From assembly GCF_032397745.1 (NCBI RefSeq), contig NZ_CP135921.1, positions 3,038,001-3,102,000 on the forward strand: DNA of 64,000 bases, written 5' to 3'. A program made the position numbers and the translations under genes. Of the stretch, positions 1 to 64,000 are shown one piece after another (within the stretch, counting starts at the first letter, position 1; each line of letters opens with the position of its first letter). This DNA is from Bradyrhizobium prioriisuperbiae. Its GTDB lineage: Bacteria > Pseudomonadota > Alphaproteobacteria > Rhizobiales > Xanthobacteraceae. Under the pieces are notes generated by a model, which searched no databases, was not told where the DNA came from, and saw nothing but the letters and a program-made list of their open reading frames with translations.

Positions 1-980
1 AGCTGCATACCGATCATCTCGAAGCCCACTATGTGCCGCGGCCGAAAGTTCACTGGGACCCGGTCGCCGCGGTTGTTTCGTACGACGGGCAGCTGGCGAC
101 CTGCGGCATCACCACGGTGCTGGATTCGCTGCGGATCGGGAACGAGGCGGATGTTGCTGATGCCTCGGGACAGGCCGAGATCCTCGCAACCGCAATCTCT
201 TCCGCCCGCGAGGCTAATCTGCTGCGCGCGGATCATTTCCTGCATCTGCGCTGCGAAACCCCGATGCCCAGCACGGTCGAAGAGGCAAAGCGGCTGATCG
301 ACCGGCCGGACATCCGGCTGATGTCATTGATGGACCATACCCCGGGCCAGCGCCAGTTTCGAGATGAGGGCAAGCTGCGGGATTATTATCGTGGCAAGAC
401 CGGAGGCTTTACCGACGCTCAGCTCGACGAGATGTTCGCGCGCCGGCATGCCTGCCAGTTGGCCTATGCCGAAACCAACACGCGCGCGATTGTCTCACTC
501 GCTCACGAGCATGGGATTCCACTCGCCAGCCATGACGACACCACGGATGACAATGTGCGCGAGGCCATCCGCGACCGCGTGGCGGTTGCGGAATTTCCGA
601 CCACCATCGAAGCTGCGCGCGGGTTGCATCGGGTCGGCATCGGCATCCTGATGGGAGCGCCGAATGTGGTGCGCGGCGGCTCGCACTCCGGCAACATTGC
701 CGCGGTCGATCTCGCCCGCGAAGGCCTGCTGGATATCCTGTCGTCGGACTACGTTCCCTCGAGCCTGCTGATGGCGGCGCTGCAGTTGCCGCAGCACGTG
801 CCCGCAATCGACCTGTCGGCAGCGATCCGCACTGTGACCAAGCGGCCGGCGGATGCGGTCGGTCTGTCCGATCGCGGCGAGATCGCGGTCGGCAAGCGCG
901 CCGACCTGATCCGCGTGCACGTGGCCGGCAATGCCTCCGTGGTGCGCAGCGTCTGGCGTGAAGGGTTGCGGGTGGCGTGA
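1..980 (+). CDS. phnM: PhnM, alpha-D-ribose 1-methylphosphonate 5-triphosphate diphosphatase (5' partial)
   Basis: The reading frame is already open at base 3, so the gene begins before the window and the first 50 or so residues are missing. PhnM is an amidohydrolase-fold enzyme that removes pyrophosphate from ribose 1-methylphosphonate 5-triphosphate in the C-P lyase pathway. The metal-binding HTDHLE followed by PRP lies at the very start of the visible part. Later PhnM-type blocks are also present: LHLRCE, MDHTPGQ, LASHDDTT, GAPNVVRGGSHSGN and SSDYVPSSLL. The stop overlaps the GTG start of phnN by four bases, which indicates translational coupling in a phn operon whose upstream part lies outside the window. 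Confidence 0.93.
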   Translation, partial: LHTDHLEAHYVPRPKVHWDPVAAVVSYDGQLATCGITTVLDSLRIGNEADVADASGQAEILATAISSAREANLLRADHFLHLRCETPMPSTVEEAKRLIDRPDIRLMSLMDHTPGQRQFRDEGKLRDYYRGKTGGFTDAQLDEMFARRHACQLAYAETNTRAIVSLAHEHGIPLASHDDTTDDNVREAIRDRVAVAEFPTTIEAARGLHRVGIGILMGAPNVVRGGSHSGNIAAVDLAREGLLDILSSDYVPSSLLMAALQLPQHVPAIDLSAAIRTVTKRPADAVGLSDRGEIAVGKRADLIRVHVAGNASVVRSVWREGLRVA

Positions 981-1570
981 GCGGCGCTGTGACCATATCC
1001 GAGCGGATGCCCGCCACGGCCGGGCGGCTGGTGCTGATCGTCGGCCCCAGTGGAGCCGGCAAGGATACGCTGATCAATCTGGCTCAGGCTGCTTGCGCGC
1101 ATGATAATGGAATCGTGTTTCCCCGGCGGGTGGTGACGCGACAGGCTTCGGAGCACGAGGCGAATGATTCGGTCAGCCCGGAGCAGTTCGAGTTGGCGCT
1201 GGCACGGGATGCATTCGCGTTGCATTGGGATGCGCATGGCCTGCGTTATGGCGTCCCGCGGGCGATCGACGATGATCTGGCGGCCGGGCGCATCGTGGTG
1301 GTCAATGTCTCCCGCACGGTGATCGCGCCGGCCCGACAATCCTATGGAAACGTAACGGTCGTGTTGATCACGGCGCCGCCGGACGTTCTTGCGAGCCGGC
1401 TGGCCCTGCGCCAGCGCGCCAGCGACGGCCGCCTGGACGCAAGGCTCGGGCGGACGGTCGATATGTCCAGCGCGTCGCCCGACGTGACCATCAGCAATAT
1501 CGGCGGCGCCGAAGATCATGCGCGCGACCTGCTGGCAATCATTCGGGGTGATCAGATCGACCGCGCGTGA
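977..1570 (+). CDS. phnN: PhnN, ribose 1,5-bisphosphate phosphokinase
   Basis: This 197-residue guanylate-kinase-like protein phosphorylates ribose 1,5-bisphosphate to PRPP, the last step of C-P lyase phosphonate catabolism. The Walker A motif GPSGAGKDT is at residues 23-31. RRVVTR and the HWDAHG segment further in match the family. The GTG start overlaps the phnM stop as GTGA, which fixes the start. The length is normal for PhnN. The assignment rests on the P-loop type together with position directly behind phnM. Confidence 0.9.
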   Translation: MSGAVTISERMPATAGRLVLIVGPSGAGKDTLINLAQAACAHDNGIVFPRRVVTRQASEHEANDSVSPEQFELALARDAFALHWDAHGLRYGVPRAIDDDLAAGRIVVVNVSRTVIAPARQSYGNVTVVLITAPPDVLASRLALRQRASDGRLDARLGRTVDMSSASPDVTISNIGGAEDHARDLLAIIRGDQIDRA

Positions 1571-1592
1571 GCGGCAGGCAGGAGAGGTGACA

Positions 1593-2204
1593 GTGTCCAT
1601 CGTTGCGACCATCGAGCAGCTTGAGGCGATCTACGGCGAAACCAATGATGCGTCGACCGTGAAGGTTGCCGATCATGTGACATCGCCGTATCGGGTGCTG
1701 ATCGAGAAGTCGCCGTTTGTGGCGCTGGCAACCTCTGGACCGGAAGGGCTCGATTGCTCGCCGCGCGGCGATGGCGCCGGCTTCGTGCGCATCCATGACG
1801 AGCGGACGCTGATGATGCCGGATCGCCGCGGCAACAACCGGGTGGATTCACTGCGCAACATCGTGCGCGATCCGCGGGTGGCGCTGCTGTTCCTGATCCC
1901 GGGTGCCGGCACAACGTTGCGTGTCAACGGCCGGGCGCATCTCTCGGTCGATCCGGAGCTGCTGGCTTCGTTCAAGATGGACGGCAAGGCGCCGCGCTCG
2001 GTCATCGTGATGGCGGTCGACGAGATCTATTTCCAGTGCGCACGCGCCATCGTCCGTTCCGACCTGTGGAATCCAGACAAGCGGATCGATCCGCCAACCC
2101 TGCCGACGCCCGGACAGATTCTCGCGGAGATGAGCGAGAATACCGTCGGCGGCGCCGAGTATGACCGGATCTGGCCGGAGCGGGCACGTCAGACGCTGTG
2201 GTAG
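1593..2204 (+). CDS. pyridoxamine 5'-phosphate oxidase family FMN-binding protein
   Basis: This 203-residue protein has a PPOX split-barrel sequence: a first strand block (FVALATSGPEGLDCSPRGD), then LMMPDRRGNNRVDS, then VALLFLIPG and LRVNGRAHLS. It resembles the PPOX-class pyridamine oxidases of about 200 residues that bind FMN; the substrate is not known. GTG at 1593 was chosen because AGGAGAG lies 7-8 bases upstream; GTG at 1587 is the alternative. It follows phnN by 22 bases and may be cotranscribed, but a role in phosphonate metabolism is not established. Confidence 0.8.
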   Translation: MSIVATIEQLEAIYGETNDASTVKVADHVTSPYRVLIEKSPFVALATSGPEGLDCSPRGDGAGFVRIHDERTLMMPDRRGNNRVDSLRNIVRDPRVALLFLIPGAGTTLRVNGRAHLSVDPELLASFKMDGKAPRSVIVMAVDEIYFQCARAIVRSDLWNPDKRIDPPTLPTPGQILAEMSENTVGGAEYDRIWPERARQTLW

Positions 2205-2230
2205 CGAAGTAAGCGTATCATCCCCACTCC

Positions 2231-2331
2231 GTCGTTGCCGGGCTTGACCCGGCAATCCAGCTTTTCTTCAACAAAACCACCATGCGACTTAAGCGCTTAA
2301 GCTGGATCACCGGGTCAAGCCCGGTGATGAC
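2231..2331. repeat. long inverted-repeat intergenic element with nested palindrome
   Basis: Two 33-base arms (2231-2263 and 2299-2331) are near-perfect inverted copies, each containing the core CCGGGCTTGACCCGG or its complement. Between them lies a perfect 14-base palindrome CTTAAGCGCTTAAG at 2288-2301. The element occupies the gap between two convergent genes. Its core resembles the element at 36447-36800, so it is a dispersed palindromic repeat, possibly also acting as a transcription terminator. No gene was seen in 2205-2398. Confidence 0.85.
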
Positions 2332-2398
2332 GCTGAATGTGGTGAATCGCCTTCCGCTATTCGACCCAAAGTGCGCCTCCTCACCATGAGGGTCGATC

Positions 2399-3559
2399 TT
2401 AATACCCATTCTCCCGGTGCACGTCGTGCACCACGATGCCCATTCCCTGCTCCGGCATGGCCAACCAGTCGCGGCGCTGCAGGGTCCGGCGGGTGTCCTC
2501 GAGGCCGCTTTGCCAGTGCTCACGCATCGAGGTCGCGGAGAACTCGTGGTCCTTGGCGTGACCTTCATAGGCCTTCTGCTGATAGATCATCTGCAGAATG
2601 GTGATCTCGGGAAGATCCGCGAGGCTGTCGCGCATCGCGCGCTCGTGGTCGCTCAACTGGTCTGCGGGAATCTTGAGCAGCGCCTTGTAGAGATCGCTCT
2701 TCAGGTTGTTGGCGCGGCGGTAGATGTCGGTGTTGTGGCGGGTGCGCGAGGAATAGACGATATCCTTGTGTCTCGCCATCACCTCCTGGATATCGCGCGG
2801 CAACACGCCTCGCGCACTGAACAGGTCGACCTGAAACACCAGCGAGTTCTTCTTGTCGTCTTGGTCCAGCAGATGCTGCAGCGGCGTGTTGGACACGATG
2901 CCGCCATCCCAGAAATGATCGGTGCCGATTTCCACCATCGGCAGCGCCGGCGGCAGTGCGCCGCTCGCCATCACGTGCTCGGGTTCGATGACCTCTTTCT
3001 TGTTGTCGAAGTACAGGAAGTTGCCGGTCAGCACGTTCACGGCGCCGACGGCAAAATGGATCGGACGCGCGTTGATCAGGTCGAAATCGACCAACTCCAG
3101 CAGCGTCTCTCGTAATGGGGTGGTGTCGTAGTAGCTGGTCGCGGTTTTCGCGCCGGCTGCGGCGAACCATGGGTTGACGTCGTGCGGCTTGAAAAAGCCC
3201 GGCTGTCCCAGTGTGGTCGTCAGATACGAGCTGGCGAGATTTCGTGCCTTTCGAAAGATGTCGCCATCCGGTGTGTAATGCCAGACTTTCCGGCTGGTGA
3301 TGCGCTCCCAAAAGGTCTGCAGCCGTTCCAGGCGCCTCTCCGGCGGATTTCCTGCGATGATGGCGGAGTTGATGGCGCCGATCGAGACGCCGCAAACCCA
3401 ATCCGGCTCCATGCCGTTTTCATGCAGCGCCTGGTAAACGCCGGCCTGATAGGCCCCCAGCGCGCCGCCGCCTTGCAGGACCAGCGCGACGCGGTGGCAG
3501 CGCTCGGGCCGCCAGCCGCTGGACACCGATGTATTTGTAAATGGCGTTCGCGCGTCCAT
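2399..3559 (-). CDS. patatin-like phospholipase with C-terminal DUF3734-type region
   Basis: This 386-residue putative acyl hydrolase carries the patatin catalytic dyad. The oxyanion loop GGGALG is at residues 30-35, the nucleophile Ser59 sits in GVSIG, and the Asp sits in WDGGIVSNTPL about two thirds of the way along. The C-terminal third (dense in Arg, Glu and His, with HEWQSGLEDTRRTL-type sequence) matches the DUF3734 extension seen in alphaproteobacterial patatins. ATG at 3559 was preferred over the longer start at 3595 because AGAGGCTGAG lies just upstream and the domain begins soon after. It is divergent from the acetoacetate decarboxylase gene and may share a promoter region with it. 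Confidence 0.9.
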   Translation of the reverse strand: MDARTPFTNTSVSSGWRPERCHRVALVLQGGGALGAYQAGVYQALHENGMEPDWVCGVSIGAINSAIIAGNPPERRLERLQTFWERITSRKVWHYTPDGDIFRKARNLASSYLTTTLGQPGFFKPHDVNPWFAAAGAKTATSYYDTTPLRETLLELVDFDLINARPIHFAVGAVNVLTGNFLYFDNKKEVIEPEHVMASGALPPALPMVEIGTDHFWDGGIVSNTPLQHLLDQDDKKNSLVFQVDLFSARGVLPRDIQEVMARHKDIVYSSRTRHNTDIYRRANNLKSDLYKALLKIPADQLSDHERAMRDSLADLPEITILQMIYQQKAYEGHAKDHEFSATSMREHWQSGLEDTRRTLQRRDWLAMPEQGMGIVVHDVHRENGY

Positions 3560-3841
3560 GATCTCAGCCTCTCTGGTGGTGTTCTGGAATTGCAATTTCC
3601 TCCTAGCATTCCGGGCAGCCGTGACGCCGTCGTGACAATCCGGGGTGGACTCCGCATATGGCTAACAGTCACTGGCTTTTCTTGCGAACTGCTGTCGGGG
3701 CGGGACGAGCAGGTTTCGGATCGCTCTGTCACAGCGTTGAGCAAAAACCCTCACATTGATGTCAACTGGGGACGCTAGGTGAAAATCAGCACCGTGCCAT
3801 CTGTCGATGGCGGCCGGACGGTCCACAGGGAGATTGCTCCG

Positions 3842-4615
3842 ATGCGCAAGGAAGACGTTCTCAGGCTTCCCTCCATGCCGGCCGCTGGTCCAAGTTATCC
3901 GGCGGGACCCTATCGTTTCATCAATCGCGAGTTTCTGGTCATCACCTATGAGACCGATCCCGAGCTGATCCGCGCCGGTTTGCCCGAGCCGCTGGAGCTG
4001 GTGGACCAGCCGATCGTCCATTATGAATGGATCAAGATGCCTGACAGCTCCGGCTTCGGCAGCTACACCGAATCCGGCCTGGTGATCCCGGCGCGGCTGA
4101 ACGGCGAAGAGGTGAATTTCGTTTCGCAGATGTATCTGGACGATGATCCGCCGATCGCAGCGGGCCGCGAGATCTGGGGCTTTCCAAAAAAATATGCCCA
4201 CCCCAAGCTCGAGGTGGTGAAGGACACGCTGACCGGTACCCTGGAATACGCCGGGACCCAGGTGGCCGTCGGCACCATGGGCTACAAGCACGAAGCCATG
4301 ACCGGCAACGGTGACCAGACCCGCGCGATGCTGGCGAAGACCCAGGTCAACCTGAAGTTGATCCCGGGGGTCGATGGCCGCGCTGAGGTGTGTCAGCTGG
4401 TGGCGATCAACCTGACCAATATCGTGGTGAAGGGCTCCTGGAGCGGGCCGGGCCGGCTGCATCTCGTGCCCCATGTCAATGCGCCGGTGGCCGACTTTCC
4501 GGTGCGGCGGATCATCGGGGCGCGGCATTTCATGGCCGACCTGACCTTGCCTTACGGCCGCGTAGTCTATGACTACAACAAGCAGGCGGACGATCTGGCG
4601 GAAGCTGCGGAGTAA
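3842..4615 (+). CDS. adc: acetoacetate decarboxylase
   Basis: This 257-residue protein decarboxylates acetoacetate to acetone and CO2 through a Schiff-base lysine. The signature GREIWGFPKKYAHPK contains the tandem lysines of the active site, and the flanking YTESG, MYLDDDP and MGYKHEAM blocks match the family. ATG at 3842 fits an AGGGAGA ribosome site 9 bases upstream and the usual family N-terminus; the frame is open back to 3779. With the divergent patatin gene it forms a pair suited to lipid or polyhydroxybutyrate-derived acid metabolism, which is inference. Confidence 0.92.
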   Translation: MRKEDVLRLPSMPAAGPSYPAGPYRFINREFLVITYETDPELIRAGLPEPLELVDQPIVHYEWIKMPDSSGFGSYTESGLVIPARLNGEEVNFVSQMYLDDDPPIAAGREIWGFPKKYAHPKLEVVKDTLTGTLEYAGTQVAVGTMGYKHEAMTGNGDQTRAMLAKTQVNLKLIPGVDGRAEVCQLVAINLTNIVVKGSWSGPGRLHLVPHVNAPVADFPVRRIIGARHFMADLTLPYGRVVYDYNKQADDLAEAAE

Positions 4616-4769
4616 GGACCGGCTGTTTGGTCGATCCTGACATCACACTGTAACAAACTCGTCATTTGATCGGCTCGGCGGGCGCGGATTGCCCGCGGGC
4701 CGCACGAGCTGTCGTGACGGAATTGCTGACGGACATTTTTGAGTTTTTTGCGGGTATTGGGGGCGTTCC

Positions 4770-5813
4770 ATGCAGGCTGACATCTCGGTGGCGCGTGTGC
4801 CCGGTGTCGAGAACCCGGTTCAGTCGGGAGGCTCAGCGGCGGTGATCCCCGGGCTGGTCTGGGCTTTCCGGGTCCATTCAGACGGCAGCTCGGAGACGTT
4901 GGCGATCGACCAGCCGATCGAACTCGATCATGACGGCCTGATCTGGCTGCACTTCAACCTGACCGATGCCCGCGCCGTGCAGTGGCTGGCCAATGCAAAG
5001 CTGGCCGCGCCACCCCAGGCGCAGGCCCTGCTGTTGTCGAAAGACACCTATCAGCAATTGCATGCAGTCGATGATACCATCTACGGTGTGATGTCGGACC
5101 TGATGCGGGACATCGATGCGGCGACCGACGATACGGGGTACCTGCGTTTTGTCATGACCGAGCGGGCGCTGATCAGCGGCCGGCATCATGCGCTCTCCGC
5201 ATGCGATGCCACGCGTCGTGCGCTGGAAAGCGGACATCGCGTTGCGAATGCCGCGGCGCTGCTGGAAACCATTGTCGAGAATGTCGCCGACACGATGGAC
5301 CAGGTCGCCGAGCGGGTCGCGCGGGCGCTGGACGCCGTCGAGGAAAGCATTCTCTCCGACGAGTCGGTCGACCAGCGCCAGGGGCTCGGCCGGTTGCGGC
5401 GGACCTGCGTGCGTTTGCATCGGCAGCTGTCAGGCCTGCGCGCGGTGTTTCACCGGCTGGAACAGCAGAACATCAAGGAGTTGAAGCCGGGGTTGCAGTT
5501 GCGCGCCGGCAAACTTGCCCAGCGTCTCGACAGCCTCGATCACCGCGTGGTCGAGATGCGCGAACGCAGCCGCCTGCTGCAGGAAGAACTGCATCTCAAG
5601 ATCGAGGAGCAGGGCAACGACAGCCTGCGCGTGCTGTCGATCCTGACGGCGCTGCTGCTGCCGCCGACCCTGATCACTGGCATCTTTGGCATGAACACCA
5701 AGGGCCTGCCGCTGACCGACGTGGAAAGCGGTTTCATGTGGGCAGCGGTCTTGATCGTGGTGTCATCGGTCGCGGCCTTTCTCATCATGAAACGTGCCGG
5801 TGTCATCAGATAG
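4770..5813 (+). CDS. CorA/ZntB-family metal ion transporter
   Basis: This 347-residue membrane protein has a long cytoplasmic N-terminal alpha/beta and coiled-coil region and two C-terminal transmembrane helices. The hallmark GMN triplet (residues 307-309, GIFGMNTKGLPL) lies between the helices. The length and the WLHFNL block near residue 65 fit ZntB-type members rather than classical Mg-importing CorA, but the metal (Zn or Mg) cannot be read from sequence alone. The protein probably acts as a pentamer in the inner membrane. The OprB gene follows 12 bases later, so the two may form an operon. Confidence 0.85.
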   Translation: MQADISVARVPGVENPVQSGGSAAVIPGLVWAFRVHSDGSSETLAIDQPIELDHDGLIWLHFNLTDARAVQWLANAKLAAPPQAQALLLSKDTYQQLHAVDDTIYGVMSDLMRDIDAATDDTGYLRFVMTERALISGRHHALSACDATRRALESGHRVANAAALLETIVENVADTMDQVAERVARALDAVEESILSDESVDQRQGLGRLRRTCVRLHRQLSGLRAVFHRLEQQNIKELKPGLQLRAGKLAQRLDSLDHRVVEMRERSRLLQEELHLKIEEQGNDSLRVLSILTALLLPPTLITGIFGMNTKGLPLTDVESGFMWAAVLIVVSSVAAFLIMKRAGVIR

Positions 5814-5824
5814 TGTGAGTTGTC

Positions 5825-7204
5825 GTGACCGGCCGATCGATCAAATTTTCCGTCGCGGCAGCGTTGTTGCGATGTGTTCTTGTCCTTCTCGTTGCGGCAC
5901 CGCTGTCGTCGGCGCTTGCGGCCGACGTGAAACCAGCAAAAGGTGCGGCTGAGACGCCGCCGAAAGATCCGCGGGAGGTCATGGCGGATTGGGGTGTTCA
6001 GTTCACCGCCACTTATATCGCGGAAACCCTCGGCAACGTTTCGGGTGGCATCCGTCGCGGCACGATCTACACCGGCCGTCTCGATGTCGGCACCGACATC
6101 GACCTGGAAAAACTGGTGGGATGGACCGGCGCAAAGTTTCACGCCAATGTCTTCCAGATCCACGGCCAGGGCCTGTCGCGCGACTATATCGGCAACCTGA
6201 TGCTGGTCAGTGGCGTCGAAGCGCTGCCGTCGACCCGGCTCTACGAGTTGTGGATCGAGCAGTCGCTGGCGGATGGCAAGCTTCTGGTGAAGGTGGGGCA
6301 ACAACCATCCGACGTCGAGTTCATCGACAGCAAGTATGACGATATCTTCATGAACTCCGCACTGGGATGGCCGGGCATCACCGGCGTCATCCTGCCGAGC
6401 GGCGGTCCGTCACCGCCGCTCGCCGTTCCCGGTGTCCGTCTCAAGATTGCGCCGACTGACCGCATCACCATCTATGCCGCGATTTTCGACGGCGATGCCG
6501 CGCCGCCCGGGCCGGGAGATTCGCAGGAGAGAAACCGCAACGGGCTGCTGTTTCGGGTGAACGATCCGCCCTGGCTGATCGGGCAGATCAAGTATGGTTT
6601 CGATCTCGGACCCAATGCTCTGCCGGGAACGGTTTCTGCCGGAGGCTGGTATCATTTCGGCTCGTTCGACGACCTGCGGTACACGGCGGAAGGCCTGTCG
6701 CTGGCGAATCCGGCTGGTTCCGGTGAGCCTGCATCGTTGCGGCGAAACCAGGGGATTTTTGGCGTTTACGAACAACTGTTGGCACGCAGCAGCATCAGCC
6801 CCGACAAAGGCATTGGCTTCTTCATGCGGGCATCGGTCAGTCCGTCCGACCGCAATCTTGTCGGCTTCTATCTCGATGGCGGTGTCCAGGTGTCCGGCTT
6901 CAGCGAGCTCTGCCCGAATGACAAGTTCGGCGTCGCTTTGACCTACGCCCGGATTTCCAGCGGCGCGCGTCAATTCGATCGTGACACCCAGCTGTTCACC
7001 GGCATTGCATCACCTGTCCGCGACTATGAAGCGATTCTGGAGATGACCTATCAGGCGGAGCTTCGACCGAACTTCACGGTGCAGCCGATGTTCCAGTATA
7101 TCATGCATCCCGGCGGCGGCGCGGTCGATCCCAACGATCCGACGCAGACCCGGCGGATCAAGGACGCCGCGGTGTTCGGCATGCGCTCCATCGTCAGCTT
7201 TTAG
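5825..7204 (+). CDS. OprB-family carbohydrate-type outer-membrane porin
   Basis: This 459-residue protein begins with a signal peptide of about 32 residues ending near SALAAD. The mature part shows beta-barrel sequence with OprB-family landmarks: an early GRLDVGTDIDLEKL block, GQGLSRDYIGNL, LYELWIEQ, KVGQQPSDVEF, FMNSALGWPG and GGVQVSGF. OprB porins let sugars and other small solutes cross the outer membrane; specificity is unknown here. The GTG start lies 12 bases after the transporter gene stop. The C-terminus ends in Phe, as usual for outer-membrane barrels. Confidence 0.85.
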   Translation: MTGRSIKFSVAAALLRCVLVLLVAAPLSSALAADVKPAKGAAETPPKDPREVMADWGVQFTATYIAETLGNVSGGIRRGTIYTGRLDVGTDIDLEKLVGWTGAKFHANVFQIHGQGLSRDYIGNLMLVSGVEALPSTRLYELWIEQSLADGKLLVKVGQQPSDVEFIDSKYDDIFMNSALGWPGITGVILPSGGPSPPLAVPGVRLKIAPTDRITIYAAIFDGDAAPPGPGDSQERNRNGLLFRVNDPPWLIGQIKYGFDLGPNALPGTVSAGGWYHFGSFDDLRYTAEGLSLANPAGSGEPASLRRNQGIFGVYEQLLARSSISPDKGIGFFMRASVSPSDRNLVGFYLDGGVQVSGFSELCPNDKFGVALTYARISSGARQFDRDTQLFTGIASPVRDYEAILEMTYQAELRPNFTVQPMFQYIMHPGGGAVDPNDPTQTRRIKDAAVFGMRSIVSF

Positions 7205-7209
7205 CGCGG

Positions 7210-7225
7210 CGGTCGGGAGCGACCG
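7210..7225. terminator. short hairpin between convergent genes
   Basis: CGGTCG and CGACCG flank a four-base loop between the stops of the porin gene and the opposing binding-protein gene. A clear T-run is absent, so it is a weak bidirectional terminator candidate. Confidence 0.4.
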
Positions 7226-7226
7226 T

Positions 7227-8417
7227 TCAATCTCCAAGCACGTCGCCGAACAGCACCCAGGCCTTGCCGTCGAACCGCGCCATCTTCAGTTGCCGGATCG
7301 GGGTGACATTGCCGGGATCGGTCTTCACCGTGATGCCGGGCAGCAGCATGGGCAATGCCACGGCGTTCAGATGCGTCGCCTGCTGGATAATGCTGTCGCG
7401 GCTGATATCACCCTTGCAGTTCTCGAGCACGTGCGCCATCAGCTGCGCGGCGGTGTAACCCTGCACATTCAGGAGGTCGCCTAGATTGGCGTTCGGCTGG
7501 TACTTTTTCATCCAGACCAGGAAATCCTTGAGCGCCGGGTCGTCGGCCCAGGCCTTGTCGTTGGGATCCTTCAGGTAGAGACCGGAGACAACGCCGATCG
7601 CGTTTTCGAGGCCTGCCGGCTCCAGCACCGCCGACACCGAATTCGAGACCGCGGGCAGGATGATCAGCGGCTTCCAACTGATGCTGGCGGCTTTCTTCAG
7701 CGCCATGGCCGCGAATTTCGGCGTTGCCTCGGCAAAGAACACATCGGCACCGGACTGCTGCATGGTGACGATCTGGGAATCGATGGTGGGATCGGTGCTG
7801 AGGTATGTTGTCAGCGACACCAGCTGATTGCCGTGTTCGCCGAGGCCATCCTTGAAACCCTTCAGATAATCTTTGCCGGCATCCTCGTTCGGGATGATCA
7901 TCGCGATTTTGGCGTCCGGCTTGGTCTTCAGGATGTACTGCGCGTAGACCCGTCCCTCGAGTTCGTAGGTCGGATTCATGCCGACAGTCCATGGAAAGCG
8001 CGCGTTGTCGTTCCAGCGGCTGGCGCCGGTCGAGACGAAGAGCTGCGGCACCTTCTTGAGGTTGAGATACTTCTGCACGGCGATATTTGGCGCAGTGCCG
8101 ACCGAACTGAACACGGCCGCCACCTCGTCCTGCTCGACCAGGCGGCGGGTCTGCTCGACGGTCTTCGGCGAGGAATAACCATCGTCGAGGCTGATGAACT
8201 CGATCTTGCGGCCATTGATGCCGCCGCGGTCGTTCAGCATCTGGAAGTAGGCAGCTTCCGCCGAGGCGATGGTGCCATAGGCCGACGCAGGTCCGCTGTA
8301 GGGCGCGGTATTGCCGAGCTTGATGGTGGCCTCAGCGGCGCGGAGCGCGGACGGCTCAACACAAAGGGCGAAGGCGGCGAGGATGGCTGAAATCGGCAAT
8401 AGCTTGTACGGCGACAA
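7227..8417 (-). CDS. ABC transporter substrate-binding protein, branched-chain amino acid type
   Basis: This 396-residue periplasmic binding protein has a signal peptide ending near LRAAEA and a Peripla_BP_6 fold signature: YSGPASAYG, LNDRGGINGRKIEFISLDDGYSP-type, and VFSSVGTAPN. No permease or ATPase gene lies beside it, so it is an orphan that either works with a transporter encoded elsewhere or acts as a sensor. The ligand is unknown. A GAGGAAA ribosome site lies just upstream of the ATG. Confidence 0.88.
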   Translation of the reverse strand: MSPYKLLPISAILAAFALCVEPSALRAAEATIKLGNTAPYSGPASAYGTIASAEAAYFQMLNDRGGINGRKIEFISLDDGYSSPKTVEQTRRLVEQDEVAAVFSSVGTAPNIAVQKYLNLKKVPQLFVSTGASRWNDNARFPWTVGMNPTYELEGRVYAQYILKTKPDAKIAMIIPNEDAGKDYLKGFKDGLGEHGNQLVSLTTYLSTDPTIDSQIVTMQQSGADVFFAEATPKFAAMALKKAASISWKPLIILPAVSNSVSAVLEPAGLENAIGVVSGLYLKDPNDKAWADDPALKDFLVWMKKYQPNANLGDLLNVQGYTAAQLMAHVLENCKGDISRDSIIQQATHLNAVALPMLLPGITVKTDPGNVTPIRQLKMARFDGKAWVLFGDVLGD

Positions 8418-8600
8418 ATCGGTTTCCTCCGGTTTTTTTGTTGTTTGCGGACGCGATATTAGGCCCGCAGCCGCGTCCCGACGACTGGCTTTATATCGAA
8501 GCTGGTATTCGCGAGCCCGACGACTGCTCCGTCGGATGCCCCATCGTAAACATGCGTCGCTGCAAATCTCGTGCGGCGGAATTTTTCCGGCCGCCAGCGT

Positions 8601-9452
8601 TTACTTCGGCATGGCCGTGCGTTGCCGCTGCCAGTCTTCGTCGGTCCAATCCAGCATCTGGGTGCTGCCGCCACGGGATCCGCCGAGATAACGGCGGCCG
8701 CCATCGATCACGACGGTCTCGCCGGTGATGTAGCCGGCGAGGTCCGACATCAGGAACGCGCAGAGGTTGGCGAGTTCGATGTGGTCGCCGTTGCGGCGCA
8801 GCGGCACGCCTTGAATGGTGTCGTTGCCGCCGCCCTGCGGCGTCAAACGAGTAGCAGCGCCTTCGGTCGGAAACGATCCCGGCGCCACCGCCACCAGACG
8901 AATGCCTTTCGGTCCCCATTCCACGGCAAGGCTCTTGGTCATTGCTTCGATGCCCGCCTTGGCCATGGCGGAGGGCACGGTGAATGGTGCGCCAGTCAAG
9001 GCGGACAAGGTGAGAATGCTGAGCACAGTGCCGGGTCTGCCGGCGTCGATCCAGCGCCGGCCAACCCCGGTGGTGCAATAAGCGGTGCCGTGCAGGCAGA
9101 TGCCGAGAACCGAGTCGATCGCGCGTGCCGACAATTTATGGGTCTGGGCGATAAAATTGCCGGCGGCATTGTTGACCAAGCCGTCCAGTGGAGCGGTTTG
9201 CCAGATCCGGTCCAGCATGCTCTCCACATCCGAGGCATTGCGGATGTCACAGCCGATGGTTTCGACATCGGCGCCGAACTCGTTGCTGAATTCGGCGGCG
9301 GTTGCGTCCAGCACTTCCGTGCGCCGTCCGCAGATCACAAGATTGGCGCCGAGCGAGAGGAAACGCCGCCCCATGCTCTTGCCAAGACCGGTGCCGCCGC
9401 CGGTGATCAGGATGCGTTTTCCGGTCAAGAGGCCTTCGGTGAAATTGTGCAT
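8601..9452 (-). CDS. SDR-family oxidoreductase, 2,4-dienoyl-CoA reductase-like
   Basis: This 283-residue short-chain dehydrogenase has the nucleotide motif TGGGTGLG at residues 17-24 and an NNAAGNF block near residue 95. The segment that normally holds YxxxK reads SAMAKAG, so the lysine is present but the tyrosine is not. That pattern and NNAAGNF are typical of NADPH-dependent 2,4-dienoyl-CoA reductases (DECR) that act in beta-oxidation of unsaturated acyl chains. The function is inferred from family pattern; the gene stands alone. Confidence 0.82.
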   Translation of the reverse strand: MHNFTEGLLTGKRILITGGGTGLGKSMGRRFLSLGANLVICGRRTEVLDATAAEFSNEFGADVETIGCDIRNASDVESMLDRIWQTAPLDGLVNNAAGNFIAQTHKLSARAIDSVLGICLHGTAYCTTGVGRRWIDAGRPGTVLSILTLSALTGAPFTVPSAMAKAGIEAMTKSLAVEWGPKGIRLVAVAPGSFPTEGAATRLTPQGGGNDTIQGVPLRRNGDHIELANLCAFLMSDLAGYITGETVVIDGGRRYLGGSRGGSTQMLDWTDEDWQRQRTAMPK

Positions 9453-9627
9453 GACTGGTGCTCCGAAAGTCGAGCCGACCGGATATCCTCAATAGCGGAA
9501 GCGACCTTCATCGGCTATCTGGCCGCGCCGCTTTCACATCCGTGAAAATACATCCAAAAAACACACCCAAGCCAAAATCGAGAGCCAGCTCAGGCGACCA
9601 GCCTCACGCCCCATCGTCTGGCAGGGA

Positions 9628-10398
9628 TCAAGGCGCGGTCAGTCCCAGCTTTGCATAGATCCGTCTGCTGTAGACGCCAAATCCGTCGGTGGTCTTGATC
9701 GAGAGGTCACGCGGGAACGCCAGGTCCACCGGGAAGTAATCCGCCATCTGCGCCGGACCTGCCGTCAGCACCGCGCAATGGGACGACAGGAACACGGCTT
9801 CCTGGATGCTGTGGGTGACGAAGATGATGGTCTTGCCACTCTCGCGCCAGATCCGCTGCATTTCGAGGTTCATCTGCTCGCGCGTCAGTGCATCCAGCGC
9901 GCCGAACGGCTCGTCCATCAGGATGAGCTTGGGATCGTGGATGAACGCGCGCGCGATCGCCGCCCGCTGCTGCATGCCGCCGGACAGTTGCTGCGGATAT
10001 TTGTCCTTGTGGCCGGCCAGTCCCACCATCTGCAGGAGCTCGCGCGCACGTGTCCGCGCCGCCTTCATCGGCAGTCCGACAATTTCTGCCGGCAGCAACA
10101 CATTGTCGAGGATGGTGCGCCATTTGAGCAGCAGCGACTGCTGGAACACCATGCCGACATCCCGCCCCGGATTGAACGGGGTCTGGGCATTTCCGATCTG
10201 CACCGACCCGCCGTCGGCGTCATGCAGGCCGGCGAGAATTTTCAGAACCGTGGTCTTGCCGCAGCCGGACGGCCCGACCAGGGCGACCAGTTCGCCTTCC
10301 GTGATATCCATCGTGACATTGGAGACCGCCATGAACTCCTGTCCCTGGGCGCGATAGACCTTGCGGACATTGTTCAGGCGGATGAAAGGCTCGGCCAT
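9628..10398 (-). CDS. NitT/TauT-type ABC transporter ATP-binding protein
   Basis: This 256-residue ATPase has Walker A GPSGCGKTT at residues 42-50, signature LSGGMQQR, Walker B LILMDEP followed by FGALD, and switch His in VTHS. It is of the SsuB/TauB/ThiZ class. ATG at 10398 overlaps the stop of the DapA-like gene as ATGA, which fixes the start despite a much longer open frame. It is the last gene of the minus-strand operon that starts with the permease at 14152 and presumably pairs with that permease and the binding protein at 15059. Confidence 0.9.
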   Translation of the reverse strand: MAEPFIRLNNVRKVYRAQGQEFMAVSNVTMDITEGELVALVGPSGCGKTTVLKILAGLHDADGGSVQIGNAQTPFNPGRDVGMVFQQSLLLKWRTILDNVLLPAEIVGLPMKAARTRARELLQMVGLAGHKDKYPQQLSGGMQQRAAIARAFIHDPKLILMDEPFGALDALTREQMNLEMQRIWRESGKTIIFVTHSIQEAVFLSSHCAVLTAGPAQMADYFPVDLAFPRDLSIKTTDGFGVYSRRIYAKLGLTAP

Positions 10399-11453
10399 CA
10401 TCCCAGCCATCGCTCGAGATTTTCGGCAACGAACGCATCGTCGCTGAGATCGTGATGTTCGCGCAGCACTCGGTCGATCTCGGTCGATTGGCTGGGGCTC
10501 AGGCTTTCGTGCGGGTCGAGACACCAGATACCCTCGAGCAAGCCTTGCCGTCGCAGCACCTCATGGCACCCTGCGATGCAGCCATGAAAGTCGTTGGCAA
10601 CATCAAAGAAGGCGCTGTTGCAGTCGGTGACGCGGGCGTCGAGCGCCAGTAGGTCGGCTGGAATGGACCTTTCGGTTTGCGCCGCGCGACACTGCTCGAA
10701 CTGGCGCACAGCGCTGGCGGTCCACACCGACCAGTGGCCGAGCAAGCCGCCGCGGAAATGCGCGCGCACGGTCTCCTGGCCCAGGCGCACGTCAAACGGC
10801 AGCGTGAGGTCGAGCAGGATGTGATCGTCATTGCCGGTGTAGAGCGTGACGCGGTCGAGCGCCCCGGCCGCACAGACGCCCCGGATCACATCGAGAGTCT
10901 TGTAGCGGTTGAATGGCGCCACCTTGATCGCAATGACATTGTCGATGGAGGCGAAGCGCCGCCAGAAATCGGCGCTCAGGAGCACACCGCCGACCGCGGG
11001 CTGCAGATAGAAACCGACCAGAGGAATCTCGCGGGCGACAGCCTCGCAATGGGCGATGATCTCGTCCTCGGACGCACTCTTCATCGCGGCGAGGCTGAGC
11101 AGGCCGGCATGATAGCCGATGCTAAGTGCGATTTTGGCCTCGGACACCGCCTGGCTGGTCGGTCCGCACAGGCCTGCGACCAGGGCCAACGGACGTTTGC
11201 TCCATGCTGCAGCCGTCTCTGCGGCCAGCTCCAGCACCGGGCGGTAGAGGCCAACGTCGCGGATTGCGAATTGAGTGGTGTGGACGCCGACCGCAAGACC
11301 GCCGACACCGGCATCCAGATAATAGCGCGTCAGGGCGCGCTGGCGCCGGGGATCGAGCTTGCGGTTGGCATCGAGCGCCAGCGGGTGGGCCGGGATGACG
11401 GTGCCGTCGCCGATCAGGCGCCGGATGTCGGGGTTGATCGCGGTGTGGTGCAC
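10398..11453 (-). CDS. dihydrodipicolinate synthase family (DapA-like) protein
   Basis: This 351-residue TIM-barrel class I aldolase/lyase family member is longer than DapA (about 290). The Schiff-base lysine is recognisable in VIAIKVAPFN and the Tyr in VGFYLQPAVGG. The usual TTGE-type loop reads GVGGLAVGVHTTQF, so substrate recognition probably differs from DapA. It lies in an operon with an epimerase-like protein, a GNAT and ABC transporter parts, so it probably acts on an imported oxo acid or sugar acid. The substrate is not known. Confidence 0.8.
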   Translation of the reverse strand: MHHTAINPDIRRLIGDGTVIPAHPLALDANRKLDPRRQRALTRYYLDAGVGGLAVGVHTTQFAIRDVGLYRPVLELAAETAAAWSKRPLALVAGLCGPTSQAVSEAKIALSIGYHAGLLSLAAMKSASEDEIIAHCEAVAREIPLVGFYLQPAVGGVLLSADFWRRFASIDNVIAIKVAPFNRYKTLDVIRGVCAAGALDRVTLYTGNDDHILLDLTLPFDVRLGQETVRAHFRGGLLGHWSVWTASAVRQFEQCRAAQTERSIPADLLALDARVTDCNSAFFDVANDFHGCIAGCHEVLRRQGLLEGIWCLDPHESLSPSQSTEIDRVLREHHDLSDDAFVAENLERWLG

Positions 11454-11465
11454 GTGTCGGCTCCT

Positions 11466-12296
11466 CTATCCGAATTCCGGGCCGGCGATTGCAATCCCGG
11501 CTTCATGGCCGCCCGATGGCGGGCCGCCCAGTCGCATGCGCTGGAATGGCCGTTCATTGATCCAGCCCGACTGGATCAGATGCCGGATCACGTCGTGATG
11601 GTCGTCGACCAGATCGATGATATGCGGGCCGTCCTCATGCACAACGATGCCGTCGAGCAGCGCAATGGCGTCCGCGGCATGATCGGCGAACAATGGACCG
11701 ATCTGCCGCGCCTTGCGTCCCTCGCGCACCAGGCAGAGCGCGCTGTCGCGGGCATACAGACGCGTTCCCTCCCTGGCGTTGAACGAGCCGAGCAGCACCG
11801 AACGGTCGAAGTCCATGGCGTCCCGGTCGCGACGGATGAGATCGGCCAGTGTGCCGCTGTCGGGTCTGATAGCAGCCGGCTGCGTGGATGTCCGTGCATC
11901 GCGGCGTCGAAATCGTTGCACCGTCAGCGTGGGATGAAAGCCCATCGGGCCGTAGACGGTCGCTCCTGCCGGCGTGGCATCGAGCCAAGGGGTTAAGCCG
12001 GCACGCCCTGCCGCGGCGATGCAGACCTCCATCAGCCGGCGTGCAAGGCCGCGGCGGCGTTTCGAGGCGGTGACCAGAACCATGCTGATCCATGCTGCGG
12101 GCGGATAAGGCAGCAGAGCTGCGGTGGCGACCAGTCGGCCGTCGCCGTCGCGCAGGCCGAACACGGTGCCGTTGGTCAGAAAGAACAGCCAATCCTCGTA
12201 GCCCTGGTTCCAGCCGACCTCGTCGGTCAAGGCCAGCCCGGCGATGGCGTCTCGCGGTCCCAGCGCTTCCGGGATGGCGCGATCAATATCGTCCAT
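11466..12296 (-). CDS. GNAT family N-acetyltransferase with C-terminal Acetyltransf_18-like domain
   Basis: This 276-residue protein has a GNAT core in the first half: strand ISMVLVTASKRRRGLARRLM gives the acetyl-CoA binding R/Q-x-x-G-x-A loop, then VYGPMGFHP. The second half (about 145-276) resembles the Acetyltransf_18/YitH-type domain that follows GNAT in two-domain proteins. Its start overlaps the end of the epimerase-like gene by 14 bases, showing operon organisation. The acetyl acceptor is unknown. Confidence 0.8.
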   Translation of the reverse strand: MDDIDRAIPEALGPRDAIAGLALTDEVGWNQGYEDWLFFLTNGTVFGLRDGDGRLVATAALLPYPPAAWISMVLVTASKRRRGLARRLMEVCIAAAGRAGLTPWLDATPAGATVYGPMGFHPTLTVQRFRRRDARTSTQPAAIRPDSGTLADLIRRDRDAMDFDRSVLLGSFNAREGTRLYARDSALCLVREGRKARQIGPLFADHAADAIALLDGIVVHEDGPHIIDLVDDHHDVIRHLIQSGWINERPFQRMRLGGPPSGGHEAGIAIAGPEFG

Positions 12297-13320
12297 CCGC
12301 GACCTCGTACTTCGTTGGTTTGCCGAAGCTCGGCATCGACCGCGCGACCCAGTCGGCGGTCCATCCGATCAGGCGATCAATGTCGACCACCGGCTCGCCG
12401 AACAGCTTCACCGCCAGGGCGGTATTGGTCAGCCATGCGGTCGGCGTCTCCGTGCCGCTGAAAACCGGCGCGCGTCTGAAGCGCTGGCCGAACTTGTTAG
12501 CCAGCTCGCGCACCGCGAGGATCTGGTGGCCGCTGATATTGATCGGCGAGGTCGGGCTGTCGCAATGCGCCAGGCAGCGCAGCGCCTGCGCCGCGGCGTC
12601 ACCCTGCCAAATAACGTTGACATGACTGATGGTGACGTCGATCGGCTGACCCTGGATGACTTTGCTGGCGATGTCATGCAACACGCCGTAACGCAGGTCG
12701 ATTGCATAGTTCAGTCGGAACAGCCGGCCCGGGGTGCCGAACTTTTGCGAAAAATACTCGAACATCCGCTCGCGGCCGATGCAGGACTGGGCGTACTCGC
12801 CGGGTGGGTTCGGCGGTTCGTCCTCGGTCGCGCCGCCGCCGGTCACCGGGACGAACGGATAGACGCACCCGGTGGAGAAGGCGACGATCCACGATTTCGG
12901 AAACGCCTGGGCCACCAGCGCCGGTACATGGGCGTTCATGGCCCATGTCAGAGCGAGGTCGCCTTCCGCGCCGAACTTGCGTCCGGCCATGAAGATGATG
13001 TTCGGCGCTTTCGGCAGTGTCGCGATCGCGGCCTCGTCCATCAGGTCGCAGCTGATGGTCTCGATGCCGCGGGCTTCGAGCCATTTTTTGACCGGCGGGT
13101 CGCTGAAGCGGGCCACGCCGATGACCCGGCGCGCGGGCAGGGCAGCCTTGGCCAAAGCGGCCACGGTCGGTCCCATTTTGCCTGCGACCCCGAGAATCAT
13201 GATGTCGCCGTCGACCCGGTTGAGATCGTCGATCAGGGCCTTGGTTGGCCGCGCCAGCAGATCGTCCAGCGCCGCGACGCTTTCAACGGTGGCCGGAAGA
13301 TTATCGCGCGACAGCAGCAT
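12283..13320 (-). CDS. NAD(P)-dependent epimerase/dehydratase-like protein
   Basis: This 345-residue protein has an extended-SDR layout. The Rossmann glycine motif GVAGKMG is near residues 40-46, displaced by an N-terminal extension of about 35 residues (LLSRDNLPATVESVAALDD...). NIIFMAGRK, FSTGCVYPF and EYAQSCIGRERMFEY follow. The normal YxxxK catalytic pair appears as YAQSC, so the lysine is not where expected. It may therefore be a reductase with altered chemistry or a binding protein. It lies in the TetR-linked operon between permease and GNAT. Confidence 0.75.
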   Translation of the reverse strand: MLLSRDNLPATVESVAALDDLLARPTKALIDDLNRVDGDIMILGVAGKMGPTVAALAKAALPARRVIGVARFSDPPVKKWLEARGIETISCDLMDEAAIATLPKAPNIIFMAGRKFGAEGDLALTWAMNAHVPALVAQAFPKSWIVAFSTGCVYPFVPVTGGGATEDEPPNPPGEYAQSCIGRERMFEYFSQKFGTPGRLFRLNYAIDLRYGVLHDIASKVIQGQPIDVTISHVNVIWQGDAAAQALRCLAHCDSPTSPINISGHQILAVRELANKFGQRFRRAPVFSGTETPTAWLTNTALAVKLFGEPVVDIDRLIGWTADWVARSMPSFGKPTKYEVADGRY

Positions 13321-13372
13321 GAGGTGTCCCTGTTGTAGTCTTAGGCTTTTTGTTCTTGGATTGCTTCAGCGG

Positions 13373-14152
13373 TTAATTTTGCAGCCTGACGTCCTGGACC
13401 ACGACCAGCCGTTCCAGCCCGAGCACCAGTCCGTACAGCAGGATGCCGAGCAGGGTCAGCAGGATCACCGCCATCACCATGGCTGGCGTGTCGAGCGACG
13501 ATTGCACTTGGATCATGAGATAGCCGAGACCGCGTTCGGAGGCGATGAATTCGCCGACCACAGCACCCGCCACCGCCAGGATGGCTCCGACTTTCATCCC
13601 CGAGAAGACATAAGGCAGCGAGCCCGGCAGCTGGATCTTTCGAAAGAGCTGCCAGCGCGAGCCGCGCAGTGATTTCACCAGATCGAGAAAATCAGGCTCG
13701 ACTTCCCGCAGCCCGCGCGCGGTGGTCAGCAGGATCGGGAAAAAGCAGATGCTGAAAGCGATCAGGATGTTTGGCATGATGCCATAGCTGAACCAGACGA
13801 TGAACAGCGGCCCGAGCGCGACCTTCGGGATCATGTTCGTCGTGACGAACAGCGGCAGCAGAATGACGCTCAGCAGTGGCGACCAGCAGAACAGCACGGC
13901 AAGGCCGATGCCGACCAGGGCGCCGAGCCCAAAGCCGCCGAAGATCTCGATTGCGGTGACGAACGTGTTCGACAGCCAGGCGTATTTCGCAGATCCCAGT
14001 GTTGCGACGGTCGCCAGCGGCGAAGGCAGCACGAACGCCGGAACATGGAAACCGTCGACCAGAAGCTGCCACAGCACCACGACGGCGATATGGGTGGTCA
14101 GAATGATCGCGACGGGTCGGATCGATCGCTCTTCCAGGGTGGCCAAGGACAA
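13373..14152 (-). CDS. NitT/TauT-type ABC transporter permease
   Basis: This 259-residue inner-membrane protein has about six transmembrane segments and the BPD_transp_1 coupling-loop region (RGLREVEPDFLDLVKSLRGSRWQLFRKIQLPGSLPYVF). It resembles SsuC/TauC/ThiX permeases. It is the first gene of the minus-strand operon running to 9628. A candidate TetR operator lies 69 bases upstream of its start. The ligand is unknown. Confidence 0.9.
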   Translation of the reverse strand: MSLATLEERSIRPVAIILTTHIAVVVLWQLLVDGFHVPAFVLPSPLATVATLGSAKYAWLSNTFVTAIEIFGGFGLGALVGIGLAVLFCWSPLLSVILLPLFVTTNMIPKVALGPLFIVWFSYGIMPNILIAFSICFFPILLTTARGLREVEPDFLDLVKSLRGSRWQLFRKIQLPGSLPYVFSGMKVGAILAVAGAVVGEFIASERGLGYLMIQVQSSLDTPAMVMAVILLTLLGILLYGLVLGLERLVVVQDVRLQN

Positions 14153-14220
14153 ATTCCGGCGTTGTTCCCGGCCGTGGCCGGATCATGGAGGACGACAATA
14201 ATCTTGCAAACGCTCGTTTT

Positions 14221-14234
14221 CAACTATTTGGTTG
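14221..14234. promoter_or_regulatory. candidate TetR operator upstream of the permease operon
   Basis: CAACTATTTGGTTG is an imperfect palindrome (CAACTA / TGGTTG half-sites) 69 bases upstream of the permease start. The same 14-mer with one change recurs, in inverse orientation, at the start of the adjacent TetR gene (14926-14939). Two copies at the two promoters of one transport cluster suggest that the TetR protein binds both; this is inference. Confidence 0.6.
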
Positions 14235-14270
14235 ATTAGCAGGGGGCTTCGACCATGCCCGATTGACGCA

Positions 14271-14921
14271 TCAGGGGCGCAAGGAATGCATGATCAGGTC
14301 GACGACATGTTTCCTGCGGGCCCGCTTCGCCGCATCGCTGGCGAGGTCCTGGGAAAAGATCGCCGACAGGGTGGGGGTGTTGGAAAAGAAGAAATAGCTC
14401 AGCCCGGCCATCGAAATATACAGGTGCATCGGGTTGATGCCGCGCCGGAAGACGCCGGTCCGGACGCCCTCGGCGAGAAACGCGGCAATCATGCTGACCA
14501 GCGGGGAATGCATCTCGGCGAGTTTCTTGGACTCGCGGACATGCCGCGCGCCGTGGCGGTTCTCGTCGTTCAGCAGCGCGACAAAGTCTGGATGCGCCTC
14601 AAGATGATCGAACGAACTCTCGATCAGTTTTCGGATCGCCTTGTCCGGCGACAGGCCGCGCAGGTTCAACTGCCGTTCGGGGGAGCGGATTTCCTCGTAA
14701 ATCCACTCCAGGACGGCCAGGAATAACGAATCCTTGTCGCCGAAATAATGATAGAGCAGTTGCTTGTTGACGCCGGCATGGGCAGCAATCTCGTCGACCC
14801 GGGCGCCGGCGAGGCCGTACTTGGCAAACTCCTGCCGTGCAGCTACCAGGATCTTGCGTTGCGTCGCTTCGGGATCACGCCGTCGAATTGGCTCTTTTGA
14901 CCCATGGGTCGATCGCGTCAT
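14271..14921 (-). CDS. TetR family transcriptional regulator
   Basis: This 216-residue repressor has an N-terminal TetR helix-turn-helix (ILVAARQEFAKYGLAGARVDEIAAHAGVNKQLLYHYF, about residues 20-57) and a C-terminal ligand domain of the RutR/TetR_C type. ATG at 14921 was chosen over an open-frame start at 15014 because the domain begins there and the candidate operator lies immediately upstream. It is flanked by the permease operon (same strand) and the divergent binding-protein gene, so it probably controls both in response to the imported compound or a derivative. Confidence 0.9.
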   Translation of the reverse strand: MTRSTHGSKEPIRRRDPEATQRKILVAARQEFAKYGLAGARVDEIAAHAGVNKQLLYHYFGDKDSLFLAVLEWIYEEIRSPERQLNLRGLSPDKAIRKLIESSFDHLEAHPDFVALLNDENRHGARHVRESKKLAEMHSPLVSMIAAFLAEGVRTGVFRRGINPMHLYISMAGLSYFFFSNTPTLSAIFSQDLASDAAKRARRKHVVDLIMHSLRP

Positions 14922-14925
14922 TTTC

Positions 14926-14939
14926 CAACCAAACAGTTG
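14926..14939. promoter_or_regulatory. candidate TetR operator at the tetR start
   Basis: CAACCAAACAGTTG lies 5 bases upstream of the TetR ATG. Its reverse complement matches the site at 14221-14234 at 13 of 14 positions. Binding here would block the repressor gene's own translation-start region and the divergent binding-protein promoter (gene start 15059). Confidence 0.6.
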
Positions 14940-15058
14940 ACAAGTCGAAAGCAGCTTGTTGCATTGGTAGGCGTGCGGATTCCCTGGCGCAAGGGCAGCC
15001 TCGAAATTATGCACGTCCCGCCGCTATAATATGCCGCTATAACATAAAGGGGAGTTCG

Positions 15059-16066
15059 ATGGCGAACAGCCTGACGCGTTTCGGTTTGATCATTGCGCTG
15101 GCCGTGTCCAGCGGCTCGGCCTGGTCGGCGGAGAAGGTCAATCTCGTGCTCAACTGGACGCCGACCGCGGACCACTCTCCGTTCTATTATGCCAAGGCCC
15201 AGGGCTGGTACGAGAAGGCGGGGATCGACCTGACCATCGAGGTCGGCAAGGGCTCCGGCGCCTCGTCGCTGAAGGTCGGATCGGGGGGCTCGGAGTTCGG
15301 CATTGCCGATCTTGCCACCATGCTGGTTGCGCGCGGCAAGGGCGCCGACGTGGTTGCGCTGATGAGCATCTACGCCAATACCGCCCAGACGTTTTACTGG
15401 CTGAAAAGCTACGGCATCAATGGCCCGAAGGATTTCCCCAATCACAAGATCGGCAATCCACCGGCCGATGCCGCGCGGGTGATGTGGCCGGCCTTCGCCA
15501 AGGCGGTCGGTATCGGCGCGGATAGCGTGTCGTTCGTCAATATCGGGCCGACGGCCAAGATCGCTGCGCTGAAGAGTCACACGGTGGATGTCATCACCGA
15601 TTTTTACAATGAGCACGATCTGAAAGTGAAGGAGTTCGGCGACGATCTCGGATTCGTCAATTGGAAGGACATCGGCCTCAATCCGTACGGCAATTCGCTG
15701 GTCGTCAACGGTCAGTTTTTGCAGAAAAATCCGAAGATCGCCGAGGATTTCGTCAAGATCACCCAGCGTGCGTTCGCGACCTGCGTCGCCGACGTTGAGC
15801 CCTGCCTCAAGGTGTTACTGGAGCAGGCGTCCGGCCTCGACCGGGCGAACCAGGTCAATCAGTGGGAGCGGATCAAATTCATGATGACGGATCAGTATAC
15901 GCCGACCAAGGCGCTGGGCTGGATCGATCCCGACCGCATGAAGAGCGATTACGAGCTGGTCCAGACCTATCTCGGCATGGAAAAGCCGTTCGCGGTCGAA
16001 ACGGCCTTCACGACTCGTCTGCTCGATACCTCGGTGAAGATGGACGCCAGCAAGGTCAAGCGTTGA
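15059..16066 (+). CDS. NMT1/THI5-like ABC transporter substrate-binding protein
   Basis: This 335-residue periplasmic protein has a 22-residue signal peptide ending SAWSAE, then the NMT1-type start VNLVLNWTPTADHSPFYYAKAQGWYEKAGIDLTI. Family members bind pyrimidines, HMP, sulfonates, riboflavin and related compounds; the ligand here is unknown. ATG at 15059 follows AAAGGGGAG; the frame is open further upstream but the signal peptide fixes the start. Two TATAA-containing repeats (CCGCTATAA) lie 25-45 bases upstream and include a consensus TATAAT at 15025-15030. It is divergent from tetR and pairs with the ATPase at 9628 and permease at 13373. Confidence 0.88.
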   Translation: MANSLTRFGLIIALAVSSGSAWSAEKVNLVLNWTPTADHSPFYYAKAQGWYEKAGIDLTIEVGKGSGASSLKVGSGGSEFGIADLATMLVARGKGADVVALMSIYANTAQTFYWLKSYGINGPKDFPNHKIGNPPADAARVMWPAFAKAVGIGADSVSFVNIGPTAKIAALKSHTVDVITDFYNEHDLKVKEFGDDLGFVNWKDIGLNPYGNSLVVNGQFLQKNPKIAEDFVKITQRAFATCVADVEPCLKVLLEQASGLDRANQVNQWERIKFMMTDQYTPTKALGWIDPDRMKSDYELVQTYLGMEKPFAVETAFTTRLLDTSVKMDASKVKR

Positions 16067-16111
16067 GCGAAGTCAGCGCTTGCACACGTTTGCCAAGATC
16101 GCAGAATGAGG

Positions 16112-17002
16112 TCACAGGATATCGGCGAGTGACTGTCCCTGGAGTTCGATGTTCAGGCCCTGCATGGCGAAATCGCTGATTTCGCCGCCCATTGCCTTCA
16201 GGCTCTCTTCCCGGATCAGCGACATCAGTCCGCGTCGCAAGGCCAGGAATTCCGACGACATCATCATGCTCTGCTGGCGCGGCCGCTCCAGCGGGATGGC
16301 GATCTCGGCCTTGATCGCGCCGGGCCGCGCGGTCATGCAATAGACCCGGTCCGACAGGAAGATCGCCTCGTCGATATCGTGGGTCACGAACAGCACCGAG
16401 ATCTTCAGCCGTTGCCACATGTTGGTGAGGATCTGCTGCATGATGACGCGGGTCTGGGCGTCGAGCGCGCCAAACGGCTCATCGAGCAGCAGCACTTTCG
16501 GGCCGGTCGCCAGTGCCCGAACGATGCCGACACGCTGCTTCATGCCGCCCGACAATCGTTCCGGATAGTGGTTCTCGAACGCAGACAGCCCGGCAAGCCC
16601 GAGCAGCGTGCGTGCCGCGCGCTCCCGGTTGAAGCGGTCCATCTTCTTCATCTTCAGGCCGAATTCGACATTCTCGCGCACCGTCTTCCACGGGAATAGC
16701 GAATACTGCTGGAACACCATGCCGCGGTCGGCACCTGGCCCCTCCACCAGCTCATCGTCGACGGTCACGGTGCCCTTTGTCGGCTTCAGGAAGCCGGCGA
16801 CGGCGTTCAGCAGGGTCGATTTGCCGCAGCCGGACGGGCCAATGATGGAAACGAATTCGCCGGGGTTGATATGGATCGAGGCGTCGGAGACCGCCTCGAC
16901 CGATCCGTCGATGGTCTCATAACTCAGGGAAAAATTCCTGACATTGATGTGGCCTTTTGACGGGACGGTCTTTGAGGGGGCGTCCTTTATGAAAGAATTC
17001 AT
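16112..17002 (-). CDS. TauB/SsuB-like ABC transporter ATP-binding protein
   Basis: This 296-residue ATPase has Walker A GPSGCGKST, Q-loop MVFQQYSLFPW, signature LSGGMKQR, Walker B VLLLDEP followed by FGALD, and VTHD. It is slightly longer than TauB because of an N-terminal leader (about 18 residues) and a C-terminal tail. It is the last gene of the minus-strand operon with the permease (four bases upstream) and binding protein. The sulfonate-type assignment follows from class and from the AsfAB-like genes next door. Confidence 0.9.
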   Translation of the reverse strand: MNSFIKDAPSKTVPSKGHINVRNFSLSYETIDGSVEAVSDASIHINPGEFVSIIGPSGCGKSTLLNAVAGFLKPTKGTVTVDDELVEGPGADRGMVFQQYSLFPWKTVRENVEFGLKMKKMDRFNRERAARTLLGLAGLSAFENHYPERLSGGMKQRVGIVRALATGPKVLLLDEPFGALDAQTRVIMQQILTNMWQRLKISVLFVTHDIDEAIFLSDRVYCMTARPGAIKAEIAIPLERPRQQSMMMSSEFLALRRGLMSLIREESLKAMGGEISDFAMQGLNIELQGQSLADIL

Positions 17003-17006
17003 GGGC

Positions 17007-17900
17007 CTACCTTTTCCATGGCATCACGAGGCGGCCGATGCTGCGGATGGCCGCGCTCGATGCGAGGCCGAGAACGCCGATGCAGGTCATGCCGAGCGCG
17101 ATATCCGCATACTGGACCAGCGAGTAGGCCTCCCAGGTGAAGTAGCCGATGCCGAACTGCCCGGAGATCATCTCAGCGGCGATCAGCGAGACCCAGGCCA
17201 CGCCCATCCCCACGGTGAGGCCGGTGAAAATGCTCGGCAGTGACGCCGGAAAATATACCTCGCGGAAAATCGACGCCTCGCGGGCGCCGAGGCATTGCGA
17301 GGCCCGCACCAGCACCGGATCGACCATCGATATGCCGTGCAGCGTGTTGATGAGAATCGGAAAGAACGAGCCGAGGAAGGTGATAAAGACGATGCTTTCC
17401 TCGTTGGTCGGCCACAGCATGATCGCCATTGGCACCCAGGCGATGGCCGGGATCGGGCGCAGGATTTCAGACACCGGGAAGATGATCTCCCGCGCCAGCC
17501 GGAAACGGCCCATCAGCAGTCCCATCGGGACAGCGACAACGGCCGCGATGCTGAATCCCAGCACGATGCGCCGGCAACTCAGCAGCACATGCATGAAGAA
17601 TTTCGAGTCGTGCAGGGCACGGACCCAGCTGTCATAAACCATCGCCGGCGACGGGATGTTGGTGAAACGAACGTGGGCGTTGACGCGGTATTTCGTCAGC
17701 AAGTGCCAGGCCAGCAGGAAGGCCGCGATCGACAGCGTACCGATCACGACCGCCCTGATCTCGTCGCGATGCAGCCGCAGCCAGCGCCTGACCAGTTCGC
17801 GCGGCGCCGTAGCGAGGGGCGCCGTCTTGTCGGCCGTCGCCGCGCCGGCCACAGAATGATCGGTCCCGTTACTGTCCACGTGTCGAGCTGCCAATTCCAC
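17007..17900 (-). CDS. TauC/SsuC-like ABC transporter permease
   Basis: This 297-residue inner-membrane permease has a hydrophilic N-terminus of about 50 residues, six predicted transmembrane segments and the coupling loop ASQCLGAREASIFREVYFPASLPSIFTGL. The family transports sulfonates, nitrate, taurine and similar anions. It starts 2 bases after the binding-protein stop and ends 4 bases before the ATPase start, a tight operon. Confidence 0.9.
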   Translation of the reverse strand: MELAARHVDSNGTDHSVAGAATADKTAPLATAPRELVRRWLRLHRDEIRAVVIGTLSIAAFLLAWHLLTKYRVNAHVRFTNIPSPAMVYDSWVRALHDSKFFMHVLLSCRRIVLGFSIAAVVAVPMGLLMGRFRLAREIIFPVSEILRPIPAIAWVPMAIMLWPTNEESIVFITFLGSFFPILINTLHGISMVDPVLVRASQCLGAREASIFREVYFPASLPSIFTGLTVGMGVAWVSLIAAEMISGQFGIGYFTWEAYSLVQYADIALGMTCIGVLGLASSAAIRSIGRLVMPWKR

Positions 17901-17902
17901 TG

Positions 17903-19360
17903 TCAGCCTCCGGTCGCAATGGTTTTCAGGGCGTCGTCGAAGCCCAGCACCTTGCCGCTGATCTTTGCGGCATAGGCTTCGGCGTCCTTTTTCAGGAGGA
18001 AGGGCGCAGTCTCGCTCTTGTCGCCGGCGACCGCGAAGAACGCCTGGTCCGCGAACAGCTTGATGCCGCGACTGGTGTCGAAGACATAAGCGACATTGAT
18101 CTTTTTGCCGGCGGCCTTGAGCGCCGCGTAGGCCCCGAGCGTACAGCTCGCGCTGCTATAAGGCGCGATGGCCTCGCCATCGACCCAGACTTCGCCGGCC
18201 TTGCGTGGATCTGTGATCGGCTTCTTGCAGAAGGAATCCTCGCCTTTGATCTCGTAGTTCGCAGTGCTCTTGAGCTGGGTGTCGTAATCCATGCCGAGTT
18301 CGGAGAACGCCTTGCGGACATAACTGTCGTCGACCCACTTGCGCGGATCGAAGTCCTTCATGCGGCCAAGGTTCTGCAGCACCTTGACGTCGGTGGCGGC
18401 CGCGTCAATCAACGCCGGCTTGATGGTCGGATCGGTCGTCATGTTGCCGCCGGGTCCGAGAAAGATGTAGGCCACCTCCTTGTTGATCCCGGTCCATTCC
18501 TGGATCTTCTCGGCAGCGCGTTTCGGGTCAGTTCGCACCCATTCATTGGCGGCGATGATCGCCTTGATGTAGGCGATCACGACCTCGGGATATTTTTCCG
18601 CGAAGTCGGTGCGCACCACCACGCCGTGCCAGGTCGGAAAGCTGGTCTCGACGCCGTCGAAGATCTTCCGGGCAAAGCCGCGGAACGGCAGCAGCTCCGC
18701 GAACGGCACGAAATCGGCGTGGGCGTCGATCTTCTTTTCCTGCAGATTGGTCGAACCCACTTCGGGGCTCTGGCTGACCAGTTGGAAATAATCGGCGCCC
18801 CAGCCGCGATCCTGCATCGCCTTCAGCACCATGCCGTGCGCTGCGGAGCCGAACGGCACGCTGACCAGCTTGCCTTTGAGGTCAGACAGTTCGTAGTAAG
18901 GCGAATCCTTGTGCACCACCACGCCGTTGCCGGAGCCCTGCAGGCTGTAGGCGGCGACCGCGATCAGCCGGCTCTTGCTTTCCGGATTGTTCTCGAAGGT
19001 GAAGCCGTTGACCACCAGCGGATAGTCGCCCATCGCGCCGAACTGCAGCTTGTTGGCCATCATGCCGTTGGTGACCGGTGGGCCCGAGGTAAAATTCTGC
19101 CAGTCCAGCTCGAATTTGACGCTCGCGTACTTGCCGTCCTTCGGCAGGTATTTTTCCAGGAGCTTGAGCTGGCGAACCACGATGCCGGTCGTGACCGTGT
19201 TGGTTGTGGTGTCCTGAGTCCCGATGCCGATGGTGACGGTGGTTTGTGCTGAAGCCATTGTTGGCGCTACGATCGCCAGCGCAAGCAGGGCGGTGGTCAG
19301 CAAGCGCGATGCGTGATCAGACGGCCGGCCTTCGGTGCGGTTCATATACTGGCAATGCAT
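17903..19360 (-). CDS. NitT/TauT-type substrate-binding protein with NosL-like C-terminal domain
   Basis: This 485-residue secreted protein has a signal peptide ending MASAQT, then a SsuA/TauA-like binding domain of about 350 residues. The last 110 or so residues are extra to that fold. They read like a NosL-type domain: GEVWVDGEAIAPYSSASC, AYVFDTSRGIKLFADQAFF, APFLLKKDAEAYAAK and GKVLGFDDAL. NosL domains bind Cu(I) or help mature metal centres. Two cysteines are visible in the extension (SFCKK and SASCTLG). ATG at 19360 has a GAGAGG site; the frame is open to 19441. It leads the transporter operon and has the shared GCAACTAAT motif upstream. Confidence 0.75.
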   Translation of the reverse strand: MHCQYMNRTEGRPSDHASRLLTTALLALAIVAPTMASAQTTVTIGIGTQDTTTNTVTTGIVVRQLKLLEKYLPKDGKYASVKFELDWQNFTSGPPVTNGMMANKLQFGAMGDYPLVVNGFTFENNPESKSRLIAVAAYSLQGSGNGVVVHKDSPYYELSDLKGKLVSVPFGSAAHGMVLKAMQDRGWGADYFQLVSQSPEVGSTNLQEKKIDAHADFVPFAELLPFRGFARKIFDGVETSFPTWHGVVVRTDFAEKYPEVVIAYIKAIIAANEWVRTDPKRAAEKIQEWTGINKEVAYIFLGPGGNMTTDPTIKPALIDAAATDVKVLQNLGRMKDFDPRKWVDDSYVRKAFSELGMDYDTQLKSTANYEIKGEDSFCKKPITDPRKAGEVWVDGEAIAPYSSASCTLGAYAALKAAGKKINVAYVFDTSRGIKLFADQAFFAVAGDKSETAPFLLKKDAEAYAAKISGKVLGFDDALKTIATGG

Positions 19361-19460
19361 GGCTGGCCTCTCGATGCTTGGCGTGCCCGGGCGTGGCGTC
19401 CTGCCTGTCCGCATCCTTGAGCGACACCTCCGCGCGAGCAAACCTCGTCTTTGTCGGCTG

Positions 19461-19476
19461 GTTGATTAGTTGCCGT
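19461..19476 (-). promoter_or_regulatory. shared promoter motif GCAACTAATCAAC upstream of the transporter operon
   Basis: Read toward the binding-protein gene, this site is GCAACTAATCAAC about 100 bases upstream of the start. An identical 13-mer lies upstream of the ferredoxin reductase gene (21152-21164), and a GCAACTAAT copy lies upstream of the DUF971 gene. All point the same way relative to the gene they precede. The binding regulator is not known; the Crp/Fnr protein encoded between them is the first candidate. Confidence 0.6.
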
Positions 19477-19539
19477 GAAAGCCTTGCTGCTCAGTCTTTA
19501 AGCAATTTGACCGAGGCGCGATCTATCCGTGGGCAACAA

Positions 19540-19622
19540 GAGCGTTTTCAAGCGAAGTGGCAGCCGGTTCCCACGCGACAAACGCGAAGCGTTTGCGCGG
19601 AGAAAACGCGTCCAAACAAAAT
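19540..19622. repeat. dispersed GCGTTTTC...GAAAACGC palindromic repeat
   Basis: GCGTTTTCAAGCGAAGTGG ... CCGGTTC ... AGAAAACGCG ... CAAACAAAAT forms a hairpin-capable element next to the 3' end of the Crp/Fnr gene. A shorter copy lies at 62262-62314 and a diverged one near 32800-32835. This copy holds an extra internal hairpin around AAACGCGAAGCGTTT. Confidence 0.75.
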
Positions 19623-19623
19623 G

Positions 19624-20430
19624 CTATTCGCCCTGACCGCGCATCTCCTGCAGCACGTCCGACCGCAGCACCACGATGCGGGATTTGCGGGATGCAACGA
19701 TCCCCTTCTCCTGCATGCGCTTCAGGCTGATGGTGATCCATTGCCGGGTCGCGCCGACCATGTGCGCGAGATCGGCATGCGTGAAGGCGGCTCCGATTGC
19801 GATGCCGTCTTCATCCTGCACGCCGTAGAGGTCGACGAGGTGCAGCAACAGATGGGCAAGGCGCTCGGTGATGGAGCGGGTTCCCAGCATCTGCGCCAGC
19901 GCCGAATAACATTTGCCCTTGAAGGCCAGGCCCTCGATCAGTCCAACAGCCAGATTGGGCACTTCCACCACCAGCGCGCGCAAATCCTTGCCGGGCAACT
20001 GCACCACGCTGCTGTTGCTGGTGGCGACGCCGGACCATTGATGCGTTCCGCCCCCGAACACCTCCGGGCCGCCGACAAAATTGCCAGGCTGCCAGTAGGC
20101 CAGCGTGATCTCGCGGCCCGACGGCGCGGTATAGAACACGCGGATACGCCCGGTTTCGATCAGGTAGATGCCGTCGTGTTTGGCGCCCTGGCTGAACAGC
20201 GTCTGTCCCCGATAAAGCACGCGTCGGCGGCCGCGCCGGAGCACGGTGTCGAGCTCCTGCGGCGACAGCGTGTCGAACAGCAGCGGGGGCCCGCCGAGCG
20301 ATCGTGCGCTTTCGGTCAGCAGCAGCGACCGGCCGTTGTCGGTACGGGCGGAGGGGGATCGTGACAGAATGGTGCTGGGCCCAGTCTTGTTAATAGCGGT
20401 CTTGCTAATGGCGGCCGCAAAAGTCTGCAT
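19624..20430 (-). CDS. Crp/Fnr family transcriptional regulator
   Basis: This 268-residue regulator has an N-terminal cyclic-nucleotide-binding-type domain (about residues 55-170: LYRGQTLFSQGAKHDGIYLIETGRIRVFYTAPSGREITLAYWQPG) and a C-terminal winged helix-turn-helix (FTHADLAHMVGATRQWITISLKRMQEKG). No Fnr-type cysteine cluster is visible at the N-terminus. ATG at 20430 has GGAGCG 7 bases upstream; the frame is open to 20610. Its place between the transporter operon and the AsfAB-like operon makes it the likely local regulator. Confidence 0.88.
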   Translation of the reverse strand: MQTFAAAISKTAINKTGPSTILSRSPSARTDNGRSLLLTESARSLGGPPLLFDTLSPQELDTVLRRGRRRVLYRGQTLFSQGAKHDGIYLIETGRIRVFYTAPSGREITLAYWQPGNFVGGPEVFGGGTHQWSGVATSNSSVVQLPGKDLRALVVEVPNLAVGLIEGLAFKGKCYSALAQMLGTRSITERLAHLLLHLVDLYGVQDEDGIAIGAAFTHADLAHMVGATRQWITISLKRMQEKGIVASRKSRIVVLRSDVLQEMRGQGE

Positions 20431-20660
20431 CGCACGCTCCGGAATATCAAATCGTTCTAAAGAGCGGAGCAATCCTTGTGCCAACCGGCGATGTTGGTCA
20501 GAAAAATCCTGTGTTTTCAATGTAACTGTCGTGTCCTGCCGTTGCCAGCGTCCAGAGCTGCGGCCTGCCAAAATGGTCAAATTGCAACCGGAAATGGCGT
20601 CGCGGAGCATGATCCCGCTACGGCCGCTGCCGAGCCGGCAAAATCATGCTGGCCAGCGCA

Positions 20661-20676
20661 AGCCGGGTACCCGGCT
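20661..20676. terminator. perfect 16-base palindrome after the DUF971 gene
   Basis: AGCCGGGTACCCGGCT lies 3 bases beyond the DUF971 stop on the minus strand. It could form a short hairpin, but no T-run follows, so terminator function is uncertain. Nothing else was recognised in 20431-20678. Confidence 0.35.
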
Positions 20677-20678
20677 GT

Positions 20679-21032
20679 TCAGCCGGAGGCGGCTGTAACG
20701 CCGCGGGCGGCGATCTCCTGCAGGTATGGCCAGGGATAGATGCCGCGGGCATGCCCGTCGGAGAACCCGATGTTGATGCCGAAATTGCCCATCAGGGTGA
20801 TTGCGGTGATCGAAATTCCGTCGAAGCTTTCGGGAAAGCGGCTGTCTATTCGCGCGCGGATGCAGTGGGCGCATTTGCAGGCGGCACGCAGCACGCCGGC
20901 GTGAACGACAAGAGTCGGCTGCGATGGCCAGGCCAGCCGCAGTTCGGTGTTGTCATCGTTGCACGAGATATCATTCGGCTCGGAGAGGGCCACTCCGTTG
21001 GAAGGAAATGTCGGCGCAAGAACCTGGGACAT
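20679..21032 (-). CDS. DUF971 domain protein
   Basis: This 117-residue protein matches the DUF971 pattern (also the N-terminal domain of gamma-butyrobetaine hydroxylases and a partner of Mrp/ApbC proteins). It has LRLAWPSQPTLVVHAGVLRAACKCAHC with a Cys cluster, then LMGNFGINIGFSDGHARGIYPWPYL. ATG at 21032 has a GGAGAA site; the frame is open to 21155. It is divergent from the ferredoxin reductase gene. An iron-sulfur or metal-related accessory role for the neighbouring flavoprotein/ferredoxin system is inference. Confidence 0.85.
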   Translation of the reverse strand: MSQVLAPTFPSNGVALSEPNDISCNDDNTELRLAWPSQPTLVVHAGVLRAACKCAHCIRARIDSRFPESFDGISITAITLMGNFGINIGFSDGHARGIYPWPYLQEIAARGVTAASG

Positions 21033-21083
21033 CGCGAATATTCTCCGAGATCGCAGTCGAGCATGAAAGACCGCTGACCGACA

Positions 21084-21098
21084 GCAATTAGTTGCCGT
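21084..21098 (-). promoter_or_regulatory. shared GCAACTAAT motif upstream of the DUF971 gene
   Basis: ATTAGTTGCCGT at 21087-21098 is identical over 12 bases to 19465-19476. Read toward the DUF971 gene it gives GCAACTAAT about 55 bases upstream of the start. GCAATTAGTTGC here is also an inverted repeat (GCAA N4 TTGC). Confidence 0.55.
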
Positions 21099-21151
21099 TA
21101 CAGCGCTTTTGCCGATGTCATCGTCGCTGTGAGAGCGATCCAAAAAAGATT

Positions 21152-21164
21152 GCAACTAATCAAC
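21152..21164 (+). promoter_or_regulatory. shared motif GCAACTAATCAAC upstream of the ferredoxin reductase operon
   Basis: This 13-mer lies 84 bases upstream of the ferredoxin-NADP reductase start, in the same orientation relative to the gene as the copy at 19461-19473. It is the plus-strand member of the set that links the two divergent halves of the cluster. Confidence 0.6.
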
Positions 21165-21247
21165 TCGCATTCGCACGGTTCGATTGCGCGTTCGCGCTGT
21201 GCAGGGCCTGATCGTTCGCAGAGATCAAGTCAGCGGGAACGAACGGC

Positions 21248-22021
21248 ATGAGCGCATTCCATCGGGAGCAGGTTTTGTCGGTGCAGCACTGGACCGACAC
21301 GCTGTTCAGCTTCGCGTCCACGCGCGATCCCGGCTTTCGTTTCAAGAACGGCCAGTTCGCCATGATCGGCCTCGAGATTGACGGCCGGCCGTTGCTGCGG
21401 GCCTACAGCATGGCCAGCGCCAATCACGAAGAGGCGCTTGAATTCTTCAGCATCAAGGTTGCCGAGGGCGCGCTGACGTCGCGCCTTCAGGCCATCAAGC
21501 AGGGTGATATCATCCTGGTCGGCCGCAAGGCGACCGGGACCCTAATCTCGGACAACCTGCTGCCGGGACAACGATTGCTGCTGCTGTCCACGGGCACTGG
21601 GCTCGCGCCGTTCGCCAGTCTGATCAAGGATCCGGAGGTCTATGAGGCTTACGAGACCATCGTGCTGGTGCACGGCTGCCGGCAGGTCTCCGAGCTGGCC
21701 TACGGTGAACACCTGGTCGAGCGGCTGACCGGCGATGAATTCCTCGGGCCGCTGCTGCGAGAGAAGCTCGTCTACTACCCGACCGTCACCCGCGAGCCGT
21801 TCCGCAACCGAGGCCGCATCACCGACCTGATCTCAAGCAACCGGCTGTTCGACGACGTCGGATTGCCGCCGCTCGATCGCGAGACTGACCGCGTCATGAT
21901 GTGCGGTAGCCCGCGCATGCTCGAAGATCTGCGTGATCTGCTGGAGACGTGCGGCTTCCAGGAAGGAAATCACAGCGAGGCCGGCCATTTCGTCATCGAA
22001 AAGGCTTTTGTCGAACGCTGA
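21248..22021 (+). CDS. ferredoxin-NADP reductase
   Basis: This 257-residue FAD enzyme passes electrons between NADPH and ferredoxin or flavodoxin. The FAD motif RAYSMAS is at about residues 52-58, followed by FFSIKV, then the NADP site LLLLSTGTGLAPFASLI and the terminal MMCGSPRML block. It is the first gene of an operon with the AsfA-like flavoprotein and ferredoxin, so it probably supplies reducing power to them. This dedicated copy is likely a paralogue of the housekeeping fpr, which cannot be checked here. Confidence 0.92.
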   Translation: MSAFHREQVLSVQHWTDTLFSFASTRDPGFRFKNGQFAMIGLEIDGRPLLRAYSMASANHEEALEFFSIKVAEGALTSRLQAIKQGDIILVGRKATGTLISDNLLPGQRLLLLSTGTGLAPFASLIKDPEVYEAYETIVLVHGCRQVSELAYGEHLVERLTGDEFLGPLLREKLVYYPTVTREPFRNRGRITDLISSNRLFDDVGLPPLDRETDRVMMCGSPRMLEDLRDLLETCGFQEGNHSEAGHFVIEKAFVER

Positions 22022-22060
22022 CGTGAAACGCTTCGATTATCAAAGTAAGGAAATCGACTG

Positions 22061-23803
22061 ATGGCGATGGATGAGATTGTCGACGGCCTGTCCGAGGTCT
22101 CCTGCGACGTGCTGGTGATCGGCGGCGGCACCGCCGGCCCGATGGCCGCCCTCAAGGCCAAGCTGAAAAACCCCAAGGCCACGGTGGTGTTGCTGGAGAA
22201 AGCCAACGTCAAGCGGTCCGGTGCGATCTCCATGGGCATGGACGGCCTGAACAATGCTGTGATTCCCGGATATGCGACGCCGGAGCAGTACACCAAGGAG
22301 ATCACCATCGCCAACGACGGCATCGTCGATCAGAAGGCGGTCTATAAATATGCCGAGCGCTGTTATTCGATCATCGAGGAGCTCGACAGTTTCGGCATTC
22401 GTTTCCTGAAGAACGAGAACGGCGATTTCGCGGTCAAGAAGGTGCATCACATCGGCACCTATGTGCTGCCGATGCCGAATGGCGACACCGTCAAGAAGGC
22501 GCTCTATCGGCAGCTGCGCCGTGCCCGCATCCTGATCTCCAACCGCTACATGGCAACACGGCTTCTGACCGGCAGCGACGGACGCGTGGCCGGCGCGATT
22601 GGTGTCAATACCAGGACGGCAGAGTTTCTGGTCATCAAGGCGAAGGCCGTGATCCTGTGCATGGGCGCGGCCGGGCGGCTGGGACTGCCGACCTCGGGCT
22701 ACATGTTCGGCACCTACGAGAATGCGGCGAACTCCGGTGACGGTTATGCGATGGCCTATCACGCGGGTGCAGCGCTCGCCAATCTCGAGTGTTTCCAGAT
22801 CAATCCGCTGATCAAGGACTACAACGGCCCGGCCTGCGCCTATGTCGCGGGTCCGTTCGGCGCTTACACCGCGAACAACGAGGGATCGCGCTTCATCGAA
22901 TGCGACTACTGGTCCGGTCAAATGATGCTGGAGTTCTACAACGAACTGCAGTCCGGCAAGGGACCGGTGTTCCTGAAACTCAACCATCTGCACGAGAACA
23001 CCATCAGCGAAATCGAGACCACACTGCACAAGGTGGAGCGGCCGACCCGTGGGCTGTTCCACCAGGGGCGTGGTACCGACTACCGGCAGGAACCGATCGA
23101 GATGCATATCTCGGAAATCGGCTTTTGTTCTGGCCACAGCGCATCCGGCGTGTTTGTCGACGAGTTTGCCCGCACCACGGTGCCGGGATTGTACGCTGCC
23201 GGCGACATGGCGAGCGTGCCGCACAACTACATGCTCGGCGCCTTCACCAACGGATCGGTGGCAGGTGAAGATGCCATGCAATATGCCGACAACATCGATT
23301 TCGCTGACATCGATACCGGCGATATCGCGCGGGAGAAAGAACGGGTGCTGGCGCCGGCCAAACGTGAGGACGGCATTCCGCCCAACCAGATCGAGTTCAA
23401 GGCCCGTCGCCTGGTCAACGACTATCTGCAGCCGCCGAAGGTGACGCGCAAGTTCGAACTCGGGCAGCGGCGGTTGGCCGAAGTTCGCGACGATATGGAA
23501 AACCGGATGATGGCAAGCAATGCGCACGAGTTGCTGCGCGCACTGGAAACCCATTCGATTCTCGATTGCGCTGATATGGCGGCGCATGCCTCGCTTTACC
23601 GCACCGAAAGCCGCTGGGGCCTCTACCACCTGCGCACCGATTATCCCGAGAAGGATAACGAGAACTGGTTCTGCCACAGCCTGCTGAGCAAGAAGGACGG
23701 CAAGATGGCCAGCGAGAAACGCGCGGTCGAGCCCTACATCGTGCCGATCGCGGATGAGGAAAAGGATCTCTACGACAAGCAGCGCATCCGCGCCTCCGCC
23801 TGA
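22061..23803 (+). CDS. asfA: AsfA/AprA-like FAD-dependent flavoprotein (fumarate reductase/APS reductase family)
   Basis: This 580-residue protein has the FAD site DVLVIGGGTAGPMAALKAK at about residues 13-31, an ISMGMDGLNNAV block and the C-terminal FAD site GLYAAGDMASVPHNYMLGAFTNGSVAG. It belongs to the succinate dehydrogenase/fumarate reductase flavoprotein superfamily, closest in pattern to AprA. In Pseudomonas putida AsfA is a flavoprotein of this family needed with ferredoxin AsfB for arylsulfonate use as a sulfur source. The asfA symbol rests on the adjoining short ferredoxin and sulfonate-type transporter and is inference. No heme or membrane anchor subunit is nearby. Confidence 0.72.
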   Translation: MAMDEIVDGLSEVSCDVLVIGGGTAGPMAALKAKLKNPKATVVLLEKANVKRSGAISMGMDGLNNAVIPGYATPEQYTKEITIANDGIVDQKAVYKYAERCYSIIEELDSFGIRFLKNENGDFAVKKVHHIGTYVLPMPNGDTVKKALYRQLRRARILISNRYMATRLLTGSDGRVAGAIGVNTRTAEFLVIKAKAVILCMGAAGRLGLPTSGYMFGTYENAANSGDGYAMAYHAGAALANLECFQINPLIKDYNGPACAYVAGPFGAYTANNEGSRFIECDYWSGQMMLEFYNELQSGKGPVFLKLNHLHENTISEIETTLHKVERPTRGLFHQGRGTDYRQEPIEMHISEIGFCSGHSASGVFVDEFARTTVPGLYAAGDMASVPHNYMLGAFTNGSVAGEDAMQYADNIDFADIDTGDIAREKERVLAPAKREDGIPPNQIEFKARRLVNDYLQPPKVTRKFELGQRRLAEVRDDMENRMMASNAHELLRALETHSILDCADMAAHASLYRTESRWGLYHLRTDYPEKDNENWFCHSLLSKKDGKMASEKRAVEPYIVPIADEEKDLYDKQRIRASA

Positions 23804-23846
23804 GCATTCATTTCATATTTGTATTCCAGATCTGAGGACATCGATC

Positions 23847-24080
23847 ATGCCCCTCGCGGCCTCGCATACCACCGTTCCGGTCGTCGTCGACGACGCCAAA
23901 TGCATCGCCGACAAAGGCTGCACCGTGTGCGTAGACGTCTGCCCGCTCGACGTGCTGCGCATCAGCGACATGACCGGCAAGGCCTATATGGCCTATGACG
24001 AGTGCTGGTACTGCATGCCCTGCGAAGCCGACTGCCCGACCGGGGCAGTCAAGGTCAACATTCCCTATCTGCTCAGGTGA
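23847..24080 (+). CDS. asfB: AsfB/AprB-like 2[4Fe-4S] ferredoxin
   Basis: This 77-residue ferredoxin has two Cys clusters: CIADKGCTVCVDVCP and CWYCMPCEADCP. It resembles the ferredoxin part of AprB and the AsfB protein. It presumably carries electrons from the ferredoxin-NADP reductase to the flavoprotein. ATG at 23847 has TGAGGA upstream; the frame is open to 23754 in the preceding gene. It lies 43 bases after the flavoprotein gene. Confidence 0.8.
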   Translation: MPLAASHTTVPVVVDDAKCIADKGCTVCVDVCPLDVLRISDMTGKAYMAYDECWYCMPCEADCPTGAVKVNIPYLLR

Positions 24081-24097
24081 GCCAGGAAGTTTTAGAA

Positions 24098-25075
24098 ATG
24101 GCCGGACCTTTTGAAAGTTACGACGATCTGGACGACGTCGACGATCGCCTGAACGCTGCGGACGCCGGTGAGCGCCGGGTCGCGGTGATCTCGCTGGGAC
24201 ACTCCGGCGATCCGGCGGCGGTGGCGCATCTCGATCGGATGACCGCCGATCCCGATCCCGGCGTGCGCCAGCAGGTGGCGCTGGCGCTGGGCGAATTCGA
24301 TGGTCCCGAGGCCGCCGCTGCGCTTGCCAAGGTGGTGGTCGATCCGGAACAAGCGGTGTCCCAGGCGGCTGCCGACAGCATGGCGGAGCTGAAGGATCCC
24401 GCCAGCGCCGATGCCATTCTGCCGTTGGTCGGTCACACGCACGCTTTTGTGCGGATGGCGGTGCTGCGTGCCTTGAAGGAGCTGCGGCGCAAGGATTCGC
24501 TGAAGCCGGCGCTCGATGCGCTGCGCGACACCGACGCCGCTGTGCGGGTTCAGGCGGTCGGCGTGATCGGCTTCCTGAAGCTGGAGGAAGCCGTGCCGGC
24601 GCTGACGTCGGCCACAGGTGATTCGGATTCCCACGTGCGCCGCGCTGCGGTCAGCGCGCTGGCGTTTTCGCACGTGAAACCGGCGACGGACTCGATCATC
24701 CGCGCGCTGTCGGACGTGGACTGGATGGTGCGCGAGATCGCCGCCGAAACCGTCGGCACCAGTGCGCATGGTGCGCAGGCCGCCGATCCGCTGATCAAGG
24801 CGCTGGCCGATGACTACTGGCAGGTGCGGCTGAAGGCGGTGCGCAGCCTTGGAAAGATGAAGGTGGTTCGCGCGGTGCCGCCGATCGGCGCATGCATCGA
24901 TCATCCCCAGGCCAACCTGCGCAAGGAAGCCGCAGCGGCGCTGGGCGAGATTGCCGATCTGTCGGGTGAGCCATTTTTGCGGCCGATTGTCGATGATCCC
25001 GATCCCGAGGTTCGCAAAAACGCGCGCTGGGCGATGCAGCAGATCCTGGCCAACAAGGCGTCGCTGGGCGCCTGA
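24098..25075 (+). CDS. HEAT-repeat protein
   Basis: This 325-residue soluble protein consists of an acidic N-terminus (FESYDDLDDVDDRL) and about nine helical HEAT/PBS-lyase-type repeats of 31 residues, each with a pattern like DPDPGVRQQVALALGEFDGPEAAAAL. Such repeats form a curved scaffold for protein contacts and, in some families, bilin or cofactor handling. It sits directly after the ferredoxin and probably binds or helps assemble the flavoprotein-ferredoxin complex (inference). ATG at 24098 has AGGAAG upstream; a GTG at 24077 overlapping the ferredoxin stop is the alternative. Confidence 0.85.
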   Translation: MAGPFESYDDLDDVDDRLNAADAGERRVAVISLGHSGDPAAVAHLDRMTADPDPGVRQQVALALGEFDGPEAAAALAKVVVDPEQAVSQAAADSMAELKDPASADAILPLVGHTHAFVRMAVLRALKELRRKDSLKPALDALRDTDAAVRVQAVGVIGFLKLEEAVPALTSATGDSDSHVRRAAVSALAFSHVKPATDSIIRALSDVDWMVREIAAETVGTSAHGAQAADPLIKALADDYWQVRLKAVRSLGKMKVVRAVPPIGACIDHPQANLRKEAAAALGEIADLSGEPFLRPIVDDPDPEVRKNARWAMQQILANKASLGA

Positions 25076-25099
25076 TTCCGACATCCCGGACACTCAGGG

Positions 25100-25126
25100 C
25101 ACCCGGCTTGCATCGCCAGCCGGGTG
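25100..25126. terminator. hairpin after the HEAT-repeat gene
   Basis: CACCCGGCT and AGCCGGGTG form a 9-bp stem with a 9-base loop between the HEAT-repeat gene and the nitronate-monooxygenase-like gene. There is no T-run, so it may attenuate rather than stop transcription. Confidence 0.4.
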
Positions 25127-25184
25127 TGCGACACTTCGCGCGGTTAGTCGCGCAAGCAACGCGAGCCGCTTGGGGAGAAGACGC

Positions 25185-26144
25185 TTGGGTTCGGCAGATC
25201 ATTTGGCGCGATTTCGCGACCGGCTGCGGTTGCCGCTGATCGCGGCTCCGATGTTCCTGGTGTCCGGGGTCGATCTGATGGTGGCGGCTTGCCACAATGG
25301 CGTGATCGGCTCGTTCCCCACCGCCAATTGCCGCAGCGCCGATCAGCTCGATGGATGGCTCACCGATATCGAAAGCCAGTTGAAGCGAAGTGCTGACGAG
25401 AGCGGTGTTGCAGCGGCGCCGCTGTGTCCGAACCTGATCGTCCATCACTCCAACCCGCGGCTTGCCGATGATCTGGCGGTGCTGCTGCGCCATACTCCGG
25501 AAATCGTCATCACCAGCGTCGGTTCGCCCGCGCCGGTGGTTCAGCCGCTGCATGATGCCGGCGCGCTGGTGCTGGCCGACGTCGCCAGCATTCGCCACGC
25601 CGAGCGCGCCGTGGCCGCGGGCGCGGACGGGCTGGTGCTGCTGACCGCCGGCGCCGGCGGGCAGACCGGCTGGCTCAATCCGTTCGCTTTCGTGCGCGCT
25701 GTGCGGCAATTCTTTGAGGGGCCGATCGTGTTGGCCGGCGGCATCAGCGACGGCCACGCGCTGCGTGCGGCGCAGGCGCTGGGCTGCGATCTCGCCTACA
25801 TGGGCACCAGGTTCATCGCAACCCGGGAGAGTTTGGCGGACCCCCGTTACAAGGAGATGCTGGTCACGAGCTCGGCCGACGACATCCTGCTGACCCGCGC
25901 CTTCACCGGCCTGCAGACCAACATGTTGCGGCCTTCGATCGTGGCGGCGGGGCTCGATCCGGACAACCTGCCCGAGCGGGGCGGCATCGACATTGCCAGG
26001 GATATCGACGTCGGCGCCCGCGATACCAAGCCCAAGCGCTGGCGCGACATCTGGAGCGCCGGGCATACCACGTCGGGTGTTTCCGATATCCCGTCCGTCG
26101 CCGATCTCGTCAGCCGGACGGTCGCCGAATACGGCGCGCGCTAG
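25185..26144 (+). CDS. nitronate monooxygenase-like FMN TIM-barrel protein
   Basis: This 319-residue protein is of the NMO/2-nitropropane dioxygenase family. It has LPLIAAPMFLVSGVDLMVAACHNGVIGSFPT at the N-terminus, then an FMN phosphate region with GADGLVLLTAGAGGQTGW and VLAGGISDGHALRAAQALG followed by YMGTRFIAT. Members oxidise nitronates or act as other flavin oxidoreductases or enoyl reductases; the substrate here is open. A TTG start at 25185 with GGGGAGAAG upstream fits the family N-terminus best; no ATG is in a suitable place. It closes the sulfonate-type operon, 109 bases after the HEAT gene. Confidence 0.82.
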   Translation: MGSADHLARFRDRLRLPLIAAPMFLVSGVDLMVAACHNGVIGSFPTANCRSADQLDGWLTDIESQLKRSADESGVAAAPLCPNLIVHHSNPRLADDLAVLLRHTPEIVITSVGSPAPVVQPLHDAGALVLADVASIRHAERAVAAGADGLVLLTAGAGGQTGWLNPFAFVRAVRQFFEGPIVLAGGISDGHALRAAQALGCDLAYMGTRFIATRESLADPRYKEMLVTSSADDILLTRAFTGLQTNMLRPSIVAAGLDPDNLPERGGIDIARDIDVGARDTKPKRWRDIWSAGHTTSGVSDIPSVADLVSRTVAEYGAR

Positions 26145-26617
26145 CTCGCTGCGAAACGCCGGCGGAACCAGTCTGTCAGCATCTCTTTCTCATAGTACAG
26201 CCGGCCGCCGCTGGAGGCGCGCGACGAATTCATCAGATAGTTGATGTCGCTGATGGTCTCCTCGTCGCGCTGCAGGACGCGGCGGCCTTGCGACAGGGTG
26301 TAACGCAGCCTGATGCGTGGCGGCGTGGAATCGCGCATCACCCGGATCTGTTGCGTTCCGAATGGTTCGATCATGCCGGCGAGGTCGACCCGCAGGATGT
26401 CGATGCGCAGGGTCTGGTTGGGCTTCAACAGGCGTGCGCCCAGCTTTTGCAAATGGCCGGCGAGTTCGGACAGCGTGGCTTGCGGCGTAGCACTGCCGAA
26501 GTCGCTGCTGTTATACTGCTGAAGATCGGCGAAGTGGACGGCGACACCGGCCGATACGGGACGCAACATCAACATCAGCGCCATCGTGCCGAAAAGGATG
26601 ATCCGGATCGCGGACAT
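26141..26617 (-). CDS. DUF3016 family exported protein
   Basis: This 158-residue protein has a signal peptide ending PVSAGV, then the DUF3016 pattern VHFADLQQYNSSD, LRIDILRVDLAGMIEP, RIRLRYTLSQG and LYYEKEMLTDWFRRRF. The function is unknown; it is probably periplasmic. ATG at 26617 has AGGGAG upstream; the frame is open to 26752. Its stop overlaps the end of the convergent upstream gene by four bases. Confidence 0.82.
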   Translation of the reverse strand: MSAIRIILFGTMALMLMLRPVSAGVAVHFADLQQYNSSDFGSATPQATLSELAGHLQKLGARLLKPNQTLRIDILRVDLAGMIEPFGTQQIRVMRDSTPPRIRLRYTLSQGRRVLQRDEETISDINYLMNSSRASSGGRLYYEKEMLTDWFRRRFAAS

Positions 26618-26753
26618 GAGAACTCCCTGTTCGCACCGACACCGGCCTGCAACGCGCTCGGCATCCGCTGCACTGTAACACAGTGGTGACGAGATCGTTT
26701 TGAATAGGTCTTGATTTGATGGCCCGGCGCTGCAGCGCGGCGGGCCGCGCACC

Positions 26754-27944
26754 TTATGCGCTTTCGCGCAGCCGGTCGGTCATCTCTTCATAGACCGCGA
26801 GCCGGTCGCGGCCCTGTTTCTTGGCCACATACAGCGCCTTGTCGGCCTCGGCGATCAGCTTATGGGGATCGTGGGCGATCTCGCTTGACCATGCCGAGAT
26901 CCCGATACTGACGGTGAATGAGATCTGCCTGCCGTTCCACAAAACCAGGGTCTTTCGACAGGCCTTGATCAGGTTGCGGGCGACCAGCGCCGCATCGCTC
27001 AGGCTGGTGGAAGGCATCAGCACGCAGAATTCATCGCCGCCGGATCGGGCAAACAGGTCGTCGTCGCCCAGCCGCAGTGGCACCGCGCGGGTGAAAATCC
27101 GCAGGCATTCGTCACCGGCGCCGTGACCGTAACTGTCGTTGATCGCCTTGAAGCCATCGAGGTCGAGGATGAGCAGCGCAAACGGTTCGTTGGTGCGGCT
27201 GGCGCGGGCGCAGGCCTCCGACAAGCGCACCAGGAAATGCCGGCGATTGGCGATCCCGGTCAGGTCGTCGATCAGCGCCAACTCGGCGACCTCGGCGCGC
27301 AGCCGGTCGATCGCCATCAGCACAAAGCCGAAATTGGCCATCATGGCGGCAAAGACCAGGAGCAGCAGGCAGACGGCCTGGAATGCGTTGAAGCCGACGA
27401 TGGTCGTCTCGCCGTCGAAGTGCAGGAGGCTGACCATGGAGCGGATCGCATGGACCGCAATGACCACCAGGGTCATGCCGGCGGCTAATCGCGCTCCGGG
27501 GCTTTTGCGCCATTCGCGGGTCCTATGAATATCCCAGGTGGAAAGCGCGAGCGGAATGCATTGCCCGATCGAGTAGACCACGATCCGCATCCGGATGTCG
27601 TCATACCATAAGGTGAGGACGGCGAGGACGCATACGCTCAGAAGCGTCACGGCAATGCTGGTTCGCCATGGGATCGGTCGCCCATAGAAACGTCGGACGC
27701 CCATCCAGGCGAAACCGCCGGAGAGGATCAGGAGACCGTTGCCGACCAGAACCGGCAGCAGCGGATGGGCGATGCCGCGAAGGAACGAAAACGCGGCGCC
27801 GGCCGCAGCCACGAAGCCAAACGCGGTCCAGTAACGAGCGGCCGTGAAGTTGGGATAGCTGCGGGTGAAATGCAACCATACCAATCCGAGCGCGAGAAAA
27901 TTCGCGAAAATGACGACGTATAGCGTCGGCACGCTCAGTTGCAT
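26754..27944 (-). CDS. membrane-bound diguanylate cyclase (GGDEF), no I-site
   Basis: This 396-residue protein has about six N-terminal transmembrane segments (residues 1-210) and a C-terminal GGDEF domain. The catalytic motif GGDEF is intact in ARSGGDEFCVLMPS. The residues where the inhibitory I-site RxxD should be read GDDD, so product inhibition through that site is probably lost. It makes cyclic di-GMP from GTP. It is paralogous to the equally long neighbour at 28162-29352, and the duplication includes the upstream bases. Confidence 0.92.
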   Translation of the reverse strand: MQLSVPTLYVVIFANFLALGLVWLHFTRSYPNFTAARYWTAFGFVAAAGAAFSFLRGIAHPLLPVLVGNGLLILSGGFAWMGVRRFYGRPIPWRTSIAVTLLSVCVLAVLTLWYDDIRMRIVVYSIGQCIPLALSTWDIHRTREWRKSPGARLAAGMTLVVIAVHAIRSMVSLLHFDGETTIVGFNAFQAVCLLLLVFAAMMANFGFVLMAIDRLRAEVAELALIDDLTGIANRRHFLVRLSEACARASRTNEPFALLILDLDGFKAINDSYGHGAGDECLRIFTRAVPLRLGDDDLFARSGGDEFCVLMPSTSLSDAALVARNLIKACRKTLVLWNGRQISFTVSIGISAWSSEIAHDPHKLIAEADKALYVAKKQGRDRLAVYEEMTDRLRESA

Positions 27945-27974
27945 GATCGCCTGTCCTGTCCCCGTTTGTTCGGT

Positions 27975-27993
27975 GGTCGTTGCCGCGAACCGA
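27975..27993. repeat. duplicated leader segment, copy 1
   Basis: GGTCGTTGCCGCGAACCGA is repeated exactly at 29384-29402. Each copy lies about 31 bases upstream of a diguanylate cyclase start and is preceded by a CTGTCCCCGT stretch. It marks the tandem duplication as including the 5' leader and possibly shared regulation. Confidence 0.75.
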
Positions 27994-28161
27994 AATCCTT
28001 AAAAAACGCCCGGATTTCGCCTGCACATTGGCAGGTCGAGGCTTAAGATTTTGTCTTCGCAAAACGCGGCGAGAAGCAGTGGTTTTTAATTGATAAAAAT
28101 TTCGCGGGCCGTCCCGCAGTGGGACAGGTGCCAAAACGGCGATGAACGATCATGCAGGTGG

Positions 28162-29352
28162 TCAGGCCACCTGGCGCAACCGGTCGACCGTTTCCTCGTG
28201 AATGGCGATCCGGTCGCGTCCTTGGTTCTTGGCCGCATAGACCGCCTGGTCTGCGGCGGCGATCAGCTTGCCGGGATCGGACGACATTTGGCGCGACCAT
28301 TCGGCGATGCCGATGCTGGCGGTGATCGGGATCTCGATGCCGTTCCATTGTCCCGGCGTTCCGCGGCAGACCTGGAGCAGGTTGCGGGCGATCAAGGTTG
28401 CTTCGCACAGCCCGGTGGATGGCAGGATCACGCAGAACTCGTCGCCACCGGTGCGGGCCACCAGATCGCTGTTGCGCAAATGCGCTTGCGTGACATGAGC
28501 GAAGCTCCGGAGGCATTCGTCGCCGGCGCCATGGCCATGCCCATCATTGATCGCCTTGAAGCCGTCGAGGTCGATGACGAGCAGCGCGCACGGTTCGTTG
28601 TTTCGATCGGCGCGGGCGCATTCTTCGGTGAGGCGCGCCAGGAAATGCCGGCGATTGGCGATCCCGGTCAGTTCGTCGACCAAAGCAAGATCGGCGACCT
28701 CGCTGCGCAGCCGGTCGATTGCCATCAGCACGAAGCCGAAATTGGCCATCATGCCGGCGAATATCAGGACCAGAAAAGCGCTGGCCTGGAATGCGTTGAA
28801 ATCGACAAATGCAATCTGGCCGCCGACACCGAGAAAAGCGCAAGCGGATCGGATGACATGCATGACCACGATGCAACCGAGCATCAGGCTGGCGAGATCC
28901 GCCCCCGGGCTCTTGGCGGGCTCGGGCCTCGATCGCAGATCTCGGATCGCCAGACTCAGCGGGATGCCGTTGCCGGCGGAGAGGATTGCAAGACGGATGT
29001 TAATGTCGTCATGGACCACGGTGAAGATGCCGAGCATCACCGCCGTCACGGCCGTGATGATGGCGCTGAGTCGCATCGGCGCCGGACGCCCGTAGAATTG
29101 TCTGATGCCAGCCCATGCGAAGCAGCAGGCCAAGATCATCAAGCTGTTGCCCAGGATGACGGGAAACAGCGGATGGACAATGCCGCGGAGGATCGCCGTG
29201 GCGGCACCCGCGGCCGCGAGGCACATCGACGCCCGCCAGAATTTCGCCGCGTTGAGATTCGGATAGCTGCGGGCGACATAGAACCACACGATCGCAAGGG
29301 CGAAAAAATTCGCCAGGATCACAACCTGAATTGTCGGCACGCTCAACTGCAT
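28162..29352 (-). CDS. membrane-bound diguanylate cyclase (GGDEF) with I-site
   Basis: This 396-residue protein has the same architecture as its neighbour: N-terminal transmembrane region, then GGDEF in ARTGGDEFCVILPS. Here the I-site RNSD is present five residues before GGDEF, so feedback inhibition by cyclic di-GMP is expected. The two genes are tandem paralogues in the same orientation, 217 bases apart; no gene is seen in that gap. Confidence 0.92.
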   Translation of the reverse strand: MQLSVPTIQVVILANFFALAIVWFYVARSYPNLNAAKFWRASMCLAAAGAATAILRGIVHPLFPVILGNSLMILACCFAWAGIRQFYGRPAPMRLSAIITAVTAVMLGIFTVVHDDINIRLAILSAGNGIPLSLAIRDLRSRPEPAKSPGADLASLMLGCIVVMHVIRSACAFLGVGGQIAFVDFNAFQASAFLVLIFAGMMANFGFVLMAIDRLRSEVADLALVDELTGIANRRHFLARLTEECARADRNNEPCALLVIDLDGFKAINDGHGHGAGDECLRSFAHVTQAHLRNSDLVARTGGDEFCVILPSTGLCEATLIARNLLQVCRGTPGQWNGIEIPITASIGIAEWSRQMSSDPGKLIAAADQAVYAAKNQGRDRIAIHEETVDRLRQVA

Positions 29353-29383
29353 GACCTCGCCCCTGTCCCCGTCCAGGTCCGGC

Positions 29384-29402
29384 GGTCGTTGCCGCGAACC
29401 GA
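29384..29402. repeat. duplicated leader segment, copy 2
   Basis: This is an exact 19-base copy of 27975-27993, upstream of the second diguanylate cyclase gene. Nothing else was recognised in the gap 29353-29601. Confidence 0.75.
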
Positions 29403-29601
29403 CATCCGGAGCCTGTCCCCGAACAAGTCTGGATGCCGATGTCAGGTTTGCCGTTCCGCGCTTAACAATCCCTCACCGGGAACTTGAAAGCGGTCTCTTG
29501 GTTTTCATTTGATGAAAGCGGTGCGCATCGAAATGGTAAAGCGTTAACCGTGGCCGGCGTGTATTCGTCCACTTTCCGCCACTGGAGACTTGCGGACGCA
29601 G

Positions 29602-31515
29602 CTAGATTTCGATCTCGGTGCCGAACTCCACCACCTGTTTGGTCGGCACGCCGAAGAAGGCTGCGGAGCGTTCGGCGTTTCGCTGCAGGAAGGCGAACAC
29701 CGCTTCTCGCCACACCGCCATTCCCGCCACCTTGTCGCTGGGGATGATGGTCTCGCGGCCGATGTAGTAACTGACGTCGGCGAGATCGATGCCTGGCAGC
29801 TTGCCCTGCTCACAGGCCAGGCGCAGGCCCTCGGAGATGGTCGGGTACTGCATGAAGCCGAAATGCAGGATGATCCGGGTGATGCCTGGGACCACCTCGA
29901 CGATCTCAACCCGATCCGCGTCGGCGATGCGTGGCGCTTCCTCGATCAGAACGGTGACGATCAGCACGCGTTCGTGCAGCACATGGTTGTGCTTGACGAA
30001 CTGGGTGAGGGCCAGCGGCACGCCGTGGGGTGACGAGGCCAGGAACACGGAGGTCCCCTGCAGCCGTGCGTGGCATTTGTTGACGGCGGTTTCGATCAGT
30101 TCCTCTTCCGGCTGACGCAGTTTGCCCCGCGCTGCTTCCACCAGCCGCACGCCGCTGCGCCAGGTCAGCATCAGGAAGGCCACCGCGCCGGCGAGCAACA
30201 GCGGAAACCAGCCGCCTTCGAACAGCTTGGTGGAATTGGCGGCGAAGAAGATGCCGTCGATGATCAGGAAGAATCCGTTCACCAGGATGACGAGCCAGGG
30301 CGCATACCCCCATTGAATGGCGACCAGCGCGGCAAGGAGCGTGGTGATCGCCATCAGCAGCGACACGGCGATGCCATAAGCGCCGGCCAGGGCATCGGAT
30401 GATCCGAAGCCGATCACCGCGCCGAGCGTGGCGGCAGCGAGCAGCCAGTTCACCAGCGGCACATAGATCTGACCGATCTCGTGGCTGGCGGTGTGCCGGA
30501 TCTGCATGCGCGGCAGGAAGCCGAGCTGGATCGATTGCTGGGTCAGCGAGAACGCGCCGGAGATGATGGCCTGCGAGGCGATCACGGTCGCTACCGTCGC
30601 GAACGCCACCATCGGATAGTGCGCCCAGTCGGGAACGAGCTGATAGAACGGGTTGTCGATGGCTTTCGGATCGGTGATGAGATAGGCGGCCTGGCCGAAA
30701 TAGTTCAGCACCAAAGCGGGCAGGGCGATGGCGAACCATGCCAGCCGGATCGGCACGCGGCCGAAGTGCCCCATGTCGGCGTACATCGCTTCGCCACCGG
30801 TCACGGCGAGGAAGGCCGCCCCGAGAATGGCGAAGCTGATGTGAAAATTCTGGTGCAGGAGGAAGTCGACGGCATACAGCGGACTGAGCGCAGCCAGAAC
30901 CTGCGGCGCATGCGCGATGCCATACACGCCGAGCAGTGCCAGCACCAGAAACCATGCCAGCATCACCGGGCCGAAGATCTTGCCGATGAAACCCGCCCCC
31001 TTGCTCTGCATGAAAAACAGACCGATCAGGATGACGACGGTGATCGGCACCACCGCCGGCGCCAGCGACGGCGCATCGACTTTCAGCCCTTCGATAGCGC
31101 TTAGCACCGAGATCGCCGGTGTGATCGCTCCATCGCCATAGAGCAGCGCCGCGCCGATCAGGCCGACCAGCAGCAATTGCGCGCGCCAAGTCCCCGGCTT
31201 GGCATTGCGCGCCGACAATAGCGCCAGCAACGCCACGATACCGCCTTCGCCGCGGTTGTCCGCGCGCATGATCAGCATCGCATATTTGATGGAAATGATG
31301 GTGATCAACGCCCACAGGATCAGCGACACGACACCGAGCGCGGCATCTGTCGTCAAGGTCGTTGCGCCATGATTGGTCGCGGCTCGGGCAGCTTCCTTCA
31401 AGGCGTAGAGCGGGCTGGTGCCGATGTCGCCGTAGACGATTCCCAGCGCACCGAGGGTTGCGGTCAGGGGAAGGCCGGCTCCGCCGCGGGACGCGCCGGC
31501 ATGGGTTGTGGTCAT
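29602..31515 (-). CDS. kup: Kup potassium uptake protein
   Basis: This 637-residue K+/H+ symporter of the inner membrane has the family signature near the N-terminus (ALGIVYGDIGTSPLYALKEA), the GEGGIVALLALL and YGDGAITPAISVLSAIEG segments, and about 12 transmembrane helices. A cytoplasmic C-terminal domain follows. It ends with the GVPTKQVVEFGTEIEI-type tail common to Kup. It stands alone; 31516-31731 upstream shows no gene. Confidence 0.96.
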   Translation of the reverse strand: MTTTHAGASRGGAGLPLTATLGALGIVYGDIGTSPLYALKEAARAATNHGATTLTTDAALGVVSLILWALITIISIKYAMLIMRADNRGEGGIVALLALLSARNAKPGTWRAQLLLVGLIGAALLYGDGAITPAISVLSAIEGLKVDAPSLAPAVVPITVVILIGLFFMQSKGAGFIGKIFGPVMLAWFLVLALLGVYGIAHAPQVLAALSPLYAVDFLLHQNFHISFAILGAAFLAVTGGEAMYADMGHFGRVPIRLAWFAIALPALVLNYFGQAAYLITDPKAIDNPFYQLVPDWAHYPMVAFATVATVIASQAIISGAFSLTQQSIQLGFLPRMQIRHTASHEIGQIYVPLVNWLLAAATLGAVIGFGSSDALAGAYGIAVSLLMAITTLLAALVAIQWGYAPWLVILVNGFFLIIDGIFFAANSTKLFEGGWFPLLLAGAVAFLMLTWRSGVRLVEAARGKLRQPEEELIETAVNKCHARLQGTSVFLASSPHGVPLALTQFVKHNHVLHERVLIVTVLIEEAPRIADADRVEIVEVVPGITRIILHFGFMQYPTISEGLRLACEQGKLPGIDLADVSYYIGRETIIPSDKVAGMAVWREAVFAFLQRNAERSAAFFGVPTKQVVEFGTEIEI

Positions 31516-31731
31516 CGTTTCCCCCGATCAGAACCCTGAGAGCGGGAAGACAGTGTCCCGCTCACCAACAGTCTGCCGCCGGACGGTTCAAATTGCCAGA
31601 GTGTTTTGTGGCGAGGCAGGCCCTTGGACCTGTCGCTGGAGACAGCATGATGAATAATCGCGCCAGCGGCTCGCGCGATAGGTTTCTCGCGAGTCGCTGG
31701 CGTGTCCGACGAATTTTAGTCCGATCGAAGC

Positions 31732-32733
31732 TTATAGTTTGACCATGCGTTTGCCGCGGTTTTCGCCGGCCAGCAGACCGATCAGGGCCTGCGGGGTGTT
31801 TTCCAGGCCGCTGATGATGTCTTCCTGCACCTTCAGCTTGCCGCTGCCGACCCAGGACTGCAGATCGGCCAGCGCCTGGCTGCGCTGCTCGTCGTAATCC
31901 ATCACGATGAAGCCCTGCATGGTGAGCCGCTTCACCACGATCGTGCCGGGCACGCCGCGCGGGCCATGCGCTGACGGCGTGCCGTCATATTGCGAGATCG
32001 CGCCGCAGCAACTGATGCGGCCGAACAGGTTCATCTGCGCGATGCAGGCTTCGAGAATGTCGCCGCCGACATTGTCGAAATAGACGTCGATGCCCTTCGG
32101 CGCGGCAGCTTTCAGTTGCTTGAAGACCGGGCCGGCCTTGTAGTCGACCGCCGCGTCAAAGCCGAGCTCCGACGTCAGCCACTGGCATTTGTCGGCGCCG
32201 CCGGCGATGCCGACCACGTGGCATCCCTTGAGCTTGGCGATCTGGCCGACGATCGATCCGACCGAGCCTGCTGCGGCTGAGACCACCACGGTCTCGCCCT
32301 CCTTCGGACGTCCGACATTGAGCAGGCCGAAATACGCCGTCAGCCCCGCAATGCCATAGACGCTCAGCAGATAGGTCATCGGTTCGACCTTCGGCATCTT
32401 GGTCAGGTGTTTGCCGCGAACCACGGCATAGTCCTGCCAGCCGGTATCGCCGAATACGATGTCACCGGGGGTGAAACCGAGGGCGTTGGAGCTGATGACC
32501 TCGGCGATGCCGCCGCCGGCCATCACCGAATTCGCTTCCACCGCGGAGCGGTAAGTGGCGCCGTGCATCCAGGCGCGGTTGGCGGCGTCGAGCGAGATGT
32601 AGCGTACCCGCAGCAGCACCTCGCCATCACCGGCTTCTGGAATGGCTGCTTCCGATACTTTGAAATGCTCGGGGCCGAGCTTTCCGGTCGGCTTTTCGAC
32701 GAGCAGGATCTGGCGATTGGTGCCGTCTGTCAT
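31732..32733 (-). CDS. NADP-dependent medium-chain oxidoreductase (leukotriene B4 12-hydroxydehydrogenase/curcumin reductase-like)
   Basis: This 333-residue zinc-free MDR enzyme has the NADPH site [30 protein letters not shown] and the family blocks [14 protein letters not shown] and [14 protein letters not shown]. It reduces double bonds of alkenals and alkenones in related proteins (YncB/CurA, PTGR1). It probably serves detoxification, next to the peroxide-defence gene ohr on the same strand; the two are separated by about 150 bases. Confidence 0.88.
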
Positions 32734-32799
32734 GGTGTGTTTCCTCCGAATTTTCTGCGTGGTGCACTGGATGCCACGGCCGTCATGTTTCCAAAGGAC

Positions 32800-32835
32800 G
32801 CTAGAGCATTTTCCAATCGAGTGGAAACAAAACGG
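32800..32835. repeat. diverged copy of the GCGTTTTC-type repeat
   Basis: CTAGAGCATTTTCCAATCGAGTGGAAACAAAACGG can form TTTCCA/TGGAAA arms and resembles the ends of the elements at 19540-19622 and 62262-62314. It lies between ohr and the MDR gene. Confidence 0.45.
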
Positions 32836-32883
32836 CGGAGCGCGTGGCGCTCCGCCGAAATCAGCCGTCAGGTCTCGTGATCG

Positions 32884-33309
32884 TCAGGCGACGACCAGGC
32901 GCACGTCGATGTTGTTGCGGGTGGCGTTGGAGTACGGGCACACTTGGTGGGCCTTGTGGACCAGCGCTTCGGCCTGTTCGCGCGGCAGGCCGGGGATCGT
33001 CACCTTGAGCTCGGCTTCGATGCCGAAGCCGTTCGGGATCGGGCCGAAGCCCACGGTGCCGTCGACCGTGGTGGTCTCGGGCAGCGCGACTTTCTCGCGC
33101 CCTGCGACGAACTTCAGCGCGCCGAGGAAGCAGGCGGAATAGCCGGCCGCGAACAGCTGCTCGGGATTGGTGCCGACGCCGCCGGCGCCGCCCATTTCCT
33201 TCGGCGTGGCGAGCTTCACGTCGAGAACGTTGTCGGAGGTGACGGCGCGGCCATCGCGGCCGCCGGTGGCCTTGGCATGAGCCTGGTAAACGACTTTTTG
33301 CAGAGACAT
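32884..33309 (-). CDS. ohr: organic hydroperoxide resistance protein Ohr
   Basis: This 141-residue OsmC/Ohr-family thiol peroxidase reduces organic hydroperoxides. The peroxidatic cysteine is in [10 protein letters not shown] and the resolving cysteine in [11 protein letters not shown]. The N-terminus [16 protein letters not shown] is typical of Ohr. It is divergent from ohrR with paired repeats in between. Confidence 0.95.
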
Positions 33310-33391
33310 GGCGTGTTCCTTCCTGAGGAGCGTCGGTTTGATCTGGGTCTCACCGCAACAGCCTACCGCAGCCAGTGCGATCAGTAATTGA

Positions 33392-33449
33392 ATTGTGCAC
33401 TATTGAATTGCCGGCTATGTATTGTCAAGTGGATTGTGTGCTATTGAAT
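33392..33449. promoter_or_regulatory. paired OhrR-type operator repeats
   Basis: Two direct repeats, ATTGTGCACTATTGAAT (33392-33408) and ATTGTGTGCTATTGAAT (33433-33449), differ at two of 17 positions and are 41 bases apart. They lie between the divergent ohr and ohrR genes. AATT/ATTG-rich sites are typical of OhrR operators, so binding by the adjacent OhrR is the simplest reading. Confidence 0.65.
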
Positions 33450-33512
33450 AGCCTGCACCGAATCGTGACGGCCCGGGGAGCCTTGTCCGCGCCGGCAGTT
33501 GGAGCGAAGCCG

Positions 33513-33992
33513 TTGAAGAAACATAAAAATTCCCCTACGGAGAGTCCGCCGGAGCAACTGCTGGAGAACCAGCTGTGTTTCGCCATCTATGCCGCGGCCC
33601 ATACCTTTGCCCAGGCTTACAAGCCGTTTCTCGATCCGGAGGGGCTGACCTATCCGCAGTATCTGGTGCTGCTCGAACTCTGGGAGCGTGACCGGCAAAC
33701 GGTGAAACAGCTGGGCGAACCGCTGTTTCTCGACAGCGGAACACTGACGCCGCTGCTCAAGCGCATGGAGGCGAACGGATGGATCACGCGGCGGCGCGAT
33801 ACGGACGATGAGCGCGTGGTTCGGATTGCGTTGACCGAGAAGGGCGACGCATTCCGTCACAAGGCGAGAGAGATCCCGGACGCCATGATGTGCGCCACCG
33901 GTCTCGACACGGCCGGGCTCGGCGCACTGCGAAACAAGGTCAATCGCGTGGCCGGCGAACTGCGCAGCAATTCGCGCAAGGCCAGTATCTAA
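33513..33992 (+). CDS. ohrR: OhrR, MarR-family organic peroxide-sensing repressor
   Basis: This 159-residue winged-helix repressor has the reactive cysteine near the N-terminus in NQLCFAIYAAAH, then LTYPQYLVLLELWERD, and the DNA-binding part FLDSGTLTPLLKRMEANGWITRRRDTDDERVV. Oxidation of the cysteine releases the DNA and induces ohr. TTG at 33513 with GGAG upstream gives the normal OhrR length; the frame is open to 33375. Confidence 0.93.
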   Translation: MKKHKNSPTESPPEQLLENQLCFAIYAAAHTFAQAYKPFLDPEGLTYPQYLVLLELWERDRQTVKQLGEPLFLDSGTLTPLLKRMEANGWITRRRDTDDERVVRIALTEKGDAFRHKAREIPDAMMCATGLDTAGLGALRNKVNRVAGELRSNSRKASI

Positions 33993-34187
33993 GGCAAATA
34001 TCTAATGCCTCATCCTGACCTGAAGCTGCAGGAGACCGCAAGCGAAAAACGGACTTCTCAAACGACGCGCGGAACCTGATCGTGCTGCGAATGTGCAACA
34101 GCACGATGGAGTTCGTCTCCAACTCGGTTGCTCCCTGTTAAATTTTCGTCATACTCAAGCACCGTCGGGATTGGGGAGTGCTTGGCC

Positions 34188-35474
34188 ATGTCCAATAAAT
34201 TTACTCGCTACATTCTCATTGCCATGGTGCTCGGCATCGTTGTCGGCACCGCCGTTTATGAATATCTGCCGGACAATCGATCGGAAGTCGCCTCCAGCAT
34301 TAATCTGATCGCGATGCTGTTCCTGCGTCTGATCAAGATGATCATCGCTCCCCTGGTGTTCGCGACGCTGGTCGGCGGTATTGCCCACATGGGCAGCGGC
34401 TCCAAGCTCGGGCGAATTTTCGCCAAGACGATGGGCTGGTTCGTCACCGCTTCATTCGTTTCCTTGCTGCTCGGCCTGATCATGGTCAATCTGCTGCAGC
34501 CGGGCGCGAACTTTCCAGGCACACTGCCGGCGGCGACCCAGTCGACAGGTCTGCCGGTGTCGGCTTTCTCCCTCGAAAAATTCCTGACCCATCTGATCCC
34601 GACCTCGATCGCGGATGCGATGGCGCAAAACGAAATCCTGCAGATCGTGATCTTTGCGGTGTTCTTCTCGGTGGCAATGGGCGCCATGCCGGAACGCTCG
34701 AAGCCGATGCTGGCGCTGATCGATGATCTCGGTCACATCATGCTCAAGGTGACAAGTTATGTGATGCTGTTTGCGCCGCTCGCGGTGTTCGCGGCGGTGG
34801 CGGCAACGGTGGCCAAGAACGGCCTTGGCGTGTTGTGGAAGCTGGTCGTCTTCATGGGCGGTTTCTACCTGTCGCTCGCCATTCTGTGGGGCATCCTCGT
34901 CGTGGTCGGCTTCATCGTCATCGGACCGCGCTACAGCCACCTGCTGCGGCTGATCCGCGAACCGCTGATAATCGCGTTCTCGACCGCGAGTTCGGAAGCG
35001 GCCTATCCAAAGACGCTGGAGGGGCTCAACCGCTTTGGCGCCTCGTCGCGCATATCCAGCTTCGTGCTGCCGCTGGGTTACTCGTTCAACCTCGACGGCA
35101 CCATGATGTACTGCACGTTCGCCAGTATCTTCATCGCGCAGTCCTATCACATCGAGATGTCGCTCGGCACCCAGCTCGCCATGCTGGCGACGCTGATGAT
35201 CACCTCGAAGGGCGTCGCGGGCGTGCCCCGCGCGTCGCTGGTGGTGATCGCCTCGACGCTGGCCCAGTTCAACATCCCCGAAGCGGGGCTGCTGATGATC
35301 ATGGGCATCGACACCTTCCTCGACATGGGCCGCAGCGCCACCAATGTGATCGGCAACTCGCTGGCCACTGCTGTCGTCGCCAAGTGGGAAGGCGAACTCG
35401 CGCCCGAGCACGAACTGCGTTCGGACGACGTGGTGCCGCCCGACGCGATTCCCGGAGAGCCGGTTCCCGCATAA
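34188..35474 (+). CDS. dicarboxylate/amino acid:cation symporter (DAACS family)
   Basis: This 428-residue DctA/GltP-type carrier has the hairpin-loop serine motif STASSEAAYPKTLEGLNRFG and the substrate and cation region FNLDGTMMYCTFASIFIAQ. It imports C4-dicarboxylates or Glu/Asp with Na+ or H+. ATG at 34188 has GGGGAG upstream; the frame is open to 34128. It is followed 23 bases later by a periplasmic Glu/Asp-type binding protein, an unusual partner for a secondary carrier. Confidence 0.92.
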   Translation: MSNKFTRYILIAMVLGIVVGTAVYEYLPDNRSEVASSINLIAMLFLRLIKMIIAPLVFATLVGGIAHMGSGSKLGRIFAKTMGWFVTASFVSLLLGLIMVNLLQPGANFPGTLPAATQSTGLPVSAFSLEKFLTHLIPTSIADAMAQNEILQIVIFAVFFSVAMGAMPERSKPMLALIDDLGHIMLKVTSYVMLFAPLAVFAAVAATVAKNGLGVLWKLVVFMGGFYLSLAILWGILVVVGFIVIGPRYSHLLRLIREPLIIAFSTASSEAAYPKTLEGLNRFGASSRISSFVLPLGYSFNLDGTMMYCTFASIFIAQSYHIEMSLGTQLAMLATLMITSKGVAGVPRASLVVIASTLAQFNIPEAGLLMIMGIDTFLDMGRSATNVIGNSLATAVVAKWEGELAPEHELRSDDVVPPDAIPGEPVPA

Positions 35475-35497
35475 GTTTCCAAAGATTGGAGCGACCG

Positions 35498-36421
35498 ATG
35501 CGTGAATCCGTCAAGACCATGGTTCGGGCGGCCGTGCTGGCCGCCCTTGTCTGGATGCCGGCCACCGCCGGCGCCCAGACCGTCGAGGGAGCGCTCAGTC
35601 CCACCCTCGCCAACATCAAGAAGACCCAGACCGTGCGGCTTGGGTATCGCGATGACTCGCTGCCGTTTTCGTTTCTCGATCACGCCAACCGTCCGATCGG
35701 CTACAGCCTCGAAATCTGCGAGGCGATTGTCGAGGAGATCGGAACCGTGGTCGATGAGGCGAATCTCAAGATCGATTATGTCAAGGTCACCGTCGACAAC
35801 CGGATTCCGCCTGTCGTCGAGAACAAGATCGATTTCGAGTGCGGCTCGACCACGGCGAACGCCGAACGCGGCAAGCTGGTCGCGTTCTCGCCGATGATGT
35901 ATGTGTCCGGCACCAAATTGATGGTGTCCAAGGCGTCTGCGATCAACGAGGCGAAGGACTTGAAGGGAAAGACCCTGGTGGTGTTGAAAGGCACCACCAA
36001 CGAGCAGGCCATGCACCTGGTCGATACCAAGTTTTCGCTGGGCCTGAAATTCGTGGCCGTCGACAATCGCGAACAGGCCTACCAGGCCCTGATCGACCAG
36101 AAGGCGGACGCCTTCGCGAGCGACGATATCCTGCTGTTCGGACTGATCGCGCTGCACAAGTCGCAGGACAAGTTCCGGGTCACCAGCGATTATCTGTCCT
36201 ACGATCCCTACGGCATCATGTTCCGCAAGGGTGAGCGGCAGGTGACCGAAGTGGTGGAGCGGGCGATGCGCCGGCTTGCCACTAACCAGGACCTGCTGCC
36301 GCTCTACAGGAAGTGGTTCGTCGGGCGCCTGCCCACCGGCGAGCGGCTGAATGTGCCGATTTCGGCGCAGCTGGAGGATTCGTTCAGGGTCCTCGACGAA
36401 TCGAGCACAGGCAGTAGGTAG
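35498..36421 (+). CDS. amino-acid (GltI-type) periplasmic binding protein, orphan
   Basis: This 307-residue SBP_bac_3 protein has a signal peptide ending ATAGAQ. The mature part begins TLANIKKTQTVRLGYRDDSLPFSFLD and includes IGYSLEICEAIV and the ligand-site region DFECGSTTANAERGK, which resembles glutamate/aspartate-binding GltI. No ABC permease or ATPase gene follows. It lies 23 bases after the DAACS symporter gene, so the two probably form an operon. The much longer open frame upstream (to 34835) is antisense-like overlap and was not used. Confidence 0.88.
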   Translation: MRESVKTMVRAAVLAALVWMPATAGAQTVEGALSPTLANIKKTQTVRLGYRDDSLPFSFLDHANRPIGYSLEICEAIVEEIGTVVDEANLKIDYVKVTVDNRIPPVVENKIDFECGSTTANAERGKLVAFSPMMYVSGTKLMVSKASAINEAKDLKGKTLVVLKGTTNEQAMHLVDTKFSLGLKFVAVDNREQAYQALIDQKADAFASDDILLFGLIALHKSQDKFRVTSDYLSYDPYGIMFRKGERQVTEVVERAMRRLATNQDLLPLYRKWFVGRLPTGERLNVPISAQLEDSFRVLDESSTGSR

Positions 36422-36446
36422 GACCTCTGGACACGATCCCCTCTTT

Positions 36447-36800
36447 TGTCGTTGCCGGGCTTGTCCTCCGCGACTTCGGCTTCGCCGAAGTCGCGGAAAC
36501 AACCTCGCTTAGGGACGCAGTGCCCTCTTAAGCGGGATCACCGGGACAAGCCCCATAGGTGCTAAGAACTGAAGCGTCTCGTCACTTTCAGTGTCGTCCC
36601 CCGGCTTGACCTCTGCGACTCGGCGAAGCCGAGTCGCGCTTGGGACCCAGTAAACGCAGGCGTTCGTAATATGCTCTGTGCTTAGGGCACTCACACCGGG
36701 CATACTGGATGCCCGCTTCGCGGGCATGACAGCAGAATGTGGGAGACACCTCGGCGCACAAACAGGGAATCTTAGCGCCCATGGGGACAAGCCCGGTGAT
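36447..36800. repeat. mosaic of palindromic intergenic repeats
   Basis: The 485-base gap between genes (36422-36906) is a patchwork of palindromes. Perfect hairpins with 3-base loops occur at 36468-36496 (13-bp stem), 36615-36637 (10-bp stem) and 36709-36727 (8-bp stem). Around them are broken copies of the GTTGCCGGGCTTG...ACAAGCCCGGTGATGAC unit also seen at 2231-2331. The first hairpin begins about 46 bases after the binding-protein stop and may end its transcript. No open reading frame here is credible. Confidence 0.8.
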
Positions 36801-36906
36801 GACGATAGTGGGTGGGACGCCTTCGTCTCCCGCAATAATGACAGGGGAGATGTGAATCTGACAGGCGACATCTGGGGCAGGCATCGCACGTCTGCGGACG
36901 GCGGCC

Positions 36907-37206
36907 TCAGCCTTGCGCCAAGAATGCGCGGACCAGTTCGTCCCATTCCTCATCGAGCGTCAGCCGCGACGGCGGGGCACCGTAGCGGCGATACCAGTAC
37001 GCGGCATTGGAGTGATCGCCTTCCTTGCGATGGAGGTAGGCGTGCACGTGCATACCCGCCGCATCGTCGCGCTCCTGGGCGCGCTCATGCGCCTTGCCCC
37101 AATCGCACTTTGCATCCCACCACAAGGCCTGCAGGGCGAGGCTCAGGTCGGCGGGCGGCTGCGAGTGCGCAGTTGAGTCTCTGAAGGTTTGCAGATCCAA
37201 TTTCAT
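36907..37206 (-). CDS. conserved hypothetical small protein
   Basis: This 99-residue soluble protein begins MKLDLQTFRDST and contains LSLALQALWWDAKCDWGKAHERAQE, HAYLHRKEGDHSNAAYWYRRYG and a C-terminal EEWDELVRAFL. The helical, tetratricopeptide-like composition (paired helices with NAAYWYRR) suggests a small repeat-type fold. It looks like a widespread but uncharacterised family. ATG at 37206 has GGAGACGCTCC upstream. Function unknown. Confidence 0.75.
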   Translation of the reverse strand: MKLDLQTFRDSTAHSQPPADLSLALQALWWDAKCDWGKAHERAQERDDAAGMHVHAYLHRKEGDHSNAAYWYRRYGAPPSRLTLDEEWDELVRAFLAQG

Positions 37207-37264
37207 GGAGCGTCTCCAGACCTGGTGCGAGTTCAAGATGCCGCCTGGCTGTCAGTCTCGGCGA

Positions 37265-38263
37265 TTATCGCGGTTCGCCGGAAAAGCCGTGCCGCAGTTC
37301 GGACAACCGGTCGAGTGCCACTTTCGGCAGTGGACCTTTCTCGACCGCAGCGAGGGCGTCGTCGAACTGTTGTGGCGTCGCGATGCCGATCAGAAGTGTC
37401 CCCATCGCCGCGTGAGACAGCGCGAACCGTGTCGCGGCCTCCGCCAGGCTCGCGGCAAACCCGTCCTTCACCAGCGCCATGAGACGTCGTGCGCGATCGA
37501 GATCGGCATCGTAGCTCATGGCCGAACCGATCGGCTCGGGCGCGGGACTGGCGATCGGATGGCGCTCGGCCGCGCCCGACAGCGCGCCCCCGGCGAGCAC
37601 GCGGATGCCCACCACGCCGACGCCGGCCGTGGTAGCGTGATCGAACAACCGGCCATAATCTTGTGCCGGATAATTCGCCGGCAAGTCCTCGGCGGCCGAT
37701 GGATTGAGCATGTTGTAGACGACCTGTGCGCTGTCGAAAGCGCGGGAGTCGATTACCTGCTGCAGGGGCGCGGTGTCGCCGACGGCGGTGATCCCGAGGA
37801 AGCGGGTCTTTCCCTGCTCGCGAAGGCGCGTGAATGCCGGCACCACATCGTCGAGCACCTGTCGGGCGCTCAGCGTTCCTTCGCCGCCTGTTGCGGTGAT
37901 CGGATTGTGCAGGTGAAAGATGTCGACCCGGTCGAGACCAAGCCGCGCCAGGCTGCCTTCGAGTGACGCTGCTGCGGCGTTGCCGATACAGCCGTCGTCA
38001 CCTGGAAGCAACCGGACCTTGGTGCCGACGAACACATTGGCTGGCTTCAAATTCCGTAAAATGCGGCCGAGGTTCTTTTCCGACTCGCCGTTGCCATACT
38101 GTACGGCGGTGTCGAAGTAATTCACGCTGGCGTCGACGGCCCGCGCGACGGCGCGCTCCTGGTCGGCCGGGTCGCCGCGCACCATCAGTCCGCCGACGGC
38201 ACCGCATCCGAAGCCGAGCACCGAGAGCTTCAGTCCCGTGCGTCCAAAGTTGCGCAACTGCAT
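37265..38263 (-). CDS. aldo/keto reductase
   Basis: This 332-residue AKR-fold oxidoreductase carries the catalytic set Asp and Tyr in NYFDTAVQYGNGESEKNLG, Lys in VFVGTKVRL and His in VDIFHLHNP. The substrate is unknown. It is on the same strand as the small protein at 36907-37206 and 140 bases before the LysR gene. Confidence 0.88.
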   Translation of the reverse strand: MQLRNFGRTGLKLSVLGFGCGAVGGLMVRGDPADQERAVARAVDASVNYFDTAVQYGNGESEKNLGRILRNLKPANVFVGTKVRLLPGDDGCIGNAAAASLEGSLARLGLDRVDIFHLHNPITATGGEGTLSARQVLDDVVPAFTRLREQGKTRFLGITAVGDTAPLQQVIDSRAFDSAQVVYNMLNPSAAEDLPANYPAQDYGRLFDHATTAGVGVVGIRVLAGGALSGAAERHPIASPAPEPIGSAMSYDADLDRARRLMALVKDGFAASLAEAATRFALSHAAMGTLLIGIATPQQFDDALAAVEKGPLPKVALDRLSELRHGFSGEPR

Positions 38264-38403
38264 TGCTGTTTCTCCGACTGTGCGTCAGGGGGCATGAATT
38301 CGCCGAATGGGCAAGGATATCATATCGAGCGCGCATGACTTGTTACTGATATGGCGAGACCGAGCGCGAAGGTTCGCACGACGTCACACGCCGGCTCCGC
38401 GCA

Positions 38404-39306
38404 TCATCCCGCGGCCTGCGTCCTCTGTCCTTGCGCCAATTCCACCGCCATCTGCGCCACCAGTTCGACCGCCAGCGCATCGGGGGACGCGAGCCAGCTT
38501 GCGGAAAACGTCAGCGACGGGATCGAGATGGTGGTCTTGAGCAGTTGCAGCCGGCCGTCGGCGATCTCGTTCTCGACAATGGCGGTCGGGATCACAGCGA
38601 TGCCGAGGCCCTCGATCGCCATGTGGATCACGGTGGCCAGCGACGCGCTGGCGTGCAGCCGCACCGAAGGCAGGTCGGAGCGGTTGAACAGCGAGCGGAT
38701 CAGCTCGTAGGGTTGGGTCTTGCGCGGGAATGTGATCATCGGAAATTGCGCGAGATCGTGCGCGGTCATGGTCTTGTCCCCGAGCTTCAGCGCGGGGCTG
38801 GCGAGGAAGCCGTTCGGGTACGCGCACAGCACCCGATTGCGCACCGTCGGCGCGGTCAGCGGTCCCAGCAGGAACGCCAGATCGATCTCCTGCGCCAGCA
38901 GCCGGGCGCGCAGGTTCGGGGTGATGTCGACCTCGATTTCCAGCGACAGGTTCGGATAGGTGGTGTTCACATCCTTGATCAGGCGCGACAGCCAGGTGTG
39001 AACGATGGTTTCCGACACGCCGAGCCGTAGTACGCCGCGCATGGCGGTGCGGTCGCGCACCGCCGCTAGCATCTCTGCGCGCAGCCCGATCAGCTTCTCG
39101 GCATAAAGCATCATCTGCCGGCCGCTCGGCGTCGGCAGCGCCGCGCGGTTGTCCCGCTGCAGCAGCCGCACGCCCATCTCGGCCTCGAGCTGCGCGATAC
39201 GCTGGGAGATCGCCGGCTGGGTGGTATTGAGCTTGTGCGCGGCGCCGCGGAAGCTGCCGAGGGCCACCACCCAGACGAACGTCTCGATGTTTTTGAAATC
39301 TACCAT
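38404..39306 (-). CDS. LysR family transcriptional regulator
   Basis: This 300-residue protein has an N-terminal winged helix (NIETFVWVVALGSFRGAAHKLNTTQPAISQRIAQLEAEMGVRLLQRD) and a LysR substrate-binding domain. It is divergent from the D-glutamate-cyclase-family gene at 39497. A GATAA-N7-TTATC palindrome sits between them, so it probably regulates that gene and the catabolic region beyond. Confidence 0.93.
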   Translation of the reverse strand: MVDFKNIETFVWVVALGSFRGAAHKLNTTQPAISQRIAQLEAEMGVRLLQRDNRAALPTPSGRQMMLYAEKLIGLRAEMLAAVRDRTAMRGVLRLGVSETIVHTWLSRLIKDVNTTYPNLSLEIEVDITPNLRARLLAQEIDLAFLLGPLTAPTVRNRVLCAYPNGFLASPALKLGDKTMTAHDLAQFPMITFPRKTQPYELIRSLFNRSDLPSVRLHASASLATVIHMAIEGLGIAVIPTAIVENEIADGRLQLLKTTISIPSLTFSASWLASPDALAVELVAQMAVELAQGQRTQAAG

Positions 39307-39328
39307 CCGCCAAACCCGTAAAAGGGTA

Positions 39329-39345
39329 GATAAGTCAGATTTATC
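39329..39345. promoter_or_regulatory. LysR-type binding palindrome
   Basis: GATAAGTCAGATTTATC has 5-bp inverted arms around 7 bases, matching the T-N11-A pattern of LysR sites, and lies 23 bases upstream of the LysR start in the divergent promoter region. Confidence 0.5.
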
Positions 39346-39496
39346 GATCTTGATCCAAAAAGACGATTAGACATTATCGTGTCACAATGGTCCCCTGTCG
39401 AGAGGAACGATCCTTGCAAAGCGCAGGGACCGAAAAGACAGGGACCGCAATCGGCAACCGAGATCGGGGACCGAGTAAGGCGGGACCAAGAAAAAA

Positions 39497-40321
39497 ATGG
39501 ATGTGTTTATGTCTATCAGCCAACCGCAGGACTCACTCGCCGCCCCGCAAGCTGGCCGGGAGGCCCGTCTGGCCTGCCGCACCGGCCAGATCACCGGTTC
39601 GACCGCCAACATCGCCAACGGATATGTGCAGGGCAACCTGGCCATCCTGCCGGAAAAGCTGGCGGCGTCGTTTCACCGCTTCTGCCAGTTCAATCCCAAG
39701 CCGTGCCCGATCATCGGCATCTCCGAAGTCGGTAACCCGCGAATCCCTTCGCTCGGGATCGATCTCGATATCCGCACCGACCTGCCGCGCTACCGGGTCT
39801 GGCGCGACGGCAAGCTGATCGAAGAGCCGACCGACATCATGGCGCACTGGCGCAGCGATCTTGTCGCGTTCGTGATCGGATGCTCGCAATCGTTCGAAGG
39901 CGCGTTGATGGCCGACGGTCTCGGCCTCCGTCATATCGAGGAGGATTGCACGGTGCCGATGTATCGCACCAATGTGCCGTGCGTGCCGGCGGGACCGTTC
40001 GCGGGCCCGATGGTGGTATCGATGCGTCCGTTCAAGCCGGCCGATGCAATCCGCGCGATCCAGATCACGACGCGGTTTCCTTCGGTGCATGGTGCGCCGG
40101 TGCATCTCAGCAACCCGACCGACATCGGCATTGCCGACATCGGCAAGCCCGACTATGGCGACGCGGTGAGCATCGGGCACGATGAAGTGCCGGTATTTTG
40201 GGCGTGTGGCGTGACTCCGCAATCGGTCATTCTGGAATCGCGTCCCGATTTCGCCATCACCCATGCGCCGGGTGCCATGCTCATCACCGATCGGCGCAAC
40301 ACTGAATTCGCCATCCAATAG
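39497..40321 (+). CDS. putative hydro-lyase of the D-glutamate cyclase family (DUF1445/YcsI)
   Basis: This 274-residue protein matches the YcsI/DUF1445 family: [70 protein letters not shown] and [13 protein letters not shown]. In Bacillus subtilis ycsI lies beside the 5-oxoprolinase genes. The family is named after D-glutamate cyclase, which makes 5-oxo-D-proline. The 5-oxoprolinase gene downstream here fits the same link. ATG at 39497 or 39509 are both possible. Confidence 0.85.
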
Positions 40322-40373
40322 CGAAAACATCGACGCCGCATACCGGCGCTCTTAACCTCCAGGAGTCATCTCG

Positions 40374-41615
40374 ATGAATCGTCGTGAAGTTCTGCTATCC
40401 GGCGCCGCGCTGTCCCTGCTCGGGACGCGCGCCTTGGCCCAGTCCGGCGGAGAAATTCCCGTCGGCGTGATCTATCCGCTGTCGGGTTCAAGCGCCCAGG
40501 TCGGCGTCGATGCGCGTCATGCGCTGGAGACCGCGGCCGAGATCGTCAACAACAGCTACGACCTCGATCTGCCGACGGCGAAAAACGCCGGCCTCCCTGG
40601 GCTCGGCAACGCTAAGATCAAGCTGATCTTCGCCGATCATCAGGCCGACCCGCAGAAGGGGCGCGCCGAAACCGAGCGGCTGATCACCCAGGAAAAGGTT
40701 GTCGCCATCATCGGCGCCTACCATTCGTCGGTATCAGCCACGGCGAGCGCGACCTGCGAACGTTACGGCGTTCCCTATGTGGCGGCGGATTCGTCATCGC
40801 CCAGCCTGCACACCCGCGGGCTGAAGTTCTTCTTCCGCCCCGCCGCGCACGACGAGATGTTCTCGCTTGGGATGTTCGAGTTTCTCGACGCGCAGAAGAA
40901 GGCCGGCAAGAAGGTCGACACCCTCGGCATCTTCTATGAGGACACGATTTTCGGCACCGATTCCTCGAACGTGCAGCGCAAGCTCGCGGCCGAGCGCGGC
41001 TACAAGATCGTGGCCGACATCAAGTACAAGTCCAATTCGCCGTCATTGACCGCCGAAGTGCAGCAGCTCAAGTCGGCCAATCCGGACGTGCTGCTGCCGT
41101 CGAGCTACACCACCGACGCCATCCTGTTGATGAAGACCATGGATGAGCTCGGTTACAAGCCGAAGAACATCGTGGCCCAGGCTGCGGGCTTTTCGGAAAA
41201 GGCGTTCTTCGATGCAGTCGGCGACAAGGCGATCGGCATCATCTCGCGCGCCAGCTTCTCGCTCGACATGGCGCAGAAGCGGCCCAGCATCCTCAAGGTC
41301 AACGAGATGTTCAAGGCCCGTGCCGGGCGCGACCTCAACGACAACACCTCGCGTCAGTTGATGGCGGTCCTGGTGCTGGCGGATGCGATTGACCGCGCCA
41401 AGTCGGCCGACGGCGAAAAGATCCGGGCCGCGCTGGCGGCAACCGATATTCCTGGCGACCGCACCATCATGCCGTGGAAGCGGGTCAAGTTCGGGGCCGA
41501 TGGGCAGAACGTCGACGCCGACCCCGTGCTGATTCAATATATCGGCGGCAAGTTCGTTACCGTTTATCCCACCTCGGTGGCGGTCGCCGAGCCGCTCTGG
41601 CCGATGAACGCGTAA
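40374..41615 (+). CDS. branched-chain-type ABC transporter substrate-binding protein
   Basis: This 413-residue Peripla_BP_6 protein starts with a twin-arginine-like leader (MNRREVLLSGAALSLLGTRALAQ). It contains VIYPLSGSSAQVGVDARHALETAAEIVNN and an AIIGAYHSSVSATASATCERYG ligand region. It is the binding protein for the livHMGF genes that resume at 43073; an insertion sequence now lies between. The ligand may be an amino acid such as 5-oxoproline or glutamate, judged only from context. Confidence 0.9.
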   Translation: MNRREVLLSGAALSLLGTRALAQSGGEIPVGVIYPLSGSSAQVGVDARHALETAAEIVNNSYDLDLPTAKNAGLPGLGNAKIKLIFADHQADPQKGRAETERLITQEKVVAIIGAYHSSVSATASATCERYGVPYVAADSSSPSLHTRGLKFFFRPAAHDEMFSLGMFEFLDAQKKAGKKVDTLGIFYEDTIFGTDSSNVQRKLAAERGYKIVADIKYKSNSPSLTAEVQQLKSANPDVLLPSSYTTDAILLMKTMDELGYKPKNIVAQAAGFSEKAFFDAVGDKAIGIISRASFSLDMAQKRPSILKVNEMFKARAGRDLNDNTSRQLMAVLVLADAIDRAKSADGEKIRAALAATDIPGDRTIMPWKRVKFGADGQNVDADPVLIQYIGGKFVTVYPTSVAVAEPLWPMNA

Positions 41616-41685
41616 AGCTTGAGATGAGGCCTCCGCCCGCGCGGCGCGCCTCTCCATTGCGATGACGCACGGCGCACCCCTCTCC

Positions 41686-41695
41686 CCGCTTGCGG
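41686..41695. repeat. target site duplication, left copy
   Basis: CCGCTTGCGG immediately precedes the left inverted repeat of the insertion sequence and is repeated exactly at 42895-42904. Confidence 0.9.
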
Positions 41696-42894
41696 CAGGG
41701 CTATCGCATATGGCTGAGGATCTGCATGAGGAAGGTATCGTCCCAGCCGGCGCGCTTGATTTTGCGGCGCAGAGAAGCTCGATCCGGGTGAGTTCGCAGA
41801 ATGTTGAGGGCCAGCCTTCGCAGAATGGCGAGGTTCTCGGGAGCGTTGTCTTTTCGCGCACGATTGCCATCCTCGGCGAAATGGACGTCGAGGACCCAAT
41901 GAAGCTGGTTCTCGATGCCCCAGTGACTGCGCGTGACGTGCAGCAGCCGCTTGGGGGAGATGTATTTGGACAGCAAATAGTATCGCACGGCCGGGGCATC
42001 GGCCCGCCGACCCCGCAAGCGCCTGCGCGATGTGACGCGGCCCACCGCAGCCGCGCCCGGGAAGCCGTAGAGGGTGGCCAAGCTGGTATTGCGCATGATG
42101 GTCGCGCGCCGAGCTTCGCGCCGATCGTGGGTGGATTGGTTGATCTGCTCGGCGACGCTGCGCTTGCCCGATCGCGCAAACTGTTGCGTAACCGCGGTGA
42201 ACAAACGCCCGCGGTTTGCCTTGATCGCCAGAACATAGTGGCCGCCACGCTCGCGCACCGCTGCCGCAAAGGCTCGGTGGCAATGCAGTGCGTCGGCTGT
42301 AACGATGCAGCCTTCGAGGGACAGAAGCTCGAGCACTTCCAAAGCGCCCGCCGTCTCGTTGCGACCGGGTGCTTTCTGCTGGGCCAAAGCCATACGGGCG
42401 TCCACCGCAAAGACGTTGACCAGATGCAGCGGCGTGGCCTTGCCACCGCGTTCGTAGGCCCCGCGCAAAGCCTTGCCGTCGACTGCCACCACTCCAGAAA
42501 GCTTGAGCCCATTGGCCTTGGCAAAGGCGGCCATGAAACGACGGAATGCGTTCTCGAAGGCCTGCGGCTTGAGCAGGCGGAACACCCGGCTGAACGTATC
42601 GTGGCTCGGGATGCCATGCTCCAGACGCAGGAACAGCCGCAACAGCCCCTCTTTGGACTGGCCGAAGTCCGCCATATCCGAGCAGGACTCCGCCCCACAC
42701 AACGTTGCCGCCAGCGCGATGAACAACACTTCCAGCAGGTCGTGCCTTGCATTCTCCGCCCGCGGGTCTGGCAGCTGCCGAAAATTGCTCCTGAACTGCT
42801 CCATCCGACTCCCTCCGTGATCCGGGAGTCATGTTCAGAATCCGTCTTGCCTTCCAATGCAATAGGGGACGCAAAGCCATATGCGATTCCCCTG
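41696..42894 (-). mobile_element. ISAs1-family insertion sequence, complete (1199 bp)
   Basis: The ends are 20-base inverted repeats: CAGGGCTATCGCATATGGCT at 41696-41715 and, inverted, 42875-42894, identical except for positions 6-7. They are bounded by the 10-bp duplication CCGCTTGCGG, and hold one intact transposase gene whose stop lies inside the left repeat. Removing the element and one duplication restores the perfect palindrome CCCCTCTCCCCGC-TT-GCGGGGAGAGGGG, so the insertion hit the centre of a palindromic repeat. It separates the binding-protein gene from livH. Confidence 0.93.
41701..42804 (-). CDS. ISAs1-family DDE transposase
   Basis: This 367-residue transposase has an N-terminal DUF4372-like/DDE_Tnp_1-associated segment (FRQLPDPRAENARHDLLEVLFIALAATLCGAESCSDM). 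It is followed by the catalytic acids in VVAVDGKALRG, IVTADALHCH and HWGIENQLHWVLDVHFAEDGNR. The frame is uninterrupted and the length is normal for the family, so the element may still be active. It is on the strand opposite to the liv genes. Confidence 0.94.
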   Translation of the reverse strand: MEQFRSNFRQLPDPRAENARHDLLEVLFIALAATLCGAESCSDMADFGQSKEGLLRLFLRLEHGIPSHDTFSRVFRLLKPQAFENAFRRFMAAFAKANGLKLSGVVAVDGKALRGAYERGGKATPLHLVNVFAVDARMALAQQKAPGRNETAGALEVLELLSLEGCIVTADALHCHRAFAAAVRERGGHYVLAIKANRGRLFTAVTQQFARSGKRSVAEQINQSTHDRREARRATIMRNTSLATLYGFPGAAAVGRVTSRRRLRGRRADAPAVRYYLLSKYISPKRLLHVTRSHWGIENQLHWVLDVHFAEDGNRARKDNAPENLAILRRLALNILRTHPDRASLRRKIKRAGWDDTFLMQILSHMR

Positions 42895-42904
42895 CCGCTT
42901 GCGG
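42895..42904. repeat. target site duplication, right copy
   Basis: CCGCTTGCGG immediately follows the right inverted repeat and equals 41686-41695. Confidence 0.9.
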
Positions 42905-42987
42905 GGAGAGGGGTGGGGTGAGGGGCTTTTTCAATCTGCGAAGTTTGTGGCGGCGCCCCCTCCTCCGCCGCGATAGCGCACGGCGAT

Positions 42988-43009
42988 CTCTCCCCGCAAG
43001 CGGGGCGAG
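42988..43009. repeat. second palindromic repeat near the insertion sequence
   Basis: CTCTCCCCGCAAGCGGGGCGAG is a near-perfect palindrome of the same type as the one interrupted by the insertion sequence. The preceding bases (CGATAGCGCACGGCG) also resemble those before the first copy (CGATGACGCACGGCG), so the gap held a pair of related elements. Confidence 0.75.
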
Positions 43010-43072
43010 GTGACGTGCGGCGCGTTGTGATGTGTCACGAACTTCGGATGTGGGCACGAGGATGTTGCAGAC

Positions 43073-43951
43073 ATGACGACACAGGCGCTTTTGCAAGTGC
43101 TGGCGAGCGGCCTCCTGATGGGGCTGATCTACGCCCTGATCGCGGTGGGGCTGTCGCTGATCTTCGGGCTGATGGACGTGGTGAACTTCGCCCATGGCGA
43201 GTTCCTGATGCTGGCGATGTACGCCACCTTCGGCCTGGTGCTGGCCACCACGCTGGATCCGATCCTGCTGATGCCGCTGGTGGTGGCCATCATGTTCGCG
43301 GTCGGGGTCTCGGCCTATGCCGGCGTGGTGCGTTATGCGATGCGCGCCACCACCAACCAGGGCATGGTGCAGATCTTCGCCACCTTTGGTTTGGCCATCC
43401 TGATCCAGGGCCTGGCGCAGTATTTCTTCACGCCCGATTTCAAGAGCATCCAGCACTCCTGGCTCGGCGGCCGCACCCTCGATGTTGGCGGCGTGTTCCT
43501 GCCCTGGCCGCAGATCTATGGCGGCCTGATTTCGCTTGCGACCTTCGGCGGCCTGTTCCTGCTGATCACCCGCACCGATTTCGGCAAGGCGCTGGAGGCG
43601 ACGCGTGAGGACCAGGGCGCCGTGGCCCTGGTCGGCATCGACCGCAACCGCGTCTTCGCGCTGGGCTGGGGGCTTGGTGCCGCGCTTGTCGGACTTGCCG
43701 GGGCGGTGCTGGCGGTCTTCTATTACATCCATCCCAATGTAGGCAGCACCTTCGGCCTGATCGCCTATGTCACGGTGGCGCTCGGCGGTTTCGGCAGCAT
43801 CTTCGGCGCGCTGGTCGCCGGTGTCGTTGTCGGGCTGGTCGAGGCGCTGACCACGGTGATCCTGCCGCCGGCGCTGAAGTCGGTCGGCATCTACACGCTC
43901 TATCTCGGTGTGTTGTTCATCAGGCCGAGCGGCCTGTTCGGGAGGCTGTGA
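43073..43951 (+). CDS. livH: LivH-type branched-chain amino acid ABC permease
   Basis: This 292-residue inner-membrane permease has LLMGLIYALIAVGLSLIFGLMDVVNFAHGEFLMLAMY near the N-terminus and a C-terminal AYVTVALGGFGSIFGALVAGVVVGLVEAL block, both diagnostic of LivH. The stop overlaps the livM start by one base (TGATG). It follows the insertion sequence by about 180 bases. Confidence 0.94.
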   Translation: MTTQALLQVLASGLLMGLIYALIAVGLSLIFGLMDVVNFAHGEFLMLAMYATFGLVLATTLDPILLMPLVVAIMFAVGVSAYAGVVRYAMRATTNQGMVQIFATFGLAILIQGLAQYFFTPDFKSIQHSWLGGRTLDVGGVFLPWPQIYGGLISLATFGGLFLLITRTDFGKALEATREDQGAVALVGIDRNRVFALGWGLGAALVGLAGAVLAVFYYIHPNVGSTFGLIAYVTVALGGFGSIFGALVAGVVVGLVEALTTVILPPALKSVGIYTLYLGVLFIRPSGLFGRL

Positions 43952-45003
43952 TGAGCGACGATGCCATGACCACACCAGTGGCCACACCTGCAACGACACC
44001 AACGCCGGTCAGTTTGTCTCCGATCGCCGGCCATCTCACCGCCCGCCGCCGCCAGTTGATCACGGCGCTGATCGTGTTTGCGGCGCTGGCGCTGGTGCCC
44101 AAGCTGATCTCCGACGTCTATCTGATGAATGTGCTGATCCTGACGCTGCTGTTCGCGGCGCTGTCGCAGAGCTGGAACATCCTCGGCGGCTATTGCGGCC
44201 AGGTCTCGCTCGGGCATGCGCTGTATTTCGGGATCGGCGCCTATGTCACCAGCATCCTGTTCGTGAAGTTCGGCATCGTGCCCTGGGTGGGCCTGGCCGC
44301 CGGCGGGGTGTTGGCCTCGCTGCTGGCGCTGGCGCTGGGCTATCCCTGTTTTCGGCTGAAGGGGCATTATTTCTCGATCGCCACCATCGTGATCGCCGAG
44401 ATGGGCCTCTTGCTGGTGCACAACTGGGATTATGCAGGGGCTGCGCTCGGCATCCAGTGGCCGTTCGGCCCCGACAGCTGGTGGACACTGCAATTCGCCC
44501 GCGACAAGGCGCCGTACTTCTATTTCGTGCTGGGCTTGTTTGCGGTGGTGTGGCTGGTCACCTTCGCCATTGTGGAGTCGCGCTGGGGTTACTGGTGGCG
44601 GGCGGTGAAGGACAACCCGGAAGCCGCCGAGAGCCTCGGCGTCACCGTGTTCCATTCCAAGATGGCGGCGGCGGGCGTCTCTGCCTTCTTCACCGCCATC
44701 GGTGGTGGCTTCTACGCGGCGTTCGTCTCCTACATCGACCCGGAAAGCGTGATGCAGTTCCGCTTCTCGCTGCTGATGGCGCTGCCGGCGGTGCTGGGTG
44801 GCATCGGCTCGCTGTGGGGGCCGGCGGTCGGCGCCCTGATCCTGATCCCGCTGGCCGAGTTCACCCGCTCCTACATGGGCGGCAGCGGCTCGGGACTCGA
44901 CCTCGCGGTCTATGGCGCCCTGATCATGGTGGTGTCGCTGACCCGTCCCGAGGGCATCATGAGCATCTTCGACGGCTTCGGACGGAAGAGGGCGGCGTCA
45001 TGA
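43951..45003 (+). CDS. livM: LivM-type branched-chain amino acid ABC permease
   Basis: This 350-residue permease has a hydrophilic N-terminus (about 35 residues), then LNILGGYCGQVSLGHALYFGIGAYVTSILF and a C-terminal LPAVLGGIGSLWGPAVGALILIPLAEF. ATG at 43951 was preferred to GTG at 43948 because GGGAGG is better spaced. It overlaps livG as ATGA. Confidence 0.94.
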   Translation: MSDDAMTTPVATPATTPTPVSLSPIAGHLTARRRQLITALIVFAALALVPKLISDVYLMNVLILTLLFAALSQSWNILGGYCGQVSLGHALYFGIGAYVTSILFVKFGIVPWVGLAAGGVLASLLALALGYPCFRLKGHYFSIATIVIAEMGLLLVHNWDYAGAALGIQWPFGPDSWWTLQFARDKAPYFYFVLGLFAVVWLVTFAIVESRWGYWWRAVKDNPEAAESLGVTVFHSKMAAAGVSAFFTAIGGGFYAAFVSYIDPESVMQFRFSLLMALPAVLGGIGSLWGPAVGALILIPLAEFTRSYMGGSGSGLDLAVYGALIMVVSLTRPEGIMSIFDGFGRKRAAS

Positions 45004-45731
45004 GCGAGACGCTGGTGATCTGCAACAAGGTGACCCGCCGTTTCGGCGGCCTGGTGGCCAACGAATCCATCGACATGACCATCAACCGGGGCGAGATTTT
45101 GGGACTCATCGGGCCGAACGGTGCCGGCAAGTCCACGCTGTTCAACCTGATCGCCGGTGCGTTTCCGCCGTCGTCGGGATCGATCCACTTCGAGGGCCGT
45201 GACGTCACAACCATGCCGGCCGCGGATCGCTGCATCCTCGGCATCGCCCGCACCTACCAGGTGCCGCGCTCCTTCGATTCGATGTCGGTGGTGGAGAATG
45301 TCATTGTCGGCGCCTTCGTCCGCCATCCAAGGGCCAGCCAGGCCCGGCTGAAGGCGCTGGAGGTGCTGGACTATGTCGGACTCACTGCGCAAGCCAATGT
45401 CTCGGCCGGTGACCTGACCCCGCCGCAGAAGCGTCGGCTGGAAGTGGCGCGCGCGCTCGCCACCGAACCCAAATTGCTGCTGCTCGATGAAGTGCTGACC
45501 GGACTGACGCCGGCGGAATCCCGCGCCGGCGCTGAACTGGTGCGCAAGATCCGCGACAGCGGCATCACCATTGTGATGGTGGAGCATGTCATGGAGGTGG
45601 TGATGCCGCTGGTGGACCGCGCCGTGGTGCTCAATCTGGGGCGGGTGCTGGCGGAGGGACATCCCAAGGACGTGGTCAAGGACGACGGTGTCATTGCCGC
45701 CTATCTCGGAGATCGCCACCGTGCTGCTTGA
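45000..45731 (+). CDS. livG: LivG-type ABC ATP-binding protein
   Basis: This 243-residue ATPase has Walker A GPNGAGKST, Walker B LLLLDEV followed by LTGLTP, and the C-terminal HPKDVVKDDGVIAAYLGD typical of LivG. The usual signature LSGG is replaced by LTPPQKRRLEVARAL, a variant worth noting. ATG at 45000 overlaps the livM stop; the longer open frame was not used. Confidence 0.92.
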   Translation: MSETLVICNKVTRRFGGLVANESIDMTINRGEILGLIGPNGAGKSTLFNLIAGAFPPSSGSIHFEGRDVTTMPAADRCILGIARTYQVPRSFDSMSVVENVIVGAFVRHPRASQARLKALEVLDYVGLTAQANVSAGDLTPPQKRRLEVARALATEPKLLLLDEVLTGLTPAESRAGAELVRKIRDSGITIVMVEHVMEVVMPLVDRAVVLNLGRVLAEGHPKDVVKDDGVIAAYLGDRHRAA

Positions 45732-46428
45732 GGTCGCAAATATCACCACCGCCTATCGGGGCCTGGTTGCCATCTCCGACATCTCGATCTCGGTTGCCGC
45801 CAACGAGATCGTGACGGTGGCGGGCGCCAATGGCGCCGGCAAGTCGACGCTGTTGAAGTCGATCGCCGGGATGGAAAAGGCCCGTTCCGGCACCGTGAAC
45901 TTTGCCGGCGAACGCATCGACACCGTGCCGGCCCACCAGATCACGGCACGGGGCCTGGCCTATGTGCCGGAGAACAAGCGGCTGTTCCCGCGGCTGTCGG
46001 TGGCCGACAATCTGCGGCTCGGCAGCTATCTGTACCGCGACAAGCCTGATCGTGACGCGCCGCTGGAGTTCGTGTTCAAGCTGTTTCCGCGGCTGCAAGA
46101 GCGGCTGGAGCAGCGTGCGGCGACGCTATCGGGCGGCGAGCAGCAGATGCTGGCGATATCCCGTGCCCTGATGACCCGTCCCAGGCTGCTGATGCTGGAT
46201 GAGCCGTCACAAGGCATCATGCCCAAGCTGGTCGACGAGATTTTTGCCGCCGTGCAGAAGATCCGTGACACCGGCGTCACCGTGCTGCTGGTCGAGCAGC
46301 GGCTGTCGGAGAGCCTGGAGATTTCCGACCGCGCCTATGTGCTGCAGACCGGCCGCATCGTCATGAGCGGCCCTGCCGCGGAGATCCGCGATAACCCGGA
46401 GGTGAGGCGGATCTACCTCGGAATGTGA
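45721..46428 (+). CDS. livF: LivF-type ABC ATP-binding protein
   Basis: This 235-residue ATPase has Walker A GANGAGKST, signature LSGGEQQML, Walker B LLMLDEPSQGIMP and the C-terminal IRDNPEVRRIYLG of LivF. GTG at 45721 overlaps the last 11 bases of livG and has GGAG upstream. It completes the transporter. Confidence 0.92.
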   Translation: MLLEVANITTAYRGLVAISDISISVAANEIVTVAGANGAGKSTLLKSIAGMEKARSGTVNFAGERIDTVPAHQITARGLAYVPENKRLFPRLSVADNLRLGSYLYRDKPDRDAPLEFVFKLFPRLQERLEQRAATLSGGEQQMLAISRALMTRPRLLMLDEPSQGIMPKLVDEIFAAVQKIRDTGVTVLLVEQRLSESLEISDRAYVLQTGRIVMSGPAAEIRDNPEVRRIYLGM

Positions 46429-46538
46429 CGGATGGATCTGCCGAAACGAAACTGACGTAAACCTGAAGGCAGTGCCGACGCAATGCAGCTCTTTGCATGC
46501 GAGCGGTCTGCTATTGTCTGAACTTGACGGAGACTGAG

Positions 46539-49500
46539 ATGTCACGCTGGAATTTCTGGATCGATCGTGGCGGCACGTTCACGGATGTGATCGGCCGCGA
46601 CCCGCAGGGCGGCCTGCACGCCCGCAAGCTGCTGTCGGAAAATCCCGGTGCCTATCGCGACGCCGCGGTCGCCGGCATTCGCGCCCATCTCGGGCTTGAA
46701 ACGGACCAGCCGATCCCGGAAGGTCTGATCGATGAGGTGCGGATGGGGACGACGGTGGCGACCAACGCGCTGCTGGAGCGCAAGGGCGACCGCACGCTGT
46801 TTGTCACCACCCGCGGTTTCCGCGACGTGCTCGAGCTGGGCTACCAGGATCGCCGGCATATCTTCGCCCGCAACATCATCAAGCCCGATCAGCTCTATGA
46901 GCAGGTCATCGAGGTCGATGAGCGCATGCGTGCGGACGGCACGATCGAGCGCGCCATCGATCTGCCTAACGCGGTTGAGGCGATGAAGGCGGCCTATGCG
47001 GCCGGCATCCGCGCCATCGCCATCGCACTGATCCATGGCTATCGGTTTCCCGATCACGAGAAGGCGCTGACGGAAGCCGCCATCCGCATCGGTTTCACCC
47101 AGGTATCGGCGAGCCACGACGTGTCGCCATTGATCAAGCTGGTCGGCCGGGGCGATACCACGGTGGTGGACGCATATCTCTCGCCGATCCTGCGCCGTTA
47201 TGTGGCGCAGGTCTCCGAGGAACTGGATATCAAACGCACCGGCATCCGGCTGATGTTCATGATGTCTTCGGGCGGGCTCACCGCTGCCGATCTGTTCCAG
47301 GGGCGCGATGCCATCCTGTCCGGCCCGGCCGGCGGTGTGGTCGGCTTTGCCAAGACCGGCGACGCGGCCGGCTTTCACCGTGTCATCGGCTTCGACATGG
47401 GGGGCACCTCGACCGACGTCGCGCATTTCAACGGCGAGTACGAGCGCGCGTTCGAAACGGAAGTTGCCGGGGTGCGCAGCCGCGCGCCGATGATGCTGAT
47501 CCACACCGTGGCGGCGGGAGGCGGATCGCTGCTGCAGTTCGACGGCGCCCGCTTCCGTGTCGGCCCGGAATCCGCCGGCGCCAACCCAGGACCGGCGTGC
47601 TATCGCCGCGGCGGGCCGCTGGCAGTGACCGACGCCAATGTCATGACCGGAAAGCTGATTGCGGATTTCTTTCCGGCGATCTTTGGCCCCGACCAGAGGC
47701 AGCCGCTTGATACCTCGATCGTGCGCGATAAGTTCGCCGAGATGGCGACGCAGGTTGGAGGCGGCCAGACACCGGAACAGGTCGCCGATGGCTTCATCCA
47801 GATCGCGGTCGCCAACATGGCGGAAGCGATCAAGAAGATTTCTGTGCAGCGCGGCTACGACATCACCGCCTATGCGCTGAATTGTTTCGGCGGCGCCGGC
47901 GGGCAGCACGCATGCCTGGTGGCCGATGCGCTTGGCATGACCAAGGTGCTGATCCATCCGATGTCCGGCCTGTTGTCGGCGTATGGCATGGGCCTCGCGG
48001 ACATCCGCGCCGTCCGGGTGCAGGCGCTTGACGTGCCGCTGGAGGCGGCGAGCGAGCCGCTGGCAGCGATTGGCAAGGAGCTCGGCGATCTCTGCCTGTC
48101 GGAATTGACCGGGCAGGGGGTTGAGCGCAGTGCTGTCACCGTCAATGTCAGCGCCCACATCCGATATGCCGGCACCGACACCACGCTGGAGATCCCCGCA
48201 TTCTCCAGCCGTGCCGGCCAGATCTCCGCCGATCATCGCCAGACACTGCGGGACAATTTCCTGACAGCCCATCGCCAGCGATTCGGTTTTGTCGACGGGT
48301 CCAAACCGCTGGTGGTCGAGGCGATCAGTGTCGAGGCGGTTGGCGGCGCGGCAACATTCAGCGAGCCGGAGCGCGAGGCTGTGGCGGCGGACATTCCGCC
48401 CAGCGCACGTCGCACGCAGTTCTTCAGCGCTGGCCGCTGGCATGAAGCTGAGGTCTATCAGCGCGAAGCGATCGTCCCTGGACACCGCATGCCGGGTCCC
48501 GCTGTTATCATCGAGCCGAACCAGACCATCGTGGTGGAAGATGGCTGGGAAGCCCGGCTGACCGGGCGCGACCATTTGGTGCTGGCGCGGGTCAAGGCGA
48601 TGCCGGCGCGGGCCGCGGTCGGCACCGCCGCCGATCCGGTGATGCTGGAAATCTTCAACAATCTGTTCATGTCGATTGCCGAACAGATGGGCGTCACCCT
48701 GCAGAACACCGCCTATTCGGTCAACATCAAGGAACGGCTCGATTTTTCCTGTGCGATCTTCGATGCCACAGGCGCGCTTGTCGCCAATGCACCGCACATG
48801 CCGGTGCATTTGGGATCGATGGACAAGTCGGTCGAAACCATCCTGACCCAGAATACGGATATCCGCCCCGGCGACGTCTATGCGATCAACGCGCCCTATA
48901 ATGGCGGCACCCATCTGCCGGATATCACGGTCTGCACCCCGGTGTTCGACGACAGCGAGACGAAGATCATCTTCTGGATCGCCAGCCGCGGCCATCATGC
49001 CGATGTCGGCGGCATCGCGCCGGGCTCAATGTCGCCGGTCGCCGTCACCATCGAGGAAGAGGGCGTCTACATCGACAACTTCAAACTGGTTGATCGCGGA
49101 ACGTTCCGGGAAAAGGAACTCGAAACGCTGCTGACCACGGCCAGGTATCCGGTGCGCAATGCCGTGCAGAACATCAATGATCTCAAGGCGCAGATCGCGG
49201 CCAATGAGAAGGGTGTGGCCGAACTGAAGAAGATGATCGGCTATTTCGGCATGGATGTGGTCAATGCCTATATGGGCCACGTCCAGGACAACGCCGAGGA
49301 GAGTGTCCGGCGGGTGCTCGATCGGCTGGCTGATGGCGAATTCAGCTACGAGATCGACCAAGGCTCGGTCATCAAGGTCAGGATCAGCGTCGACAAGGCG
49401 AAGCGTGAGGCCACCGTCGATTTCACCGGCACCAGCCCGCAGCGGCCGGACAATTTCAATGCGCCGGCGCCTGTCACCCGCGCCGCCGTGCTTTATGTGT

Positions 49501-50177
49501 TCCGGGTCATGGTCGACGACATGATCCCGATGAATGCCGGGTGTCTGCGCCCAATCAGGCTGGTGGTGCCTGAGGGGTCGATGCTGGCACCGCGTTATCC
49601 CGCCGCCGTCGTTGCCGGCAATGTCGAGGTCAGCCAGGCGGTCACCAACTGCCTGTTCGGTGCGCTGAAGGCGCTGGCAAGCGCCCAGGGCACCATGAAC
49701 AACCTGACTTTTGGCAATGATCGTTACCAGTATTACGAGACGATCTGTTCCGGTGCGCCGGCAGGTCCTGATTTCGATGGCGCGTCCGGCGTGCACACCC
49801 ACATGACCAATTCACGCCTGACCGATCCGGAGATCCTGGAAACGCGTTTTCCGGTGGTGCTGGAAGAGTTCACCATCCGCCGCGGCTCCGGCGGCAGGGG
49901 GCGGCACACGGCAGGCGACGGCACGCGGCGCACCATCCGCTTCCTGGAAACCATGGAGTGCGCGATTCTTTCCGGTCATCGGCGTGTCCAGCCGTTCGGC
50001 GTCGACGGCGGAGAGCCCGGTCAGCTCGGTGAAAATCTTGTGCGCCGCACCGGCGGCATTGAGAAGCTGGGCGGATGCGCCAGCGTGGTGCTGGTCGCAG
50101 GTGACGCGGTGACCATCGTTACTCCGACGGGCGGTGGGTTTGGCTCAGTCAGCGGGTCGCCGAAAACGCAAATGTGA
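46539..50177 (+). CDS. fused 5-oxoprolinase/hydantoinase (HyuA-HyuB)
   Basis: This 1212-residue ATP-dependent enzyme of the OPLAH type fuses HyuA (residues 1 to about 700) and HyuB (about 700-1212). HyuA starts [14 protein letters not shown] and contains GGPAGG-type and [14 protein letters not shown] nucleotide motifs. HyuB contains [33 protein letters not shown] and [16 protein letters not shown]. The reaction is hydrolysis of 5-oxoproline (pyroglutamate) to glutamate, or of a related hydantoin or N-methylhydantoin. ATG at 46539 has ACGGAGA upstream. Position between liv genes and glutamate dehydrogenase favours 5-oxoproline. Confidence 0.9.
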
Positions 50178-50321
50178 AATTTGCATTGGACACCTGATCT
50201 TGAAATCGAGCATCTGGTTTGATCGCTGCCGGATAAAAAAAGACGGCGGCGTGAGAACGCGCGCTGCTCAACGCAACGCGTGGCTCGATGCAATTGAATG
50301 CGACCAGCAAAGGAGGATCGA

Positions 50322-51581
50322 ATGACTGTGTATAGCGGTCCGGTTTTCGAGATGGCGGTCAACCAGTTCGGTGTCATCGCCGACCATCTGTCGATCCCAG
50401 TGGACGAGCGCGCCCGCCTGCTGATGCCCAAGCGCGCGATCACGATTTCCTGTCCGATCCATCGCGATGACGGCACCACCGCGGTGTTCGAGGGGTATCG
50501 CGTGCAGCATCATCTCACCCTTGGTCCTACCAAGGGCGGCACGCGGTTCGCCGCCAGTGTCGATCTTGGCGAGGTCGCCGCACTCGCGATCTGGATGAGC
50601 TGGAAATGCGCACTGGTCGGTTTGCCCTATGGCGGCGCCAAGGGCGGCATCGGGGTCGATCCGTCCACCTTGTCGAAGCACGAGCTCGAGGCGCTGTCAC
50701 GGCGCTACATGCAGGAGATGATTCCGTTCGTCGGGCCGCACACCGATGTGATGGCGCCGGACATGGGCACCAACGAGCAGGTGATGGCATGGTTCATGGA
50801 TACCTACTCGATGTACCAGGGCCGCACCGTCACCGAGATCGTCACCGGCAAGCCGGTGACCGCCGGCGGCACGCTCGGGCGGCGTGAAGCGACCGGACGT
50901 GGCGTGGCCTATCTCACCCGTCGCGTGCTCAACGATTTGCAGATCGCGCTCAACGGCGCGACCGCGGTGGTGCAGGGGTTCGGCAATGTCGGCTCCATTG
51001 CCGCGCTGGAATTGCACAATATGGGCGTGAAGGTGATCGCGGTGAGCGATCACACCGGTGCGCTGCATCGCGCCGCGGGACTCGATATTCCCGCACTGGT
51101 CGAGTATGCGGCGCTCCGCGGCAGCCTCATGGGCTATTCCAACGAACTCGCCATCGACCCGCAGGAAATCCTGATGCTGGCCTGCGACGTCGTCGTTCCC
51201 GCCGCCATGGAGCGGGTGATCGACGCCAAGGTTGCGGAGAAGCTGCGCTGCCGCGTCGTCGCCGAGGGCGCCAATGGCCCGACCACACCCGAGGCGGACC
51301 TGATCCTGGAAAAGCGCCAGGACGAGATCTTCCTGATCCCGGACATTCTCTGCAATTCCGGCGGCGTGGTCGTCAGCTACTTCGAATGGGTGCAGGACCT
51401 GCAGCAGCTATTCTGGGAAGAGGAAGAGGTGATGCGGCGCGAGTATCAGATTCTCGACCGCGCCTTCGACCGAATGGTGGCGCGCGCCAAACGTGACAAG
51501 ATTTTCAACCGCACCGCGGCCATGGCCATGGGCGTGGAGCGTGTCCGCGGCGCCAAGGATACCCGCGGCCTGTTCCCATGA
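50322..51581 (+). CDS. glutamate dehydrogenase (Glu/Leu/Phe/Val dehydrogenase family)
   Basis: This 419-residue enzyme oxidatively deaminates glutamate to 2-oxoglutarate. It has the active-site lysine block LPYGGAKGGIGVDPSTLS, the HLTLGPTKGGTRF block, DMGTNEQVMAWFMDTYS and the NAD site VVQGFGNVGSIAALELHNMG. The start at 50322 has a strong AAAGGAGG site. It probably takes up the glutamate made by the oxoprolinase encoded upstream. The cofactor, NAD or NADP, is not decided from sequence. Confidence 0.93.
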   Translation: MTVYSGPVFEMAVNQFGVIADHLSIPVDERARLLMPKRAITISCPIHRDDGTTAVFEGYRVQHHLTLGPTKGGTRFAASVDLGEVAALAIWMSWKCALVGLPYGGAKGGIGVDPSTLSKHELEALSRRYMQEMIPFVGPHTDVMAPDMGTNEQVMAWFMDTYSMYQGRTVTEIVTGKPVTAGGTLGRREATGRGVAYLTRRVLNDLQIALNGATAVVQGFGNVGSIAALELHNMGVKVIAVSDHTGALHRAAGLDIPALVEYAALRGSLMGYSNELAIDPQEILMLACDVVVPAAMERVIDAKVAEKLRCRVVAEGANGPTTPEADLILEKRQDEIFLIPDILCNSGGVVVSYFEWVQDLQQLFWEEEEVMRREYQILDRAFDRMVARAKRDKIFNRTAAMAMGVERVRGAKDTRGLFP

Positions 51582-51676
51582 TGGGCGCGGTGTGAACAAC
51601 GCTGGTGTGTCGCCAAGGCGCTTGAGCGTAACAGTCATTCGCGTCAGATTGACGTGTCCGCGCAGATCCGGAGGGG

Positions 51677-53215
51677 ATGGTGGCGACGATTGTCATGACA
51701 CCCGGCGCCGTTCCGCTTTCTGATTGGCGTGCGGTCTATCGCGGCGCAGTCCCGACACTCGATCCGGCTTGCCGTCCGGCGGTGCAGGCGAGCGCGGATA
51801 CGGTTGCCCGTATCGTGGCGAAGGGCGAGCCGGTCTACGGCATCAACACCGGTTTCGGCAAACTCGCAAGCGTTCGCATCGGCGCGGCCGACCTCGTCAC
51901 GCTTCAGCGCAACATCGTGCTGTCCCACGCCGCCGGTGTCGGCGAGGCCATGCCGGTGGCGATTGCCCGGCTGATGATGGCCCTGAAGCTTGCCAGCTTG
52001 GGGCAGGGCGCTTCCGGTGTTCAGCCTGCGACACTGGATTTCATGCAGGCCATGCTGGCGCACGACATCATTCCCGTGGTGCCGGCGCAGGGATCGGTCG
52101 GTGCCTCCGGCGATCTTGCGCCGCTTGCCCAGATGGCAGCCGTGATGATCGGTGTCGGTGAAGCCTTCACCAGGGTCGGTCGCCTGCCGGCGGCGGCGGC
52201 GCTGGCGAGTGCCGGCCTTTCGCCGCTGACGCTCGGTGCCAAGGAAGGCCTCGCTCTCCTCAACGGCACGCAGTTTTCCACCGCCTATGCGCTGGCGGCA
52301 CTGTTCGAGGCCGAGACGGTGTTCCGCTCCGCACTCGTCACCGGCGCGCTGTCCACCGACGCGGCGCGCGGCTCGGATACGCCATTCGATCCGCGCATCC
52401 ATCAATTGCGCAAGCATCGCGGCCAGGTCGAAACCGCGGCGGCGCTGCGCGCGCTGCTTGCCGGCAGCGCGATCCGCGCATCGCATCTGGTCGGCGACGA
52501 GCGGGTGCAGGATCCGTACTGTCTGCGCTGTCAGCCGCAAGTCATGGGCGCCTGTCTCGATCTCTTGCGCCAAGCCGCGGCAACGCTTCTGATCGAGGCC
52601 AATAGCGTCTCCGACAATCCGCTGATTTTTTCCGCCGATGACGAAGCGTTGTCGGGCGGCAACTTCCACGCCGAGCCGGTGGCGTTTGCCGCCGACATGA
52701 TCGCGCTCGCGCTGTGCGAGATCGGTTCGCTGGCGGAGCGGCGCATTGCCATGCTGGTCGATCCGGCATTGTCCGGCCTGCCGGCGTTCCTGACCGCAAA
52801 GCCCGGCCTCAATTCCGGATTCATGCTGGCGCAGGTCACGGCCGCCGCATTGGTCTCCGAGAACAAGCAGCGGGCCTATCCGGCCAGCGTCGATTCCATC
52901 CCGACATCCGCGAACCAGGAGGATCACGTGTCGATGGCGGCGCACGGGGCCCGCCGGCTGCTGCCGATGGCGGAGAACGTCTCTGCCGTCATCGGCATCG
53001 AATTGCTCGCAGCCGCGCAAGCCTGCGACTTTCATGCGCCGCTGGCCTCAAGCGCCGCGCTTGAAGCGGTCCGGCACCTGCTCCGCAGCGCGGTGCCGCA
53101 TCTCGACGACGATCGTTATTTCCATCCGGATATCGACTGGGCCATCCGCCTGGTGCGCAATGGCGAGGTCGTCACGGCTGCGAGCACGATCGCGTTGCCG
53201 GAGATCGCTCTCTGA
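51677..53215 (+). CDS. hutH: histidine ammonia-lyase-type aromatic amino acid lyase
   Basis: This 512-residue lyase of the HAL/PAL family has the MIO-forming Ala-Ser-Gly in [15 protein letters not shown], plus [29 protein letters not shown] and [14 protein letters not shown]. It most likely converts histidine to urocanate and ammonia. No hutU, hutI or hutG is in the window, so a different amino acid substrate is possible. The GGAGGGG site abuts the ATG at 51677; a downstream ATG at 51695 cannot be excluded. Confidence 0.85.
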
Positions 53216-53999
53216 TCATCTCAAAGAGCCGAGTGCCGCAACGATGGCATCGAGCCCGTCGGTCAGTGCCGCCGGCCCCGGTTGCAAAATGATCGGAGAC
53301 TTGATCTCGATAATGCGATTGTCGCGGATCGCCGGTAGCTCGCTCCAGCCCGGGCGCTGCCGGATCTTGTCGGGCACGACCTTCTTGCCACACCAGGAGG
53401 CGAGAATGATCTCGGGTGCCGCCGCAATCACCTGGTCCGACGAAACAATGCGGGCCTTGGCGGATTTCTCCGTGCTCAGATGTGCGAACACGTCCCGTCC
53501 GCCGGCGATGCCGATCAGTTCCGACACCCAGCCGATGCCGCTGATCATCGGCTCGTCCCATTCCTCGAAATAGACCTTTGGACGCGATGATTGCTGCGGC
53601 CACCTGTTCGAGGCGGCGCGCATAACCGTCGGCCAGCGCGTTCGCTCGCGCCGCCGCATCGACCATCGCGCCGAGCGTGCGGATCATGGCGAGAATGCCG
53701 GCGATGTCGCGCTGGTTGAAAACATGCACCGCGATGCCGGCACGCACCAGGTCAGCGACGATATCGGCCTGCAGGTCGGAGAACGCCAGCACGAGATCGG
53801 GCGCAAGCGCCGTGATCTTGGGGATGTCAGCCGAGATGAAGGCGGATACCCGGGGTTTTTCCTTCCGTACGCCCGCTGGTCGAACCGCGTAGCCGGACAC
53901 GCCGACAATACGATCCTGCTCCCCGAGCAGATACAGCGTTTCGACGGTTTCCTCGGTGAGGCAGACGATTCGGCGTGGCGGGTAGTGTTGCATGGCCAT
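53216..53999 (-). pseudogene. BtuF-like cobalamin-type periplasmic binding protein, frameshifted
   Basis: The first half (MAMQHYPPRRIVCLTEETVETLYLLGEQDRIVGVSGYAVRP ... LADGYARRLEQVAAAIIAS) and the second half (RPKVYFEEWDEPMISGIGWVSELIGIAGG ... LPAIRDNRIIEIK) are both well conserved BtuF/FecB-type sequence but in different frames. The shift lies near 53575-53585, equivalent to one extra base or two missing. Together they make about 261 residues. No signal peptide is seen. It could be a true mutation or a sequence error. It is convergent with hutH, with stops adjoining. Confidence 0.75.
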
Positions 54000-54006
54000 C
54001 TTGGTC

Positions 54007-54972
54007 TTAACTGCCGGGTTCGACGAACGACTCCTTCAGGCTTGCGCCGTTGAGCAGCATGCTGGCGATGATGTCGTTCGATCCCGGATGATAGACTGAC
54101 GTGCGCACCCACATGCTCTCGGTGCGCTTGCTTTCGCTCACGGCCACGATCTCGCGCTCGATCTCATAGTCCTCGCCGACGAACAGCGGCCCGTTGATCA
54201 GGCGGATTTCCTGATCTGCGAACAGTCCGACCACCGGGCCACGCACCGGGAATGGATCTAGCTTGGCGGTGTAGTTCAGCAACACGCTGATCATTTCCAT
54301 CGGAATGATGGGACGCCCCCAAGGTGATGAGGATGGCGACGAGGTGCCCTCGCGCGGCGAATACCAGGATGAGCTTTGCGTGATCTTTGTCAGTTTCTGC
54401 GTCAGCGAGAACGGATAGAGCGCGCCCATGTTTTGATCGAGGTCCATCCGGACACGATGGCGCCTCGATCGCATGCCGACACGAATATCGCGCAGGATGA
54501 CCAGCGGGCCGGTCGGCGCAAGGCTGGTCAGCCGCCGGTCGAGCGCGGTCGGCGCGGTGTCGCCAGCGAGCGACAGGGTGCCGCGCAACACTTCGGTGCC
54601 GTCCTTCTTCTGCATCCAGATCTCGGTATGGCCGTTGCCCTGCGCCGGACGCGCCATGAAGGCTCGGACCTCCTCGCCCTCGAACACGGCATTGCGGTAA
54701 TGCGCCGAGATGCAGCCGCTCTCCAGGAAGCGCTCTCCCCAGGCCGAGACACCCAGCGGCACGAACTGGCTGAAATGGGTTGGCCCCTCGATGGTGCCGC
54801 CACGGAAGCCGAGCTTTTGCGCCGTGGCATCGTCGTGGATCGAGGCGTGGTTGTCATAGGACTGTTCCGCCAGCATCTGCAGCGGGGTGCACCAGGGTCC
54901 GGCGATGGCGTCGCCATCGATCGCGAGGGAAGTCGAAAAGCCGCCATGGGTCAGTTGTTCGGTGTTGGACAT
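54007..54972 (-). CDS. MaoC-like double hot-dog domain protein
   Basis: This 321-residue protein looks like two hot-dog units. The first has FRGGTIEGPTHFSQFVPLG and the second ends in GPLFVGEDYEIEREIVAVSESKRTESMWVRTSVYH. A hydratase motif like D-x-N-P-x-H is not evident, so hydratase activity is uncertain. It ends 7 bases before the BtuF-like gene start and may be cotranscribed with it. The function is unknown. Confidence 0.6.
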   Translation of the reverse strand: MSNTEQLTHGGFSTSLAIDGDAIAGPWCTPLQMLAEQSYDNHASIHDDATAQKLGFRGGTIEGPTHFSQFVPLGVSAWGERFLESGCISAHYRNAVFEGEEVRAFMARPAQGNGHTEIWMQKKDGTEVLRGTLSLAGDTAPTALDRRLTSLAPTGPLVILRDIRVGMRSRRHRVRMDLDQNMGALYPFSLTQKLTKITQSSSWYSPREGTSSPSSSPWGRPIIPMEMISVLLNYTAKLDPFPVRGPVVGLFADQEIRLINGPLFVGEDYEIEREIVAVSESKRTESMWVRTSVYHPGSNDIIASMLLNGASLKESFVEPGS

Positions 54973-55177
54973 GGTTTCTCCCCGTCGCGGCAGCGATTTT
55001 GTCCCGCATGTGACACCAGCGCACTTGAGGGGCTGGTTAAGTACATCATATTAAAGTGAAAAATCGAGACATGGGGGAGAAATTCGTCATGGGAATTGGG
55101 CTTGTTTGGTTCTAAAATAGGGCGCAAAGAAAGCCGAAAATGCCACCGCGCCTGCTGGTGGTCCTTGGGCCCCTGGG

Positions 55178-56377
55178 TTGTCGGCTTTGGGGACGCTGAA
55201 CGAGTTAATCGCCATCATGTTGCTGCTTGTCGCTGTCATCGGCTTTGCCGCGTGGATCTATCTGGTTGGATTTCGCGGCGGCTTCTGGATCAATTCCCGT
55301 TTCAACAACCTGCCGGTCCCGGCCGCGCGCTCGGAATGGCCGGAGGTCGTGGCTGTCATCCCGGCGCGTGACGAGGCTTCGAGTATCGGCAACTGCATCC
55401 GCTCGCTGTTGTCGCAGCCCTATGCCGGACGGTTCTCGATCATCCTGGTGGACGATCAGAGCAGCGACGGCACCGCGGAGTTGGCTGCCAAGGCTGCTGC
55501 CGAGATCGGCGCCGCTGATCGGCTGACCGTGATTTCGGGCCGGACCCCGCCGGCGGGATGGACCGGCAAGCTGTGGGCGCTGAAGCAGGGCCTCAGCCGT
55601 GTCGAGGAACGCGAAATCGAGCCGACCTATGTCCTGCTGACCGATGCCGATATCGTCTATTCCGGCGACGTGCTGCCGCGTCTGGTAACGCGAGCGGACG
55701 ACGGGAAGCTGGCCATGACATCGGTGATGGCGAAACTGCGATGCGAAAGCTTCGCCGAACAGTTTCTCATTCCGGCCTTTATCTTCTTTTTCCAGATGCT
55801 CTATCCGTTCTCGTGGGTGGCGCGGCCGGATCGGTCGACAGCCGCGGCCGCCGGCGGTTGCCTGCTGGCGCGCTGGGATGCGCTCTATGCCGCAGGGGGC
55901 ATCGATGCGATCCGCGGTGCCCTGATCGATGACTGCGCGATGGGCGGACTGCTCAAGAGTCGCGGGCCGGTCTGGCTCGGATTTTCCCAGGGCGTCAGCA
56001 GCGTCCGTGAATCGAAGACGTTTGATGATGTCGGTGGCATGATCACACGATCGGCCTACGCCCAGTTGCAGTATTCGCCGTTGAACCTGGCCGGCACGAT
56101 CCTCTCGATGGCCGTCGTTTATCTGGCTCCGGTGATCATTGCCCTGATCGGAGGGTATCCCGCGGACCTGTTTGCCTTGGGATCGTGGGCGCTGATGGCA
56201 ATCGCCTTCCAGCCCACCTTGCGGTATTATCGACGCTCGCCCCTCTGGGGCCTCATCCTCCCAGCCATTGCGTTTGCCTATCTGATGTACACGATCAACT
56301 CTGCCTATCAGTATTACAGGGGCCGAGGCGGTATGTGGAAGGGACGTGCCCAGGCCAACCTGTCCGGTTTCCGATGA
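55178..56377 (+). CDS. hpnB: HpnB, hopene-associated glycosyltransferase
   Basis: This 399-residue family 2 glycosyltransferase has an N-terminal membrane helix, then VVAVIPARDEASSIGNCIRSLL, VDDQSSDGTAEL, LLTDADIVYS (DxD-like) and C-terminal membrane segments. HpnB proteins are encoded with hopanoid genes and are thought to glycosylate hopanoids or act in that pathway. The start is uncertain: TTG 55178 matches the length of homologues in pattern, TTG 55187 or ATG 55217 are alternatives. It overlaps hpnC as ATGA. 54973-55177 shows no gene. Confidence 0.88.
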   Translation: MSALGTLNELIAIMLLLVAVIGFAAWIYLVGFRGGFWINSRFNNLPVPAARSEWPEVVAVIPARDEASSIGNCIRSLLSQPYAGRFSIILVDDQSSDGTAELAAKAAAEIGAADRLTVISGRTPPAGWTGKLWALKQGLSRVEEREIEPTYVLLTDADIVYSGDVLPRLVTRADDGKLAMTSVMAKLRCESFAEQFLIPAFIFFFQMLYPFSWVARPDRSTAAAAGGCLLARWDALYAAGGIDAIRGALIDDCAMGGLLKSRGPVWLGFSQGVSSVRESKTFDDVGGMITRSAYAQLQYSPLNLAGTILSMAVVYLAPVIIALIGGYPADLFALGSWALMAIAFQPTLRYYRRSPLWGLILPAIAFAYLMYTINSAYQYYRGRGGMWKGRAQANLSGFR

Positions 56378-57252
56378 CAACTGCTTCCGACCTCCGCTCC
56401 GGCAAGACCCATCGCGACGAGAATTTTCCTGTCGCGTCGTGGATCATTCATCCGCGGCATCGCGCGCTGATCCTGGCGTTTTACAACTTCGTGCGCACGG
56501 CGGACGACATCGCCGATCATGCGTCGCTCAAACCGCAACAGAAGCTCGATCTGCTGGACCGTCTGGAAGACGGCCTGTTCGGCCGCAACGAGGATCAGCC
56601 CGAAGCGGTGATTTTGCATCGCGCGCTGGCGGACCGTTCGCTGGCGCCGAAGCATGCGCAGGATTTGCTCAACGCCTTCCGCCTCGACGTCACCAAGCTG
56701 CGTTACGACAACTGGGACGAAGTCATCCATTATTGCTCGCTCTCGGCGATGCCGGTGGGCCGGTTCATGCTGGATGTGCATGGCGAAGACCGTGCCACCT
56801 GGGCGGCATCGGATGCGCTGTGCGCGGCGCTGCAGATCAACAATCACCTGCAGGATTGCGGCAAGGATTATCGCGATCTCGATCGGGTCTATGTGCCGCT
56901 CGATGCTCTGGCCGCGGCAGGCGCGAGCGTGGAGCAACTTGGGCAGGATCGTGCGCCGCCGGCCCTGCTGAATTGCCTGCAGAAGCTGGCGCAGCGCACC
57001 GAGACGCTCCTGCATGATGGCAAGTCGCTCGGCCCCAGCGTCAAGGATCTGCGTCTTGGCCTGGAGGTTTCGGTGATCCAGACCTACGCCGAAAAGATCG
57101 TCAAGCTGCTGCAGGTTCGCGATCCCCTGAGCGAGCGCGTTCATCTGTCGAAGCTGCAATTCGCTGGCTACAGCTTCACGGCGATCGCTGCCGGGTTGTT
57201 CCAGCGCGCGACCGGCACAACGGCTGTGTCCAGGACGGCGTCCGGCGCATGA
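56374..57252 (+). CDS. hpnC: HpnC, hydroxysqualene synthase
   Basis: This 292-residue prenyl-transferring enzyme of the squalene/phytoene synthase fold has the first Asp-rich region NFVRTADDIADH and the second NNHLQDCGKDYRD. In the HpnCDE route HpnC converts presqualene diphosphate to hydroxysqualene. ATG at 56374 overlaps the hpnB stop, and its stop overlaps hpnD, so the three are translationally coupled. Confidence 0.94.
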   Translation: MTTASDLRSGKTHRDENFPVASWIIHPRHRALILAFYNFVRTADDIADHASLKPQQKLDLLDRLEDGLFGRNEDQPEAVILHRALADRSLAPKHAQDLLNAFRLDVTKLRYDNWDEVIHYCSLSAMPVGRFMLDVHGEDRATWAASDALCAALQINNHLQDCGKDYRDLDRVYVPLDALAAAGASVEQLGQDRAPPALLNCLQKLAQRTETLLHDGKSLGPSVKDLRLGLEVSVIQTYAEKIVKLLQVRDPLSERVHLSKLQFAGYSFTAIAAGLFQRATGTTAVSRTASGA

Positions 57253-58082
57253 CCGATCAAGCCACTTCCACCACCGCCGCCGGCCAGGCGTCCGGCAGTT
57301 CGTTCTACGCTGCGATGCGGATTCTGCCGCCCGCGCAACGCGAGGCGATGTTCCAGATCTACAGCTTCTGCCGCCATGTCGACGACATCGCCGATTCCGA
57401 TGGTCCGCGCCCCGAGCGGCTCGAGGCCATGGCGCAATGGCGCCGCGACATCGACGCGCTTTATCAGGGCAATCCGCCGCCCTCGGTTGCGGCTTATGTC
57501 CCGGCGGTGAAGACCTTCGGCTTGAAGCGCGAGGACTTTCTTGCGGTGATCGACGGCATGGAGATGGATATTCCAGCCGATATTCGCGCGCCGGATGCCG
57601 CCACCCTGGATCTGTATTGCGACCGCGTCGCCAGTGCCGTCGGCCGGCTGTCGGTGAAGGTGTTCGGCATTCCCTCGCCCGACGGCGAGGCGCTGGCGCA
57701 TCATCTGGGACGCGCGCTGCAGCTGTCGAATATCCTGCGCGACATCGATGAGGATGCGTCCCTCGGCCGGCTTTATCTGCCGCGCGAAGCGCTGATCGCG
57801 GCGGGCATCACCTCCACGGATCCCGTGGAAGTGGCCGCGCATCCGGCCGTGCCGAAGGTGTGCGTGCCGCTGATCGCACAGGCGCAGGCGCATTATGAGA
57901 AAGCCGATGCCATCATGGCGCGGTATCCCCGGCGCATCGTCAAGGCGCCGCGCATCATGTCGGAATACTACCACGCAATTCTCGATCGGCTGATCGCGCG
58001 TGGTTTCGCGCCGCCGCGCGAGCCGGTGAAGCTCAGCAAGGCGGCCAAACTCCTCATTCTCGCCAAATATGCCTTTATCTGA
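57249..58082 (+). CDS. hpnD: HpnD, presqualene diphosphate synthase
   Basis: This 277-residue squalene/phytoene synthase family enzyme has SFCRHVDDIADSDGP and QLSNILRDIDEDASLGRLYLP. It condenses two farnesyl diphosphates into presqualene diphosphate for HpnC. It overlaps hpnC by four bases and is 35 bases before hpnE. Confidence 0.94.
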   Translation: MTDQATSTTAAGQASGSSFYAAMRILPPAQREAMFQIYSFCRHVDDIADSDGPRPERLEAMAQWRRDIDALYQGNPPPSVAAYVPAVKTFGLKREDFLAVIDGMEMDIPADIRAPDAATLDLYCDRVASAVGRLSVKVFGIPSPDGEALAHHLGRALQLSNILRDIDEDASLGRLYLPREALIAAGITSTDPVEVAAHPAVPKVCVPLIAQAQAHYEKADAIMARYPRRIVKAPRIMSEYYHAILDRLIARGFAPPREPVKLSKAAKLLILAKYAFI

Positions 58083-58117
58083 AGCGAGCGCCACATTCGA
58101 AGGTTCATAATTATCTG

Positions 58118-59365
58118 ATGACAAAGACGGTTCATATTATCGGCGCCGGGATTTCCGGCCTTTCCGCCGGTGTGCGGCTCGCCAACGCGGGTTACACCGT
58201 GCATGTGCACGAGGCGACGCAACTGCTCGGCGGCCGTTGCCGGTCCTATTTCGACGGCGCGACGGGATTGACCATCGACAACGGCAATCACCTTCTGCTG
58301 TCGGCCAATCATCATGTGCTGACATATGCACGGACCATCGGCTCGGAAAAGGGGCTGGCCGGGCCGGACAAGGCGGAATTCTTCTTCGTCGACTTCAAGG
58401 CCGACAAGACATGGTGGCTGCGGCTGAACGACGGCCGCGTGCCGTTCTGGGTGTTCGACAAGTCGAGCCGCGTGCCCGATACCAGCATCGGCGATTATGT
58501 CGCGCTGGCGCCGCTGACCTGGGTCGGCGAGGACAAGCTGGTCGGCGATGTCATTCCCTGCAAGGGGCCGCTGTACGATCGTCTGGTGCAGCCGCTGCTG
58601 CTGGCCGCCCTCAATATCGATCCGCCGAAAGGCTCGGCAAAACTCGCCAGCGCCATCGTGAAGGAGACGCTGCTGGTCGGCGGCAAGGCGTGTCGCCCCC
58701 TGGTGGCGCGCGATGGCCTGAGTTCCGTGCTGATCGACCCGGCGGTTGAGTTCATCCGGGCCCGTGGCGGCAGCGTCACTATCGGTCACGAGCTGCGTGA
58801 GCTCGTCCGATCGGGGGACAAGGTCGAGAGCCTGAAATTCGTCGACGATGCGGTGACGCTCGGCCCGCAGGATGCGGTGGTGCTTGCGGTTCCCGCCCGC
58901 CCGGCGGCGGCGCTGCTGCCCGGCCTGAGCGCTCCGACCAAATTCCGCGCCATCGTCAATGCGCATTTCCGCTATGACTCTCCCGCGCACCTGCCGCCCT
59001 TCATGGGCATTGTCGGAGGCCTGGTGGAATGGCTGTTCGCCTTCCCCCAGCGGCTGTCGGTGACCATCAGCGACGGCGACCGTCTCATCGATACGCCGCG
59101 CGAGCAGCTCGCGCAGGCGATCTGGGCCGATGTCTGCCGGGCGGCGGATATTACCGCCGAGATGCCGGCCTGGCAGATCGTCAGGGAGCGCCGGGCCACG
59201 TTCGAGGCCACGCCGGAGCAGAATGCGCTCCGGCCAGGTTCCACCACAGCCTGGACAAACCTGTTCCTTGCGGGCGACTGGACTGATACAGGAGTGCCGG
59301 CAACGATCGAAGGGTCGGTGCGGTCCGGGGACCGCGCCGCCGATCATGTGCTTCGGATGTCGTGA
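58118..59365 (+). CDS. hpnE: HpnE, hydroxysqualene dehydroxylase
   Basis: This 415-residue FAD amine-oxidase-type flavoprotein has VHIIGAGISGLSAGVRLANAGYTVHVHEA at the N-terminus and FLAGDWTDTGVPATIEGSVRSG near the C-terminus. It reduces hydroxysqualene to squalene in the HpnCDE route. The start has no strong ribosome site, consistent with coupling to hpnD. Confidence 0.94.
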   Translation: MTKTVHIIGAGISGLSAGVRLANAGYTVHVHEATQLLGGRCRSYFDGATGLTIDNGNHLLLSANHHVLTYARTIGSEKGLAGPDKAEFFFVDFKADKTWWLRLNDGRVPFWVFDKSSRVPDTSIGDYVALAPLTWVGEDKLVGDVIPCKGPLYDRLVQPLLLAALNIDPPKGSAKLASAIVKETLLVGGKACRPLVARDGLSSVLIDPAVEFIRARGGSVTIGHELRELVRSGDKVESLKFVDDAVTLGPQDAVVLAVPARPAAALLPGLSAPTKFRAIVNAHFRYDSPAHLPPFMGIVGGLVEWLFAFPQRLSVTISDGDRLIDTPREQLAQAIWADVCRAADITAEMPAWQIVRERRATFEATPEQNALRPGSTTAWTNLFLAGDWTDTGVPATIEGSVRSGDRAADHVLRMS

Positions 59366-59474
59366 CATCCGCTCTGGATGGTCCTTTGTCGGCCGTCCGC
59401 TCATATGATGATTTGACAGATGTAAAACCGGCGGATCGCGTTCAATTCGCATCGGGCCGGTCTTGGAGACAGTA

Positions 59475-61478
59475 TTGAGCATCATGAACGTCGAACCGCG
59501 TACCAGGGAATTTGATGCCGGAGCCTCGGCGTCCGCAGGCCCGGACAAGGCCGCGCTGGAGGCCGGCATCGTCGCGGCCCGCGACGCGCTGCTGCAGCAT
59601 CGCAAGAGCGACGGGCACTGGGTGTTCGAACTGGAAGCCGACGCCACCATCCCGGCGGAATATGTTCTGCTGCGTCACTATCTCGACGAGCCGGTCTTGA
59701 GCGAGCTTGAGGCGAAGATCGCGGTCTATCTGCGCCGCATCCAGTGCGACCATGACGGCTGGGCGCTGTTTCACGGCGGCGATTTCGACATGAGCGCCAG
59801 CGTGAAGGCCTACTTCGCGCTGAAGATGATCGGCGATTCCGTCGACGCGCCGCACATGGTGCGCGCCCGCAAGGCCATCCTGGCCCGCGGCGGCGCATCC
59901 CGCAGCAATGTGTTCACCCGCATCCTGCTGGCGCTGTATGGCGTGCTGTCGTGGCGCGCGGTGCCGGTGATGCCGATCGAGATCATGCTACTGCCGCGCT
60001 GGTTTCCGTTTCATCTGACCAAGATTTCATACTGGGCGCGCACCGTGATCGTGCCGCTGCTGGTCTTGATGCTGAAGAAGCCGCAGGCGAAGAATCGGCT
60101 TGGAATCTCGATCGAGGAACTGTTCGTCGAAAAGGATCTGCAGGCGATCGGCACGCTGCCGAAGGCGCCGCATCAGAAGACTTCATGGTTCGTCTTCTTT
60201 ACCGTCGTCGACAAGGGGCTGCGGCTGGTCGATCCGCTGTTTCCAAAGGGCACGCGCGACAAGGCGGTCGCCAAGGCCGTTGCATTCACCACCGAACGGC
60301 TGAATGGCGAAGATGGTCTGGGCGCAATTTATCCGGCGATGGCCAACAGCGTGATGATGTACGCAGTGCTGGGCTATCCGGCGGAGCATCCGTCGCGCGC
60401 GATCGCCCGCAAGTCGATCGAGAAGCTGTTGGTGATCAAGGACGACGAGGCCTATTGCCAGCCCTGCGTGTCGCCGATCTGGGACACCGCGCTCGCCGCA
60501 CATGCCGTGATCGAAGCCGGCGGCGAGGCTGCCCACGCCGCCGCCAAGCAGGCGCTGGATTGGCTGAAGCCGATGCAGGTGCTCGATGTCGAGGGCGACT
60601 GGATCGAGAAGCGTCCCGGCGTGCGTCCCGGCGGCTGGGCATTCCAGTACGCCAATCCGCATTATCCCGATCTCGACGACACCGCGGTCGTGGTGATGGC
60701 GATGGATCGCGCGCGTGCTCTCGGCAGCGGCAACAGCTATGACGAGTCGATCGCGCGTGGCCGCGAGTGGCTGCTCGGCCTGCAAAGCCGCGACGGCGGC
60801 TGGGCGGCGTTCGATGCCGACAATCTCGAATATTATCTCAACAACATTCCGTTCGCCGATCACGGCGCGCTGCTCGATCCGCCGACCGATGACGTGACCG
60901 CGCGCTGCGTCTCGATGCTCGCCCAACTCGGCGAGACCCAGGCGAACAGCCCGGCGATGAAGGCCGGTGTCGATTATCTGCGCCGCACCCAGATGGCGGA
61001 CGGCTCATGGTTCGGCCGCTGGGGCGTCAACTACATCTATGGAACCTGGTCGGTGCTGTGCGCGCTGAATGCGGCCGGTGTCGATCACAACGATCCCATG
61101 CTTCGCAAGGCGGTCGAGTGGCTGGTCAAGATCCAGAACAGTGACGGCGGCTGGGGCGAAGACGGCAACAGCTACAAGCTTGATTACCGCGGCTACGAGC
61201 GCGCCGACTCCACGGTCTCGCAGACCTCGTGGGCGACGCTGGCGCTGATGGCCGCAGGCGAGGTGGATCATCTGGCCACCCAGCGCGGAATGCGCTATCT
61301 GCTGCAAACACAGGCAGAGAACGGCCTATGGGATGAGCAGGCCTACACGGGCGGCGGGTTCCCGCGGGTGTTCTATCTGCGATATCACGGCTATTCCAAG
61401 TTCTTCCCGCTCTGGGCGCTGGCGCGGTATCGGAATTTGCGCGATAGTAATAGCCGTCTCGTAGGGGTTGGGATGTGA
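59475..61478 (+). CDS. shc: squalene-hopene cyclase
   Basis: This 667-residue enzyme cyclises squalene to hopene and hopanol. The protonation motif DLDDTA is at residues 399-404 in HYPDLDDTAVVVMAMDRA, and several QW-type repeats (QSRDGGWAAFD, QMADGSWFGRWG, QNSDGGWGED) stabilise the barrels. It is a monotopic inner-membrane protein. TTG at 59475 has GGAG six bases upstream; ATG at 59484 and TTG at 59463 are alternatives. Also called hpnF. Confidence 0.95.
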   Translation: MSIMNVEPRTREFDAGASASAGPDKAALEAGIVAARDALLQHRKSDGHWVFELEADATIPAEYVLLRHYLDEPVLSELEAKIAVYLRRIQCDHDGWALFHGGDFDMSASVKAYFALKMIGDSVDAPHMVRARKAILARGGASRSNVFTRILLALYGVLSWRAVPVMPIEIMLLPRWFPFHLTKISYWARTVIVPLLVLMLKKPQAKNRLGISIEELFVEKDLQAIGTLPKAPHQKTSWFVFFTVVDKGLRLVDPLFPKGTRDKAVAKAVAFTTERLNGEDGLGAIYPAMANSVMMYAVLGYPAEHPSRAIARKSIEKLLVIKDDEAYCQPCVSPIWDTALAAHAVIEAGGEAAHAAAKQALDWLKPMQVLDVEGDWIEKRPGVRPGGWAFQYANPHYPDLDDTAVVVMAMDRARALGSGNSYDESIARGREWLLGLQSRDGGWAAFDADNLEYYLNNIPFADHGALLDPPTDDVTARCVSMLAQLGETQANSPAMKAGVDYLRRTQMADGSWFGRWGVNYIYGTWSVLCALNAAGVDHNDPMLRKAVEWLVKIQNSDGGWGEDGNSYKLDYRGYERADSTVSQTSWATLALMAAGEVDHLATQRGMRYLLQTQAENGLWDEQAYTGGGFPRVFYLRYHGYSKFFPLWALARYRNLRDSNSRLVGVGM

Positions 61479-62203
61479 TTCTTGGGGCGGGCGGCGACGC
61501 CAATCATGACGGTCTTCCCGTATTGATCGTGACTGGTCTCCGACAGGAGGCGCAGATCGCGGCTGGCCCCGGCATGACGGTGGTCTGTAGCTCCAGCAAT
61601 CCGCGTCAGCTTCGGGAACTGATGACCACGTTCGATCCCTTGAGCGTGCGTGGCATCGTCTCGTTCGGCGTTGCCGGCGGTCTCGATCCCGCACTGGAGT
61701 CCGGCGACGTCGTGGTGGCCAGCGAAATCGTCACTCGTGACAGACGCTGGCAGGCGGTCTCGCCGATGAGCGACAATCTGGTGGCGCTTCCGGGTCCCGG
61801 ACGGCGCAGGATCGTCTCTGGCATTCTTGCAGGCTCCGAAGACGTGGTTCTGGGACAGGCAAGCAAGGCGAAGCTGCGCGCCGAAACCGGCGCCGCGGCC
61901 GTCGACATGGAAAGCCACATCGCAGCCGCTTATGCCGAAGAGAACGGCCTGCCGTTCGCGGCCGTGCGCGTGATCAGCGATCCTGCCTCGCGCGCGCTGC
62001 CGCGGCTTGCGATGGATGCGCTGAAGCCTGACGGCAAGGTCGATATCTGGAAGGTGATGCGAGGGATAGCCGTCAATCCGACCGCCATTCCCGCGCTTGT
62101 ATCGGCCGGACGCGATTTCAATCGCGCGCTGCGCTCCCTGAGCGGTTGCCGCAGCCTTCTGCTTGGCGAGAGCGCCGGCAGTCTCGTCGGCGCAGATATC
62201 TGA
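61475..62203 (+). CDS. hpnG: HpnG, hopanoid-associated nucleoside phosphorylase
   Basis: This 242-residue protein of the MTA/SAH nucleosidase (PNP_UDP) fold has LIVTGLRQEAQIAAG, VRGIVSFGVAGGLDPALESGDVVVAS and TGAAAVDMESHIAAAYAEE. It releases adenine from adenosylhopane to give ribosylhopane. The GTG start overlaps the shc stop as GTGA. It is the last gene of the plus-strand operon, followed by a repeat and a terminator. Confidence 0.93.
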   Translation: MILGAGGDANHDGLPVLIVTGLRQEAQIAAGPGMTVVCSSSNPRQLRELMTTFDPLSVRGIVSFGVAGGLDPALESGDVVVASEIVTRDRRWQAVSPMSDNLVALPGPGRRRIVSGILAGSEDVVLGQASKAKLRAETGAAAVDMESHIAAAYAEENGLPFAAVRVISDPASRALPRLAMDALKPDGKVDIWKVMRGIAVNPTAIPALVSAGRDFNRALRSLSGCRSLLLGESAGSLVGADI

Positions 62204-62261
62204 TTTTTTCTGCGTTCGTCTGACGGCGATGTGCGTCTCGCGCGTCGCCATGCTGCCGTTA

Positions 62262-62314
62262 GGGCGTTTTCCAGCGAATGCCGGTTCGCGCTCAGAAAAC
62301 GCGCCAACACAAAA
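62262..62314. repeat. dispersed GCGTTTTC...GAAAACGC repeat
   Basis: GGCGTTTTCCAGCGAATGCCGGTTCGCG ... CAGAAAACGCGCCAACACAAAAT matches the outline of the element at 19540-19622 without its internal hairpin. It lies between hpnG and the terminator. Confidence 0.7.
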
Positions 62315-62316
62315 TC

Positions 62317-62353
62317 AAAAGCCCCGTCCCGATTTTATCGGAACGGGGCTTTT
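62317..62353. terminator. bidirectional intrinsic terminator between hpnG and hpnH
   Basis: AAAAGCCCCGT and ACGGGGCTTTT pair in an 11-bp stem with a nested CCGAT/ATCGG stem. A and T runs on both sides make it a Rho-independent terminator for either direction, fitting the convergent hpnG and hpnH. Confidence 0.85.
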
Positions 62354-62407
62354 GCTTGTGACTAGTCCCTGTGAGGCGGGCGCGATCTCAATCGCGCCCT
62401 GCGCTTC

Positions 62408-63562
62408 TTAAGCGGCTGTCGGAGCCTTCTTCTTGGCGAGGGCGCCGGCAGCTTCGTCGGCGCGGATCTCTGACAGCTTCTTCTGCACCTGCTCGGCGAA
62501 GATGTACTGTGCCGGGCGCTGCTTCGACATGTCGATTTCCGGCGCCATCGGGCCGGAGGTGCGAATGCCGCGCAGAGCCACCCACAGCGCCTTGAACGGA
62601 TTGGCCACTGCCGCGTTCGCCGCCGTCGGTTCATAACCGCAATGCGCCATGCAGTCGGCGCACTTCTCGTACTTGCCGGTGCCGTAGGTGTCCCAGTCGG
62701 TGGTGTCCATCAGCTCCTTGAAGGTCTTGGTGTAGCCTTCACCGAGCAGATAGCAGGGCTTCTGCCATCCGAAGATGTTGCGCGCGGGCATGCCCCACGG
62801 TTCGCAATGGAAGTTCTGGTTGCCGGCAAGGAAGTCCAGGAACAGGCCGGAGTGCATGAAGTTCCACTTCTTGCCCTTGCCGAGCTCGAACACCTTGCGG
62901 AACAGCTCCTTGGTTTTCTTGCGGTTGAGGAAGTGCTCCTGGTCCGGGGCGCGCTCATAGGCGTAGCCCGGTGACATCGAGACGGCGACGCCGAGCTCCT
63001 TGGTGAAGTCCAGGTACTTGGCGATCTCCTCGGCCGAATGACCGTCGAAGATGGTGGCGTTGACGTTGACGGTGAAGCCGCGGGCTTTCGCCGCCTTGAT
63101 CGCGGAGACGGCGCGATCGAACACGCCCTTCTGCGACACCGCCTTGTCGTGATGATCCTTCAGGCCATCGAGATGGACCGAAAAGAACAGGTAGGGCGAG
63201 GGCGTGAACAGGTCGAGCTTCTTTTCCAGCAGCAGGGCGTTGGTGCAAAGCGACACAAACTTCTTGCGCTCGACTAGGCCGCGCACGATCTCGCCGATTT
63301 CCTTGTGGATCAGCGGCTCGCCGCCTGGGATCGCCACCATCGGCGCGCCGCATTCCTCGGCCGCGTCCCAGCATTCCTGCGCGGTCATGCGGCGGTTGAG
63401 GATGGCATCGGGATAATCGATCTTGCCGCAGCCGACGCAAGCAAGATTGCAGCGGAACAGCGGCTCGAGCATCAGAACCAGCGGATAACGTTTACGCCCG
63501 AGAAGCTTCTGCTTCACGAGGTACGAACCGATCTTGATCTCTTTGAAAAACGGAATAGCCAT
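62408..63562 (-). CDS. hpnH: HpnH, adenosylhopane synthase (radical SAM)
   Basis: This 384-residue radical SAM enzyme joins a 5'-deoxyadenosyl radical to diploptene to form adenosylhopane. The cluster ligands are in CNLACVGC; GGEPLIH follows. The C-terminal C-x-x-C segment EKCADCMAHCGYEP and a Lys/Ala-rich tail are as in other HpnH. ATG at 63562 starts MAIPFFKEIKIGSYL, the usual N-terminus; a TTG at 63589 is less likely. It is 23 bases after ispH on the same strand. Confidence 0.94.
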   Translation of the reverse strand: MAIPFFKEIKIGSYLVKQKLLGRKRYPLVLMLEPLFRCNLACVGCGKIDYPDAILNRRMTAQECWDAAEECGAPMVAIPGGEPLIHKEIGEIVRGLVERKKFVSLCTNALLLEKKLDLFTPSPYLFFSVHLDGLKDHHDKAVSQKGVFDRAVSAIKAAKARGFTVNVNATIFDGHSAEEIAKYLDFTKELGVAVSMSPGYAYERAPDQEHFLNRKKTKELFRKVFELGKGKKWNFMHSGLFLDFLAGNQNFHCEPWGMPARNIFGWQKPCYLLGEGYTKTFKELMDTTDWDTYGTGKYEKCADCMAHCGYEPTAANAAVANPFKALWVALRGIRTSGPMAPEIDMSKQRPAQYIFAEQVQKKLSEIRADEAAGALAKKKAPTAA

Positions 63563-63585
63563 GATGGACGACAGACTTTCTGGAT

Positions 63586-64000
63586 TCAAACTGACGAAGC
63601 GGGGCTGACGCTTGCGCGGGTCAATTCAGCCGGCAGGCGGAATTCGATGTTTTCTTCGCGTCCCGGCAGCAACGACACGGACACAGGTCCGATCCGCCGC
63701 AACGCTTCGATCACATCATCGACAAGAACCTCCGGCGCCGATGCGCCCGCGGTAACGCCAACGGTCCGGGCATCCTTCAGCCATTCGGGATTGACCTCAC
63801 TGCCGTCAGCGACGAGATAACTCGCCACGCCAACTTCAGTGCCAATTTCGCGAAGGCGGTTGGAATTGGAGCTGTTGGTCGCGCCGACGACAAGAATGAC
63901 ATCGACGACTTTGCTGAGGTCTCTTACCGCAGATTGGCGATTTTGTGTCGCATAGCAGATATCCCGGGTATCGGGGCCCTGGATATCGTGGAACCTGGCT
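63586..64000 (-). CDS. ispH: IspH, 4-hydroxy-3-methylbut-2-enyl diphosphate reductase (5' partial)
   Basis: The C-terminal 137 residues are visible; the gene begins beyond the right edge. The segment [34 protein letters not shown], and [21 protein letters not shown] are characteristic of IspH/LytB, the iron-sulfur enzyme that completes the MEP pathway to isoprenoid precursors. Its position upstream of hpnH supplies the precursor route for hopanoids. The N-terminal cysteine ligands lie outside the window. Confidence 0.92.

Follow-up and report, generated by a model that had tools for sequence, protein, structure and literature searches.

A probable sulfonate-type sulfur-scavenging cluster in Bradyrhizobium prioriisuperbiae, with an AsfA-like flavoprotein and a recurrent HEAT-repeat partner

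Introduction

In soil, sulfonates form a major sulfur store, according to the excerpted text of a review (PMC4267179). The same excerpt gives the asf genes as encoding a reductase, a ferredoxin, a binding protein and an ABC transporter, and reports that insertion in asfA abolished the use of aromatic sulfonates while aliphatic sulfonates were still used; it assigns AsfA/AsfB the role of supplying electrons to an oxygenase (PMC4267179). The same suggestion has been published for AsfA/AsfB of Cupriavidus metallidurans. asfA serves as a marker for aromatic sulfonate use, and in the portions of these accounts at hand electron supply is the only chemistry described for AsfA. Most BLAST matches of soil asfA amplicons fell in the Rhizobiales and Comamonadaceae, in the available part of that study (PMC9694294).

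Other systems share parts of this plan. The alpha subunit of the M. thermolithotrophicus PAPS reductase pairs with a ferredoxin-like beta subunit that carries two [4Fe-4S] clusters, as the extract of its description states (PMC10322725). In the ssuEADCB alkanesulfonate system the transporter class is that of the locus described here, which was found in a window of 64,000 nucleotides of the 9.08-Mb B. prioriisuperbiae genome and which encodes no monooxygenase or flavin reductase of its own.

Results

Every gene that the original prediction had listed for this cluster is present in the window (Table 1). As in the published descriptions of asfRABC (P. putida S-313; C. metallidurans AsfA/AsfB), a flavoprotein gene is followed by a ferredoxin gene, and a binding protein and an ABC transporter are encoded nearby; the genera overlap with those in which asfA is the soil marker gene. 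The presence of ssu genes in the same genome, another asf trait, also extends to this organism, which encodes SsuD. The asf system is described with a LysR-type AsfR, and the accounts seen mention no HEAT, DUF971 or ferredoxin-NADP reductase (FNR) genes, whereas the window has a Crp/Fnr regulator and all three of these genes. Pseudomonas loci of the flavoprotein family also carry HEAT and DUF971, so the asf description may be incomplete rather than the window unusual. The name AsfA stood on none of the 240 homologs listed, whose names were partly shown.

Table 1. Features of the cluster and its flanks (window coordinates)
Feature	Coordinates	Strand	Evidence and remarks
ABC transporter ATPase	16112..17002	-	PF00005; under every sulfonate/taurine equivalog cut-off; at least 150 bits in 73/80 loci
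ABC transporter permease	17007..17900	-	PF00528
SsuA-type substrate-binding protein, C-terminal NosL-like domain	17903..19360	-	TIGR01728 114.5 bits, cut-off 163.5; start as used, ORF open to 19441
Putative operator site 1, before transporter operon	19461..19473	+	GTTGATTAGTTGC; exact copy of 13-mer
Crp/Fnr-family regulator	19624..20610	-	PF00027 + PF13545
DUF971/GBBH-like_N protein, CKCAHC motif	20679..21032	-	PF06155; likelier start inferred at 21032, ORF reaches 21155 and overlaps putative operator site 2
Putative operator site 2, before FNR/flavoprotein operon	21152..21164	-	second exact copy of 13-mer
Ferredoxin-NADP reductase (FNR)	21248..22021	+	best model PRK10926 150.9 bits, cut-off 390
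AsfA-like FAD flavoprotein, 580 aa	22061..23803	+	NF006131/PRK08275 1071.3 bits, cut-off 587
Two-[4Fe-4S] ferredoxin, AprB type, proposed beta subunit	23847..24080	+	Cys pattern; aprB model 30 bits, cut-off 135.65
HEAT-repeat protein, proposed structural/assembly partner	24098..25075	+	PF13646 165.7 bits
NMO-like ORF, judged neighbour, not part	24951..26144	+	PF03060; true start uncertain

The flavoprotein belongs to the NF006131/PRK08275 family, whose database name is fumarate reductase/succinate dehydrogenase. That name, together with the Pfam domains FAD_binding_2 and Succ_DH_flav_C, would make it an ordinary flavoprotein of that class. However, it scores 161.7 bits on the sdhA/frdA model TIGR01812 (cut-off 567.3), no SDH membrane or iron-sulfur partner lies beside it, and in a tree it does not group with the fumarate-reductase-type paralogs encoded in the same genome. 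In a profile alignment the position of the SdhA histidine, which attaches FAD covalently, is Gly. We conclude that the NF006131 name does not fit the evidence, and we reject ordinary fumarate reductase as an identity that is scarcely credible.

Could it instead be an assimilatory APS or PAPS reductase? The closest solved structures are the alpha subunit of the M. thermolithotrophicus PAPS reductase, which is the best match, and APS reductase; like these enzymes and AprAB, the window pairs a FAD subunit with a two-[4Fe-4S] subunit and has a non-covalent FAD position. The flavoprotein nevertheless lies far under the cut-offs of the aprA model (155.4 against 641.75 bits) and of the PRK06854-type PAPS reductase model NF005331 (288.3 against 557 bits). 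Seven of the eight APS-contact positions tested differ in all 14 family members, including R265 (Leu in the family) and Q145 (Val), while at A. fulgidus position 74 all 14 retain the Asn; for R317 and H398 no alignment was possible. Apart from Q145, this list holds positions that we take to be APS contacts. Q145 itself comes from the extract of PMC10322725. The loop region also carries a VKKVHH segment that APS and PAPS reductases lack. The genome holds two PF01507 genes (CysH and CysD not distinguished), a further point against a role as its APS or PAPS reductase, an identity that we reject as highly improbable.

In the tree, which omits one very distant sequence (L006), the flavoprotein stands on a long branch separate from true AprA. 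Neither placement that the original prediction had named as fatal to it, with ordinary fumarate reductases or with true AprA, occurred, although the PRK08275 family was not recovered as one clade. That prediction's label "AprA-like" is right for the fold and subunit plan and wrong for the APS contacts.

We surveyed 114 loci: 80 from named genomes (the best 80 of at least 579; 52 of the 80 are Bradyrhizobium-type), 14 from plasmids and 20 sampled by phylum, with at least six repeats among them. The HEAT gene was found in 80/80, 14/14 and 20/20 of these loci, respectively, the ferredoxin gene in 77/80, 14/14 and 20/20, and DUF971 in 73/80, 6/14 and 20/20. HEAT and DUF971, which had been put forward as possible conserved partners, thus do recur. 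FNR was present at 63/80 named-genome loci, and a substrate-binding protein of at least 180 bits at 70/80, 11/14 and 18/20, some contigs ending early. Among the best 80 of at least 579, the ferredoxin (77/80) and HEAT (80/80) genes lay downstream and on the strand of the flavoprotein gene, and hence the grouping goes beyond chance. By contrast, the nitronate-monooxygenase-like gene, which had been counted as a partner, occurred at 0/114 loci; a 67% homolog exists in a congener (G399) where the flavoprotein was not found. We regard this gene as a bystander.

The proposed chain of FNR, ferredoxin and flavoprotein is supported. For the ferredoxin, an AprB-type cysteine plan with CW-x-C was present in 110 of 111 relatives, and the cluster-binding plan is alike even though the aprB model is missed (Table 1). 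The HEAT protein and the flavoprotein match positions 607-896 and 9-566, respectively, of the 898-aa fusion model NF010374/PRK13800, in which the same two parts form one chain, as in Tsukamurella; in the window they are separate genes. Among 48 HEAT sequences no Cys or His was conserved at 85%, and we discarded cluster binding through such residues as its function. No work on HEAT proteins in sulfonate use was recognised among the literature matches listed, and the available portions of actinobacterial sulfur studies (PMC8557817, PMC7661421, PMC3868597, PMC11852219) gave no expression data for the fused protein. For DUF971, CxCxxC occurs in 69 of the 99 relatives scanned. Cyanobacterial versions of the cluster have a FeS_assembly_P+NUBPL-type protein, which with DUF971 makes up the domain set of HCF101, where the domain's function is called elusive in the excerpt seen (PMC7980591). 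In HCF101-type Fe-S maturation DUF971 is one domain of the set, whereas in the window it is a separate polypeptide.

The sulfonate-type setting claimed originally gained support beyond the SsuA-type transporter. At three Hyphomicrobium loci the flavoprotein and HEAT genes have ssu-type genes next to them, SsuD and a flavin reductase included, and SsuD occurs in 18 of 21 genomes carrying the cluster compared with 50 of 377 others. Within the family to which the window belongs this association was absent (6/8 carriers, 3/4 non-carriers), and relatedness or genome size may therefore lie behind it. Neighbours of sulfite/sulfate-exporter type were found in Pseudanabaena and Leptolyngbya (TauE/SafE and YeiH) and in Aquabacterium (TauE).

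Perhaps the flavoprotein and ferredoxin leave the sulfonate itself alone and only serve, with electrons or reduced flavin, an oxygenase of SsuD type whose gene lies outside the cluster; electron supply of this kind has been published for asf in the review excerpt (PMC4267179) and suggested for C. metallidurans. The SsuD counts and the Hyphomicrobium loci agree with this, as does the genome's own SsuD (TIGR03565, 636.1 bits, cut-off 518.2), about 1.2 Mb from the cluster. Desulfonation yields phenols, which needs oxygen, and this too favours electron supply. However, three of the 21 carriers (G012, G200, G335) lack SsuD at E<=1e-100, SsuD stands beside the cluster in only three of the compared loci, and a complete and strongly conserved FAD/active-site region is retained in the flavoprotein itself. 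We hold a purely electron-supplying role to be unlikely. That the flavoprotein itself is the desulfonating catalyst is our tentative reading from sequence, at somewhat less than even chances; counting against it, no ferredoxin gene was seen adjacent to the flavoprotein gene at the three Hyphomicrobium loci.

No transporter subunit reaches a sulfonate-specific cut-off, and the transporter is not encoded at all of the surveyed loci, some of whose contigs end early; both points count against sulfonate desulfonation. The former would suit import of a different oxyanion or organosulfur compound, which in some lineages might be linked to copper. Consistent with such a link are the NosL-like domain of the binding protein (PF05573 is below cut-off in the window and at E<=0.1 in 10 of 16 relatives, best 1.3e-6) and the genes for TlpA (7/80 loci), SCO1 (15/80), PCu(A)C (13/80) and cytochrome c (14/80) that join the cluster. 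The cysteines that the window protein has in its C-terminal domain, however, show no conservation across an alignment of representatives; copper binding is therefore not a trait of these proteins at large, and we set aside a general copper site. The SsuD and exporter-type links and the likeness to asf also speak against such a substrate, which we consider distinctly unlikely.

The motif GTYGATTAGTTKC precedes both the transporter operon and the enzyme operon. The 13-mer at sites 1 and 2 has only these two exact copies in the genome, and GTYGATTAGTTKC had exactly two genome-wide copies, both at the cluster, in six of seven cluster-bearing genomes tested; it lies in front of both operons at 36 of 52 Bradyrhizobium-type loci. 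It emerged only after one variable position was allowed. The longest words common to both promoter regions were no better than control in 46 relatives, and only short inverted repeats were found at the promoters. The pair is a putative new private operator that may control both operons jointly, and we propose the Crp/Fnr regulator as its reader. The original prediction was correct that the regulator here differs in type from that of asf; this is no special departure, since lineages differ in the regulator they have (Crp/Fnr, GntR or LysR).

Discussion

The cluster resembles the known asf system and seems to be a version of it, with HEAT as a recurrent partner and with its own putative operator. 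Whatever the chemistry, we think that it probably serves sulfonate-type sulfur scavenging. The SsuA-type transporter would bring in a sulfonate, and electrons from NADPH would pass through FNR (with an extra FdxA ferredoxin alongside this step in some relatives) and the two-cluster ferredoxin, acting as beta subunit as AprB does for AprA, to the non-covalent FAD. There the flavoprotein would act on the imported sulfonate and release sulfite for assimilation, the sulfur being freed by this chain alone or jointly with SsuD. We infer that the HEAT protein may hold or assemble the complex and that DUF971 may serve Fe-S cluster delivery, while the regulator would switch both operons together through the two GTYGATTAGTTKC copies.

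A more specific proposal, somewhat unlikely as a whole, is that PRK08275 and its AprB-type ferredoxin form a desulfonase in their own right: an APS-reductase fold with a pocket rebuilt for an organosulfonate (the VKKVHH segment, Tyr219, Leu250 and Cys259), sulfite release at the FAD, HEAT as third subunit and dedicated Fe-S maturation.

The "fumarate reductase/succinate dehydrogenase" name masks the PRK08275 family in databases. Its partner set is now defined as the flavoprotein, the ferredoxin, HEAT and DUF971 or an NBP35-type protein; with family-specific active-site residues and the putative private operator, this makes the question directly testable in Bradyrhizobium and Pseudomonas. If true, the desulfonase proposal would explain how AsfA acts and would add a third aerobic route of C-S cleavage beside SsuD and TauD.

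Gene content of the window

The window lies at G000:C1:3038001-3102000 in a complete 9.08-Mb genome, whose nearest named protein relatives belong to Bradyrhizobium and Rhodopseudomonas. Upon re-checking its genes, we found the gene list of the original prediction to be right. The flavoprotein has five other matches in its own genome, at four places and with 25-30% identity; no close paralog was found there. The binding protein carries a NosL-like domain at its C-terminal end. In the window protein the match lies below the Pfam cut-off, but among 16 relatives 10 match PF05573 (NosL) at E<=0.1, the best with 1.3e-6. The cysteines that the window protein has in this tail are not conserved.

Coordinates of features in the window
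Feature	Position	Strand	Remark
Second, separate ABC set	13373-16066		
Permease, second ABC set	13373-14152	-	
TetR, second ABC set	14271-15014	-	
NMT1/THI5-like binding protein, second ABC set	14837-16066	+	
Binding protein with NosL-like tail	17903-19360		
Motif site 1, GTTGATTAGTTGC (13-mer)	19461-19473	+	5' of transporter operon
DUF971 protein	start 21032		probable
Motif site 2, GTTGATTAGTTGC (13-mer)	21152-21164	-	5' of FNR operon
Flavoprotein	22061-23803	+	
Ferredoxin	start 23847		reading frames inspected
HEAT	start 24098		reading frames inspected
NMO-like gene	24951-26144	+	
GGDEF-type protein	26754-27944		396 aa
GGDEF-type protein	28162-29352		396 aa

The TetR and binding-protein genes of the second ABC set were unmatched in the best 80 of at least 579 loci, except for one weak TetR match. 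The two similar GGDEF-type proteins, seen in translations, are encoded in tandem.

Conservation of the partners

We surveyed partners by tblastn in three sets of loci: the best 80 of at least 579 loci from named genomes (52 of Bradyrhizobium type, several on contigs that end early), 14 plasmid loci picked out of 55 matches, and 20 loci out of 398 phylum-sampled genomes, with at least 6 of the 20 being contigs of the first set again, judged by length. HEAT and DUF971, predicted as partners outside the described asf set, were both borne out: HEAT was present at 80/80, 14/14 and 20/20 loci and DUF971 at 73/80, 6/14 and 20/20, respectively. Ferredoxin was found in 77/80, 14/14 and 20/20, FNR (ferredoxin-NADP reductase) in 63/80, 2/14 and 9/20, and a binding protein scoring at least 180 bits in 70/80, 11/14 and 18/20. 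The nitronate-monooxygenase-like gene, also proposed as a member, was absent from all three sets (0/80, 0/14 and 0/20). Its protein is one of nine such matches in its own genome and has a 67% homolog in the congener G399, where a flavoprotein search gave no match. We therefore reject it as a partner and regard it as a neighbor.

In every one of the best 80 of at least 579 loci, HEAT shares the strand of the flavoprotein match and lies no more than 346 bases from it. It was 3.4-3.9 kb away in 12 other loci (4 plasmid and 8 phylum-sampled); in those read, it stood behind the transporter genes, except in the Nostoc locus, where the genes in between are different ones. Tsukamurella encodes HEAT and flavoprotein as one fused protein, as in model NF010374. 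No cysteine or histidine was conserved at 85% among 48 HEAT sequences, which makes a scaffold more likely than a cluster carrier. The ferredoxin has a two-[4Fe-4S] pattern with CW-x-C in 110/111 relatives; the exception, in locus L035, breaks off in frame. An FeS_assembly_P/NUBPL-type protein follows HEAT in three cyanobacterial loci. Retrieved passages on HCF101 give its domains as FeS_assembly_P/NUBPL-type plus DUF971 and call DUF971 function elusive (PMC7980591). From this shared domain set, we would guess that the cluster has dedicated Fe-S maturation.

In Rhodobacterales and relatives (L063:12933-20481; L058, L065, L066, L068, L070, L075, L078-L083, L086), periplasmic copper/redox genes adjoin the cluster. 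Such neighbors in the best 80 of at least 579 loci were SCO1 (15), PCu(A)C (13), cytochrome c (14) and TlpA (7); no copper enzyme was identified beside these loci.

A shared motif before both operons

The 13-mer GTTGATTAGTTGC stands before both the transporter and FNR operons. The within-window control was weak, with two or more matches at up to 2 mismatches in 13/100 shuffles; both real sites are exact. These are the only exact copies in the whole genome (reversed control, 0). With GTYGATTAGTTKC allowed, the 52 Bradyrhizobium-type loci had both sites in 36 cases, the transporter-side site only in 5, the enzyme-side site only in 8 and none in 3 (L038 and L053, without most upstream genes, and L055, arranged otherwise). 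In the best 80 of at least 579 loci, GTYGATTAGTTGC at up to 1 mismatch gave 99 sites versus 0 reversed and 1 scrambled; the only loci of another type among them with a one-mismatch site were L068 and L082.

We counted the motif genome-wide in seven carriers and three sisters without the flavoprotein. Six of the carriers had exactly two sites, both within the cluster, and the seventh (G200) had one there and one elsewhere; the sisters had 0, 1 and 0. Real matches totaled 15 versus 3 reversed (one each in G200, G384 and G217). The shared motif suggests that transporter and enzyme are tied together under one putative switch, for which the product of the nearby Crp/Fnr gene would be the natural candidate reader. 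In cyanobacterial clusters (L091:7646-9661, L119:7388-9424), a fusion joins the LysR regulator to an SBP-like domain, a relative of the binding protein of the transporter; it looks as though the regulator sensed the same ligand.

The flavoprotein is probably distinct from APS reductase

The flavoprotein scored 1071.3 bits against NF006131/PRK08275 (cut-off, 587) and far under the cut-offs of aprA (155.4 versus 641.75), PRK06854 (288.3 versus 557) and sdhA/frdA (161.7 versus 567.3). Its top solved-structure relative is 8a8o, a PAPS reductase alpha subunit (202.9 bits, rising to 279.3 with the family profile as query). In a tree of 40 rows with 200 bootstrap trees, the window row fell in well-supported all-PRK08275 groups (99/96, 100/99, 100/99), apart from true AprA, whose 12 rows formed a single group (100/96). 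The PRK08275 rows formed a single clade in 0% of bootstrap trees, which counts against a simple picture: a very long branch (100/100) carrying AprA and an Ilyobacter PAPS-type row joins among cyanobacterial rows (93/99), and the tree program flags long-branch effects. An Ilyobacter plasmid locus (L156:5396-10727) reads cysC, APS-reductase-type alpha subunit, ferredoxin, cysD and GTP-binding protein, resembling an assimilatory PAPS reductase operon.

Using a profile alignment of 14 family members, we read eight Archaeoglobus fulgidus AprA positions that we take to be APS contacts (N74, Y95, E141, Q145, W234, R265, G274 and L278; Q145 also from a paper). R317 and H398, not alignable to the family, lie outside these eight. 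N74 is retained in 14/14 members; in all 14, Y95 is replaced by Glu, Q145 by Val, W234 by Tyr, R265 by Leu and G274 by Cys. E141 and L278 are also lost, but the residues in their place differ from one member to another. Retrieved text names Q145 as conserved in APS reductases (PMC10322725). An extra segment of the family (residues 125-129 plus P137 of the window protein) falls in the loop region governing APS/PAPS choice in those reductases; V128, H129, G132, Y134, V135 and P137 are invariant in the family.

Probable link to sulfonates and to asf

In the phylum-sampled set of 398 genomes, the family is present in 21 and SsuD, the alkanesulfonate monooxygenase, in 68. SsuD occurs in 18/21 carriers versus 50/377 others (odds ratio, 39; Fisher p, 1.7e-12; genomes not independent), a link that vanishes inside the window's own family (6/8 carriers versus 3/4 non-carriers). 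Several related clusters contain TauE/SafE or YeiH exporter-type genes, with a YeiH-like gene in 38 of the best 80 of at least 579 loci; exporter, SsuD and copper-chaperone queries had no match in the window. We consider sulfonate-type sulfur scavenging the probable role of the cluster.

Could the flavoprotein only feed SsuD? SsuD adjoins the cluster in three Hyphomicrobium loci (L059-L061), and these lack a ferredoxin nearby. There, flavoprotein is followed directly by HEAT, with ssuA-ssuD-ssuC-ssuB-type genes and a flavin reductase alongside. Retrieved passages state that aromatic sulfonates require asf together with ssu (PMC4267179). Three carriers (G012, G200 and G335) lack SsuD, and the SsuD of the window's genome lies ~1.2 Mb from the cluster. 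We judge such a feeding role less likely and tentatively favor the flavoprotein itself as the desulfonating catalyst.

Asf-like desulfonation is a known kind of system. The passages retrieved describe asf as a reductase/ferredoxin pair, binding protein, ABC transporter and LysR regulator (PMC4267179), Cupriavidus metallidurans AsfA/AsfB as a reductase-ferredoxin pair (PMC2864759), and soil asfA clones, amplified using primer asfBtoA, as mostly BLAST-associated with Rhizobiales and Comamonadaceae (PMC9694294). In passages retrieved from the open-licence PMC literature, and among the papers listed there, we recognized no HEAT partner (cross-phylum, fused), DUF971/NBP35-type companion, NosL-like tail or dedicated operator. 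Pseudomonas loci of the PRK08275 family do have HEAT and DUF971, as in the window. Hence, what we see here may reflect gaps in the description of the system more than a departure by this genome.
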